From an uncultured Mycoplasmatota bacterium (GTDB taxonomy: Bacteria > Bacillota_I > Bacilli_A > RF39 > UBA660): a DNA stretch of 44,857 nt. Location: positions 1-44,857 of the forward strand of contig CAMMQC010000010.1 of assembly GCA_946498975.1 (NCBI GenBank), written 5' to 3'. This document shows positions 1-44,857 of the stretch, one piece after another. The translations under genes and the position numbers were made by a program. The notes under the pieces are model-generated. The model saw nothing but the letters and a program-made list of their open reading frames with translations. It searched no databases and was not told the DNA's origin. Each line of letters starts with the position of its first letter. Positions within the stretch are counted from its first letter, which is position 1.

Positions 1-8
1 TGAAAAAA

Positions 9-30
9 GTAAGTAATCCTTACTTATTTT
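9..30. terminator. Possible hairpin at window edge
   Basis: The arms AAGTAAG and CTTACTT enclose a 4-nt loop and are followed on the plus strand by ATTTTC. It could end a gene lying left of the window or act on both strands. The call is weak because no neighbouring gene is visible on that side. Confidence 0.3.
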
Positions 31-54
31 CTAGTTCCTTGACTGAACTGTAAC

Positions 55-85
55 AAAAAATCACTGAAATTTTATCAGTGATTTT
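55..85 (-). terminator. Rho-independent terminator of the surface-protein operon
   Basis: Arms AATCACTGA and TCAGTGATT enclose a short AT loop. On the minus strand they are followed by TTTTTTG. The hairpin overlaps the stop codon of the signal-peptidase-like gene and so closes the operon that begins near 5630. Confidence 0.75.
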
Positions 86-614
86 ACACTTCTTCTTCAT
101 TGCCATATTTTATCTCAATTATTAAAGCATATAACTCATAAATAAAGATTAAGAAACATGGTACAAGAACAATAAATAGGAAGCCCCATTGTGATTCTAC
201 AACAGATAAGAATGAACCTATACCATTATAGACATCTGTTGGTTTACCTGCTACAAATTTCATAGAATAAGTATCTCCATTAACAAATGATACTGCTTCC
301 TCATCAGGATAAACTTCACCAACTACTCCTATTTGTACTTGAGGATAACCATTACTGTCAACTTTATATGTAAAGATTGTTTCCCCTGCTTTGATATCTT
401 CAAGTTCTGTAGATTCAACTAAAACTAAATCCCCTTTTTGATAACCTTCCATACTTACTTTTTTATTTAAAATAATAAGAGATGTATCTCCAAATTGAGT
501 AACATTGTAATCATTATAATTTAATAACAATATTGTCGTACATAATGCAAATGCAAAATAAGCAACTCCTATAATTGTAAATAAAACCTTTTTTACTATC
601 TTTAACTTCTTCAT
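84..614 (-). CDS. SipW/ER-type signal peptidase I-like membrane protein, probably lacking the catalytic base
   Basis: The protein has 176 aa with an N-terminal membrane anchor and a C-terminal hydrophobic segment (FLFIVLVPCFLIFIYEL), the topology of SipW-type (archaeal/ER-like) signal peptidases. A segment reading SMEGYQKGDLVLV resembles the SMEP-x-GD block that holds the catalytic serine, and a later NGD resembles the KGD aspartate block. Where SipW has THR(I), with the catalytic histidine, this protein reads QVQIGVV, so no His or Lys is evident. I chose the start at 614 because GGAGG sits 5 nt upstream; a longer frame would run back over the neighbouring gene. It is the last gene of an operon of surface proteins whose N-termini look like SipW-dependent export signals, which supports an export role. 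It could be an inactive paralogue or a chaperone-like partner. The family assignment is from motif resemblance only. Confidence 0.55.
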   Translation of the reverse strand: MKKLKIVKKVLFTIIGVAYFAFALCTTILLLNYNDYNVTQFGDTSLIILNKKVSMEGYQKGDLVLVESTELEDIKAGETIFTYKVDSNGYPQVQIGVVGEVYPDEEAVSFVNGDTYSMKFVAGKPTDVYNGIGSFLSVVESQWGFLFIVLVPCFLIFIYELYALIIEIKYGNEEEV

Positions 615-652
615 TTTAACCTCCATCTTAATAATAACATATCTTATAGTAA

Positions 653-1549
653 TTAACAACTATTCTCTTCTATTGAAAATGCTGTTTCATCATAAGTTTC
701 ATTAAAATTAACTTTATAAAATCTATAATTTATATTAGAATTTGCATTAACTTTAAATTTAATTTCATTTATATAATTATCTTCATCTTTAGAAGATGAA
801 ATAATATTAATATTAGAATTATCTAAATGAAAAACTTTACTGTCCCATTTTAAAGTTAAACATTTATCAGTTGTACTTTTATTAGTAATTATCAAATTAC
901 TAAATGTATCAGTCTCTTTATATTTTAAAACTACTTCCTTACTATCAGTTCTTTTTTTATGTAAGATAAAGTCTCCACTCATAGTCTTTTTATAAGGTGA
1001 TGTTGACTCTACTTTAACATTAACAGTAACATCATTATATTCCTCGTCATTAAGACTATAAATATCAACATATAAATCTTTAGTATTTACTTTAGTAGTA
1101 TAAGTATATCCATTCATTTCGCATTCACTTTTAGAATAATCACTTACATCTTTTCCATCATTAGTATTATTTACACATACTTCTTTATTTGATAAGACCC
1201 CTTCAAAAGTACTCTCATTATTATCAGTAAAACGACATCCTACTTTATCTTTATATTCATCACTAACACTACATTCTGCTTTATACTTAATATCATAAGT
1301 AGTAATCGCTTCTTTATTTAAAGAGTTCTTTAAAACTATTTTAATAGGTTCTCCATCATAAGCTTTATCGATATTTTGAACAGTTTCTATATCTAATTTA
1401 TCACTTGATAGATAAAAGCCTTTAGACTCTAAATAATGATTAAAAGTATGATTAGATACATATTTAGCGAAAGAGAATACTTTAGTTAATAAGAATATAA
1501 CTATTAGGATGATTAATATAATTATTAAATATTTTCTTACTTTTTTCAT
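653..1549 (-). CDS. Membrane-anchored or secreted surface protein with SipW-type N-terminus
   Basis: The protein has 298 aa. A basic start (MKKVRKYL) and about 17 hydrophobic residues lead into SFAKYVSN, equivalent to TYSKYTSN in the next gene upstream and to TYAWF in the array proteins. The rest is an extracellular-looking, Thr/Ser/Asn/Lys-rich domain with six or more cysteines (for example GCRF, EVCVNN, SECEMNG, DKCLTL and a C-terminal ENSC), which suggests disulfides. The start at 1549 has AGGAG at 9 nt; an upstream in-frame ATG would abut the binding site. It lies 12 nt after the previous gene of the same operon. I do not recognise a named family beyond the export signal. A minor fibre subunit or adaptor is an inference. 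Confidence 0.6.
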   Translation of the reverse strand: MKKVRKYLIIILIILIVIFLLTKVFSFAKYVSNHTFNHYLESKGFYLSSDKLDIETVQNIDKAYDGEPIKIVLKNSLNKEAITTYDIKYKAECSVSDEYKDKVGCRFTDNNESTFEGVLSNKEVCVNNTNDGKDVSDYSKSECEMNGYTYTTKVNTKDLYVDIYSLNDEEYNDVTVNVKVESTSPYKKTMSGDFILHKKRTDSKEVVLKYKETDTFSNLIITNKSTTDKCLTLKWDSKVFHLDNSNINIISSSKDEDNYINEIKFKVNANSNINYRFYKVNFNETYDETAFSIEENSC

Positions 1550-1561
1550 AACCTGCATCTC

Positions 1562-2107
1562 CTAATCTGTTTTTTGATAACTTTTAATATTAATATCAAT
1601 ATAATCAACTAAATCTGTATATTCTAAACTATTATACTCTTCACTAAATTTTACAACTAATTTATAATCATCTTTTTTATCTTCACTATAACTTAAAGTA
1701 ACAGGAGAAGAATTACATATTAATTTGTTTTCATCATCTCTACTATAAGACTCATCACAGTTTAATACTAATTCTTCTTTATCATCTTCTACTTTATATA
1801 ATTTAATTTCTAAAGGCATAAAGTGAAATGTTTCAAGACCTATAGAATATTCTATATCTACATTACTTCTTTTATTATCTTTATTATTTGTAACACTAAA
1901 AGTATAGGACTCTTCATCTCCTGGATTTAAAGATGTTAGAGGAAGTGATATACTATCTGTCTCTTCAGCTTCAAAGATAAACTTTGCTAGAAACTGATTA
2001 GTAACTGCTAAAGAGGTATTTGATGTATATTTTGAATATGTTATACCTGATATAAATAATATAGAAACTATTATTACAAGTGCAATTACAATTTTTTTCT
2101 TCATCAT
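1562..2107 (-). CDS. Small camelysin/TasA-like secreted protein
   Basis: The protein is about 180 aa. MKKKIVIALVIIVSILFISG is a clear signal/anchor segment followed by ITYSKYTSNTSL, a layout typical of SipW-dependent proteins. The body contains SLPLTSLNPGDEESYTFSVTNN, the kind of segment found in the beta-sandwich of camelysin/TasA-like proteins. Two cysteines (LNCDES, LICNSS) may pair. Two adjacent ATGs exist (2107 and 2104), and AGGTGAT spacing slightly favours the second. It sits 5 nt downstream of the giant GLUG protein in the same operon. By analogy with TasA operons it could be a fibre subunit or anchor. The family call rests on N-terminal layout and composition. Confidence 0.6.
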   Translation of the reverse strand: MMKKKIVIALVIIVSILFISGITYSKYTSNTSLAVTNQFLAKFIFEAEETDSISLPLTSLNPGDEESYTFSVTNNKDNKRSNVDIEYSIGLETFHFMPLEIKLYKVEDDKEELVLNCDESYSRDDENKLICNSSPVTLSYSEDKKDDYKLVVKFSEEYNSLEYTDLVDYIDINIKSYQKTD

Positions 2108-2112
2108 ATCAC

Positions 2113-5100
2113 CTACTTAACAATAAACTTCTCATCAAGAGTTCCTATTTTAGTATTGCTATCATATAATTCAAAAACTAATCTATATCCTCCTCTTTCT
2201 AATGTAGAAGGACTAAACTTTAATTCTAAAGTATTTTGATAATCTAATGGACTTTTAAAGGCATAATAGACTTTATCATTAACTAGTTCTAAATCATTAG
2301 TAATATATTCATTTAAATCTATTAGTTCATAGTCTTGATTAAAAGCTGTAAAGTTTTTCTTTTTATATAATGATACTCTAATATTACCATCAGTCGCTTC
2401 TATTTCTTTAGTAATATTAAAGGTAAGTACTTGTTCTTCATTTTCTTTATTAATTATCTTACTAGAAGTATTTTCTACATTAAAACTATAATCATCTATA
2501 AAATTATCAACAATAACTGGTATTTCTATTGTATCAGTACTAACTACATCTTCATAAATACCATCTATAGAAGATGCTGTCATAATAGAAAAGTGATATG
2601 TTCCTTTCTTTAAACTACTATTATCTATAGATGTTTCTATTTGTAATTTATTAGTATAATCATTCATATCACTAGATAAATTAATTTTAATATATCCACT
2701 AGAATCTGGATAATATTTAGTATCATTAAGAGTAAATGAAAGATTTTTTAAGCCATCTTCTTCTACTGTATTACCTTCATCATCTACTAATTTCATTAGT
2801 AAAATAAAGCCTTTATCTTGATATGTTGTATCAATAACATTATCATTATCTATTTGTTGATAGTTTAATTTAGTTGTAAATTCTAATTCTGTTAAGGAAT
2901 CACTATTATAATTTATATTATTTATAGTATCTTCAGTTGTTAAACTGATTGAAGCATCTTTAGAATTATAGATATTAAATGACTTAAGACTATTTTCTAA
3001 AGTATCAAGAATAATATCATTATTTTTATCTTTTAATACTATAGATAATTTTATATCTAAAATATCTTCTTCTATATCAGTATTTTCAAAAGATAATTTA
3101 ACATTATAGTTTTCATTTATATTACCAGTCTCTATTTCTTCAAAAGTAGTATCATCATCTTTTCCTACTTCTTTGAATAAAGAAAAGTCATAACTAGTTT
3201 CTTTATCATCAGTAGTAGTATAAGTATATACTTTTTCACTATGATTATCTATTATAGTAATAATAGTATCTTTAGGTAATAGAGTATTAGATACTAAACT
3301 ATGTTTATAGCCTTCTAAATAAGGTTTATCTCCCTCATAAGTAATATTTAAGTTAACACTAGATTTATCAGTAATATTAGTATTATCAATACTATTTACT
3401 TTATAACCATCTATATTAATATAATCTGTATTAACATAAGTAACATCATCATAATTATCTATTACTTTAACATAAACTATATTTTTACCAATATTATCAA
3501 GTACTATTTCCTCATCATAAGGAGTAAATTCAAGTTGTTCTAGTTCTTCTTTAGTCTTTATATCAGGAGAAATATAATAAAGTATATTAGTCACAGTAGA
3601 TAAATCATCAGTAGCACTTACAGTTAGTGTTTCACTTTTATTAGTATATATCTCATCAACTGTTGTTTTAAAACTATCAAAAGTTAAATCTCCCATTGTT
3701 ATTGTAATAGAAGCTTCAGTCTTATCAAGTACTAAAATATCTGTATTTATATAGGAAATATTATTATCATAGTCAACCGCTTTTACATAAATAATATATT
3801 CTCCCATATCACTTATTTCAAATATACCTTCATAAGGATTAAATTCTAATGATTCTACTTCATCTAGTGATAAAGCCTCATTTCCTTCATAAACATAATA
3901 ATAAATCTCTTTATTTGGTATTATTGATGAAGTATCTGTAATAGTAGCATTTATATTATCTTTAAACTTTATAGATTCTAAATTACTAGAGAAATTATTA
4001 TAAGAATAATCTCCTAGATTAATTATAGCACTAGAACTACTCTCTTCATCAAAATATAGTAGTGGATAAGTATCATTATATGTAAAGAGATTATCTTTAT
4101 TAGTTTCTAAATCTTCTAAACTTATAAACTCTTTATATAATAAAGTATTTATAAGAAAATCTTTATTTTTCAAATTAGATATATCTGTTATATTAAATGT
4201 TCCTGTTACTTCTCCCTTATTAATTACATTTCCTTCTGTATAATAAGAATTATTTACATTAATAGTACTATTATTACTATCATTAATTAAGTAATTACTA
4301 CTACTAGCATTAAAACTATTAGTAATATCTAGTGTAGAATCTATTACATTACCTATTAGACCAATGTTATTAGGTGAAGTTAAAGTACCACTATTATAAC
4401 TGTTAGTAATAGAAACATCACCTGTAATAGAACCTACTAAACCACTACTTAAATATGGTGAATTAATACTACCATTATTATAGGAATTAGAGATTTCTAT
4501 ATTAGAACCCTTACCTACTAGACCACTACTAATTCCCTTACCATAGATATCTGCTTTATTAATAACATTAGTTAAAGTAGTATTATCTGCCTTACCAATA
4601 AGACCTCCTGTTATATCTGTTAGATAAGTAACTTCATATTTTAAATTAGATAATGTGATATTTTGATAATCACCTGAACTAATTTCTAAAGAGTTATAAT
4701 TATCTAAAGTAATTGAAAAATCATTAGTAGTAATACTATTACCATTAATAGTTAAATTACTTAAATTATTAGTAGTACCAGTTAAAGTAACATTAGTAAT
4801 AATACCATCTACATCTATATCATTAGGAGTAATTACTTCATTAGATGATGTTAAGTTAATATCATCTAATGAGATTGTTGTATTTAAAGTATTACTAGTA
4901 TCATTACTAATTACATAACCATTATATAAAACATTACTAATACTAGCATTGGTAGCATTAGATGCAATAGATGCTGTATTATTACCACCATATATTACTG
5001 AATTAGTAAAGAATAGATTAGAGATATTACCTTCTAAATTAGTAAAGAAAGAAAGATCAGTTACATTGCTTTCTCTAATATATAAACCATATATTGTATG

Positions 5101-5586
5101 ACTATTTCCATCTATCTGTCCTTTAAAGTTATTAAGGGATGAGAAATTATTTATATTAGAGATAACTGTTCCTTCTCTACTAGGATTATCATATAATTCA
5201 TTACTATATTCTTTAACATAATATGTAACATCATCTTTAAGATATTGTAATTTATTAGTATCATCATATATAAAATATCCATCATTAATAACAATATCAT
5301 TTTCTATAGAAAAATATGTATCAATATAGTCAGTAGTTTCTAAGTTTTTAGCAAGTAAAGCAAGTTCAGATCCATTACTAATAACATATGGATCTTCTTT
5401 AGTACCACTACCATCTCTATAATTAGATGCCACTGTTCCATCCCATACTGAAACATTATCAGTCGTTATTTTACTCTGGAAACGGCCTAAACTTGGTATA
5501 GCGACCACAAGTGCAAATATAATAATTAGTAAAATAATTAAACAATATACTCTTGTTTTTTTAGATGACTTTAATTTTTCTATCAT
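2113..5586 (-). CDS. Giant surface protein with GLUG repeats and Ig-like domains
   Basis: The protein has 1157 aa. Residues 12-31 form a membrane segment followed by SLGRFQSKITT, again the SipW-type junction seen in its neighbours. Residues 59-80 (GSGTKEDPYVISNGSELALLAK region) are the usual lead-in of GLUG adhesins. About residues 160-450 are Asn/Thr/Ser-rich, with GLUG-type repeats at about 328-425 (GGLIGKA, SGLVGKG, SGLVGSI, IGLIGNV, each followed by an NSYN-like strand), predicted as a right-handed beta-helix. Two homologous Ig-like units follow at about 522-622 and 625-727, then several more beta domains to the end. No LPXTG-type sorting signal is present, so anchoring is by the N-terminal segment or by co-polymer partners. 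It is first in its operon, behind the promoter at 5625-5653. Adhesion or envelope structure is inferred. Confidence 0.75.
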   Translation of the reverse strand: MIEKLKSSKKTRVYCLIILLIIIFALVVAIPSLGRFQSKITTDNVSVWDGTVASNYRDGSGTKEDPYVISNGSELALLAKNLETTDYIDTYFSIENDIVINDGYFIYDDTNKLQYLKDDVTYYVKEYSNELYDNPSREGTVISNINNFSSLNNFKGQIDGNSHTIYGLYIRESNVTDLSFFTNLEGNISNLFFTNSVIYGGNNTASIASNATNASISNVLYNGYVISNDTSNTLNTTISLDDINLTSSNEVITPNDIDVDGIITNVTLTGTTNNLSNLTINGNSITTNDFSITLDNYNSLEISSGDYQNITLSNLKYEVTYLTDITGGLIGKADNTTLTNVINKADIYGKGISSGLVGKGSNIEISNSYNNGSINSPYLSSGLVGSITGDVSITNSYNSGTLTSPNNIGLIGNVIDSTLDITNSFNASSSNYLINDSNNSTINVNNSYYTEGNVINKGEVTGTFNITDISNLKNKDFLINTLLYKEFISLEDLETNKDNLFTYNDTYPLLYFDEESSSSAIINLGDYSYNNFSSNLESIKFKDNINATITDTSSIIPNKEIYYYVYEGNEALSLDEVESLEFNPYEGIFEISDMGEYIIYVKAVDYDNNISYINTDILVLDKTEASITITMGDLTFDSFKTTVDEIYTNKSETLTVSATDDLSTVTNILYYISPDIKTKEELEQLEFTPYDEEIVLDNIGKNIVYVKVIDNYDDVTYVNTDYINIDGYKVNSIDNTNITDKSSVNLNITYEGDKPYLEGYKHSLVSNTLLPKDTIITIIDNHSEKVYTYTTTDDKETSYDFSLFKEVGKDDDTTFEEIETGNINENYNVKLSFENTDIEEDILDIKLSIVLKDKNNDIILDTLENSLKSFNIYNSKDASISLTTEDTINNINYNSDSLTELEFTTKLNYQQIDNDNVIDTTYQDKGFILLMKLVDDEGNTVEEDGLKNLSFTLNDTKYYPDSSGYIKINLSSDMNDYTNKLQIETSIDNSSLKKGTYHFSIMTASSIDGIYEDVVSTDTIEIPVIVDNFIDDYSFNVENTSSKIINKENEEQVLTFNITKEIEATDGNIRVSLYKKKNFTAFNQDYELIDLNEYITNDLELVNDKVYYAFKSPLDYQNTLELKFSPSTLERGGYRLVFELYDSNTKIGTLDEKFIVK

Positions 5587-5624
5587 ACCAATTCTTCCTT
5601 TACTCCTATTCTACTATCATATAA

Positions 5625-5653
5625 ATTATAGCATAATTTTACAAATATTTACA
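5625..5653 (-). promoter_or_regulatory. Extended -10 promoter for the GLUG-protein operon
   Basis: On the minus strand TATGCTATAAT gives a perfect -10 (5625-5630) with a TGC extension. The -35 region (about 5648-5653, TTGTAA/TGTAAA) is weak, as expected for an extended -10 promoter. The leader to the ATG at 5586 is about 30 nt and carries AAAGGAAG. It overlaps the 3' end of the preceding gene. Confidence 0.6.
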
Positions 5654-7292
5654 AAAGATTTCCATTTTTTCTTTCATTTGACACTATTTTATCAACTTTA
5701 CACATAAACCAAATTTTTTCTATAGTAGTCTTACTATTTTCTATTTTATTAATTCTTAATATTAAAAGAATTTGATTTAATAAGTTTGTTAAATTATCTT
5801 CATCTAAAGCTTCTTCTGTTAGTTTAATACTATTTAAATTATATTTATTAGCGATAATTCTTGCAATGTTTCTCTCATCAAAAAGAGGAAGCCCAGAAAC
5901 AATAATATTAGTAGTATTCATAGCGAATAAATCAAAGTCTTCACTATATTTAGATATTTCTTCAAAACTATTAGTATCATAAGCTTTAGCGATAGCAAGT
6001 TTTTTAAAGTAATCAAAACTATAATATAAATTTAAAACATCCATAATAGTTAAAGTATTACTTAAAGTAGACATAACTTTAGCTTTAAAGTATTCTTCAT
6101 CATATGTTTTATATAATTTATATAGTTCTTTCGCTTTTAGTACTGACTCTGCCTTTAAGTGTTTTAAGTCATTATCACTTTTAAATTCAAAGAATCCTGG
6201 TTTACCACTAAATATTTTTTTATTTATTCTTTCAAGTTCATTTTCTTTAGAATTAATTTTTTCTACTACTTCTTTTAAACCTTTATAAGGTACTTCATTA
6301 TCATCTTTTGGTACTAAATTTATATATTCATCTCTAAATTCATTAAATAAAGGTAAAAACTCTAAATAGTTATTATATTCTTCTATATTTATCTTTAATT
6401 TTTCTAAAACATTACAAACTTTAACCATTTCTTTTTCATTACTAGTATCTACTTCTGTTGGTACTAAAGTATTATAAGCATTAATTCTTGCCTTACTACC
6501 TTCTCTTAATTGCTCTATATCTATATCACCTTTTCTTGCTAGAGCGATAATATCATTAACAGTCTCTTTTTTAGCAAGATTTAAATCAATATAAAGGGAT
6601 TTTAACTTTTCTATACAATCATTATAATTCTCAACATTATTATCTCTCATTGCATCTTTTTGTAATTCTAAAATATAGTTTGAGAATCTTTTCTCATTAA
6701 TTTTAATTAGTTTACGAAAGTTAAGCTCAATATGTTCAATTAATTCAGGATTTATCCAATATATTTGTTCAAATACTTCTCCTACCTTATCATAGTTTTT
6801 AGTTTTCTTATTACGAACATCTAAAAAAGCAGTCATATATTCGTGAACATAGCAAGTATAATGGAAATCATCTTTAGTAAGAGCTATACCAACTAATTGA
6901 AATTTATCTAAGAAGCCATTAATAATATCATTTAGTGAATCAAAATTAAAGGTTGTATAATTATTTATTTGATATAATAAGGTATCAAATCCCATCTTTT
7001 CAAAGTAAGTATTTGTTGGATTAAGTAAGAACTTAACGTGCTCTAAATTAATTATTTTCTCATTTAATTTATCAGTATTAACATCACTTACATCATCTTT
7101 TAAAGTAAAAGAACGACTTTTAGCAAGAAGATAATTTACAAGACTAGTTTTATAGTTTATATATTTATCTTCAATATTATCAATAGTTTGATTTAATTTC
7201 TTAACATTAGTTTTAGTTCTTGAAGGCATAGTAGAAACTAAAGTCTTTTTCGCTTCTATATCTTTTTTAATAAAATCTAAAAAATTATTCAT
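5649..7292 (-). CDS. Unknown cytosolic helical protein inside the surface locus
   Basis: The protein has 547 aa with no signal peptide or membrane segment. It is rich in Lys, Asn, Glu and Leu and appears almost wholly alpha-helical, with likely coiled coils near the N-terminus (LVSTMPSRTKTNVKKLNQTIDNIEDKY region) and around residues 285-370. I recognise no catalytic motif. Its start codon overlaps the end of the 45-aa ORF upstream by 8 nt, so the two are translationally coupled and probably work together. Its position between secreted subunits and surface proteins suggests a cytoplasmic role in production or export control of the locus, but this is inference only. Confidence 0.6.
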   Translation of the reverse strand: MNNFLDFIKKDIEAKKTLVSTMPSRTKTNVKKLNQTIDNIEDKYINYKTSLVNYLLAKSRSFTLKDDVSDVNTDKLNEKIINLEHVKFLLNPTNTYFEKMGFDTLLYQINNYTTFNFDSLNDIINGFLDKFQLVGIALTKDDFHYTCYVHEYMTAFLDVRNKKTKNYDKVGEVFEQIYWINPELIEHIELNFRKLIKINEKRFSNYILELQKDAMRDNNVENYNDCIEKLKSLYIDLNLAKKETVNDIIALARKGDIDIEQLREGSKARINAYNTLVPTEVDTSNEKEMVKVCNVLEKLKINIEEYNNYLEFLPLFNEFRDEYINLVPKDDNEVPYKGLKEVVEKINSKENELERINKKIFSGKPGFFEFKSDNDLKHLKAESVLKAKELYKLYKTYDEEYFKAKVMSTLSNTLTIMDVLNLYYSFDYFKKLAIAKAYDTNSFEEISKYSEDFDLFAMNTTNIIVSGLPLFDERNIARIIANKYNLNSIKLTEEALDEDNLTNLLNQILLILRINKIENSKTTIEKIWFMCKVDKIVSNERKNGNLL

Positions 7293-7422
7293 CTAAATCA
7301 TCCTCTTCTATTCTTTGATCATTTAAAAAATGTAAAAACTCTTCAATCTCTTCATAAGCTTCAATTAGATCTGATAAACTAAGTCGTGATAAATCAAAAT
7401 CTATTATTTCTTCGTTTTTCAT
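7285..7422 (-). CDS. Small acidic ORF coupled to the 547-aa protein
   Basis: The predicted product is 45 aa, MKNEEIIDFDLSRLSL and onward, ending in EEDDLDE. It is about one third acidic and probably a single amphipathic helix. GGAGGAG sits 4 nt before the ATG, a strong ribosome binding site. It fills the gap between gene C and the 547-aa gene, and its stop overlaps the next start by 8 nt. That arrangement argues that it is really translated. No family is recognised; it could be a small subunit or adaptor for the following protein. Confidence 0.6.
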   Translation of the reverse strand: MKNEEIIDFDLSRLSLSDLIEAYEEIEEFLHFLNDQRIEEDDLDE

Positions 7423-7436
7423 ATGTCTCCTCCTTT

Positions 7437-8552
7437 TTATTCATTAAAGGTAGTATAACCTTCAGTATCTTTAACAAAACTTATTGATATATCTAAATCA
7501 GTACCTTCTGAATTTGTTTCTAAACTATCAATATCTTGGCCTTCAACCCATAGATATACTCTAGCCTTAGTAATACCATTAGGTATTTCAAAAATTGGTT
7601 CACTAAAATCTTCTTCTGTTATTGTATTTTGTAAGGTAAAATAATTTGGATCAATATTAGGTGAACCTGAGACTGTATTAGCGACAAAAATTGGCCCACC
7701 TGCTCTACTAACTGCATATGTTGGAAAACGTTGTCCATTTACTAGATTAACATTATATTTTCTAGCTCTTTCTATTGATAAATTAGTATGATTTCTACTA
7801 TTAGGTTCATATATTATAGCATTACAATCATTGTTACAACTAAGATTTTGAACGGCAGTAGCAGGGGCATCTAATGTAGTACTATCTATTTTAACTATAC
7901 CTACTCTTATAGAATTACCTAATCCTTGCATTTCTTCATTAGCATCTGCTGCTATCGTAATAGATGTAGATCTATCAAAATATAAATTATCGCTAACAGG
8001 AGAGCCTGTTTCATTACGTAAAAAGATATCAAATGCTAAGTAATAACTATATTCTTTTCTCTGTGTTTCTTGTCTTTCGGTTGTATAAATAAAACCATTA
8101 TCGATATCTCTTCTTTGATAAAGTACACCCTCACTTGTAAAAATATTAAAATCAGGACTATTATGATTAGTAATTCCATTAGAAGAAACAGGAACTAATC
8201 CATTTCCAACCCATAGACTTTTGTTAGTAGGATATGTGTTAACAAGATTATTTAAAATAGTATCTTCAGTTATATCAACATAACTATCGTAATTAATTGC
8301 ATCTAATGATATTGTTAAACCACTATTTCTGTCAACTGCCATTCTAAACGTTCTAATTCTTACATTTAGTGCAGAAGAAAACCAAGCATAAGTTGCAACT
8401 ATTAGTAGAATACCAAATAATAATAATGCAATTATTGTTTTTCTTTTACTAATACGGCCAAAGAAAAGTTTATTTTCTTGATTATTACATCTTTTTTTTA
8501 CTTTCTGACGTTTCTTTAGCTTTTTAGTTGTTGGAGTCTTCTTTTTAGTCAC
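7437..8552 (-). CDS. Protein C: single-copy relative of the A/B array proteins
   Basis: The protein has 371 aa with a GTG start and AGGAGG upstream. A long lysine/arginine-rich N-terminus of about 40 residues precedes a hydrophobic segment and ATYAWFSSALNVR, the same export junction as in A and B. The central part keeps IRVGIVKID, a shortened SCNNDC pair and IYEPNSRNHTN in place of the A/B block. The C-terminal part keeps the ITKARVYLWVEGQDIDSLE strand block. It has two cysteines in the region where A and B have four. It follows A1 after a terminator-like hairpin and precedes the small acidic ORF by 14 nt. It could cap or anchor a fibre made of A and B; that role is inferred. Confidence 0.7.
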   Translation of the reverse strand: MTKKKTPTTKKLKKRQKVKKRCNNQENKLFFGRISKRKTIIALLLFGILLIVATYAWFSSALNVRIRTFRMAVDRNSGLTISLDAINYDSYVDITEDTILNNLVNTYPTNKSLWVGNGLVPVSSNGITNHNSPDFNIFTSEGVLYQRRDIDNGFIYTTERQETQRKEYSYYLAFDIFLRNETGSPVSDNLYFDRSTSITIAADANEEMQGLGNSIRVGIVKIDSTTLDAPATAVQNLSCNNDCNAIIYEPNSRNHTNLSIERARKYNVNLVNGQRFPTYAVSRAGGPIFVANTVSGSPNIDPNYFTLQNTITEEDFSEPIFEIPNGITKARVYLWVEGQDIDSLETNSEGTDLDISISFVKDTEGYTTFNE

Positions 8553-8575
8553 TTTTATACCTCCTTCATAATGTA

Positions 8576-8612
8576 AATAAAGAGTAATAATTTAATAATA
8601 TTACTCTTTATT
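8576..8612 (-). terminator. Terminator-like hairpin between A1 and C
   Basis: A perfect 14-bp stem (8576-8589 with 8599-8612, arm AATAAAGAGTAATA) encloses a 9-nt loop. The minus-strand tail is only TTTACATT, so termination may be partial. C lies just downstream without an obvious promoter of its own, so read-through probably feeds it. Confidence 0.65.
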
Positions 8613-8628
8613 AAACTTATACCATATC

Positions 8629-9945
8629 TTATGGTTCTTCTACATCAGGTCCGTTTTCTTCTTCATCTGATGGAGTAATATCAGTACTTGGTCCATCGTA
8701 ATCAATGTCTTCTTCTGTATATCTTTCCTTAGTGAATCCAAAGTTTACAGAAACTTTAGCACCAAGTTGAGCGAAATCATAGTTATCTATATCTTGTCCT
8801 TCAAGATAAATATATACTCTTACTTTAGTAATACTATTTGGTGCAAGTGTCATAAATTGTGGTCTTTCTGCTCCTGCAATTTTTTTCATTGTATCAGTAA
8901 AGTTTGGATATTCTACTAATTTATATGGGGCTTTATCTTCTGCTGCAGCATAAGTAGCATAATCTATTGTATTAGTAGCATATGTATTGAATGCAGTTCC
9001 ATCATAAATATTTACACCATCAGCAACATCAATTCTTCTACTAATTGCATATGTAGGATATGCTGTACCATTAACTATATCATTACAAGTTGTAGTACCA
9101 TCATCACTTTCTGTATATGAACTAGAAGAATAAACATCAGCAGCTGTTCTTGCTAAACAAGATTTATCATACCAATTGATAGCATTTTGAACGTGTGCTG
9201 TATCATTTGGTTCCCAAATTTGAGCACTACGACAAATTCCAGTTACTGGAGCAGCTCCATCAGCATCATCAGCACAAGTTATACCAGTAATTGTATCTTG
9301 ATCTACAGTATCTCCTTCTACACGTCCTATTTGTGCAAAAGCTACTCTTAATGAGTTTTCAATACCTGTATTTGGTACTCCACCTACATCTGCTACTTTT
9401 ACAGATGAATTTGTATTTAAGTAAATTGCTTCTTCATTATCTGGGTCATTATCAATATAATATTCATCTCCAGATAAGTTTTTAATGAATAAATCAAATG
9501 CTACATAACCATCACCTTCGATGTATGCCCCAGTTGTATCCTCTGTATCAGTATAGTTATTAACTTGTGCAGATAATAATCTATAACCTCCAGGTACAGC
9601 TGTTAAACTTGATTTTTCATATAATTTCATTCTTGATGTTGTACTATCCATATCTCCAACAGATGATAGAGGTATTAATTCTACACCATCTAATTTATTT
9701 GTATTGTTGTCATATTGTGTTGCTTCATTAACATCAAGATTATATTTCCAATCAATTCCATCCATTGATAGGAATAATCCTTCTGTTGTAGCAATATTTA
9801 TATCAAATTCTGATACTTCTACTCGCTTCATTCCTATAAACCAAGCATATGTTGATACAGCTAAGATTATTGCTATTAAAGAACACATTGCGACTAACTT
9901 TCTAATTTTCTTAGAATGTTTCTCATTATGTTTCTTCCTTTTCAT
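8629..9945 (-). CDS. A1: SipW-dependent (TasA/camelysin-like) surface protein, A type
   Basis: The protein has 438 aa. MKRKKHNEKHSKKIRKL is followed by a hydrophobic stretch and STYAWFIGMKRVEVSEFDINIA, the export junction of SipW-dependent proteins, with cleavage expected near YA/WF. Conserved features follow in order: SSVGDMDSTTSRM, GYVAFDLFIKNLSG, NSLRVAFAQIGRV, four cysteines around QIWEPNDTAHVQNAINWY, then RVYIYLEGQDIDNYDF and a short acidic tail. The start at 9945 has GGGAGG 5 nt upstream; a longer in-frame start would include that site. It is the second gene of module 1, separated from B1 by 68 nt that contain a hairpin, unlike the 15-nt gaps of the other modules. A fibre subunit paired with B1 is inferred. 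Confidence 0.75.
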   Translation of the reverse strand: MKRKKHNEKHSKKIRKLVAMCSLIAIILAVSTYAWFIGMKRVEVSEFDINIATTEGLFLSMDGIDWKYNLDVNEATQYDNNTNKLDGVELIPLSSVGDMDSTTSRMKLYEKSSLTAVPGGYRLLSAQVNNYTDTEDTTGAYIEGDGYVAFDLFIKNLSGDEYYIDNDPDNEEAIYLNTNSSVKVADVGGVPNTGIENSLRVAFAQIGRVEGDTVDQDTITGITCADDADGAAPVTGICRSAQIWEPNDTAHVQNAINWYDKSCLARTAADVYSSSSYTESDDGTTTCNDIVNGTAYPTYAISRRIDVADGVNIYDGTAFNTYATNTIDYATYAAAEDKAPYKLVEYPNFTDTMKKIAGAERPQFMTLAPNSITKVRVYIYLEGQDIDNYDFAQLGAKVSVNFGFTKERYTEEDIDYDGPSTDITPSDEEENGPDVEEP

Positions 9946-9974
9946 AATTCCTCCCACTTTTATCATATATAGTA

Positions 9975-10002
9975 CTGAAGGATAATAAGTATTATCCCTC
10001 AG
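9975..10002 (-). other. Strong hairpin between B1 and A1
   Basis: Arms CTGAAGGATAATA and TATTATCCCTCAG (one mismatch) enclose 2 nt, making a near-palindrome just after the B1 stop. There is no T tract, so it looks more like a processing or 3'-stabilising structure than a terminator. The B2-A2 and B3-A3 junctions lack it. Confidence 0.6.
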
Positions 10003-10013
10003 TTTATATTGTT

Positions 10014-11411
10014 TTAACTAAAATTCCAAGCACCATCAGTCTTAGTTGCAGTTTTATCTGTTCCACCATCTTTAAATGTAAAGCTTGTTATTGTTTTTGG
10101 AACACTAAATTCTCCTGCTCCTGAACTCCAAGTAATTTCCTCTGGAGAGATATCTGTAATTTCACCTGCAGCAGAATATTTTACAGCTTCATTTCTTTTT
10201 ACATCTTCTGGTAACTCAGGATTTCCATCATAATCAATATCTTCACCATAGAATCTTTCTTTAGTGAATCCAAATGATACTGATATTTTCTTACCAAGTG
10301 ATGCAAAGTCATAGTTATCTATATCTTGTCCTTCGATATAAACATATACTCTTACTTTAGTAATACTATTTGGAGCAAGTGTCATAAATGTAGGACGTTC
10401 AACTCCTTGTAAGTTTTTCTCTGTATCTGTAAATGTATCAAGATCTACTAATTTTCCATCAGCTGCTACTGGAGAAATACTATCAGTATAACCATTATAA
10501 TCAGCACCATCATACACATCTACTGTATCTGTTTCATCGATAACTCCACTTACTACATAAGTATGATAAGCTGTTCCATCACTAACAGTACCACAAGCAC
10601 CATTATATGATGCATCATCAAATACATCATCTGCAATTCTCTTTTTACAAGATGCATTATACCAATTTATAGCATTCTCTACGTGTTTAGTATCGTTTGG
10701 CTCCCAGATTTGAGCATTTCTTTGATCACAAATCTTAGTAGAACCATTACTTCCAGAACAATCAATACCAGTAATTGCAGTTGTAGCTACTGTATCTGCT
10801 TTAACACGACCTACTTGAGCGAATGCTACTCTAACAGAGTTTTCAATACCTGTATTTTGTTCACCACCATTTGTTGAAGCAGAAGCTTTTGATTCAGGTG
10901 TTAAGTAAATTGCTTCTTCATTAAGTGGATCATAATTTGTATAATACTCTTCACCTGATAAGTTCTTAATGAATAAGTCAAATGCTACATAGCCGTCAGT
11001 TTCTTGAGTAGAACTGTTATTAATACGGCTAGACATCAAACGATAACCACCTTCAGTAGCAGTTAAACTACCTTTTTCAAACATAATTAGTTTTGATGTA
11101 TCAGGGTCCATCGCTCCTACTGTTGATAAAGGTACAAGTCCTTCTCCACCCCAGCTATTAGTGTTACCTACGTAACTAGCATCATTATAATTTGTTTCAT
11201 TAATGGTTACTGTATCATCCCAATCAGTACCATTAAGTGATAAACTCAAACTTTCTGTTGTGGCAATAGAAATATCAAAACTTGAAACGTTAACAGTCTT
11301 CATACCTATAAACCACGCATAAGTAGAAACACCTAAAATTAATGCACATAAAGCTGTTCCAACTGCCAACTTTTTAACGCGTTTTTCGTGTTTCTTGTTT
11401 CTTTGTTTCAT
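10014..11411 (-). CDS. B1: SipW-dependent (TasA/camelysin-like) surface protein, B type
   Basis: The protein has 465 aa. MKQRNKKHEKRVKKLAVG precedes a hydrophobic segment and STYAWFIGMKTVNVSSFDISIA. Shared blocks follow: GEGLVPLSTVGAMDPDTSKL, GYVAFDLFIKNLSGEEYY, NSVRVAFAQVGRV, four cysteines around QIWEPNDTKHVENAINWY, and RVYVYIEGQDIDNYDF. B types then carry about 65 extra residues absent from A types, including ITWSSGA and FTFKDGG-like segments, probably a small beta domain. The ribosome binding site GGAGAAGGG lies just before the ATG. The gene heads module 1 behind a leader of about 250 nt and the promoter at 11641-11716. A major fibre subunit is inferred from copy number and family resemblance. 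Confidence 0.75.
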   Translation of the reverse strand: MKQRNKKHEKRVKKLAVGTALCALILGVSTYAWFIGMKTVNVSSFDISIATTESLSLSLNGTDWDDTVTINETNYNDASYVGNTNSWGGEGLVPLSTVGAMDPDTSKLIMFEKGSLTATEGGYRLMSSRINNSSTQETDGYVAFDLFIKNLSGEEYYTNYDPLNEEAIYLTPESKASASTNGGEQNTGIENSVRVAFAQVGRVKADTVATTAITGIDCSGSNGSTKICDQRNAQIWEPNDTKHVENAINWYNASCKKRIADDVFDDASYNGACGTVSDGTAYHTYVVSGVIDETDTVDVYDGADYNGYTDSISPVAADGKLVDLDTFTDTEKNLQGVERPTFMTLAPNSITKVRVYVYIEGQDIDNYDFASLGKKISVSFGFTKERFYGEDIDYDGNPELPEDVKRNEAVKYSAAGEITDISPEEITWSSGAGEFSVPKTITSFTFKDGGTDKTATKTDGAWNFS

Positions 11412-11467
11412 AAATCCCTTCTCCTTTTCTCTAATCTTAAAAGAAACTAAACTAGAATTCTAAACTT

Positions 11468-11561
11468 GTGTTACCTTACGAAAAACCAGGCTTTTTTTCA
11501 TAAAATAACACGAAATTTTTAGTTTTCGAGTTTAAAATCCCAAAGCATTAGACCATAATGC
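11468..11561 (-). promoter_or_regulatory. Structured 5' leader of B1 with GCCUGG-loop hairpin
   Basis: The 11412-11640 leader contains a two-part hairpin (11468-11511): outer stem GTGTTA/TAACAC, inner stem GAAAAA/TTTTTC, and apical loop containing GCCTGG on the minus strand. A second hairpin follows at 11545-11561 (GCATTA/TAATGC). The B2 leader holds the same two elements with different stem sequences. No known riboswitch class is recognised. Confidence 0.5.
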
Positions 11562-11640
11562 CTATAATATTATAAATAATACCACCGACTTCTGTATAGG
11601 AAATAAACTTAGTGAAAAACATCTTGAAACAACCCATACT

Positions 11641-11716
11641 ATATACACTCCGATATCTTTATAATATAGTTTAATTATAGCAATAACGAATTGAGGAAGT
11701 CAATATATTTTGTCGA
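11641..11716 (-). promoter_or_regulatory. Module promoter P1 (before B1-A1)
   Basis: On the minus strand TTGACT (11698-11703), 18 nt, then TATAAT (11674-11679). TCGACAAAA lies just upstream of the -35, and the block TATAAAGATATCGGAGTGTA (11641-11662 area) covers the predicted transcript start. The same arrangement recurs at P2 and P3. The upstream and downstream blocks are candidates for an operator and a 5'-end RNA element. Confidence 0.75.
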
Positions 11717-11764
11717 ATTTTCGGTTATTTTGTAGAAGTTTACAATATTAATATTATGCAAAAA

Positions 11765-11788
11765 AAAGAAGTCTTTTTTAACTTCTTT
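11765..11788 (-). terminator. Terminator of module 2 (after A2)
   Basis: Stem AAAGAAGT/ACTTCTTT with an 8-nt loop, followed on the minus strand by TTTTTTTT. It overlaps the last codons of A2 and separates module 2 from P1. Confidence 0.8.
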
Positions 11789-13097
11789 AAGGATGTATTT
11801 CTTCATCTTCTGATGGAGTAATATCTGTACTTGGTCCATCGTAGTCGATGTCTCCTTCTGTATATCTTTCTTTAGTAAATCCAAAGTTTACAGAAACTTT
11901 AGCACCAAGTTGAGCGAAATCATAGTTATCTATATCTTGTCCTTCAAGATAAATATATACTCTTACTTTAGTAATACTATTTGGAGCAAGTGTCATAAAT
12001 TGTGGTCTATCAGCACCTGCGATATTTTTCATTGTATCAGTGAAATATGGGAAGCTAACTAATTTATAAGCAGCTTTACCATCAGAATCAGCAGCACTAT
12101 ATGTAGGATATTCACTAGATTCAATACTATTTGCTGTATATTTATTAAATGCTGTACCATCATAAACATTTACTTCATCAGCAACATCTATTCTTCTACT
12201 AATTGCATATGTAGGATAACTTGTTCCATTAGAAATTGTATTACAAGTTGTAGTATCACCATCAGTATAAGATGCATCACTATCAACATCAGCAGCTGTT
12301 CTTGCTAAACAAGATTTATCATACCAGTTAATTGCATTTTGAACGTGATCAGTATCGTTTGGCTCCCAAATTTGAGCATTACGGCAAATTCCTGTTACTT
12401 GAGCAGCTCCATCTTCATCGTCAGCACAAGTCATACCAGTAATTGTATCTTGATCTGTTGTATCTGCTTTAACACGTCCAAGTTGTGTAAAGGCAACTCT
12501 AATTGAATTTTCAATACCTGTATTTTCTACTCCACCATCTGTTGCAACAGTTACACTAGAATCTGTATTTAAGTAAATTGCTTCTTCATTTTCTGGATTA
12601 TTTGTAACATAATATTCTTCTCCAGATAAGTTTTTAATGAATAAATCAAATGCTACATAACCATCACCTTCAATATAAGCTTGAGTGTTTGGTTCTTGTT
12701 CAGTATAGTTATTAACTTGTGCAGATAATAATCTATAACCTCCAGGTACGGCTGTTAAACTTGATTTTTCAAATAATTTCATTCTTGATGTAGTACTATC
12801 CATATCTCCAACAGATGATAGAGGAATTAATTCTACATCATCTATTTTATTTGTATTATTTTCATATTGTGTTGCAGTATTAACATCCAAATTATACTTC
12901 CAATCAATACCATCCATTGATAAGAACAATCCTTCAGTAGTTGCAATATTAATATCAAATTCTGATACTTCTACCCTCTTCATACCAATAAACCACGCAT
13001 AAGTTGATACACTTAAGAAGATAGCGATTAAACAGCAAAATGCAGCTAACTTTCTAATATTCTTAGAATGTTTTTCATTATATTTTTTCTTTTTCAT
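11787..13097 (-). CDS. A2: SipW-dependent (TasA/camelysin-like) surface protein, A type
   Basis: The protein has 436 aa. The export junction STYAWFIGMKRV is at residues 31-42. Secreted-part cysteines are at 224, 238, 263 and 285, around QIWEPNDTDHVQNAINWY (242-259). The RVYIYLEGQDIDNYDF block is at 379-394, and the C-terminus is acidic (SEDEEIHP). Long stretches match A1 and A3, while about residues 130-145 and 265-350 vary. AGGAGG lies 10 nt before the ATG and overlaps the end of B2 (15-nt gap), so B2 and A2 are co-transcribed. It ends in a terminator. The A/B pairing in every module suggests a heteromeric assembly; this is inference. Confidence 0.75.
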   Translation of the reverse strand: MKKKKYNEKHSKNIRKLAAFCCLIAIFLSVSTYAWFIGMKRVEVSEFDINIATTEGLFLSMDGIDWKYNLDVNTATQYENNTNKIDDVELIPLSSVGDMDSTTSRMKLFEKSSLTAVPGGYRLLSAQVNNYTEQEPNTQAYIEGDGYVAFDLFIKNLSGEEYYVTNNPENEEAIYLNTDSSVTVATDGGVENTGIENSIRVAFTQLGRVKADTTDQDTITGMTCADDEDGAAQVTGICRNAQIWEPNDTDHVQNAINWYDKSCLARTAADVDSDASYTDGDTTTCNTISNGTSYPTYAISRRIDVADEVNVYDGTAFNKYTANSIESSEYPTYSAADSDGKAAYKLVSFPYFTDTMKNIAGADRPQFMTLAPNSITKVRVYIYLEGQDIDNYDFAQLGAKVSVNFGFTKERYTEGDIDYDGPSTDITPSEDEEIHP

Positions 13098-13112
13098 CTA
13101 ACCATTACCTCC

Positions 13113-14510
13113 TTAATTTATTTGCCAACCATCACCTGAATTAGTTGCTGTTTTTAAAGTACCTTCATCTTTAAATGTAAATGTATCAATTGTATTTGGA
13201 ACTCTAAATTGTTTAGCACCTGAACTCCAAGTAATTGCATCTGGTGTGATATCTGTAATTGCACCAGTAGGTTCATAATCAACTGCAGTTACATCTCTAA
13301 CTACATCAGCAGGTAATTGTGGATCTCCATCATAATCAATATCTTCACCATAGAATCTTTCTTTAGTAAATCCAAATGATACTGATATTTTCTTACCAAG
13401 AGATGCAAAATCATAATTATCAATATCTTGTCCTTCAATATATACATATACTCTTACTTTAGTAATACTATTTGGTGCAAGTGTCATAAATGTAGGACGA
13501 TCAACACCTTGTAGATTTTTCTCAGTATCTGTAAATGTATCAAGATCTACCAATTTACCATCAGCAGCTGTTGGAGAAATACTTTTTGTATAACCATTAT
13601 AATCTTCTCCATCATATACATCTACTGTATCTGTTTCATCAATTTCACCACTTACAACATAAGTTGAATAAGCAGTTCCATCACTAACAGTACCACAAGC
13701 ACCTGCATATGATCCTTCATCCATTACACTATCACCAGTTCTTTTCTCGCAAGATTCATTATACCAATTAATAGCATTTTGAACGTGTTTTGTATCGTTA
13801 GGCTCCCATACTTGTGCATCTCTTTGATTACAAATCTTAGTAGAACCACCAGTACCAGCACAATCAATACCTGTAATAGTACCAGGATCCTCTGTATCTG
13901 CTTCAACACGTCCTACTTGAGCGAATGCAACTCTTACAGAGTTTTCAATACCTGATTTAGCTTCTTCTCCAACCATAGCAGATTTAACTGTAGATTCAGG
14001 TGTTAAATAAATTGCTTCTTCATTTTGTGGATCATAATTTGTATAATATTCTTCACCTGAGAAGTTTTTAATAAATAAATCAAAGGCAACATAACCATCT
14101 GTTTCAGCTGTAGTATTATCTACTTGACTAGCCATTAAACGATAACCACCAGCAGTTGCAGTTAAACTACCTTTTTCAAACATAATTAATCTTGATGTAT
14201 CTGGACTCATAGCACCTGTTGTAGAAATAGGAACAAGTCCTTCTCCACCCCAACTGTTAGTATTCCCATCGTAACTAGCAGTATCATAATTTTCTCCATT
14301 GATATTTACTTCATAATCCCAAGTCTCACCGTCAAGAGAAAGCATTAAACTCTCAGTACTAGCAATTGAAATATCGAAACTTGAAACATTAACAGTTTTC
14401 ATACCAATGAACCAAGCATAAGTAGAAACACCTAGGATAATTGCACATAATGCAGTTGCAATCCCGAGTTTCCTTAAGCGTTTTTCATGTTTTTTGTTTC
14501 TTTTTTTCAT
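13113..14510 (-). CDS. B2: SipW-dependent (TasA/camelysin-like) surface protein, B type
   Basis: The protein has 465 aa, the same length as B1. TYAWF is at residues 30-34 after a basic start (MKKRNKKHEKRLRKLG). It has the four-cysteine block around QVWEPNDTKHVQNAINWY, the RVYVYIEGQDIDNYDF block, and the B-type C-terminal extension containing ITWSSGAKQF and FTFKDEG. It heads module 2, with a ribosome binding site GGAGAGAG before the ATG, a leader of about 200 nt and promoter P2 upstream. Differences from B1 and B3 concentrate in the surface-loop-like middle part, which suggests diversification of exposed regions. The role as fibre subunit is inferred. Confidence 0.75.
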   Translation of the reverse strand: MKKRNKKHEKRLRKLGIATALCAIILGVSTYAWFIGMKTVNVSSFDISIASTESLMLSLDGETWDYEVNINGENYDTASYDGNTNSWGGEGLVPISTTGAMSPDTSRLIMFEKGSLTATAGGYRLMASQVDNTTAETDGYVAFDLFIKNFSGEEYYTNYDPQNEEAIYLTPESTVKSAMVGEEAKSGIENSVRVAFAQVGRVEADTEDPGTITGIDCAGTGGSTKICNQRDAQVWEPNDTKHVQNAINWYNESCEKRTGDSVMDEGSYAGACGTVSDGTAYSTYVVSGEIDETDTVDVYDGEDYNGYTKSISPTAADGKLVDLDTFTDTEKNLQGVDRPTFMTLAPNSITKVRVYVYIEGQDIDNYDFASLGKKISVSFGFTKERFYGEDIDYDGDPQLPADVVRDVTAVDYEPTGAITDITPDAITWSSGAKQFRVPNTIDTFTFKDEGTLKTATNSGDGWQIN

Positions 14511-14546
14511 AAAAAAACTCTCTCCTTTTTATTATCATTATACAAC

Positions 14547-14611
14547 TTATTCTTTAGTATATTAACCAGGCATTAATAATTTAAAAGAATAATTTTTTGG
14601 CATTAAATGCC
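14547..14611 (-). promoter_or_regulatory. Structured 5' leader of B2 with GCCUGG-loop hairpin
   Basis: Outer stem TTATTCTTT/AAAGAATAA (14547-14555 with 14584-14592), inner stem ATTAA/TTAAT, apical loop TGCCTGG on the minus strand. A second hairpin, GGCATT/AATGCC, lies at 14599-14611. Loop and order match the B1 leader while stem bases differ. The D leader, about 65 nt long, has no counterpart. Confidence 0.5.
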
Positions 14612-14684
14612 ATATTATAAACAATATCAATAATAGTGTACAGCAAAAAAACTGCAAAAAACATTCTGTAACTACTTATATAAT

Positions 14685-14757
14685 CATACACCCCGATATC
14701 TTTATAATATATTTCAATTATAACAATAGCAATAATAAAAATCAATATATTTGTCGA
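14685..14757 (-). promoter_or_regulatory. Module promoter P2 (before B2-A2)
   Basis: TTGATT (14740-14745), 17 nt, TATAAT (14717-14722) on the minus strand. TCGACAA is upstream (14751-14757) and the conserved block ending GATATCGGGGTGTATG (14685-14711) lies at the predicted 5' end of the transcript. It is one of three matching promoters in the locus. Confidence 0.75.
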
Positions 14758-14782
14758 ATTTTATCGCACATTTTTTGCAAAA

Positions 14783-14811
14783 AAAAACGAGGTAACTTTT
14801 TCCTCGTTTTT
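14783..14811 (-). terminator. Terminator of module 3 (after A3)
   Basis: Stem AAAAACGAGG/CCTCGTTTTT with a 9-nt loop and a long minus-strand T tract. It overlaps the A3 stop codon, so module 3 (D-B3-A3) is a closed unit. Confidence 0.85.
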
Positions 14812-16114
14812 ATGCCCCTTCTTCTTCAGGAGATGGAGTTATATCAGTACTAGGACCTTCATAATCAATATCTCCTTCTGTATATCTTTCCTTAGTAAAT
14901 CCAAAGTTTACAGAAACTTTAGCACCAAGTTGAGCGAAATCATAGTTATCTATATCTTGTCCTTCAAGATAAATATATACTCTTAGTTTAGTAATACTAT
15001 TAGGTGCAAGAGTCATAAATTGTGGTCTATCAGCTCCTGCGATATCCTTCATTGTATCAGTAAAGTAAGGATAATCTACTAATTTATAATTAGTTTTTGT
15101 TTCAGCTGCTTCATAAGTAGCATAATCTGTAGAATTTGCAGCATAAGTATTAAATGCAGGTCCATCATATATGTTAACTTGATCAGCAACATCTATTCTT
15201 CTACTAATTACATATGTTGGATAAGCAGTACCATTAACAATTTGATTACAAGTAGTATTATCATCCTCGCTAGGAGTATAAGATGCATCATTATCAACAT
15301 CAGCTGCTGTTCTTGCTAAGCAAGAAGTATTATACCAATTAATAGCATTCCCTACATGGTCAGTATCATTAGGTTCCCAAATTTGAGCATTACGACAAAT
15401 TCCTGTAACAGGATATGTTCCTTTTTTATTATCAGCACAAGTCATTGCTGTAATTGTACTAACTGCTTCTGGAGCTTCAGTATTTTCAATACGTCCAATT
15501 TGTGTAAAGGCTACTCTAATTGAGTTTTCAATACCTGTATTTTGTACTCCTCCATCTGCTGCAACTGTAACACTAGAGTTTGTATTTAAGTAAATTGCTT
15601 CTTCGTTTTCTGGATTATTTTCAATATAGTATTCTTCTCCAGATAAGTTCTTAACGAATAAATCAAATGCAACATAACCATCACCTTCAATATATTCACC
15701 AGTTGTATCTTCTGTATCAGTATAGTTATTAACTTGTGCAGATAATAATCTATAACCTCCAGGTACTGCTGTTAAACTTGATTTTTCAAATAATTTCATT
15801 CTTGATGTAGTACTATCCATATCTCCTACTGAAGATAAAGGTATTAGTTCTACACCATCTATTTTATTAGTATTATTTTTATATTGTGTTGCTTCATTAA
15901 CATCTAAGTTATATGTCCAATCAGAACCATCCATTGATAAGAATAATCCTTCAGTAGTTGCAATATTAATATCAAATTCTGATACTTTAACAGTCTTCAT
16001 ACCTATAAACCATGCATAAGTTGATACACTTAAGAAGATAGCGATTAAACAGCAAAATGCAGCTAATTTTCTAATTTTCTTAGAATGTTTTTCGTTATAT
16101 TTTTTCTTTTCCAT
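14810..16114 (-). CDS. A3: SipW-dependent (TasA/camelysin-like) surface protein, A type
   Basis: The protein has 434 aa. MEKKKYNEKHSKKIRKLAAF precedes the hydrophobic segment and STYAWFIGMKTVKVSEFDINIA. Its junction carries the B-type KTV instead of the KRV of A1 and A2, a hint of exchange between paralogues. The four-cysteine region surrounds QIWEPNDTDHVGNAINWY, followed by LRVYIYLEGQDIDNYDF and a short acidic end. The 15-nt gap to B3 and the shared AGGGGG-type site show co-transcription. It is the last gene of D-B3-A3. Function is as inferred for the other A proteins. Confidence 0.75.
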   Translation of the reverse strand: MEKKKYNEKHSKKIRKLAAFCCLIAIFLSVSTYAWFIGMKTVKVSEFDINIATTEGLFLSMDGSDWTYNLDVNEATQYKNNTNKIDGVELIPLSSVGDMDSTTSRMKLFEKSSLTAVPGGYRLLSAQVNNYTDTEDTTGEYIEGDGYVAFDLFVKNLSGEEYYIENNPENEEAIYLNTNSSVTVAADGGVQNTGIENSIRVAFTQIGRIENTEAPEAVSTITAMTCADNKKGTYPVTGICRNAQIWEPNDTDHVGNAINWYNTSCLARTAADVDNDASYTPSEDDNTTCNQIVNGTAYPTYVISRRIDVADQVNIYDGPAFNTYAANSTDYATYEAAETKTNYKLVDYPYFTDTMKDIAGADRPQFMTLAPNSITKLRVYIYLEGQDIDNYDFAQLGAKVSVNFGFTKERYTEGDIDYEGPSTDITPSPEEEGA

Positions 16115-16129
16115 CTAACCATTACCCCC

Positions 16130-17545
16130 TTAATTTATTTGCCAACTACCAGCAGATTTAGTAGCTGTCTTAGTAACTTCATCATCTTTAAATGTAAAGC
16201 TTTCTATACCATTAGGAACACTAAACTTTCTTGCTCCACTAGACCATGTAACACTACGTTCTGAAATATCAGAAATAACTCCAGTAGGAGTATAATCTAC
16301 TTCTTCAGCATTTCTTTGAACATCTTCTGGTAATTCAGGATTTCCATCATAATCAATATCTTCACCATAGAATCTTTCTTTAGTAAATCCAAATGCTACA
16401 GATATTTTCTTACCAAGAGATGCAAAATCATAGTTATCTACATCTTGTCCTTCAATATATACATATACTCTTACTTTAGTAACACTATTAGGTGCAAGTG
16501 TCATAAATGTAGGACGCTCTACTCCACGTAAATTTTTCTCTGTATCTGTAAATGTATCAAGATCTACTAGTTTATCTGCTTGTGCACTAGCTGCAATACT
16601 ATCAGTATATCCATTGTAATCTTCACCATCATATACATCTACTGTATTAGGAGAAGTTATTTCATTACCAATTACATAAGTTGAATAAGCAATACCATCA
16701 ACTACAGGATTACAAGATCCAGTATATGAAGTATCTTCCATTACATTAGCACCAGTTCTATGTTTACAAGATTCATTGTACCAATTAATTGCATTGTCAA
16801 CGTGTTTAGTATCATTAGGCTCCCAAATTTGTGCAGCTCTTGTATCACAAATCTTAGTAACACTTCCGCCTCCAGCACAACTAATTCCTCTAATAGTATT
16901 TGCAACTCCATCATCTTCTACAGTTGCATCAGTAGCTTCAACACGACCTACTTGAGCAAAAGCTACTCTAACAGAGTTTTCAATACCTGTATTTTGTTCT
17001 CCACCATTTGTTGAAACATCTACATATGATTCTGGAGTTAAATAAATTGCTTCTTCATTTTGTGGATCATTTTGAGTATAATACTCTTCTCCTGAGAAGT
17101 TTTTAATAAATAAATCAAATGCTACGTATCCAGGTACTTCTGCTGCAGCAGAATTATTAACACGGCTAGCCATTAAACGGTAACCACCTTCAGTAGCAGT
17201 TAAACTACCTTTTTCAAACATTATTAATTTAGATGTATCAGGATCCATCGCTCCTACTGTAGAAATAGGAATAAGACCTTCTCCACCCCAACTGTTAGTA
17301 TTTCCTTCATAAGCATCACTAAAGTTATCTTCGTTAATAGTTACTTCTTGAGCCCAATTTTTTCCATCAATAGAAAGCATTAAGCTCTCAGTTGTAGCGA
17401 TAGAAATATCAAAGCTTGAAACATTAACAGTTTTCATACCTATAAACCAAGCATATGTCGAAACACCTAAAATCAATGCACACAATGTAGTGCCAACAAC
17501 TAACTTTTTGACACGTTTTTCGTGTTTCTTGTTTCTTCTCTTCAT
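16130..17545 (-). CDS. B3: SipW-dependent (TasA/camelysin-like) surface protein, B type
   Basis: The protein has 471 aa, slightly longer than B1 and B2. The N-terminus is MKRRNKKHEKRVKKLVVG, then the hydrophobic segment and STYAWFIGMKTVNVSSFDISIA. The loop before the first cysteine is expanded (TDATVEDDGVANTIRG). Conserved parts are QIWEPNDTKHVDNAINWY, RVYVYIEGQDVDNYDF and the B-type C-terminal extension. It begins 20 nt after D and shares its promoter P3, so it has no long leader of its own, unlike B1 and B2. A major fibre-like subunit is inferred. Confidence 0.75.
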   Translation of the reverse strand: MKRRNKKHEKRVKKLVVGTTLCALILGVSTYAWFIGMKTVNVSSFDISIATTESLMLSIDGKNWAQEVTINEDNFSDAYEGNTNSWGGEGLIPISTVGAMDPDTSKLIMFEKGSLTATEGGYRLMASRVNNSAAAEVPGYVAFDLFIKNFSGEEYYTQNDPQNEEAIYLTPESYVDVSTNGGEQNTGIENSVRVAFAQVGRVEATDATVEDDGVANTIRGISCAGGGSVTKICDTRAAQIWEPNDTKHVDNAINWYNESCKHRTGANVMEDTSYTGSCNPVVDGIAYSTYVIGNEITSPNTVDVYDGEDYNGYTDSIAASAQADKLVDLDTFTDTEKNLRGVERPTFMTLAPNSVTKVRVYVYIEGQDVDNYDFASLGKKISVAFGFTKERFYGEDIDYDGNPELPEDVQRNAEEVDYTPTGVISDISERSVTWSSGARKFSVPNGIESFTFKDDEVTKTATKSAGSWQIN

Positions 17546-17565
17546 AAAACCTCTTTTCCCTTCTT

Positions 17566-18267
17566 CTATTCATCATCAATTTCTGAATTAAAGTTCATAT
17601 GAACTTGGAATTCACCACCAAGTATATTATCAGTACATTCTAAGTCTGATCCTTCTACCCATATAACAATAGTATATTTATCAACTTGTCCTGGACCAAA
17701 ACTTGCAACGTGATCAAGTGCCACTAAGTTTTCATCTGGATTTTCAAAAGGAACAGTGCCTGATTCTGGTTCCCCTAACGTTGATAACTTAGCATAGGTA
17801 GTCGCTTCCCCATTCTTATAAACTCTAATTCTAACGGCCTCATCGACATTTCTAATAATATCATCGATTACAACCTCACTCCAATAATCGGTTACATCAT
17901 CTCCTGTATTCTCTACATAAAAAGTATAGGCCAGATAATTATCACCATTGTGTGAGCCTCCTTCTTGATTAGCAATATCAGTTGGTAACCAACGATATGA
18001 AATATTGTCAAAAGTCTCAGGTGCTGGTGCTAATAATTCTGATCTATAAACTTTATATAAAGGATCATCGTAAATGATTAACCCTCTATCGAAGTACAAA
18101 TTTTTATCTAGCGTTATGCTAAAATTTCCTCTATTATAAATAATACCTACAACAATATATAAAATTAGTAATAAAAACAAGATTAATACTAAAGCAATTA
18201 ATAAAACACGTTTAAGCATCTTTTCGCGTTTAAGTTTTTCTGTCTTTAATTTAACTTTCTTTTGCAT
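17566..18267 (-). CDS. Protein D: small membrane-anchored relative at the head of the array
   Basis: The protein has 233 aa. A lysine-rich start (MQKKVKLKTEKLKREK) precedes one long hydrophobic segment at about residues 20-42. No TYAWF motif follows; instead IIYNRGNFSITLDKNLYF leads into the extracellular part. A single domain follows with YLAYTFYVENTGDDVTDYWSEV and TIVIWVEGSDLECTDNILGGEFQVHMNF, the latter matching the EGQDID strand block of A, B and C. The missing cleavage motif suggests it stays in the membrane and may start or anchor assembly. It is first in the P3 transcript, 20 nt before B3. The anchoring role is inferred. Confidence 0.7.
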   Translation of the reverse strand: MQKKVKLKTEKLKREKMLKRVLLIALVLILFLLLILYIVVGIIYNRGNFSITLDKNLYFDRGLIIYDDPLYKVYRSELLAPAPETFDNISYRWLPTDIANQEGGSHNGDNYLAYTFYVENTGDDVTDYWSEVVIDDIIRNVDEAVRIRVYKNGEATTYAKLSTLGEPESGTVPFENPDENLVALDHVASFGPGQVDKYTIVIWVEGSDLECTDNILGGEFQVHMNFNSEIDDE

Positions 18268-18307
18268 TTTAACTACCTTTACCTTTCACTACATACTAAT
18301 CTTATAT

Positions 18308-18383
18308 CATACACTCCGATATCTTTATAATATAATTAAATTATACTGTCAAGAAAAACAAAAAGTCAATAGAGTTTTGTCGA
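18308..18383 (-). promoter_or_regulatory. Module promoter P3 (before D-B3-A3)
   Basis: TTGACT (18364-18369), 18 nt, TATAAT (18340-18345) on the minus strand. TCGACAAAA is upstream (18375-18383), and the conserved block with TATAAAGATATCGGAGTGTA lies at the transcript start (18308-18334). The leader to D is only about 65 nt. A second possible -35/-10 pair (TTGACA, 17 nt, TATAAA) is embedded here but is not conserved at P1 and P2. Confidence 0.75.
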
Positions 18384-18442
18384 AATATGTATTATTTTAA
18401 TATTGTTTACGTTTAATATAATTAAATTATTAAAATTTTTTC

Positions 18443-18578
18443 TTACATATTTTCTTAGATTATGCTAGAATTTTCAAGGAAACAGATTTAATGGTTAAAT
18501 TGGAAACGAAACATCTATAAGGATGCAAACGAACAACACATTAACAGTGCTGTTTTTATATTCTAAGGAAGGAGGTTA
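18443..18578 (+). promoter_or_regulatory. Promoter and leader of the DUF2798 gene
   Basis: TTACAT (18443-18448), 17 nt, extended -10 TGCTAGAAT (TAGAAT 18466-18471). The leader of about 105 nt contains a hairpin, AACAACAC/GTGCTGTT with one mismatch, followed by TTTTTATATT, a possible attenuator, and then AAGGAAGGAGG before the ATG. I do not recognise a known riboswitch class. Confidence 0.45.
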
Positions 18579-18581
18579 ATT

Positions 18582-19061
18582 ATGCCTGAGACTAAGTTTC
18601 AAGACTTTGTTTATACTCTAATAATGGCTTTTTTAATGGTATATGTAATGGTTTGTTATAATATTTCTATTCATACAGGTGGTCTAAGTAATTTTGTTTT
18701 CATAGAAGCATTCAAAGAGTTACCTTTTATGTGGATAGTTGCTATCATATTAGAGTTTTTCTTAATAGGCAAAATTGCTCATAAATTAACTTTTAAAGTA
18801 CTCGATCCTAAAAAGACCCCAAGTATTATTATAAGTTATGGCATCTCTATTGTTATAGTTTCTTTTATGTGCCCTATTATGAGTTTAATTGCAACTATCT
18901 TTATAAATAAACCTAGTCTTGATATATTTATATCTAGTTGGTTACAATCTATGGTCCTAAGTTTTCCTATGGCTATGTGCTTTCAATTATTTTATGCAGG
19001 ACCATTTGTAAGATTTATATTTAATCTTATATTAAAAAACAAACTAAGCAAAAAAGCCTAG
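18582..19061 (+). CDS. DUF2798 family membrane protein
   Basis: The protein has 159 aa with four predicted membrane segments arranged as two similar halves (TLIMAFLMVYVMVCYN with LEFFLIGKIAHKL, then GISIVIVSFMCPIMSLI with PMAMCFQLFYAGPFVRFIF). This fits the DUF2798 family of small membrane proteins, whose function is unknown to me. The ribosome binding site is AAGGAGG. It is one of the few plus-strand genes and converges on the next gene, with stop codons overlapping by 4 nt. Confidence 0.75.
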   Translation: MPETKFQDFVYTLIMAFLMVYVMVCYNISIHTGGLSNFVFIEAFKELPFMWIVAIILEFFLIGKIAHKLTFKVLDPKKTPSIIISYGISIVIVSFMCPIMSLIATIFINKPSLDIFISSWLQSMVLSFPMAMCFQLFYAGPFVRFIFNLILKNKLSKKA

Positions 19062-19070
19062 TTTGTTTTC
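19036..19070. terminator. Bidirectional terminator between convergent genes
   Basis: Stem AAACAAACTA/TAGTTTGTTT (19037-19046 with 19059-19068) lies across the overlapping gene ends. Plus-strand TTTTCTTT and minus-strand TTTTTT tracts let it end both genes. Confidence 0.75.
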
Positions 19071-19519
19071 TTTATGATTTTAAATTTTTCTTTTTCTTCT
19101 TCATAATCCAAATCAAATATAGGATTATTATCTAAGGCAAAAGGTAAATAAAAATATTTATTAGTTCTTTTTATATAATCATCCGTATATAAAGTTTCTA
19201 ACTCTTCTCTAGTTAATTCTTTTAATTTAGGTTTCTTAATATTAGATCCAACTAAAGGGCTATTAGTATTTATTTCTCTAAGCTCTCCCTCTTTTTTTCT
19301 TATTAGTAAATAAGGAGATAATCCTTCTTCTTCAAGTTTTCTATTAAAAAACATTCTAGATTCTTTATATTTATCAAAATTAACTATGTCACTTTTCTTA
19401 ACCATATCTTTATAATATGTATAAATATTAGGAAAATAGTTTTTAAGATACTCTAAAAGATTAATATCATCTATATATAAATTTCTATCAGTAATAGAAA
19501 CATAATAAAATTTAATCAT
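19058..19519 (-). CDS. Hypothetical protein, charged and cytosolic
   Basis: The protein has 153 aa, with no signal or membrane segment and rich in Lys, Glu, Asp and Tyr. It begins MIKFYYVSITDRNLYIDD and has a central PYLLIRKKEGELREIN segment. GAGGGAT precedes the ATG. It converges with the DUF2798 gene and shares its terminator. I do not recognise a family. The first residues faintly resemble ToxN/AbiQ-type N-termini, but the rest does not, so no function is proposed. Confidence 0.5.
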   Translation of the reverse strand: MIKFYYVSITDRNLYIDDINLLEYLKNYFPNIYTYYKDMVKKSDIVNFDKYKESRMFFNRKLEEEGLSPYLLIRKKEGELREINTNSPLVGSNIKKPKLKELTREELETLYTDDYIKRTNKYFYLPFALDNNPIFDLDYEEEKEKFKIIKKTN

Positions 19520-19646
19520 ATAATCCCTCTTTTCACGAGTTATAGATTACCATAATATCTATAAAAATGTAAAGAAAAAGAATAGACTAATCTCTTCTAT
19601 TTAACATAATCACAAATGTGATACCCAATAATATCTATTAATGTTA

Positions 19647-20453
19647 TTATTCTAACTTATCTAACAAACTATCTAAAATTTCTTTACTTTCTATCTTAGT
19701 AATTGCAAAACACTTCTTACCTAAATCTTTAAAACTTGCTCCAGAATGATATAAATCTTTCTTATCTAAAATAATAAATCTATCATGAAAAGAGTTGTTA
19801 ACTACTAAAGTAACATTATTATACTGTTCTTTATACTTCTCATAATCTTGTATTTTATATTTATTAGTAATTAATGTTACTTGTTTACTAGTCTTAGATA
19901 ATATGTCTAAAATATCCTTATCAATATAATTATCTATTATAATGATATTACTTTCAGCTTTTTCAAATATCTTCATCATAAGAGAATAAGCATCATAAAT
20001 CTGTCCTTCATAAAATATATGATTATTTTTATCTTTAAAACTATCGAAAGTGTTCTCTAATAAAGAAAGTCTATTCTCATGATTAATTAGCATTTTACTA
20101 TGTTCAATTAAATCACTTGAAATATATTTTCTCATGGCTACAAAAGCATCCATTATCCTTATACTTACTTGTGTAGCAACTTTAGATTTTAGTATTGTTG
20201 CAAGCATGGCTACTCCTTGTTCTGTAAAAACTCTAGGAGCGTATCTATTACCACCATGATTATTTAATCTTGAGGTCGAAATTTTCGACCTCAAGTTTAT
20301 TGCTTCTTCATTAGTTAAAACAAAACTAAACCTTTCTGGAAATTTCTCCATATTGTTCTTAACTGCTTCATTAATCCTCTTTGTTTCAACATGATATAGT
20401 TTAGCTAAATCACTATCTAGCATCACTTGTTTGTCTCTTATTTCATAAATCAT
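19647..20453 (-). CDS. ORF6N DNA-binding protein with C-terminal PLD-like domain
   Basis: Counted from this ATG the protein has 268 aa. Residues 1-115 form an ORF6N (KilA-N-related) domain (MIYEIRDKQVMLDSDLAKLY, FPERFSFVLT, RVFTEQGVAMLATIL). Residues about 145-268 resemble a phospholipase D-like fold: IIIIDNYID, then HDRFIILDKKDLYHSGASFKDLGKKCFAI, an HxK-type motif with the lysine replaced. Such proteins are common in phages and mobile regions. Translation probably starts 14 codons earlier at an AUA codon (20493-20495) 8 nt after AGGAGG, giving the usual N-L-I-E lead-in. The codons for LRSKISTSR form a perfect palindrome. Catalysis by the PLD part is doubtful. A regulator of itself and its neighbour is inferred. 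Confidence 0.8.
   Translation of the reverse strand: MIYEIRDKQVMLDSDLAKLYHVETKRINEAVKNNMEKFPERFSFVLTNEEAINLRSKISTSRLNNHGGNRYAPRVFTEQGVAMLATILKSKVATQVSIRIMDAFVAMRKYISSDLIEHSKMLINHENRLSLLENTFDSFKDKNNHIFYEGQIYDAYSLMMKIFEKAESNIIIIDNYIDKDILDILSKTSKQVTLITNKYKIQDYEKYKEQYNNVTLVVNNSFHDRFIILDKKDLYHSGASFKDLGKKCFAITKIESKEILDSLLDKLE
20269..20295. repeat. Perfect palindrome inside the first ORF6N gene
   Basis: Two 13-bp arms (CTTGAGGTCGAAA and its complement) flank a single central base. It encodes LRSKISTSR in the ORF6N domain, just before the FTEQGVAML block. Confidence 0.9.
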
Positions 20454-20492
20454 ATTTTCTATTTTTATATCTTTTATTTCTATTAAATTGTT

Positions 20493-20550
20493 TATAACTA
20501 TAACCTCCTACTATTATATACTTTTTCCTAAGGTTTCAAATTGAAACCTT
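20493..20550 (-). promoter_or_regulatory. ORF6N gene 1 control region: palindrome, promoter, AUA start
   Basis: A perfect palindrome with 10-bp arms (AAGGTTTCAA, one central base, 20530-20550) overlaps the likely -35 (TTTGAA, 20535-20540). TATAAT (20513-20518) follows at 16 nt. AGGAGG then lies 8 nt before an in-frame ATA (20493-20495) that continues without a stop into the downstream ATG. The same palindrome occurs inside the second ORF6N gene. Confidence 0.6.
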
Positions 20551-20621
20551 GAACATTAACAGTTCTCTATTATATTATTTAGTATTATATTTATATAATC
20601 CAATAAATTCTAATAAAAATT

Positions 20622-20759
20622 CTATTCTAACTTTTCTAACAAACTATTCAAAAGTTCTTTACTTTCTATCTTGGTAATAGCAAAGCATTTTTTACCTAAA
20701 TCTTTAAAGCTTGCTCCACAGTTGTATAAAATTTTCTTATCTAAAATAATAAATCTATT
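20622..20759 (-). pseudogene. Remnant of the PLD-like C-terminus of the second ORF6N gene
   Basis: In a frame different from the ORF upstream, these bases still encode RFIILDKKILYNCGASFKDL and onward to an intact SLLEKLE end and stop. It is closely similar to the last 45 residues of the first ORF6N protein. It directly follows the truncated gene, so an out-of-frame deletion removed the middle of a once full-length paralogue. Confidence 0.85.
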
Positions 20760-21160
20760 CTTTTAGAATCTTTTAATACTAAGTCATTTATATACTTTTG
20801 TTCAATTAGATTAGTTGATATGTATTTTCTCATTGCCACAAAGGCATCCATTATTCTTATACTTACTTCTTCGGCAACAGGTGTTCTAAGTACAGTAGCA
20901 AGCATTGCAACTCCTTGCTCTGTAAAAACATATGGCAAATATTTAGAATATTTCCCTTGTTCTAATTCTAAGGTTTCAAATTGAAACCTTAGAATTTCAT
21001 AATATTCATCTTTTGTTAACTGAAACATAAACCTTTCTGGAAATCTATTAATATGTCTTTTAACAGCTAAATTAATAGTCTTAGTTCCATTAGCACACTC
21101 ATAGAGTTTAGCCAAATCACTATCTAACATCACTTGTTTACCTCTTATTTCATAAATCAT
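20741..21160 (-). CDS. Truncated ORF6N DNA-binding protein
   Basis: The predicted product is 139 aa. The ORF6N domain is complete (MIYEIRGKQVMLDSDLAKLYECANGTKTIN, FPERFMFQLT, YVFTEQGVAMLATVL), then the frame runs LIEQKYINDLVLKDSKR and ends after five out-of-frame residues (IDLLF). The PLD-like half is missing; its last part survives as the remnant just downstream. The DNA-binding half could still be made and act as a regulator without the C-terminal domain. As in the first copy, an AGGAGG sits 8 nt before an in-frame ATA (21200-21202), 14 codons upstream of the ATG used here. The codons for ILRFQFETLEL form a 33-nt palindrome. Confidence 0.75.
   Translation of the reverse strand: MIYEIRGKQVMLDSDLAKLYECANGTKTINLAVKRHINRFPERFMFQLTKDEYYEILRFQFETLELEQGKYSKYLPYVFTEQGVAMLATVLRTPVAEEVSIRIMDAFVAMRKYISTNLIEQKYINDLVLKDSKRIDLLF
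20964..20996. repeat. 33-nt perfect palindrome inside the second ORF6N gene
   Basis: Two 16-bp arms (AATTCTAAGGTTTCAA and complement) flank one base. It encodes ILRFQFETLEL at the same protein position as the palindrome of the first copy. Its inner 21 nt are identical to the palindrome upstream of the first ORF6N gene. Confidence 0.9.
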
Positions 21161-21199
21161 GTCCTCTATTTTTTTATTTTCTTTTACTATTAAATCGTT

Positions 21200-21279
21200 T
21201 ATAACTATGACCTCCTTATATATCTTATTTTAAATACCTATTCCATTACCTTTTGCAGTCCAAAGTTGGGACCGCAAAA
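21200..21279 (-). promoter_or_regulatory. ORF6N gene 2 control region: imperfect palindrome and AUA start
   Basis: Inverted arms TTTTGCAGTCC (21251-21261) and GGACCGCAAAA (21269-21279), with one mismatch, lie about 90 nt before the ATG. Read on the minus strand these bases spell ILRSQLWTAKG, a plausible ORF6N-type motif, although no gene is present here. AGGAGG and an in-frame ATA (21200-21202) follow. Confidence 0.5.
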
Positions 21280-21322
21280 TTCTAAAAAATGAAATAAATA
21301 TCTCTATTAATATAATATACTG

Positions 21323-22417
21323 TTACTGATTATTTTTTTTCGCAATATTAAGAAGAATTCCAATACTTAATAAACTTATTAATAAGGAACTTCCTCCATA
21401 AGATAAGAAAGGTAAAGTAACACCTGTTACAGGAATTAAACCTATAACGACCGCAAGATTCATTAATGCTTGAAAAATCATTTGAAAGATAAGTCCGAAA
21501 GCTAAGTACTTGGCAAATAAATCATTTGTCTTTAATGCTATTTTTACACCAAAGTATAGAAGTAAAAAGAAAAGAACTGCAATAAATATCGCTCCTACCA
21601 CCCCAAATTCTTCACAAATAATAGAAAAAATAAAATCTGTTTGAGGTTCTGGTAAATAAAAGTGTTTTTGTCTTGAATTAAGAAAACCCGTTCCAAGTAG
21701 TCCACCTGGTCCTATTGCATATAAAGACTGTATTATTTGAAAACCTGTTCCTAAAGGATCAGACCAAGGATCTATAAAAGATGTAATTCTATCCATTCGA
21801 TAAGGGGCAATGGCTATTAGAATTACTACACCAATTACTCCTATTACACCTAAGATATAAAAGAATTTCATATTAACTCCTGCAATAAAAAGCATAGCAA
21901 TAATTGAGACCATCAAAACTAAACCAGTACCTAAATCTGGTTGTAACATAATAAGACCAAAAGCAAGAGTTGCAATTCCAAGTATCGGAATAACTCCTTT
22001 CTTATAACTTTTTAAAAACTTATTACTATTAACTAAATATCTACTTGTAAATATTATTAATGCTAGCTTTATAAACTCACTGGGTTGTACTCCAAATGGT
22101 CCTATTCCAAACCAACTACGACTACCATTTCTGATACTACCTATTCCTGGTATTAAAACTAAAATTAATAATAAAAAGCAAATACCTAGAATGATATTTG
22201 CCTTCTTAAAATAGATATTATAATCTATTTTGCTAACTATATACATTATTATAAATCCTATTACTGTAAATAATGCTTGTTGTTTCACATAGTGAAAACT
22301 ATCGTGAAACTTATATTCTGCCCAAATACTGGAAGCTGAATATATCATTATAAGTCCAAATGTTACTAAGAGTATTACTATGATTAATAAAGGCAAAGAT
22401 AAACCTTTCTTCTTCAT
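21323..22417 (-). CDS. ftsW: Cell division peptidoglycan glycosyltransferase FtsW (SEDS family)
   Basis: The protein has 364 aa with about ten membrane segments. SEDS hallmarks include the N-terminal LIMIYSAS, WFGIGPFGVQPSEFIKLALI (lipid II-site loop), LQPDLGTGLVL, and the C-terminal GLIPVTGVTLPFLSYGGSSLLISL. It polymerises lipid II at the septum with its penicillin-binding partner, here the gene two places upstream. It follows mraY by 14 nt in the same operon. RodA or SpoVE are alternative names within the family, but the cell-division gene context favours FtsW. Confidence 0.88.
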   Translation of the reverse strand: MKKKGLSLPLLIIVILLVTFGLIMIYSASSIWAEYKFHDSFHYVKQQALFTVIGFIIMYIVSKIDYNIYFKKANIILGICFLLLILVLIPGIGSIRNGSRSWFGIGPFGVQPSEFIKLALIIFTSRYLVNSNKFLKSYKKGVIPILGIATLAFGLIMLQPDLGTGLVLMVSIIAMLFIAGVNMKFFYILGVIGVIGVVILIAIAPYRMDRITSFIDPWSDPLGTGFQIIQSLYAIGPGGLLGTGFLNSRQKHFYLPEPQTDFIFSIICEEFGVVGAIFIAVLFFLLLYFGVKIALKTNDLFAKYLAFGLIFQMIFQALMNLAVVIGLIPVTGVTLPFLSYGGSSLLISLLSIGILLNIAKKNNQ

Positions 22418-22431
22418 CTAATCACTCTTTT

Positions 22432-23412
22432 CTATAACCATACTCCAAAAATAATTCCACCCATGGCAAGTAATAGTCCAAAAACTACAAATAATTTAAC
22501 AATATCAGTCTCTTGCCAACCAAGTTTTTCAAAATGATGATGTAAAGGTGTCATTAAGAATAACTTTTTATGAAAGAATCTTAACCAAAATACTTGTAAA
22601 ATAACTGATAATGTTTCTATTACAAATACTCCTGCTACTACAAGTAAAGTAAGTTCTCTATGAGTAAGTATGGCAACGGCACCCATAACACCTCCAAGAG
22701 CAAGAGAACCAGTATCACCCATAAATACTTTAGCAGGATGAGTATTATACACTAAGAACCCTATCAGTGAACCTACTAATACTAAACAAAATATACCAAT
22801 ATCTTCAAAGCCTACCACAAAGGAAATAAGGGCAAAGGCAATAAAAGCAACAGCAGATAAACTTCCTGCAAGGCCATCAAGACCATCAGTCAAATTAACT
22901 GCATTAGATGCTCCTATCAAGATAAATAATATAAATAGTCCATATAACCAAGTAAGTTCTATATCAATACCAAGAGTACCAACAACAAAAGAAGTCTGTC
23001 CTCCATTTTTCATATAGATATAGAAAAATATTGTTGATATTATAACTTGTCCTAGTAATTTTTGATATGTAGTAAGCCCTTCATTATTATGCTTTTTTAA
23101 AGATAAGAAATCATCTAAAAATCCAATAATAGCAAATCCTAAAAAGACAACTAAGACTATCGCTAAATTATCAGAATAAGATATTTTATCAGTAATTAAT
23201 AAGCCTAAAGTAATTATGACAGTAGGAATAATAAAGATTAATCCTCCCATTGTAGGAGTACCTTCTTTCTGCCTATGAGAGTATCCTACATAACTACTTA
23301 TTCTCTGCCCTACCTTTAACTTTCTTAAAAGAGGTAAAAGGATAAGACCTAAAACGACACTAAATAAAAATCCAATCATAATTGCAAATACTGCTTTTGT
23401 AAGTAATAACAT
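22432..23412 (-). CDS. mraY: Phospho-N-acetylmuramoyl-pentapeptide transferase MraY
   Basis: The protein has 326 aa with ten membrane segments. Family motifs are present in order: GTPTMGGLIFI, the DD pair in GFLDDFLSL, NAVNLTDGLDGLAG, VFMGDTGSLALGG, and the HHH motif in MTPLHHHFEKLGW. It transfers phospho-MurNAc-pentapeptide to undecaprenyl phosphate to make lipid I. It lies between the PASTA penicillin-binding protein and ftsW, a reduced version of the usual division and cell wall cluster with murD and murG not in this stretch. Confidence 0.95.
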   Translation of the reverse strand: MLLLTKAVFAIMIGFLFSVVLGLILLPLLRKLKVGQRISSYVGYSHRQKEGTPTMGGLIFIIPTVIITLGLLITDKISYSDNLAIVLVVFLGFAIIGFLDDFLSLKKHNNEGLTTYQKLLGQVIISTIFFYIYMKNGGQTSFVVGTLGIDIELTWLYGLFILFILIGASNAVNLTDGLDGLAGSLSAVAFIAFALISFVVGFEDIGIFCLVLVGSLIGFLVYNTHPAKVFMGDTGSLALGGVMGAVAILTHRELTLLVVAGVFVIETLSVILQVFWLRFFHKKLFLMTPLHHHFEKLGWQETDIVKLFVVFGLLLAMGGIIFGVWL

Positions 23413-23439
23413 GACTTATCGCCTCTCATTTCTCTAAGT

Positions 23440-23449
23440 ATTATAGCAT
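23440..23449 (-). promoter_or_regulatory. Possible extended -10 promoter for mraY-ftsW
   Basis: The minus strand reads TATGCTATAAT in the 119-nt gap between the penicillin-binding gene and mraY, a consensus extended -10. The -35 is poor. It would add transcription of mraY and ftsW on top of read-through. Confidence 0.45.
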
Positions 23450-23531
23450 AAGTATTTTTGTTATTCTATATATATTTTTCTATTTTACTTTCTCTTGTCA
23501 TTTAATTTTATGATTATTATTTAATTTTAGA

Positions 23532-25448
23532 CTAATTACCTAACATTAATTTAACAGTACTGCCATCTTCAAGTCTTGTTCCTGCTTCTGGAGATTGGCT
23601 TATTATCACATCACCACTACCAGAGTATTCTATAGAAAAGTGTTCTAATAATTTCTTAGCTTCTTTAGGAGTTTTACCTACTACATCTACCACCTCATAA
23701 TAGACTTTATCAGTCCATTCATAGTCTTTTTCAACTCCTCCTTCTTGCTTTTCTATATCTAAAGCATCAATTATATCTAGAAGAATTCTTCTTGCAATAG
23801 GAGTTGTTGTATAACTTGAAAGAAGTGCTGTATCTTTTGGATTATCTATTGCGATATAAAGCACCGCTTCAGGATCATTAGATGGTACTATACCAACAAA
23901 GGACATTATATAGTTATTTGCAAGATAAGCACCATTAACGGCCTTTTGAGCCGTACCTGTCTTACCACCTATTCTATAACCATCAATATAAGCAGATTTA
24001 CCTCCTCCTAAGGCAACTACTGTTTCTAGGGCATATCTCATAATTTCACTAGTCTTTTCACTTATCACTTTTCTTACTTTAGTTTTACTATTATGTTCCA
24101 TTACATTACCAGTCTCTGGCTCTAAGATATTTTTTAAGACAAAAGGCTTTAATAAATCTCCCCCATTAATAACTGCCGATATTGCTGTTATCTGTTGGAT
24201 AGGTGTAACACTAATACCTTGACCAAAGGCAGTAGTTGCAAGTTCTATGTTTCCAACATTTTCAAGAGGAAAGATAATACCCTCTCCTTCTCCATTTAAA
24301 TCTATACCTGTTTTATTTCCAAAACCAAATAAGTCTAAATAGTGAAATAATCTTTCTTTGCCTAATAATTGTCCCATCTTAACGAAACCTGGATTACAAC
24401 TGTTTTGTAAGACTTGAAGGAATGTCTGATGGCCATGTCCTCCTGCTTTCCAACATTTAATTCTAGCCGTATCTACTTGAACTGAACCTGTATCAGTAAA
24501 CTCATCCTTAAAAAGGTCAACTACCCCTTCTTCTACTGCCGCAGCCGTTGTAACTATCTTTTGAGTAGAACCAGGTTCATAACTAGCCCATATAGGAAGG
24601 TTACGAGATAGTTCTTCTTGAGAATAATTCCCGTAATTATTAGGATCAAAATTTGGTCTAGAACTCATTGCCAGTATCTCCCCTGTTTTAGGATTCATTA
24701 CAACGGCAAGAGCCATATCTGGATTAAACATATCAACAACATTATCAAGTTCACGTTCTATTGACTTTTGAATATTTATATCAATAGTAAGTTGTAAATC
24801 CATACCATCTTGAGGCTCTATATATAAATCAGTAAGTTCTAGTTTATTTCCTTTAGCATCACTAAAATACTTAATCGCTCCATTCTCACCCGTTAAATAA
24901 TCATCATACTGTAACTCTATTCCAGATAAACCTTGATTATCTATTCCGACATATCCTAGAACATGGGATAACATTTCTTCATAAGGATAATATCTTTTAG
25001 ATTCTTTAACTAAATAAACTCCATCAAAGTTTAAGGCTTCTATTTTATCGGCAACTTCATAAGATAGTCTTCTACCTTCAGGATGAACCCTTTCAATAGA
25101 TGTTTCTTTATAAACGTGTTCTTTCATTTCATCAAAACTTACTCCTAAAATCTCTGCAAGTTTTGCCGTAACTTCTTTTTTATTCTTAATCTGATTAGGT
25201 ATTAAAACTAAAGATGTTGTTGTAATATTATCAGCAAGAACTACTCCATTTCTATCAAGAATCCTACCACGCGATGCCTCAATAGGTAAATTTCTACTCC
25301 AAAGGTCACTAGCAAGAGTTGATAGTTTTTTATAATCTACTACTTGAACATAAAACACTCTTAAGACTATTACTAATAAAATACTACTAAATATTAAAAG
25401 AATAATTTTCATTCTCTTATCTATTCCTCTTGTAAACATATGCCTCAC
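23532..25448 (-). CDS. ftsI: Class B penicillin-binding protein with PASTA domain (FtsI/SpoVD type)
   Basis: The protein has 638 aa. One membrane anchor (about 13-36) is followed by the dimerisation region with RGRILDRNGVVLA, then the transpeptidase domain: STQK active site (Ser 294), SCN (350-352) and KTG (496-498). A PASTA domain closes the protein (about 585-637). It cross-links septal peptidoglycan with FtsW. The reading frame opens at a GTG; an ATG three codons later is equally possible. It heads the ftsI-mraY-ftsW group. The PASTA domain makes a SpoVD- or PBP2X-like name also fitting. Confidence 0.88.
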   Translation of the reverse strand: MRHMFTRGIDKRMKIILLIFSSILLVIVLRVFYVQVVDYKKLSTLASDLWSRNLPIEASRGRILDRNGVVLADNITTTSLVLIPNQIKNKKEVTAKLAEILGVSFDEMKEHVYKETSIERVHPEGRRLSYEVADKIEALNFDGVYLVKESKRYYPYEEMLSHVLGYVGIDNQGLSGIELQYDDYLTGENGAIKYFSDAKGNKLELTDLYIEPQDGMDLQLTIDINIQKSIERELDNVVDMFNPDMALAVVMNPKTGEILAMSSRPNFDPNNYGNYSQEELSRNLPIWASYEPGSTQKIVTTAAAVEEGVVDLFKDEFTDTGSVQVDTARIKCWKAGGHGHQTFLQVLQNSCNPGFVKMGQLLGKERLFHYLDLFGFGNKTGIDLNGEGEGIIFPLENVGNIELATTAFGQGISVTPIQQITAISAVINGGDLLKPFVLKNILEPETGNVMEHNSKTKVRKVISEKTSEIMRYALETVVALGGGKSAYIDGYRIGGKTGTAQKAVNGAYLANNYIMSFVGIVPSNDPEAVLYIAIDNPKDTALLSSYTTTPIARRILLDIIDALDIEKQEGGVEKDYEWTDKVYYEVVDVVGKTPKEAKKLLEHFSIEYSGSGDVIISQSPEAGTRLEDGSTVKLMLGN

Positions 25449-25487
25449 TACCTTTCCAGTAGTAAGTTTATGATTTAAAAATTATTA

Positions 25488-26459
25488 TCATACTAATTCT
25501 TTGATTTTCTCATAGTCTTTAGTTAATTCTTCTCTTAACTTAATTTTCTTACTTGCCCTTTCATATTCAGCAATCCAGTCTTCATATAATTCTAGTTCTC
25601 TTAAAATCTCTAATAGAATATATTCTTTTACCTCACTATTATAATGTATATAGTTTTTTTGATAATACTTAATACCTTCATCTACTTCAAAAGATGAGAA
25701 ATATAATCTTGTGACAGTTTCTACATAAAGGTTATTATCTTCTTCTAAATAGTACATATCATAATGATTATATTTTTTCCCTAAACTTCTTATTTTCTCT
25801 TTTACTTCAACAACCTTCTCATCTAACAAATTAATTGCTGTTAACTTAGATTCTTCTGTTCTTAAATTATCTATAAAGATATTTATTAGGAATTCATCTA
25901 GTACATCAGGATCTTTACAGTTATCTAACAAATCTATACATACCTTTATATTATTAATAGATTCTCCTGTAGATAAAACTCTTTTAAGAAGCATATCAAA
26001 GTATTCAGTTTGACTTACTCCTAAAGCTCTAAAAGTATCCCAATTAGTAAAAACTAAAGTATTAGTACCTCTACTAACTAATTCATATAACTCTATTAAT
26101 AGTTTAGTACTTTTAACTCCTATATCAGTAGTAGGAATAGTTTTAATTAATTCTTTATAGTATCTTTTTGCTTTAAATCTCCAATTACTTCTTTCTTTTT
26201 TAGGAACAACTTTATTAGGGGAAGAGTAAAATCCCGCTTTAGCACAATCAAGAAAATATCTCATTTCACTACATAAATCATCGAAACTAACTTTCTTTTC
26301 TTCTTTTTTAGTTTTATTATTAATATCTTCTATAAACTTATCAATATCATAATCTTCTTTAACCTTTTTAGGAAGTCTCTTATATAGTTCTACTACTATA
26401 TCAGTCATTTCTTTTTTATCATATTTTTCTAATGTCTTTCTTAAATCTTTTACTAGCAT
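25488..26459 (-). CDS. Hypothetical cytosolic helical protein
   Basis: The protein has 323 aa, without signal or membrane segments. It appears nearly all alpha-helical, with a charged N-terminal part (LRKTLEKYDKKEMTDIVVELYKRL) and an ELYEDWIAEYERASKK-type C-terminus that looks like helical repeats. The central segment CSEMRYFLDCAKAGFYSSPNKVV is distinctive. I do not recognise a family or active site. It lies 11 nt downstream of the next unknown gene (26471-27424), so the two form a pair, and 39 nt before the penicillin-binding gene, with which it could be co-transcribed. Confidence 0.55.
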   Translation of the reverse strand: MLVKDLRKTLEKYDKKEMTDIVVELYKRLPKKVKEDYDIDKFIEDINNKTKKEEKKVSFDDLCSEMRYFLDCAKAGFYSSPNKVVPKKERSNWRFKAKRYYKELIKTIPTTDIGVKSTKLLIELYELVSRGTNTLVFTNWDTFRALGVSQTEYFDMLLKRVLSTGESINNIKVCIDLLDNCKDPDVLDEFLINIFIDNLRTEESKLTAINLLDEKVVEVKEKIRSLGKKYNHYDMYYLEEDNNLYVETVTRLYFSSFEVDEGIKYYQKNYIHYNSEVKEYILLEILRELELYEDWIAEYERASKKIKLREELTKDYEKIKELV

Positions 26460-26470
26460 AATACTTCTCC

Positions 26471-27424
26471 TTAAAATATATTTTTAACTAAAAACTTCCC
26501 TTTATCAAAGTAAAAATCATCTAAAGTGTATTTATCTTTATTAAGTCCAAACAAAGCATGTATTTCCTTATTACTAAAATTATTAAAGGAATAAATAAAG
26601 ATCTTTTCTAAAAATGGAAATTCTTCTATTAAACTATTAATTTTATCTATTGTATCAGGACTTATAGAGGTAAAGACTTCTCCTTTATTTATTACTTCAG
26701 CCTCTTCATCATCCGCTCCTTTTTTAGGAAACTCTAAATATTTTTTATCAACTAATTCGTTATTTATTTTTTTAACATTAACTGCAGTATTATTTTTTTT
26801 ATTATAGTAACCCTTTCCTATAAAGGAACTTTCATAATAGCTTTTTACTATATTATTATCTATTATTTTCTCAGTTAAAGAGTGATGAATATAAGGATAA
26901 TCATATGAATCAAATAAATTATAAATAATTTTTTCCTGATAATCTTTACCTTCTTCTAAATAATATAAAGGAAATCCTGCTTCTTGAAACTTCATAATAT
27001 ATTTTTTATTATCATCTTGATAGTTCAATATAGCATGTAAATTAGCTCTATTACCAAACTCATTATCTAATTTTATTGCAAAGTTTAAATCTCCTGTTAA
27101 TTTGTCTCCTAAAGTAAATTTAAATGTATTACTAAAACTTGCAAAAAGACCAAATGTCCCAATAGTATCAAAAGATTCTACATCAGTTAAAGTGAATGCA
27201 CTAGCATAATCTGTACTAGTTTTCAAATCTCCATAAATACTTTTAGATGTTATTTCTATTTTATCTTCATTAAATAGGACCCTACCTACTTCTTTCTCTT
27301 TATCTAAAATCTTTATCTCATCTTTTATAGATAGGTCGTTATAAACTTCTAAATTTAAATTAAATACACTTAAAAAAGCTTTAATATTTGGTATATTATA
27401 TTTAATATCAAGTTTTTGTTTCAT
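26471..27424 (-). CDS. Hypothetical protein, beta-rich
   Basis: The protein has 317 aa. I place the start at 27424 because AAAGGAG lies 9 nt upstream and a longer in-frame TTG start would include that site. No signal or membrane segment is visible. The first two thirds are rich in strand-forming and aromatic residues (for example FASFSNTFKFTLGDKLTGDLNFAIKL). The acidic stretch ADDEEAEV divides it from a helical end. No family is recognised. It precedes the helical hypothetical gene by 11 nt, which suggests a two-gene unit of unknown role. Confidence 0.55.
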   Translation of the reverse strand: MKQKLDIKYNIPNIKAFLSVFNLNLEVYNDLSIKDEIKILDKEKEVGRVLFNEDKIEITSKSIYGDLKTSTDYASAFTLTDVESFDTIGTFGLFASFSNTFKFTLGDKLTGDLNFAIKLDNEFGNRANLHAILNYQDDNKKYIMKFQEAGFPLYYLEEGKDYQEKIIYNLFDSYDYPYIHHSLTEKIIDNNIVKSYYESSFIGKGYYNKKNNTAVNVKKINNELVDKKYLEFPKKGADDEEAEVINKGEVFTSISPDTIDKINSLIEEFPFLEKIFIYSFNNFSNKEIHALFGLNKDKYTLDDFYFDKGKFLVKNIF

Positions 27425-27490
27425 AAGATATTTCTCCTTTGACAATATAATATCATAGAAAAAGAACTTATCATATAGATAAATTCATTA

Positions 27491-28726
27491 TTATTTTAAA
27501 TCTTCATTATTATAAATAAAATCTACAATATTAACATTGTTAATACCCTCTAAATTCTTTTTAAATATCATATCAAGTAAGAATAAATAACGTGGATACA
27601 TATCTCTAATTTCATAGAATGGTCTATATTCTCTTATACTTGTCTTATCATCTTCAATATTTTTAGACACTTGAATATAATAATAATTATCATTTCCCTT
27701 TCTTGCAATAAAATCACATTCTAATTTGCCTATTTTACCAACACTTAGATGATAATCTTTACTAACCAGATAATTATGTAATATATTTTCAAGTACTGGT
27801 CCATAATTAATTCTATTATCAGTATTAAAGGTAAAATAAATACTAGTATCTGCTAAATAATATTTTCTTTCTCCATTTAAAACTCTTTTAGATTTTATAT
27901 CAAAGGTATTACAAGGATAAATTATTTTAGCATTTTCTAAGATATTAATATATCTATTAATAGTTCGTATATCTATATTAATATTTTTATTTTTATAATA
28001 CTTTTTTATACTATTAGCAGAAATCATAGTACCAAAATTATTTATAATAAATGTTTGTATATTCTTAAAAGTATCTGTGCTTTTTATTTTTTCATTAACT
28101 TTAATATCTTTATTAAAGATATCATCTAAGACATTTTCAGTATATCTTTTTCTGTCTTCCTCATTATCATATTTAATAGAACCAGGAAATCCTCCGTTTC
28201 TAACATAATTTTCAAATTCTAAATATATATTAGTATTTATTTCTTTATTAAACATTTTCTTCATCTCTATATATTCATAGAAATTAAGTGGTAGCATTTC
28301 TATTTCTATTTTTCTACCAGTTAGTTTTGTAACAAGCTCTCCTGATAAAAGATAAGAATTTGAACCAGTTATAAATATTGACATGTTTCCTATTGCTCTA
28401 TAGCCGTCAATTACTTCTTCAAAATCCTCTACATTTTGAACTTCATCAATAAATAAATATTTAAAATTATCATCTTTTAAAGAATTCTTTATTAAATCTT
28501 CTAATTCTTTAGATTCTTTTATAGTATTAAATGGTGGAACATCTAATCTAATATAGATTATATCTTTATCTAATATTCCATTATCTTTTAATTCTTCGAT
28601 TACCTGCTTCAAAAGAAAAGATTTACCACATCTTCTAATACCAGTAATTACTTTTATAGTTTCATTATCATTATAAAAACCTCTAATTTTTTTTAAATAA
28701 GTTTCCCTTTTATATATTTGTTCCAT
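27491..28726 (-). CDS. DUF4143-type AAA ATPase
   Basis: The protein has 411 aa. Walker A is GIRRCGKS (29-36) and Walker B is YLFIDEVQ (Asp 94, Glu 95), followed by the sensor-like FITGSNSYLLSGE. The C-terminal half, from about 215 on, has a winged-helix-like part (SANSIKKYYKNKN) and then LECDFIARKGNDNYYYIQVSKN, typical of DUF4143 with a PD-(D/E)XK-like fold. Such proteins are widespread in gut bacteria and their cellular role is unsettled. AAAAGGAG lies before the ATG. An inverted repeat lies about 45 nt upstream over the likely promoter. Confidence 0.85.
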   Translation of the reverse strand: MEQIYKRETYLKKIRGFYNDNETIKVITGIRRCGKSFLLKQVIEELKDNGILDKDIIYIRLDVPPFNTIKESKELEDLIKNSLKDDNFKYLFIDEVQNVEDFEEVIDGYRAIGNMSIFITGSNSYLLSGELVTKLTGRKIEIEMLPLNFYEYIEMKKMFNKEINTNIYLEFENYVRNGGFPGSIKYDNEEDRKRYTENVLDDIFNKDIKVNEKIKSTDTFKNIQTFIINNFGTMISANSIKKYYKNKNINIDIRTINRYINILENAKIIYPCNTFDIKSKRVLNGERKYYLADTSIYFTFNTDNRINYGPVLENILHNYLVSKDYHLSVGKIGKLECDFIARKGNDNYYYIQVSKNIEDDKTSIREYRPFYEIRDMYPRYLFLLDMIFKKNLEGINNVNIVDFIYNNEDLK

Positions 28727-28739
28727 AATTTTCTTCTCC

Positions 28740-28816
28740 TTTTACTAAATTTTATCATAAAAAGAAGAAGTTATCGACACCAATTTGACTTTTTTTGGTA
28801 TTTTAGTGTCAATAAC
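28740..28816 (-). promoter_or_regulatory. Inverted repeat over the likely promoter of the DUF4143 ATPase
   Basis: Arms GTTATCGACAC (28770-28780) and GTGTCAATAAC (28806-28816) pair with one mismatch. On the minus strand TTGGTG within it, followed after 18 nt by TATGAT, could be the promoter. The repeat may be an operator or a 5' hairpin. Confidence 0.4.
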
Positions 28817-28927
28817 TCTTAATTTTTCATAAAACCTTATATATATGTTGATTTTTCTCGCATTTTTTATATTTTTTTCGTTTTTTTGCAACATAAAGCA
28901 ATAATGTATAACTTTATGGTCAATAAA

Positions 28928-28973
28928 CTAATTTTTATGCACTAATTTATTATATTTTGTGCATAAAAATTAG
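28928..28973. repeat. Perfect 15-bp inverted repeat in an intergenic region
   Basis: Arms CTAATTTTTATGCAC (28928-28942) and its exact complement (28959-28973) flank a 16-nt AT loop. It lies in the 288-nt gap between the ATPase and MFS genes. It could be an intergenic palindromic element or operator; no second copy is seen in this window. Confidence 0.7.
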
Positions 28974-28984
28974 CATAGACTATA

Positions 28985-29016
28985 AAACAAAAAATATCTA
29001 TATTTCAAGATATTTT
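28985..29016 (-). terminator. Terminator of the P-ATPase/MFS operon
   Basis: Stem AAAATATCT/AGATATTTT with an 8-nt loop overlaps the MFS stop, followed on the minus strand by TTTTTTGTTTT. The AT-rich stem makes it moderate in strength. Confidence 0.6.
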
Positions 29017-30232
29017 AAGCATATTTCTTTTTCTTTAATATTTTATATATTTCATAAACTATTACTAAGCTAAAACAAGAAAGTCCTAATAAAAATATCA
29101 TTACATAAGTAAGAATATCTTTTAGAAGTATTAAAGTAATTAAACTACTAATTATTAACTTACCTAACTTTCTTGTAAAGTTTAACTTATTTATCATAAT
29201 CTCGTGGTCTTCTTGTTTAGTATTATTAAGTAATAACTCTTTAATATAATTATCAAATGGATCTCTTATAGCAAGGAATAAACAAAAGCCTATACTCATT
29301 AAGATAATACCAAAGACTTTAAATGGTATAAAGTTACCTATTAAGATAAGTACAAATGATATAAGAAGACTATAACCTATAATAGATAATATCTTACTTT
29401 TATACTTTTCATAGATTGTAATAAAGAAATAATTTGCAACTACTCTAACAATTCGTGAAGCACTAACTATTAAAGTTAATATGATAGAGACATTTTCTAA
29501 AGATAAGAAACTATCTAATTTATATTGAATAAATAACTTACTATTATTTTGTCCTAAATCTATAATTGCATAGCATACTGCAAAAAGAAGTAAAATTAAG
29601 AATACAAGATGAGTTATTTTAACTTTTCTCTTATCTTTCTTAATTACCTTATTATTAGGAGTTTTAACTTCATATAGAAAATTAACTAAGAAAAGATTTA
29701 TGAGACAAAAAATTAGACAACATATCATAGGTAAATAGTTATTTAAATTAAAAAGAAAACCAGATACAAAGGAAGTAAACATTGTAACTATTGCATAAAT
29801 TAAGGAACCTTTGCTTTCATATTCTAAATGTTTATCTTCTTCTTTTAGGAAAGTTAGATTTTTTCTTAATATTACAGTATCCATCTTCTTAAAGTAAGAA
29901 TATGATTCATAAAGAATAGAACCTATTAAAATAGTAAAATAATTATTACCAACAGTAATAAGAAATGCTCCTAAGAAAAGAACGGTAACCCCTACTCTTA
30001 CAGAGTTTAAAGCACCTATTTTATTAATTATCTTCATAACTAAAGGATTTAAAATAAGCATAACAAATATACTAATTGTAGTAAGAGAGCTAATTTCTAA
30101 AGCACTTAAGTGTTTTACTTCTGTTAAAAATAAAGTATTGATTGCAATATAGAAAATTAAATCTCCTGAAAGTCCTGCAAATAAAGGATAGATTTTATTA
30201 CTTAAGACTATTCTCTTCTTATTTACTACCAT
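29015..30232 (-). CDS. MFS family transporter
   Basis: The protein has 405 aa with about twelve membrane segments. The N-terminal half starts KIYPLFAGLSGDLIFYIAINTLFL and has a short cytoplasmic loop reading MKIINKIGALNSVRVG in the position of the MFS A-motif, though divergent. The central loop (KTPNNKVIKKDKRKVKI) separates the two six-helix halves. Substrate is not apparent. It lies 4 nt downstream of the P-type ATPase gene, so both are made from one transcript, but this alone does not reveal what is moved. Confidence 0.75.
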   Translation of the reverse strand: MVVNKKRIVLSNKIYPLFAGLSGDLIFYIAINTLFLTEVKHLSALEISSLTTISIFVMLILNPLVMKIINKIGALNSVRVGVTVLFLGAFLITVGNNYFTILIGSILYESYSYFKKMDTVILRKNLTFLKEEDKHLEYESKGSLIYAIVTMFTSFVSGFLFNLNNYLPMICCLIFCLINLFLVNFLYEVKTPNNKVIKKDKRKVKITHLVFLILLLFAVCYAIIDLGQNNSKLFIQYKLDSFLSLENVSIILTLIVSASRIVRVVANYFFITIYEKYKSKILSIIGYSLLISFVLILIGNFIPFKVFGIILMSIGFCLFLAIRDPFDNYIKELLLNNTKQEDHEIMINKLNFTRKLGKLIISSLITLILLKDILTYVMIFLLGLSCFSLVIVYEIYKILKKKKYA

Positions 30233-30236
30233 AATA

Positions 30237-32837
30237 CTAACTATCCATTCCTATGCTTCTTTTTATCGCTTTAAATATTTCTACTATAAGAATTGGTGAT
30301 AATGATAGTAATATAACTATTAACCATTCATTTCCACTTAATACACTAAGTGAGAAGAATTCTCTTATAGGTGTTACAAATAGAACAATCATAAGAAAGA
30401 AAATTGATCCTACCATAGAAAGGAATAACATTTTATTTCTTGGATAATCTTTACTAAATAGAGATGTTATACTTGAACTTTGATTTAGAGAATGGAATAT
30501 TTGTGATAGACATAAAACTGTAAAGGCCATAGTCATACCTACATTATAACTATCATCCTGCCCTATAAAGTAAGCGACTAAAGTAATAATTGCAAGGAAT
30601 ACTCCATAGAAACCTATTCTAAAGACAAGACCACGCTCAAATAGACTTCCCTCTTTAACTGGTTTATGTTTCATAACATTAGGACTTGCTGGATCTATTC
30701 CAAGAGCAAGGGAAGGAAGAGTATCAGTTACAAGATTAATAAATAAAATATGAACAGCAAGTAAAGGACTTGGTAAGTTAAATAGCATAGATACAAATAT
30801 AGTTAATACTTCTGCAATATTACCTGCTAGTAAGTATTGTATTACTTTTTGAATATTACGATATACTCTTCTTCCTTCTTTAACTGCTGCTTCAATAGTT
30901 GTAAAGTTATCATCTAATAAAATCATAGCAGCGGCATCTTTTGCAACATCTGTACCAGTAATACCCATGGCAACACCAATATCAGCTTTCTTTAAGGCAG
31001 GAGCATCATTAACACCATCCCCTGTCATAGCAACTATTTCTTTATTTTTCTTTAAGGCATTAACAATTCTAAGTTTATCTTGTGGTGTAACTCTTGCAAA
31101 GACAGAAATATCTTTAATGGTATTACGAAGCTTTAAATCACTCATTCTACTGAGTTCTTCACCATCTACTACTACATCACCTTTTTTATAGATACCAAGG
31201 TCTTTAGCAATTGCTTTAGCAGTTAATTTATGATCTCCTGTAATCATAATTACTCTAATACCTGCTTCATGACAAGTATTAATAGCGTGTTTTACTTCAA
31301 CTCGAGGAGGATCAATTATTCCCATAATACCAATAAAAGTTAAATCTTCTTCTATCATATCTCCTTCTTTAGGAAGAGTCTTAATATTTTTCATGGCAAA
31401 GCCTAATAGTCTTAAGCCCTTACTAGACATAGTAACACAGTAATCTTTTATTTTATCCTTATCTTCATTAGTAAGTTTAACTAACTTGCCATCAACACAA
31501 GCATAACTACATACATCTATTAACTCTTCAGGAGCACCTTTACAATAAATTAAATATCCTTTTTTATCTTTAATGACAACACTCATTCTTTTTCTAATAG
31601 AATCAAAGGCTTGTTCATATAAAACTTCATTACTTTTTATATCTTTAATGTCATAACCATTATTTTTAGCATAAGTTAATAAGCATCCTTCTGTAGGATC
31701 TCCTATTACTTTATCTTTATCAATATAAGCATTATTACATAAGCAAGAACATTTTATTAAGTCATCATTAAAGGTATTATCATCATTTTTATTAATAATA
31801 TCACTATATAAAGTGCTTTTTACAACTGTCATCTTATTTAAAGTAAGAGTACCTGTCTTATCAGAACAAATAACAGTTGCACTACCTAAAGCTTCAACAG
31901 CAGGAAGTTTCTTTACTAAAGCATTTTTCTTAGCCATACGAGATACACCTAAAGCCATTACAATAGTTGCCGTAGCAGGTAATCCTTCTGGTATTACAGA
32001 GATAGCTAAAGATATAGAAACCATTAATAAAGAGATAAAGTCTTTACCATAAATAAGCCCTATTATAAATATAAGAATAGCGACTAAAATACCAATAATA
32101 CTTAAGACTTCTCCAACTTTATTAAGCTTTCTTTTAAGTGGTGTATCTAAGCTATCAGTATCTTCTAACATTGTTGCAATAGAACCTACTTCTGTATTAG
32201 TAGCTGTTCCAACTACAACTCCAATAGCAGTACCATAAGAAATAATAGTTGATGAATAAACCATATTAACTCTATCTGCTAAAGGTGTATTCTTATCTAA
32301 TATTAAACTAGCATCTTTTTCTACAGGAACACTTTCTCCTGTAAGAGATGATTCATCTACTTTTAAACCATTCTCTTCTATTAATCTAATATCTGCAGGT
32401 ACAATATTACCATCTTCTAGATAAACAATATCTCCAACAACTACTTCTTTAGTTAAAATATTTTTCTTCTTACCACCTCTTATAACAGTAGTATGAGGAG
32501 CATTCATATTTCTTAAAGCAATAATAGCATTCATTGCTTTCTTCTCTTGAATTATACTAATTAAAGAATTTATAAAGATAATTATTAATATAACTACCCC
32601 TTCTGCTACTTCTCCTAGTATAAAGGAAAGAATTGATGCAAGTAAAAGTATTAAAATCATTTTATCTTTAAGCCCATCTATAACCATTTCTAATATAGTT
32701 TTAGGTTTCTTAGCTTCTATTTCATTATAACCATATTTTTCTAATCTTTTAGTTACTTCTTTTTCATTTAATCCATCTTTTTTACTACCTAACTCTTCTA
32801 AAATATCATTACTACTTTTAGTATAAGCATCTTTCAA
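30237..32837 (-). CDS. P-type Ca2+-transporting ATPase (PMCA/SERCA-like)
   Basis: The protein has 866 aa, the length expected of bacterial P2-type ATPases. It has an N-terminal cation ATPase segment, TGES (166-169), PEGLP in membrane helix 4 (283-287), the phosphorylation site DKTGTLT (Asp 326), a nucleotide-binding domain, TGDGVND, and [15 protein letters not shown] in helix 6, whose N and D match a calcium site. It pumps Ca2+ (or a related cation) out of the cell using ATP. It starts the operon with the MFS gene. Specificity for Ca2+ over Mg2+ or Mn2+ is inferred from motifs. Confidence 0.88.
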
Positions 32838-32894
32838 TTTTATCTATCTCCTATCTTAGAAAGTATTGTACCAAAAATAAATAGAAATTACTAC

Positions 32895-33512
32895 TTATTT
32901 AGTAATTTCTATTACTTTACTTAACACATCTTTATACTTATCGTAGGCATTCTCGTGTTTTTGAACTAAGAAATCATCTATACTAACTAGTTTACTTATC
33001 TTTACATTTTTATTATCTTTAGTAGTAATAAGTACTGCTTCTATTTCTCCTTTACCATTTTTAAAGAGATTTAAAGCATCTTTTGCCTTTACTTTAACAA
33101 CACCTAATACTTCATTAGGATCAAATTTAAAACTATCTATGTCTCCTTCAAATAAATCAACATAGACATTCGCTTTCGCTCTATCTTTAAAAAGGGAGCC
33201 ATTTTTAATTTTATCCATACGCCAAGGAACAATATCTACAAGTGTTGCATCGCTACTATCTATATCAAGTCCTATCTCCTCATTTATTTCTCGCCTAAAA
33301 GCCTCTTCAATAGTCTCACCTTTTAAAACATGTCCTGATGCTGTCGTATAAAATTTATGACTACTACTTCTTATTTGAAAGTAAACACTACCATCCATCT
33401 CATATAACCAACAATGAACAGTATTATGCCAAAGCCCTTCTTTATGAACTTCATCTCTTGTTTTATAACCTAAATAATTACCATCTTCATCATAATAATC
33501 TAAATATTCCAT
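32895..33512 (-). CDS. NUDIX hydrolase
   Basis: The protein has 205 aa. The Nudix box is complete at residues 60-82 (G-x5-E-x7-REINEEIG). The N-terminus (EYLDYYDEDGNYLGYKTRDEVHKEGLWHNTVHCWL, shown only in part here) is typical of the isopentenyl-diphosphate isomerase-like or YfcD-like group acting on diphosphate substrates. AAGGTGATG precedes the ATG. It begins 12 nt after a 55-aa membrane protein and so shares its transcript. The exact substrate cannot be told. Confidence 0.85.
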   Translation of the reverse strand: MEYLDYYDEDGNYLGYKTRDEVHKEGLWHNTVHCWLYEMDGSVYFQIRSSSHKFYTTASGHVLKGETIEEAFRREINEEIGLDIDSSDATLVDIVPWRMDKIKNGSLFKDRAKANVYVDLFEGDIDSFKFDPNEVLGVVKVKAKDALNLFKNGKGEIEAVLITTKDNKNVKISKLVSIDDFLVQKHENAYDKYKDVLSKVIEITK

Positions 33513-33524
33513 AAATTCATCACC

Positions 33525-33692
33525 TTATGGATTTATTTTAACAAATTTATGATGAGTTTTAAAGTGTCTAATCATAGAAATTACTTTAATTAATCCTATA
33601 ATTGCAAGTACTGGTATTACTACTGTAAAGAAAAGAATTGTTAAAGTAACACCTAGTATTAAAAATACTATATCTCTAACTTTTTGTCTCAT
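33525..33692 (-). CDS. Small membrane protein upstream of the NUDIX gene
   Basis: The product is 55 aa. MRQKVRDI is followed by about 27 hydrophobic residues (VFLILGVTLTILFF, VVIPVLAIIGLI) and a basic C-terminus (MIRHFKTHHKFVKINP), consistent with one long or two short membrane helices. GGTGATAG lies before the ATG. The stop codon lies 12 nt before the NUDIX start. No family is recognised. Confidence 0.55.
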   Translation of the reverse strand: MRQKVRDIVFLILGVTLTILFFTVVIPVLAIIGLIKVISMIRHFKTHHKFVKINP

Positions 33693-33756
33693 TATCTATC
33701 ACCAACTAAATGATAACACAATATTAAAGATTATTTCCTTACAATTTTGTTAGAAA

Positions 33757-33787
33757 AGAAAAAAAGGCACTTTTTAATGCCTTAATT
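33757..33787 (-). terminator. Terminator after the sortase substrate gene
   Basis: Stem AAGGCA/TGCCTT with an 8-nt loop, followed on the minus strand by TTTTTTTCTTTT. Confidence 0.85.
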
Positions 33788-33792
33788 TCTTA

Positions 33793-34827
33793 TTAATTGT
33801 GAAGTCTTCTATAAGCTAATGCAGTACCTGCAAAACCTACAACTGTTAATCCTAAGAATAGTAATATTCCATCACTTGTTTCTGGATTTTCTTCATTACT
33901 AACTTCTTCTGTTTCTTCTGTAACATCAGTTACTGGTGTTAATTCTTCAAGAACTAAATTACCATCAGCATCAGTTGTAATATTATAATCATCAGTTACA
34001 TCCTCATTAACTGCCTTATCATAAATTGCATAATCACCTTTATCAGCAGCAGAGTTTAATGTTGCATTGGTAATATTAAAACTACTAAAATCTGGATTAG
34101 TACTATCAATTTGATGCCTAATAGCAGAATTTTCTACTGATGTAAACGTTCCACCCGTTACAGTAGCAGATCCTAAGTTATCTAAAGCAAAAGCACTTTG
34201 ACTAGTGAAAGTACCACCTGTAATTGTAACAGCAGTATTTTCATTATTTCTAATAACATCTTGTACTGCTTCAAAAGTACCTCCATTGATTGTCATAGTT
34301 GGTAAATCTGCACTTAATTCATTATACTTAATATTACCAATTAATGATGTTGTTGTTGAACCAGTTGTAAAGTTACCACCATTAATAGTAAGGTTAGCAC
34401 CTTCATTTCTAACTACATAGAAATCTAATGGTGTTGTAAAATTACCACTTTCAATTATTAAAGTTCCATAATTAGTAATAGGACCATAAGTTGAAGTTTC
34501 AACTTGACTAACAGTACCAGTTTTTCCTGCACTATTATCAACAATAGTTAAGGCACCACCTTCATTTACTTTAATAGTTTCAACTGCATCAGTATAGTTA
34601 ACTAAAGTATGCCCATTAAGATCAAGTACAACAGTTTCTCCAGCACTAACTATTAAATCTTCATCAGCATCTCCTGTTAATGTTAAATAGTAAATACCAT
34701 CCCTATTTTCTGATGTTACATTACTACCAGGATATTCTATATCAGCTGGTGAAATCGCTTCTACATTCATCATTCCAAAAGCAAAGAATGAAACGAATAT
34801 AGTAGCAAATAGACTAATTTTTTTCAT
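33793..34827 (-). CDS. Sortase-anchored surface protein with beta-helix-like repeats
   Basis: The protein has 344 aa. A signal peptide (MKKISLFATIFVSFFAFGMMNVEA) precedes a Thr/Gly/Asn-rich body with repeats of the form ITxGxFT (LTINGGNFTTG, MTINGGTFEA, VTITGGTFTS, ATVTGGTFTS), typical of a right-handed beta-helix. The C-terminus has an acidic linker, NPETSD, a hydrophobic helix and RRLHN, an NPXTS-type sorting signal. The gene for a class B sortase lies directly upstream. It has its own promoter (34878-34906) and terminator. Wall attachment is well supported; the binding target is unknown. Confidence 0.85.
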   Translation of the reverse strand: MKKISLFATIFVSFFAFGMMNVEAISPADIEYPGSNVTSENRDGIYYLTLTGDADEDLIVSAGETVVLDLNGHTLVNYTDAVETIKVNEGGALTIVDNSAGKTGTVSQVETSTYGPITNYGTLIIESGNFTTPLDFYVVRNEGANLTINGGNFTTGSTTTSLIGNIKYNELSADLPTMTINGGTFEAVQDVIRNNENTAVTITGGTFTSQSAFALDNLGSATVTGGTFTSVENSAIRHQIDSTNPDFSSFNITNATLNSAADKGDYAIYDKAVNEDVTDDYNITTDADGNLVLEELTPVTDVTEETEEVSNEENPETSDGILLFLGLTVVGFAGTALAYRRLHN

Positions 34828-34877
34828 TATACATCCTCCTTTATATAGATAAGTAGTCTCACCTTATCTTCACTATA

Positions 34878-34906
34878 AGCATACTAAAGATTTAGACTTA
34901 AGTCAA
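34878..34906 (-). promoter_or_regulatory. Promoter of the surface protein gene
   Basis: TTGACT (34901-34906), 17 nt, TATGCT (34878-34883). The leader carries a 7-bp hairpin (AGATAAG/CTTATCT) just before AAAGGAGG, which could influence message stability or ribosome access. Confidence 0.65.
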
Positions 34907-34977
34907 TCTCCTAAAATAATATTTTTTTAACAAGGCTTTATATACATTGCATATCAAAATATTAATTTGACACTTTT

Positions 34978-35832
34978 TTACCTAGTTTCTCTTTTTATTA
35001 ATTTAGCGTGCATAACAATTCTATTACCGAAGTTATCCTGACAAGTTGAGAGTGTTAGCACTTTATCATTTGTATTAACAGTTCCAGAAAAATCCACTTC
35101 ACTTCTACTTTTAATTGTATTTAAAAACTCTAAATAAGCTTCATTACTATTAAAACTAGGGGTTATATAATAACTTTCTTTAGGAATTGTATAAACACTA
35201 AATACTTGCCACATAGTATTTTCTATTGGAGTAGAAAGTCTTATAATATGATTATTTTTATTAGTATACCAAGAGCTATTAAGTATATTTTTTAAACTTC
35301 CAAACATAGATCCTGTCAATCTACTATGAGCATAAATAATAGTATTTTGATTAAAGTTAACTGCATCGTTTCTATAATCCATAAATACCCATCCTGCATC
35401 ATTAGAAGTTTTATCAAAAGCATGATTCAAATAATAACTATTATCAGTAGTTTGTACTATAGGATAATTAATGTTTGTTCCCTTTACTTGAATCCATCCT
35501 ACAGTATCAGGATTTTTGGCAAGTAGTTCATTAAAATCTACTTCCAAAAGACTCATTTTAATATAGTTCCAATAGTCATTATCTCTATTATCAGGAGGAT
35601 TAATGTTTTCAGTATTTTCAGTATCTTCTTTTTCTTTTACTTTAGTATCTTTAACTACATCGTCAGCAATAGTTTCTATTTCTTTATTATCATTATGCCA
35701 AGAATATAGTTTATAAGCAGAAAATATAAAGATACTGAGGAAAAACAATAAAAATACGACTATAACCCATTTTCTAAATCTTAATTTTTTCTTTTTTCTT
35801 TTCTTTTGTTGATACTCTGTCCTTGATTCCAT
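34978..35832 (-). CDS. srtB: Class B sortase
   Basis: The protein has 284 aa. One N-terminal membrane helix follows a basic stretch (KKRKKKKLRFRKW). The catalytic domain has the class B pattern: VGWIQVKGTNINYPIVQ, the histidine in IIYAHSR (about 169), TLSTC (Cys about 264) and the arginine in NRIVMHAKL (about 271). It cleaves a sorting signal and joins the substrate to the cell wall; the adjacent NPETSD protein is the obvious substrate. The start at 35832 has AAGGTGAT 7 nt upstream; a longer TTG-initiated frame would include that site. SrtB is a class name; pilus-type class B cannot be excluded. Confidence 0.88.
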   Translation of the reverse strand: MESRTEYQQKKRKKKKLRFRKWVIVVFLLFFLSIFIFSAYKLYSWHNDNKEIETIADDVVKDTKVKEKEDTENTENINPPDNRDNDYWNYIKMSLLEVDFNELLAKNPDTVGWIQVKGTNINYPIVQTTDNSYYLNHAFDKTSNDAGWVFMDYRNDAVNFNQNTIIYAHSRLTGSMFGSLKNILNSSWYTNKNNHIIRLSTPIENTMWQVFSVYTIPKESYYITPSFNSNEAYLEFLNTIKSRSEVDFSGTVNTNDKVLTLSTCQDNFGNRIVMHAKLIKRETR

Positions 35833-35874
35833 ATCTTTTATCACCTTAATCAATTATATACCAAAAAGGTTTAG

Positions 35875-35898
35875 AAAAAAAGCCCTATTAGGCTTTTT
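35875..35898 (-). terminator. Terminator of topA
   Basis: Stem AAAAAGCC/GGCTTTTT with a 6-nt loop and minus-strand T7, overlapping the topA stop. Confidence 0.85.
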
Positions 35899-37912
35899 CA
35901 TAATCACATTTACTACATTTTATTTTATTTTCTTTTTCTACCAACATCTCACCACAATTTGGACATTTTTGTCCAGTAGGTTTATCCCAAAAGGCTTCTT
36001 TACACTTAGGAAAGTTACTACAACCATAGAAAATCTTACCTCGTCTTGTTTTTCTTTCTAGTATTTTACCATCGCATTTAAGACAATTACATACTTCAAT
36101 TACTTGTTTCTCTTCCTTTTTTATGTATTTACATTCCGGATAATTAGAACAAGCGACAAACTCTCCATAACGACCAGTTCTTTTAACTAAAGGACTTCCA
36201 CACTCTGGACACATTTCCCCTGTCTCTTCTGCTTCCTTTTTCTCCATATCACTAAAAGCTTTCTTAACACGTGGTTCAAAGATATCATAAAACTCTTTTA
36301 AGACTTCATTCCAAACTAAATTACCATCGGCAATTTTATCAAGTTCTTCTTCCATATTTTTAGTGTATTCTACATTTATGATATCACTAAAGAACTCTTG
36401 CAGTTTATCAGTTGTCTCTATTCCAATTTCAGTTGGTACAAACTTTTTATCTTCTACTTTTACATAACCACGTTCTTTAATAGTATCAATAGTCTTAGCA
36501 TAAGTAGAAGGACGTCCTATTCCTAAATCTTCCATTTCTTTAATAAGCTTAGCTTCTGTATATCTTGCAGGTGGTTTTGTAAAATGTTGTTCAGATAAAA
36601 TGTCACTAGCTTTATAATTATTACCTTCCATAAGTTCAGGAATAATTTTATCTTCATTTTTCTCATAATCACTATATACTTTTAAGTAACCATCAAAGTT
36701 TAAAATACTTCCAGTTGCTTTAAACTTATAATCGTTATTATTGAAGATTAAAGTTGTACTATCCATAATTGCATCTGCCATAAGACTAGCAAGTGCTCTT
36801 TTATAGATTAAACTATATAGTTTAAACTCATCATTAGATAAATATTGTTTAACTTTTAATGGTTCTCTTAATATACTAGTAGGTCTAATTCCTTCATGAG
36901 CATCTTGCACATTATCTGTTTTCTTAGCATGTTTAGTATAACCAATATACTTTTTACCAAAATTCTCTTCAATATAATGAAAAGCACTACCTACAAACTC
37001 ATCAGAAAGTCTAATAGAGTCAGTTCTCATATAAGTAATAAGACCAACTGTTTCATCTCCTAAATCAATACCTTCATATAATTTCTGAGCGATAGACATG
37101 GTCTTTTTAGCCGTAAAGCCTAACTTAGTAGATGCTTCTTGTTGTAGAGTTGAAGTTATAAAAGGAGCACGACTAGCTTTCTTTCTTTTCTTTTTTTCTA
37201 TACTACTTAAGTTATAATCATCTCCTAAAGACTCTAATACCTTATTAGCTTCCAACTCATTATGAAGTTTAATATCTTCATCTTTATATTTAAAAAGATT
37301 CGCTTCTGTATCTTCGATGATAGCAGTTATTGTAAAGTACTCTTCTGGAACAAAAGCTTCTATTTCACGTTCTCTATCAACAATAAGTTTTAAGGCAACA
37401 CTTTGAACACGTCCGGCACTCTTCGCTTTTATTTTAGACTGTAATAACTTAGATAATCTAAAACCAATTATTCTATCAAGTATTCTTCTAGTCTCTTGAC
37501 TCTTAACTAAGTTATCATCTATTTTAGTAGGATGTTTAATTGCATCAAGTACTTTATCTTTAGTAATTTCATGAAATAACACTCTATCATAGTCTTTATC
37601 TTTAATATTTAAAGCTTCTTTCAAATGCCAAGAAATCGCTTCTCCCTCACGATCAGGGTCGGTTGCAAGTATTACATGTTCTGCATCTTTAACATCTTTT
37701 TTTAACTCTGTAATTATCTTTTTCTTACCCTTTAATGGTACATAATTAGGCTTAAATCCATTTTCTACATCAACACCAAGACCTAAATGTCCTGTAGTTG
37801 CTAAATCTCTAATATGTCCTTGGCTTGCTACTACTTTATAATCATTACCTAAGTATTTTTCAATAGTTTTACTTTTACTAGGACTTTCCACTATCACTAA
37901 GTTTTTAGACAT
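35888..37912 (-). CDS. topA: DNA topoisomerase I (type IA)
   Basis: The protein has 674 aa. The Toprim domain opens with LVIVESPSKSKTIEKYLG and contains ATDPDREGEAISWHL. The catalytic tyrosine is Tyr 294 in LITYMRTDSIRLS. Three zinc ribbons close the protein: CPECG with CSNYPEC, CNCLKC with CSNFPKC, and CPNCG with CSKCDYEKA. It relaxes negative supercoils by single-strand passage. It has a near-consensus promoter of its own. Length and zinc-ribbon number fit Bacillota TopA. Confidence 0.96.
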   Translation of the reverse strand: MSKNLVIVESPSKSKTIEKYLGNDYKVVASQGHIRDLATTGHLGLGVDVENGFKPNYVPLKGKKKIITELKKDVKDAEHVILATDPDREGEAISWHLKEALNIKDKDYDRVLFHEITKDKVLDAIKHPTKIDDNLVKSQETRRILDRIIGFRLSKLLQSKIKAKSAGRVQSVALKLIVDREREIEAFVPEEYFTITAIIEDTEANLFKYKDEDIKLHNELEANKVLESLGDDYNLSSIEKKKRKKASRAPFITSTLQQEASTKLGFTAKKTMSIAQKLYEGIDLGDETVGLITYMRTDSIRLSDEFVGSAFHYIEENFGKKYIGYTKHAKKTDNVQDAHEGIRPTSILREPLKVKQYLSNDEFKLYSLIYKRALASLMADAIMDSTTLIFNNNDYKFKATGSILNFDGYLKVYSDYEKNEDKIIPELMEGNNYKASDILSEQHFTKPPARYTEAKLIKEMEDLGIGRPSTYAKTIDTIKERGYVKVEDKKFVPTEIGIETTDKLQEFFSDIINVEYTKNMEEELDKIADGNLVWNEVLKEFYDIFEPRVKKAFSDMEKKEAEETGEMCPECGSPLVKRTGRYGEFVACSNYPECKYIKKEEKQVIEVCNCLKCDGKILERKTRRGKIFYGCSNFPKCKEAFWDKPTGQKCPNCGEMLVEKENKIKCSKCDYEKA

Positions 37913-37934
37913 CTAATCCCTTCTTTCATACAAA

Positions 37935-37963
37935 TTTATACATTACAAATATCACTTTGTCAA
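37935..37963 (-). promoter_or_regulatory. topA promoter
   Basis: TTGACA (37958-37963), 17 nt, TATAAA (37935-37940) on the minus strand. The -35 overlaps the stop of the gene upstream. Confidence 0.75.
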
Positions 37964-38478
37964 CAAAATTTTAATTTAAAAGTTACAATCAATGCTAATA
38001 TTCCACCTAACATAAACATTAATCCCACTATTATTGAAATATAATTTTTAGTATATGCATCACTAGGATTATTTTTATTATAATAAACTGTTTTCTTTCT
38101 ATTTTTAAGAATAAAACTCATAATACCACCACTACCTATTGATGATTTTACCATATATTCTTTATCATTAACTACATATTTAATAATTGGATACTTTGAC
38201 CACTTTGCACTTTCATTTAATTGTAACGGATTACTAACAATTCTTCCTTTTGTTTTAAGAAAACAATCAGGATATTTTTTCTTTGTTAATCTTCTATCAA
38301 CTATAATTACAACTAATCCAATTATAATCGCTTCTAATCCCATAATAATACTAGGAACAGTACCATCACTTTCAAATACTAAACACATAATTATAATAAT
38401 TAAAGCATTAATACAAATAATACCAAATATAATAATTAGGATAATAAATTCTTTATTAATATTCTTTAACTCTTTCAT
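37960..38478 (-). CDS. DUF3592-like membrane protein
   Basis: The protein has 172 aa. Two N-terminal membrane helices (FIILIIIFGIICINALIIII and an IIMGLEAIIIGLVVIIV helix) are followed by a soluble domain with KGRIVSNPLQ, YPIIKYVVNDKEYMVKS and KTVYYNKNNPSDAYTK, typical of DUF3592. A third helix closes the protein. Family function is unknown. It starts 1 nt after the RNase HII stop, so it is co-transcribed with that gene. Confidence 0.7.
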   Translation of the reverse strand: MKELKNINKEFIILIIIFGIICINALIIIIMCLVFESDGTVPSIIMGLEAIIIGLVVIIVDRRLTKKKYPDCFLKTKGRIVSNPLQLNESAKWSKYPIIKYVVNDKEYMVKSSIGSGGIMSFILKNRKKTVYYNKNNPSDAYTKNYISIIVGLMFMLGGILALIVTFKLKFC

Positions 38479-38479
38479 A

Positions 38480-39457
38480 TTACTTCACCTTTTCTAAATA
38501 TTCACTAACAGGTCCATAACTCTTTCTGTGCTCATCCAAAATACCATATTTTTTAATAGCATCTAAATGCTTCTTAGTAGGATAACCTTTATTATTCTTA
38601 AAGTCATACATAGGGTATTTTAAATCTAACTCATCTAACATTCTATCTCTTGTTACTTTAGCAATAACAGATGCTGCACTTATAGTAATACTTTTTAAAT
38701 CTCCTTTAATAATAGAAGTTGTAGGTATATCTATATCTAACCTCATCGCATCTATTAAGATATGTTCTATTTTACAAGAACAATTGTTAATTGCCTCTTT
38801 CATTGCCATCTTTGTCGCCTCATAAATATTAACTTCATCTATTACTTTTTCTGATATTATTCCAACACCAACTCCTAGCGCTTGTCTCATAATCTCATCA
38901 TAAAAATACTCCCTTTTCTTTTCACTAAGTTTTTTAGAATCAGTTAAGCCATCTAAATTAAAATGTTCTGGTAAAACAACACAAGCAGCGACAACAGGGC
39001 CTACTAAAGGACCTCTTCCTACTTCATCAACTCCAGCGATAAAGTTTATCCCTTCTCCTCTTAGTTTTCTTTCAAAATAATAATTATCTTTAAAACATAC
39101 TTTTAGTTCTAATTCTTTAATTAATTTCTTATCTTTAGGTCTATTTAATATTTTCTTTATTTCTAAGCAGTCTTCTAACGATAAGAATCTATAACTATTA
39201 ATTAAAACTACATTTTGATATTCAGGTAAATTACATCCTATTTCAAAACAATCTTTATATTTTATTTCTACTCCAAAAGCTCCTATTCTAGTAGGCCAAT
39301 CTAACTCATCATAAAACTCTTTAGAACAAGTTAAATCTATATCATCTGTTTCATCTATTATATCTTGAACTACTAAAGAAGCTCCACTAATTACTATATA
39401 CTTATCTTTAGGTAAATCTAATTTTTCTAACTCTTTAAATATCTCTAACTTATTCAT
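38480..39457 (-). CDS. rnhB: RNase HII with N-terminal nucleotidyltransferase-like domain
   Basis: The protein has 325 aa; ordinary RNase HII is about 200-260. Residues 135-325 are a full RNase HII domain with the catalytic acids in GVDEVGRG (Asp 144, Glu 145), LIDAMRLD (Asp 236) and VTRDRM (Asp 271), which removes ribonucleotides and RNA-DNA hybrids. Residues 1-115 add a segment with VISGASLVVQD, DETDDIDLT and FLSLEDCLEIKKIL, resembling small nucleotidyltransferase-like (DUF1814/MNT-type) domains with a DDID metal motif. GGATG lies before the ATG and no internal start with a ribosome binding site is evident at the junction, so it appears to be a true fusion. Confidence 0.85.
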   Translation of the reverse strand: MNKLEIFKELEKLDLPKDKYIVISGASLVVQDIIDETDDIDLTCSKEFYDELDWPTRIGAFGVEIKYKDCFEIGCNLPEYQNVVLINSYRFLSLEDCLEIKKILNRPKDKKLIKELELKVCFKDNYYFERKLRGEGINFIAGVDEVGRGPLVGPVVAACVVLPEHFNLDGLTDSKKLSEKKREYFYDEIMRQALGVGVGIISEKVIDEVNIYEATKMAMKEAINNCSCKIEHILIDAMRLDIDIPTTSIIKGDLKSITISAASVIAKVTRDRMLDELDLKYPMYDFKNNKGYPTKKHLDAIKKYGILDEHRKSYGPVSEYLEKVK

Positions 39458-39485
39458 AAACTACATCCTTTACTTTTAACTATCC

Positions 39486-40190
39486 CTATATATTATTTAC
39501 ACTATAATAAAATATTTTCGCATGATTTGTAATATATTGATAATTTTCTTTATTTTTTCTATTCTTTTCTAAAAAATTTATTACTATAGATATATCATCA
39601 GCATCTTCCATCTTTACCATTACTTCTTTACCTATACTTAACTGTTCAGACATTATCTTTTCATTTAACATACTAGGTATAAAGATATAAAAATCTACAT
39701 CTATATAACTACCACTATCTTCACTTAAAACTACTCCATTTTTTCTATTAGTAAACACTCTAATAATTTGATATAAAAGATTATAACTACTACTACAAAC
39801 ATAAATATCTAAGTTAGGAAATCTATCCGTTACTTTCTTAACTTCCTCTGTATAACTTAAATTATTAGAAACTATTTTTTGATAATCTTCTATAAGTAAT
39901 GCTTCATTCAAAGGTAATAAGTTAATAATAATTTTTCCTTTAAAGTTATTTAACATATTAAGAGCTTGGTCTAATGTTAAAATATCATAATAAGTTAATT
40001 CGCTTAAATTATTATTTTGTATTGTATTAATAGTTATCTTATTAGTAGTTACAGGTGAAAACACCAATACTTGTTTATCTTTAGTCATAACTATATCTAA
40101 CATAACACCAGTTAAACCTTCTAAACTATTAACAGACTCAATAAAGGTTTTATTATTATACAAATTACTTTTATGAGCGATAATCTTCAT
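39486..40190 (-). CDS. Degenerate glycerophosphodiester phosphodiesterase-like protein
   Basis: The protein has 234 aa. The N-terminus MKIIAHKSNLYNNKTFIESV and then GVMLDIVMTKDKQVLVFSPVT follows the GDPD layout (AHRG, ExD, TKDG-VV-HD). The second catalytic histidine position reads SP instead of HD, and the glutamate of the ExD motif is replaced, so it is probably not an active phosphodiesterase. The start at 40190 has AGAAAGGAT about 10 nt upstream; an ATG inside that site would give four more residues. It lies between rnhB and yqeY. A binding or structural role is possible. Confidence 0.6.
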   Translation of the reverse strand: MKIIAHKSNLYNNKTFIESVNSLEGLTGVMLDIVMTKDKQVLVFSPVTTNKITINTIQNNNLSELTYYDILTLDQALNMLNNFKGKIIINLLPLNEALLIEDYQKIVSNNLSYTEEVKKVTDRFPNLDIYVCSSSYNLLYQIIRVFTNRKNGVVLSEDSGSYIDVDFYIFIPSMLNEKIMSEQLSIGKEVMVKMEDADDISIVINFLEKNRKNKENYQYITNHAKIFYYSVNNI

Positions 40191-40200
40191 AATAAAAACC

Positions 40201-40239
40201 ATCCTTTCTTCTATAGAATATGTAGAAAGGATAGTTTTT
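40201..40239 (-). terminator. Terminator-like hairpin overlapping a ribosome binding site
   Basis: Stem ATCCTTTCT/AGAAAGGAT (40201-40209 with 40224-40232) follows the yqeY stop. On the minus strand it ends in GGTTTTTATT. The 3' arm contains the AGAAAGGAT that serves as the binding site for the GDPD-like gene. Confidence 0.65.
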
Positions 40240-40677
40240 TTAACTTAATTTCGCTTTTATTTTACTAGATACTTCTTTCATATCACATCTACCTTTAACT
40301 TTAGGAGTAACTACTTTCATTACTTTACCCATATCTTTTATAGAAGATGCTTCTGTTTCCATAAAGGCCTCATCTATTATTTTATCTACTTCTTCATCTG
40401 TTAATGGTTCTGGTAGATATTCTTTAATAATAGCGATTTCTTTATCCAATCCCTCTACTAAATCATTTCTACCCGCCTTACTAAACTCTAATCTAGATTC
40501 TTCTCTTGTTTTTAACTCTTTAGCAAGAACATCGATAACTACTTCATCAGTTATTTCTATTTTTTTATCAATTCTCTCTTTATCAATAGAACCCTTAATC
40601 ATTCTAATAACAGAAAGTTTAAACTTATCTTGTTCTTTCATTGCTTTTACCATATCACTTTTAATTTTATCAAACAT
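40240..40677 (-). CDS. yqeY: YqeY/GatB-domain family protein
   Basis: The protein has 145 aa, the usual YqeY length. Typical features are the start FDKIKSDMVKAMKEQDKFKLSVIRM, EIAIIKEYLPEPLTDEEVDKII and the end SIKDMGKVMKVVTPKVKGRCDMKEVSSKIKAKL (given here only in part). The fold resembles the tail domain of GatB that contacts tRNA, but the cellular function is not settled. It lies 2 nt after the anchored hypothetical protein in a packed operon. Confidence 0.88.
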   Translation of the reverse strand: MFDKIKSDMVKAMKEQDKFKLSVIRMIKGSIDKERIDKKIEITDEVVIDVLAKELKTREESRLEFSKAGRNDLVEGLDKEIAIIKEYLPEPLTDEEVDKIIDEAFMETEASSIKDMGKVMKVVTPKVKGRCDMKEVSSKIKAKLS

Positions 40678-40679
40678 AA

Positions 40680-41333
40680 CTATTCCTCCTTACTTGTAAC
40701 TATTTCTTTACTAGTTAAATAATAGTTTTTACCATCTTTAGTAAATGTAAAATTATACGTATCTTTAACTGTTCCAAATACTCCATCTAAAACTTCTACT
40801 GTTAAAATAATATTTTCATCATCATCTAAAGTAGCGTCACTTAATTTCATATTAACAGGATCTACACTAACTTCTTCATCTTTAGTGAAAATTGCATAGC
40901 CTTCCATCTCCTCATCATAAAAAGCATAATGATTAGGATCTATTTCAAAAGAAGTTGGTGTTAAAGTTATATTAGGTCCATAAATATCTTTAACAGACTT
41001 TTCAATATCCTTACTAGGAATAAAATCAACTATTCCTTCACAACTATACCCAGTAGTATCATCAATAGTATTAACGACATCACAATTAATAGATTCACTA
41101 ATATCCATATTTTTATAGCCATAATATAACATAATTCTAGGACTCATAACATCCAAAGATTCTACATCATTATAGGCAATTTTTTCATATAGAGCTTTAG
41201 TCTCTTTATCATTAGTAGAAATACTATTATCATTACTATTTAATTTTTTATAAGCAAAGATAATACCCCCTACTACTAATTCTAAGATAATAATTATAAT
41301 TAAAACTTTTATCCAAGTATTATTTTTTTTCAA
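40680..41333 (-). CDS. Membrane-anchored hypothetical protein
   Basis: The protein has 217 aa. One N-terminal hydrophobic helix (VLIIIIILELVVGGIIFAY) anchors an outside domain with acidic and Asn-rich segments and two cysteines (NCDVV, SCEGI). SPRIMLYYGYKNMDIS and the TYNFTFTKDGKNYYLTSKE end suggest a small alpha/beta domain. I do not recognise a family. It sits between a small membrane protein and yqeY in one operon. Confidence 0.55.
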   Translation of the reverse strand: MKKNNTWIKVLIIIIILELVVGGIIFAYKKLNSNDNSISTNDKETKALYEKIAYNDVESLDVMSPRIMLYYGYKNMDISESINCDVVNTIDDTTGYSCEGIVDFIPSKDIEKSVKDIYGPNITLTPTSFEIDPNHYAFYDEEMEGYAIFTKDEEVSVDPVNMKLSDATLDDDENIILTVEVLDGVFGTVKDTYNFTFTKDGKNYYLTSKEIVTSKEE

Positions 41334-41344
41334 AATAACACCTC

Positions 41345-41659
41345 CTATATCTTTTTCTTCTTAATAAAGAACTTAGTATTATAAAATAAGAATATAGCCA
41401 TTATTACAATATAGGCCCAAGCGATAATTGTATAAAGAATCCCATCAGTATAACTACCTACAATTGCTAAAATACTTTCAGGAATATAATTATCAATTAC
41501 GGCGGCAAGGTCAGGAAGGCCTATATTATTTTTAATAAATGTTAATATTCTTAAGAAGATATCTACAATTCCTATAAAATAAACAAAACTTGAAAATCTT
41601 CTAAAATACATAACAACTATTAATATTAAAACAACTAATACCACTAAATCAATATACAT
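41345..41659 (-). CDS. Small membrane protein
   Basis: The protein has 104 aa with two or three hydrophobic helices (DLVVLVVLILIVVMYF, FVYFIGIVDIFLRIL, GILYTIIAWAYIVIMAIFLFY) and a basic end (FIKKKKI). The start at 41659 has AAGGAG 8 nt upstream; a GTG two codons earlier is too close to that site. It lies between the beta-lactamase-fold hydrolase and the anchored hypothetical protein. No family is recognised. Confidence 0.55.
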   Translation of the reverse strand: MYIDLVVLVVLILIVVMYFRRFSSFVYFIGIVDIFLRILTFIKNNIGLPDLAAVIDNYIPESILAIVGSYTDGILYTIIAWAYIVIMAIFLFYNTKFFIKKKKI

Positions 41660-41671
41660 AACCACAACTCC

Positions 41672-42208
41672 TTACTTCTCTATAAAATATAAATTATACT
41701 GTTTTTCTCTACCTAAAGTAGTTTCATCTCCATGGCCTGGATATAAAGCAATGGAATCATCATAAGTTTTAATCTTTTTAATAGATTTATCCATCTCTTC
41801 ACTACTCCCAGTAGGAAGGTCACATCTACCAACAGTATCTCTAAAGATAAAATCTCCTACAAACATAGCATTATCTTCTTTAAAGTAAAAAGTAACTGAA
41901 TCACTACTATGACCCGGAGTCATTATAGGAATAAATTTAAAGGTTCCAACCTCAACTTCTTTCATATCAGTAAGATTACTCTTCTTAAATATTTTTAATC
42001 TCCTATTAGAATTTAAAAAGTCGCGCAAAGCTCCTATATGATCAAAATGAGCATGAGTAACTAAAACTCCTATAATTTTGTCAGTTCCAACTAATTCTTT
42101 AATATTTTTACTATCACTACCAGGATCTACTATTAGACAAGTTCCATCCTTACTTAACACATAACAATTCTCTTCTAATGCTCCTGTTACTATCTTTTTA
42201 ATCTCCAT
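41672..42208 (-). CDS. Metallo-beta-lactamase-fold hydrolase (glyoxalase II/YcbL-like)
   Basis: The protein has 178 aa. The metal site is complete: HAHFDH (His 52, His 54, Asp 56, His 57), MTPGHSSDS (His 100), VGDFIFRDTVGRCDLP (Asp 119) and YPGHG (His 159). Length and the GRCDLPTGS segment fit the short single-domain group that hydrolyses thioesters or related substrates rather than full glyoxalase II. It is first in an operon of five or more genes and has a good promoter. Confidence 0.85.
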   Translation of the reverse strand: MEIKKIVTGALEENCYVLSKDGTCLIVDPGSDSKNIKELVGTDKIIGVLVTHAHFDHIGALRDFLNSNRRLKIFKKSNLTDMKEVEVGTFKFIPIMTPGHSSDSVTFYFKEDNAMFVGDFIFRDTVGRCDLPTGSSEEMDKSIKKIKTYDDSIALYPGHGDETTLGREKQYNLYFIEK

Positions 42209-42233
42209 AAATTATCTCCTATCTACATAATAT

Positions 42234-42262
42234 ATGATAGAGAAATTTAACTTAAACGTCAA
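42234..42262 (-). promoter_or_regulatory. Promoter of the hydrolase operon
   Basis: TTGACG (42257-42262), 17 nt, TATCAT (42234-42239) on the minus strand, 26 nt before the ATG. Confidence 0.7.
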
Positions 42263-42374
42263 GCGAAAAAAAACATTTATTTGTTATTTTTTTACCTTTA
42301 CTTCTTACAAGTATATTCTCTTATATTATTTTTTTAACTCCTAATATAATATATTTAATTTAGTAAAAACAAAC

Positions 42375-43253
42375 TTATTTTTTTCTTGGAAAACTATGTA
42401 AATAAACTTCTTTTAATCTATCATTAGTAATATGCGTATATATCTGAGTAGAACTAATACTTTCATGTCCTAATAATTCTTTAACTGATAAGATATCACA
42501 TCCTTCATTTAAAAGATGAGTTGCAAAAGTATGTCTTAACATATGAGGAGATATATTCTTATGAAGAGATGTTTTCTTAATTAAATTAGTAAGTATATAT
42601 CTAATACCTCTCTCTGTTATTACTCTTCCTTGATTATTTAATACTAGATAATCACTATTAAACTTATTTAAGTCTTTATAACCAGCATTTAAATACATAT
42701 CTAATATATCACTAGCATATTCTCCATAATTAACAATTCGCTCTTTGCTACCTTTACCATGTATTAAAATAGTTCTTTCACTTCTATTAATATCTTTTAA
42801 TCTAATCTTAACTAATTCTCCTACTCTTATCCCAGTCGCATACATTAACTCTAATACTAGTCTATCTCTTTGCCCTAAAGGAGTATTTAAATCTGGAACA
42901 TTAAACAACTCTTCTAATTCATTGTATTCAAAGTATCTAGGTAATTTCTGTTCTTTCTTAGGAGATGATATTAAGTTAAACAAATTAGTCTTAACTTTAT
43001 TATTACTACAAAGATATTTATAATAACTTCTAAGGGCACTAAGCTTTCTACTAATAGAAGTAGACTTCTCATGTTTTTCATCTTTTAAATACATTAAATA
43101 AAGTCTTATATCGCTATATTCTAGTTTTAAGTAATTAAGTCCTTCTTTATCTAAATAATCTAAGAACTCTTCTATATCTCTTTCATAATTATCTATAGTA
43201 TATCTAGAATAATGTCTTTCATATTCAAGATATTCTAAATATTCATTTAACAT
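42375..43253 (-). CDS. Tyrosine recombinase, XerC/XerD family
   Basis: The protein has 292 aa, normal for Xer proteins. An N-terminal SAM-like core-binding domain (LNEYLEYLEYERHYSRYTIDN) is followed by the catalytic domain with Arg 143 (GIRVGEL), Lys 167 (HGKGSKER), His 237 and Arg 240 (SPHMLRHTFATHLL), His 263 (LLGHESISSTQ) and Tyr 272 (IYTH). It probably resolves chromosome dimers at dif. The start overlaps the stop of the preceding gene by one base (TAATG). XerC versus XerD cannot be decided from the sequence alone. Confidence 0.88.
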   Translation of the reverse strand: MLNEYLEYLEYERHYSRYTIDNYERDIEEFLDYLDKEGLNYLKLEYSDIRLYLMYLKDEKHEKSTSISRKLSALRSYYKYLCSNNKVKTNLFNLISSPKKEQKLPRYFEYNELEELFNVPDLNTPLGQRDRLVLELMYATGIRVGELVKIRLKDINRSERTILIHGKGSKERIVNYGEYASDILDMYLNAGYKDLNKFNSDYLVLNNQGRVITERGIRYILTNLIKKTSLHKNISPHMLRHTFATHLLNEGCDILSVKELLGHESISSTQIYTHITNDRLKEVYLHSFPRKK

Positions 43254-44050
43254 TAACGTCTTCTCCTATGTTCTTCTATATCAATATTACCTTCTCCATA
43301 AGCTTCTTCCCTTTCTTCAGGAGAAAGGAATGCAAAATCATCTGGTTCATAGTCATCTTCTTCATCATCTAGTGGTACAAAACTAATACTATCTCCAAGT
43401 TTTTCTTCTATTACATCTAAATTAGTTTTAACAGGAATAGAAGAAGATTTAATATTTACATTTGATATTATATTTTTTCTATCTTTATTAGTAAGATATT
43501 TACGAAATACTTCATAATCTCTAAAAGCATCTTCAAGTTCTAATATTAAGTTATCATTCTCAAAAGCATCCCCTTTAATATATCTATTAATTAACGTATA
43601 ATAACTGCTATTTTCTCCAAATACACCAGATAACCATTCGCTGTCTTTTTCTAATATTTTCTTTTCTACATCAAGCCAAGCATCTATAAAAAGAGGATTA
43701 TTACCATTATAAATTTTAATAGTACGATAACCATGAGTAGTATAAACTGAATTTTTCTTTAAAGAATCTATTATTTTAATTAAATCAGGAGTGTTATAAA
43801 TAATACTTTTATAATAAAAATTGTCATTACTATTAGTTACTCGTATAGAAAAAATATTTTTCCCCTGATATTTATCATCTAATCTCCTACTTAAATCATA
43901 AGAGCCAGATAAACCTGCTGTAAATTTATCTATATCCTCTAAAGAACTAAAGGTAACTCCAGGTATTTTAATAATTTCTTCTTCTCTATATTTATTACCT
44001 CTAGCATATTTATCATAAACTGATCCAACTAAATCATAATGTTTTGCCAT
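43253..44050 (-). CDS. Hypothetical protein coupled to the Xer recombinase
   Basis: The protein has 265 aa, soluble and charged. It begins MAKHYDLVGSVYDKYARGNKYREE and ends in a very acidic stretch (DDEEDDYEPDDF) before a basic EEHRRRR tail. No family is recognised. The start at 44050 has GTGAG 8 nt upstream; a GTG three codons earlier is a weaker choice. Its stop overlaps the Xer start, so the two are translated together. Its promoter is interlocked with the antitoxin promoter on the other strand. Confidence 0.6.
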   Translation of the reverse strand: MAKHYDLVGSVYDKYARGNKYREEEIIKIPGVTFSSLEDIDKFTAGLSGSYDLSRRLDDKYQGKNIFSIRVTNSNDNFYYKSIIYNTPDLIKIIDSLKKNSVYTTHGYRTIKIYNGNNPLFIDAWLDVEKKILEKDSEWLSGVFGENSSYYTLINRYIKGDAFENDNLILELEDAFRDYEVFRKYLTNKDRKNIISNVNIKSSSIPVKTNLDVIEEKLGDSISFVPLDDEEDDYEPDDFAFLSPEEREEAYGEGNIDIEEHRRRR

Positions 44051-44074
44051 ATTGACCACTCACTTTCTAAATAA

Positions 44075-44103
44075 ATTATAACAAATATCTTTACAAAGTA
44101 CAA
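44075..44103 (-). promoter_or_regulatory. Promoter of the hypothetical-xer operon
   Basis: TTGTAC (44098-44103), 17 nt, TATAAT (44075-44080) on the minus strand. It overlaps the plus-strand antitoxin promoter base for base over its -35. Confidence 0.65.
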
Positions 44104-44118
44104 TTTATTTGATACTAT
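44090..44118 (+). promoter_or_regulatory. Antitoxin RNA promoter
   Basis: TTTACA (44090-44095), 17 nt, TACTAT (44113-44118). The predicted start, about 44125, lies just before the first antitoxin repeat. Confidence 0.7.
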
Positions 44119-44130
44119 ATATTTGTATCG

Positions 44131-44275
44131 AAAAAGTGGGAGAACCCTTGCCATAGTAGGGAGCTAAAAAAGTGGGAGAACCCTTGCCATAGTAGGGAGT
44201 TAAAAAAGCGGGAGAACCCTTGCCATAGTAGGGACTGAAAAAAGTGGGCGATTTTTAATTAAAGTCGCCCTTTTA
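44131..44275 (+). ncRNA. toxI: Type III antitoxin RNA (ToxI-like), 3 repeats and terminator
   Basis: Three full repeats with an exact 36-nt period (44131-44165, 44166-44201, 44202-44237) each hold A5-6, GYGGGAGAACCC and TTGCCATAGTAGGGA. A partial fourth repeat (AAAAAAGTGGG) runs into a terminator with stem GGGCGA/TCGCCC and T4. A short repeat array, terminator and then toxin gene is the hallmark layout of type III toxin-antitoxin loci: the repeats are cut into pseudoknot RNAs that bind and block the toxin, and the terminator sets the RNA-to-toxin ratio. GGGAGAACCC and CCC..GGG pairs within each repeat allow hairpin or pseudoknot folding. Confidence 0.88.
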
Positions 44276-44298
44276 TTATATATTTTAAGGAGGTTCAA

Positions 44299-44688
44299 AT
44301 GAATAAATTAAAAATATACTACATTGATAGTAATTATATCGATTATTTAAGAAAATTTGATAAAAGAGTTGCCTATAATAAAAGCAGATCTAGACCTTAT
44401 GTAGGAGTTGTCTATACTTTTAATAATCAAACTTACTTTGCGCCACTTTCAAGTCCTAAACCAAAACATTTAACAATGAATGATAGGGCTCTTGATATGT
44501 TTAAAATCAAAGATGGTGAACTTGGCATAGTTAATATTAATAACATGATACCTACACCAATATCTTGTTTAACTGAAGTACTTCCTTTAGTAAAAGATAA
44601 ACAATATAGAAAACTAATTATAGAACAAACTACTTATTTAAATAACCATAAAAGAGAATTATTAGATAAAGTTAATTTTTTTATATAA
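44299..44688 (+). CDS. Type III toxin, ToxN/AbiQ-family endoribonuclease (C-terminally short)
   Basis: The predicted product is 129 aa. LKIYYIDSNYIDYLRKFDKRV, RPYVGVVYTFNNQTYFAPLSSPKPKH, LGIVNINNMIPTP and YRKLIIEQTTYLNNHKREL follow the ToxN/AbiQ layout closely (only fragments are quoted). Family members are about 160-175 aa, so roughly 30-40 residues are missing at the C-terminus. The frame stops just after a T7 tract (44676-44682); one T fewer would continue as LYNRKVILENRK, reminiscent of the usual family end. AAGGAGG lies before the ATG. The toxin may be inactive or switched. A tnpB gene follows. Confidence 0.85.
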   Translation: MNKLKIYYIDSNYIDYLRKFDKRVAYNKSRSRPYVGVVYTFNNQTYFAPLSSPKPKHLTMNDRALDMFKIKDGELGIVNINNMIPTPISCLTEVLPLVKDKQYRKLIIEQTTYLNNHKRELLDKVNFFI

Positions 44689-44722
44689 TAGGAAAGTTAT
44701 ACTTGAAAATCGAAAAAATGTA

Positions 44723-44752
44723 TTGACAAACATATCTTCTATACAGTACACT
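44723..44752 (+). promoter_or_regulatory. Possible promoter of tnpB
   Basis: TTGACA (44723-44728), 18 nt, TACACT (44747-44752), 26 nt before the ATG. It probably lies within the left part of the IS200/IS605-type element, whose exact left end I cannot define. Confidence 0.55.
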
Positions 44753-44778
44753 TTAGTTACTAAAGGGAGGTTCGTCAT

Positions 44779-44857
44779 ATGAAAATATATAGAGCATATA
44801 AATTTAGATTATATCCAAATGAAGAACAAAAGATATTAATACATAAGACTTTTGGAT
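44779..44857 (+). CDS. tnpB: TnpB (IS200/IS605-type element), partial at window edge
   Basis: Only the first 26 residues are present: MKIYRAYKFRLYPNEEQKIL and on to TFG. YKFRLYPN followed by a KTFG segment is the characteristic start of IS605-family OrfB/TnpB, an RNA-guided nuclease related to Cas12. GGGAGG lies before the ATG. The gene continues beyond the window, so its completeness, the right end and the guide RNA region cannot be judged. No tnpA is seen upstream. Confidence 0.8.
   Translation, partial: MKIYRAYKFRLYPNEEQKILIHKTFG

Follow-up and report, generated by a model that had tools for sequence, protein, structure and literature searches.

Alternating SipW-type pilin-like genes of an uncultured gut bacterium form one end of a conserved cluster whose second module fits the CoCoPALM systems

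TasA fibres assemble by donor-strand exchange and are encoded in an operon with SipW and TapA (PMC9674648). The CoCoPALM systems, which are related to McrBC, were named in one paragraph of a 2024 eLife paper, which goes no further than the suggestion that the signal peptidases may act in pilus assembly and leaves everything else for later (PMC11090510). In the literature searched, no later CoCoPALM paper was found, and no relevant paper discusses SipW and McrB jointly.

The locus analyzed here lies in a 44,857-nucleotide stretch of DNA (the window) from an uncultured gut bacterium. At positions 7437–18267 the sequence-only reading had recognized three pairs of related genes, A and B, with the single relatives D and C at the ends, and the ORF list contains all eight reading frames at these coordinates on the minus strand (Table 1). 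The pairs do alternate, but what had been read as B-A is transcribed as A then B, in the order D, A3, B3, A2, B2, A1, B1, C. The extent of about 11 kb holds for these eight ORFs, but gene order in relatives shows that the alternating pairs are one end of a larger conserved gene cluster that runs well beyond them. Like the Bacillus TasA/TapA/SipW system, the locus has SipW-type junctions, a beta-sandwich ectodomain, an accessory protein in first position and Spo0A in the genome. Unlike that system, it has two alternating subunits with a four-cysteine insert, its D protein stays anchored, an NTPase is linked to it, and A, B and D have no Pfam or NCBIfam match.

Table 1 Features of the cluster in the window (window coordinates)
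Feature	Position	Strand	Description and basis
D	17566..18267	(-)	233 aa; single TM helix at the N-terminus, ectodomain a beta-sandwich, SipW motif absent; ORF, 37-row alignment, AF2, hydropathy
A3	16130..17545	(-)	471 aa, SipW-type pilin-like; ORF, alignment, AF2
B3	14810..16114	(-)	434 aa, SipW-type pilin-like; ORF, tree
A2	13113..14510	(-)	465 aa, SipW-type pilin-like; ORF, tree
B2	11787..13097	(-)	436 aa, SipW-type pilin-like; ORF, tree
A1	10014..11411	(-)	465 aa, SipW-type pilin-like; ORF, tree
B1	8629..9966	(-)	445 aa, SipW-type pilin-like; ORF, tree
C	7437..8552	(-)	371 aa, shorter A/B homologue, two-cysteine block; type kept in divergent relatives
45-aa acidic microprotein	7285..7422	(-)	FDLSxLxLxELI; conserved; overlaps start of next gene
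CYT547	5649..7292	(-)	547 aa, conserved, no TM or signal peptide
BIG	2113..5586	(-)	1157 aa, N-anchored surface protein
Small SipW-type surface protein	1562..2107	(-)	181 aa, TYSKY junction
SipW-type surface protein	653..1558	(-)	301 aa, SFAKY junction
Pseudo-SipW	84..659	(-)	191 aa, SipW-peptidase homologue without catalytic Ser and His
IS element end	1..54	(-)	Multi-copy; other end is the start of contig C39; 8-bp target duplication GATTTTTT
D promoter region	18309..18384	(-)	Spo0A-box-like TTCGACAAAA at 18375-18384; TTGACT-18-TATAAT; 25-bp element at 18309-18333
A2 promoter region	14686..14758	(-)	TTCGACAAAT; TTGATT-17-TATAAT; 25-bp element at 14686-14710
A1 promoter region	11643..11717	(-)	TTCGACAAAA; TTGACT-18-TATAAT; 25-bp element at 11643-11667

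Sequence comparison confirmed that A, B and C are homologous proteins with SipW-type export junctions. Identity is 74–78% among the A paralogues, 82–84% among the B paralogues, 58–59% between A and B, 33% between A and C and about 30% between D and A or C. In profile comparisons A and C are homologous across 335 columns (E 1e-51), and D resembles the others weakly and in the C-terminal block alone. The shared motifs reported earlier apply to part of the set. The TYAWF export junction is present in A, B and C but absent from D, and EGQD(I/V)D is common to A, B and C but reads EGSD in D. The WEPND four-cysteine block occurs in A and B (Cys 223, 233, 260 and 278 are invariant across an alignment of 52 A-type proteins), but C-type proteins have only two invariant cysteines, C239 and C243, and D has one. 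Lengths, earlier noted as equal within each type, are 465–471 residues for A and 434–445 for B.

By hydropathy the N-terminal TM segment is the only one in each of the four proteins; the SipW junctions of A, B and C are of the cleavable type, and these three lack an anchor at the C-terminus. D, the product of the first gene, is membrane-anchored, as the sequence-only reading had inferred, and lacks a SipW motif in 37/37 aligned relatives; we propose that it is the membrane base or initiator. A sortase-assembled pilus was rejected, as A, B, C and D have no C-terminal sorting signal or second TM segment. The genome has six sortase matches, among them a gene in the window (34999–35493) without evident link to the pilin-like locus. 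None of the four proteins matched a TasA/camelysin model of Pfam or NCBIfam; C reached only E 0.16 against the SipW-signal model, and the A profile had no match among PDB sequences. In the phylogenetic tree the core clades of A (60 sequences) and B (52 sequences) each have support of 99, with a few divergent lineages outside them. A is followed by B at 54 distinct places in related genomes (median gap 26 bp), so, given the separate clades, the pairing is not due to chance.

The AF2 model of A (pLDDT 85) shows a helix at the N-terminus, a junction modelled with low confidence at residues 31–38, a beta-sandwich core that carries inserts and, at the C-terminus, a further beta domain. Foldseek gave no match to A below E 0.3. 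When its candidates were ranked by structural alignment, where Z under 8 counts as weak, the best were the archaeal 0406 filament (7pnb; Z 5.8, 135 residues, 4.2 Å), FimA (Z 5.5, 132 residues, 3.6 Å) and the TasA fibre (8aur; Z 5.4, 143 residues, 3.9 Å); the archaeal 7ueg gave Z 3.4. All of the top matches are donor-strand subunits, and the resemblance of A to the TasA type is weak. The D model (pLDDT 83) matched TasA at Z 5.4, level with unrelated beta-sandwiches. The earlier reading as fibre-like proteins is supported insofar as the best, though weak, fold matches of A are donor-strand fibre subunits, TasA among them. Because the fold matches are weak (Z under 8) and D is equally like generic beta-sandwiches, we do not file these proteins in the TasA family, although they may work in a TasA-like manner. 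The archaeal donor-strand filaments (the 0406/thread filament and the bundling pili) share weak fold similarity with A, but no sequence similarity was found, and we know of no link between those filaments and McrBC-like genes. The Gram-negative chaperone-usher pili (FimA) likewise share weak fold similarity and the logic of a heteropolymer, but no chaperone or usher gene is seen in this cluster.

Gene order was surveyed in 68 loci from related genomes plus 20 further regions. The order D-A-B-C is kept in relatives, but usually with one A-B pair, and the cluster extends beyond C into genes for a 45-residue protein, CYT547, BIG, two small SipW-type proteins and a dead SipW homologue. The microprotein is kept in most relatives, divergent ones included. 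CYT547 (about 545 residues in relatives) adjoins the 3' side of C at 42 distinct places; it is predicted to be cytosolic, matches no known family and has a single, chance-level match among PDB sequences. BIG has weak Ig-like (OmpL47-type) matches, and its counterpart is 2370–3060 residues long in divergent relatives that have no A/B subunits (L127–L136). The last gene is homologous to the SipW-type peptidases (hhalign probability 97%, E 3e-10), but neither the SGSM nor the THR/THE motif was found among the relatives examined. It was therefore rejected as the SipW of the locus, since its catalytic residues are missing; active peptidases are encoded on contigs C39 and C16.

In several relatives the cluster leads straight into a second module, whose genes encode, in order, a long peptidase of the SipW type, an McrB-like NTPase with a membrane anchor, a DUF2357 protein, another, short SipW-type peptidase and a TLAWF protein. 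Two relatives (L122 and L123) have the contiguous order D-A-B-C-CYT547-BIG-181-301-pseudoSipW-SIPL-MCRB-DUF2357-SIPW-P409, and three others (L124–L126) have this 14-gene order with small variations or truncation. Counted at distinct places, D adjoins A 49 times, SIPL adjoins MCRB 26 times and the pseudo-SipW gene adjoins SIPL 11 times. In 22 McrB-like sequences the Walker A motif, DEMN and N-x-D are invariant, the last as TINNDD (N347 and D349). In CoCoPALM an FtsB-like TM plus coiled-coil domain is fused to the NTPase; the protein here has one TM segment at residues 49–89 followed by a charged, helical-looking stretch, and it gave only a weak FtsL-type match (E 0.34). In its partner Pfam finds DUF2357 alone (PF09823, E 1.6e-9, above cut-off) and no nuclease domain, although a degenerate PD-(D/E)xK fold could escape Pfam. 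Both SipW-type peptidases are above the TIGR02228 cut-off, with Ser56 and His99 invariant.

In the genome of the window this module lies on another contig, C39 (L115:142-6665). C39 and the contig of the window, C10, end in the same 17-bp repeat, of which the genome has seven copies. On these two contigs the match faces outwards and begins 38 bases from the contig end; the remaining five copies lie 52–55 bases from the ends of their stretches. The seven repeat ends are of two types and include three left-right pairs with an exact common 8-bp flank, which for C10 and C39 is GATTTTTT. The common repeat ends and flank place an IS copy between the dead and the long SipW genes, which adjoin each other in eleven distinct relatives (median gap 99 bp). 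We infer, rather than read through, the join, by which the cluster would here too be a single unit, interrupted by an IS and split over two contigs. As a reading of the inverted 17-mers that end these contigs, phase-variable inversion was rejected, because the 17-mers terminate an IS family that has seven matches, with three pairs sharing 8-bp target duplications. The IS termini, at window 1–54 and at the start of C39 (L115:1-54), account for several of the breaks between contigs of the MAG. A separate, canonical-looking cluster on contig C16 (L114:1944-6749) has five tandem TasA-like genes and an active-type SipW. Kinship of A or D with these proteins was rejected, as profile comparison gave no significant match.

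The second module fits CoCoPALM in its main published features, judged by sequence: an NxD McrB-like NTPase with an N-terminal TM region, a DUF2357 partner and linked signal peptidases. In contrast, the D-A-B-C structural locus, the pseudo-SipW, CYT547, the microprotein and the Spo0A-box-like sites are not described for CoCoPALM in the papers searched.

Co-occurrence was scored over one set of 193 genomes of the same family, where pilin-like proteins were found in 52, McrB-like proteins in 56 and CYT547-type cytosolic proteins in 47. Leaving out of the count five genomes that have only a separate McrB-like clade (47–51% identity), 50 genomes had both pilin-like and McrB-like proteins, two had pilin-like proteins only, one McrB-like proteins only and 140 neither (Fisher p about 1e-42, with the genomes counted as independent and kinship ignored). 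The two pilin-only genomes are 81–84% complete. Two other genomes of the genus of the window have neither set of genes, so the unit has apparently been gained and lost as a block. The two halves of the cluster are, with high confidence, inherited together, which shows that they are functionally linked but does not show a mechanism. In the separate McrB-like/DUF2357 clade the gene adjoins TasA-like and SipW-like genes in the two members with enough sequence (L148 and L149), which suggests that the link is general.

This survey does not support the alternating triplicate design as the essence of the system. Most loci have one A-B pair; three are found in the MAG of the window and near-identical MAGs and two in a sister, so the triplication is local to the species group of the window. 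In divergent relatives D and C-type proteins occur without A/B, and the constant part of the cluster is D, the C-type protein and CYT547 rather than A/B. Between these MAGs orthologous copies are 93–99% identical versus 74–84% for paralogues, and thus the A/B copies look like stable isoforms.

The locus has three transcription units, beginning with D, A2 and A1, each with a promoter-like site, a 25-bp element and a Spo0A-box-like site. The 25-bp element lies just downstream of the -10 box; its three copies in the window (0 expected) are identical or one mismatch apart, and it occurs nowhere else in the genome. The upstream site at D, A2 and A1, TTCGACAAA, resembles the known Spo0A box of Bacillus. 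Such a site is found between -145 and -80 of D in 38/65 distinct loci, compared with 12/840 control genes (p 6e-39). Spo0A, which is encoded in this genome, is the probable regulator, with binding at the three promoters predicted from the Bacillus box. The long A1 and A2 leaders gave only sub-threshold Rfam matches to unrelated families, and a riboswitch or RNA element was rejected.

Taken together, the locus most plausibly belongs to a CoCoPALM system and encodes its surface structure, which SipW would process and which is probably a heteropolymer of the TasA-like kind; we consider this reading likely, with polymerization and GTPase coupling being the inferred parts. SipW-type N-termini are seen in A, B and C and in several of the small proteins, and D keeps a membrane anchor. 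SipW would cleave A, B and C, the freed and highly conserved N-terminal segment would serve as the donor strand, and an A and B heteropolymer would be built on membrane-bound D; C and BIG would be its terminal or adhesive components. A platform spanning the membrane would be formed by the McrB-like ring with its McrC-like DUF2357 partner, by CYT547 and by the dead homologue of SipW, and would use the energy of nucleotide hydrolysis to supply subunits, order them or release them. Transcription would start from the promoters with Spo0A-box-like sites, and three pairs in three units, each with its own promoter, could give higher dosage or alternative subunit isoforms. From sequence we have moderate confidence in filament formation by the subunits of the cluster and low to moderate confidence in energy coupling of the McrB-like NTPase to assembly. 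To our knowledge, known TasA fibres have not been reported to need an NTPase, and the role of this one is therefore conjecture. That the cluster is a new Gram-positive-type pilus machine, in which SipW-processed two-subunit fibres are assembled or ejected by a McrBC-derived AAA+ motor, is a tentative reading that we hold to be somewhat doubtful.

The donor-strand assembly of TasA fibres and their operon with SipW and TapA (PMC9674648), together with SipW-type junctions and Spo0A-box-like sites that recall tasA biology, would also suit a self-sufficient TasA/camelysin-like biofilm fibre operon, to which the McrB-like module is a mere neighbor and no partner. We think this unlikely given the near-perfect co-inheritance with that module across 193 genomes, the contiguous operons of the same 14 genes and a constant part that is not A/B. 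Relatives of McrBC are restriction enzymes, the nearest PADLOC model to the McrB-like protein is the phage-defence candidate PDC-M26A (E 1.5e-39) and presence is patchy inside genera, all of which would speak for phage defence or type IV restriction, with surface proteins that sense phages, act as decoys or make contact, and with the McrBC-like pair as effector. However, Pfam finds no nuclease domain in the DUF2357 protein, two active SipW peptidases and at least eight exported proteins are more in keeping with export than with restriction, and the second McrB clade also adjoins TasA-like genes, which makes such a defence role quite unlikely.

An adhesin of several subunits that is tethered to the membrane and does not polymerize, or a coat resembling an S-layer, its paralogues kept for antigenic variety, could account for the strongly negative charge and paralogue families of the surface proteins, the Ig-like matches of the large partner BIG and the match of D to generic beta-sandwiches. 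It seems very improbable, as the junctions of A, B and C are of the cleavable type, as these proteins lack a C-terminal anchor and as paralogue positions are highly conserved, not variable, between closely related MAGs.

CoCoPALM was named on a guess of pilus building with the pilus itself missing. Read as the surface structure of such a system, this locus offers candidate structural subunits, a candidate membrane base and candidate cytosolic partners, and the question of a McrBC-type motor driving surface assembly becomes directly testable. It would extend SipW-dependent fibre biology to uncultured gut Bacilli, with Spo0A as probable regulator, and points to a new mode of surface-fibre assembly among Gram-positive relatives. 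If true, a McrBC-derived pilus motor would be the first surface-appendage role for that restriction-enzyme lineage.
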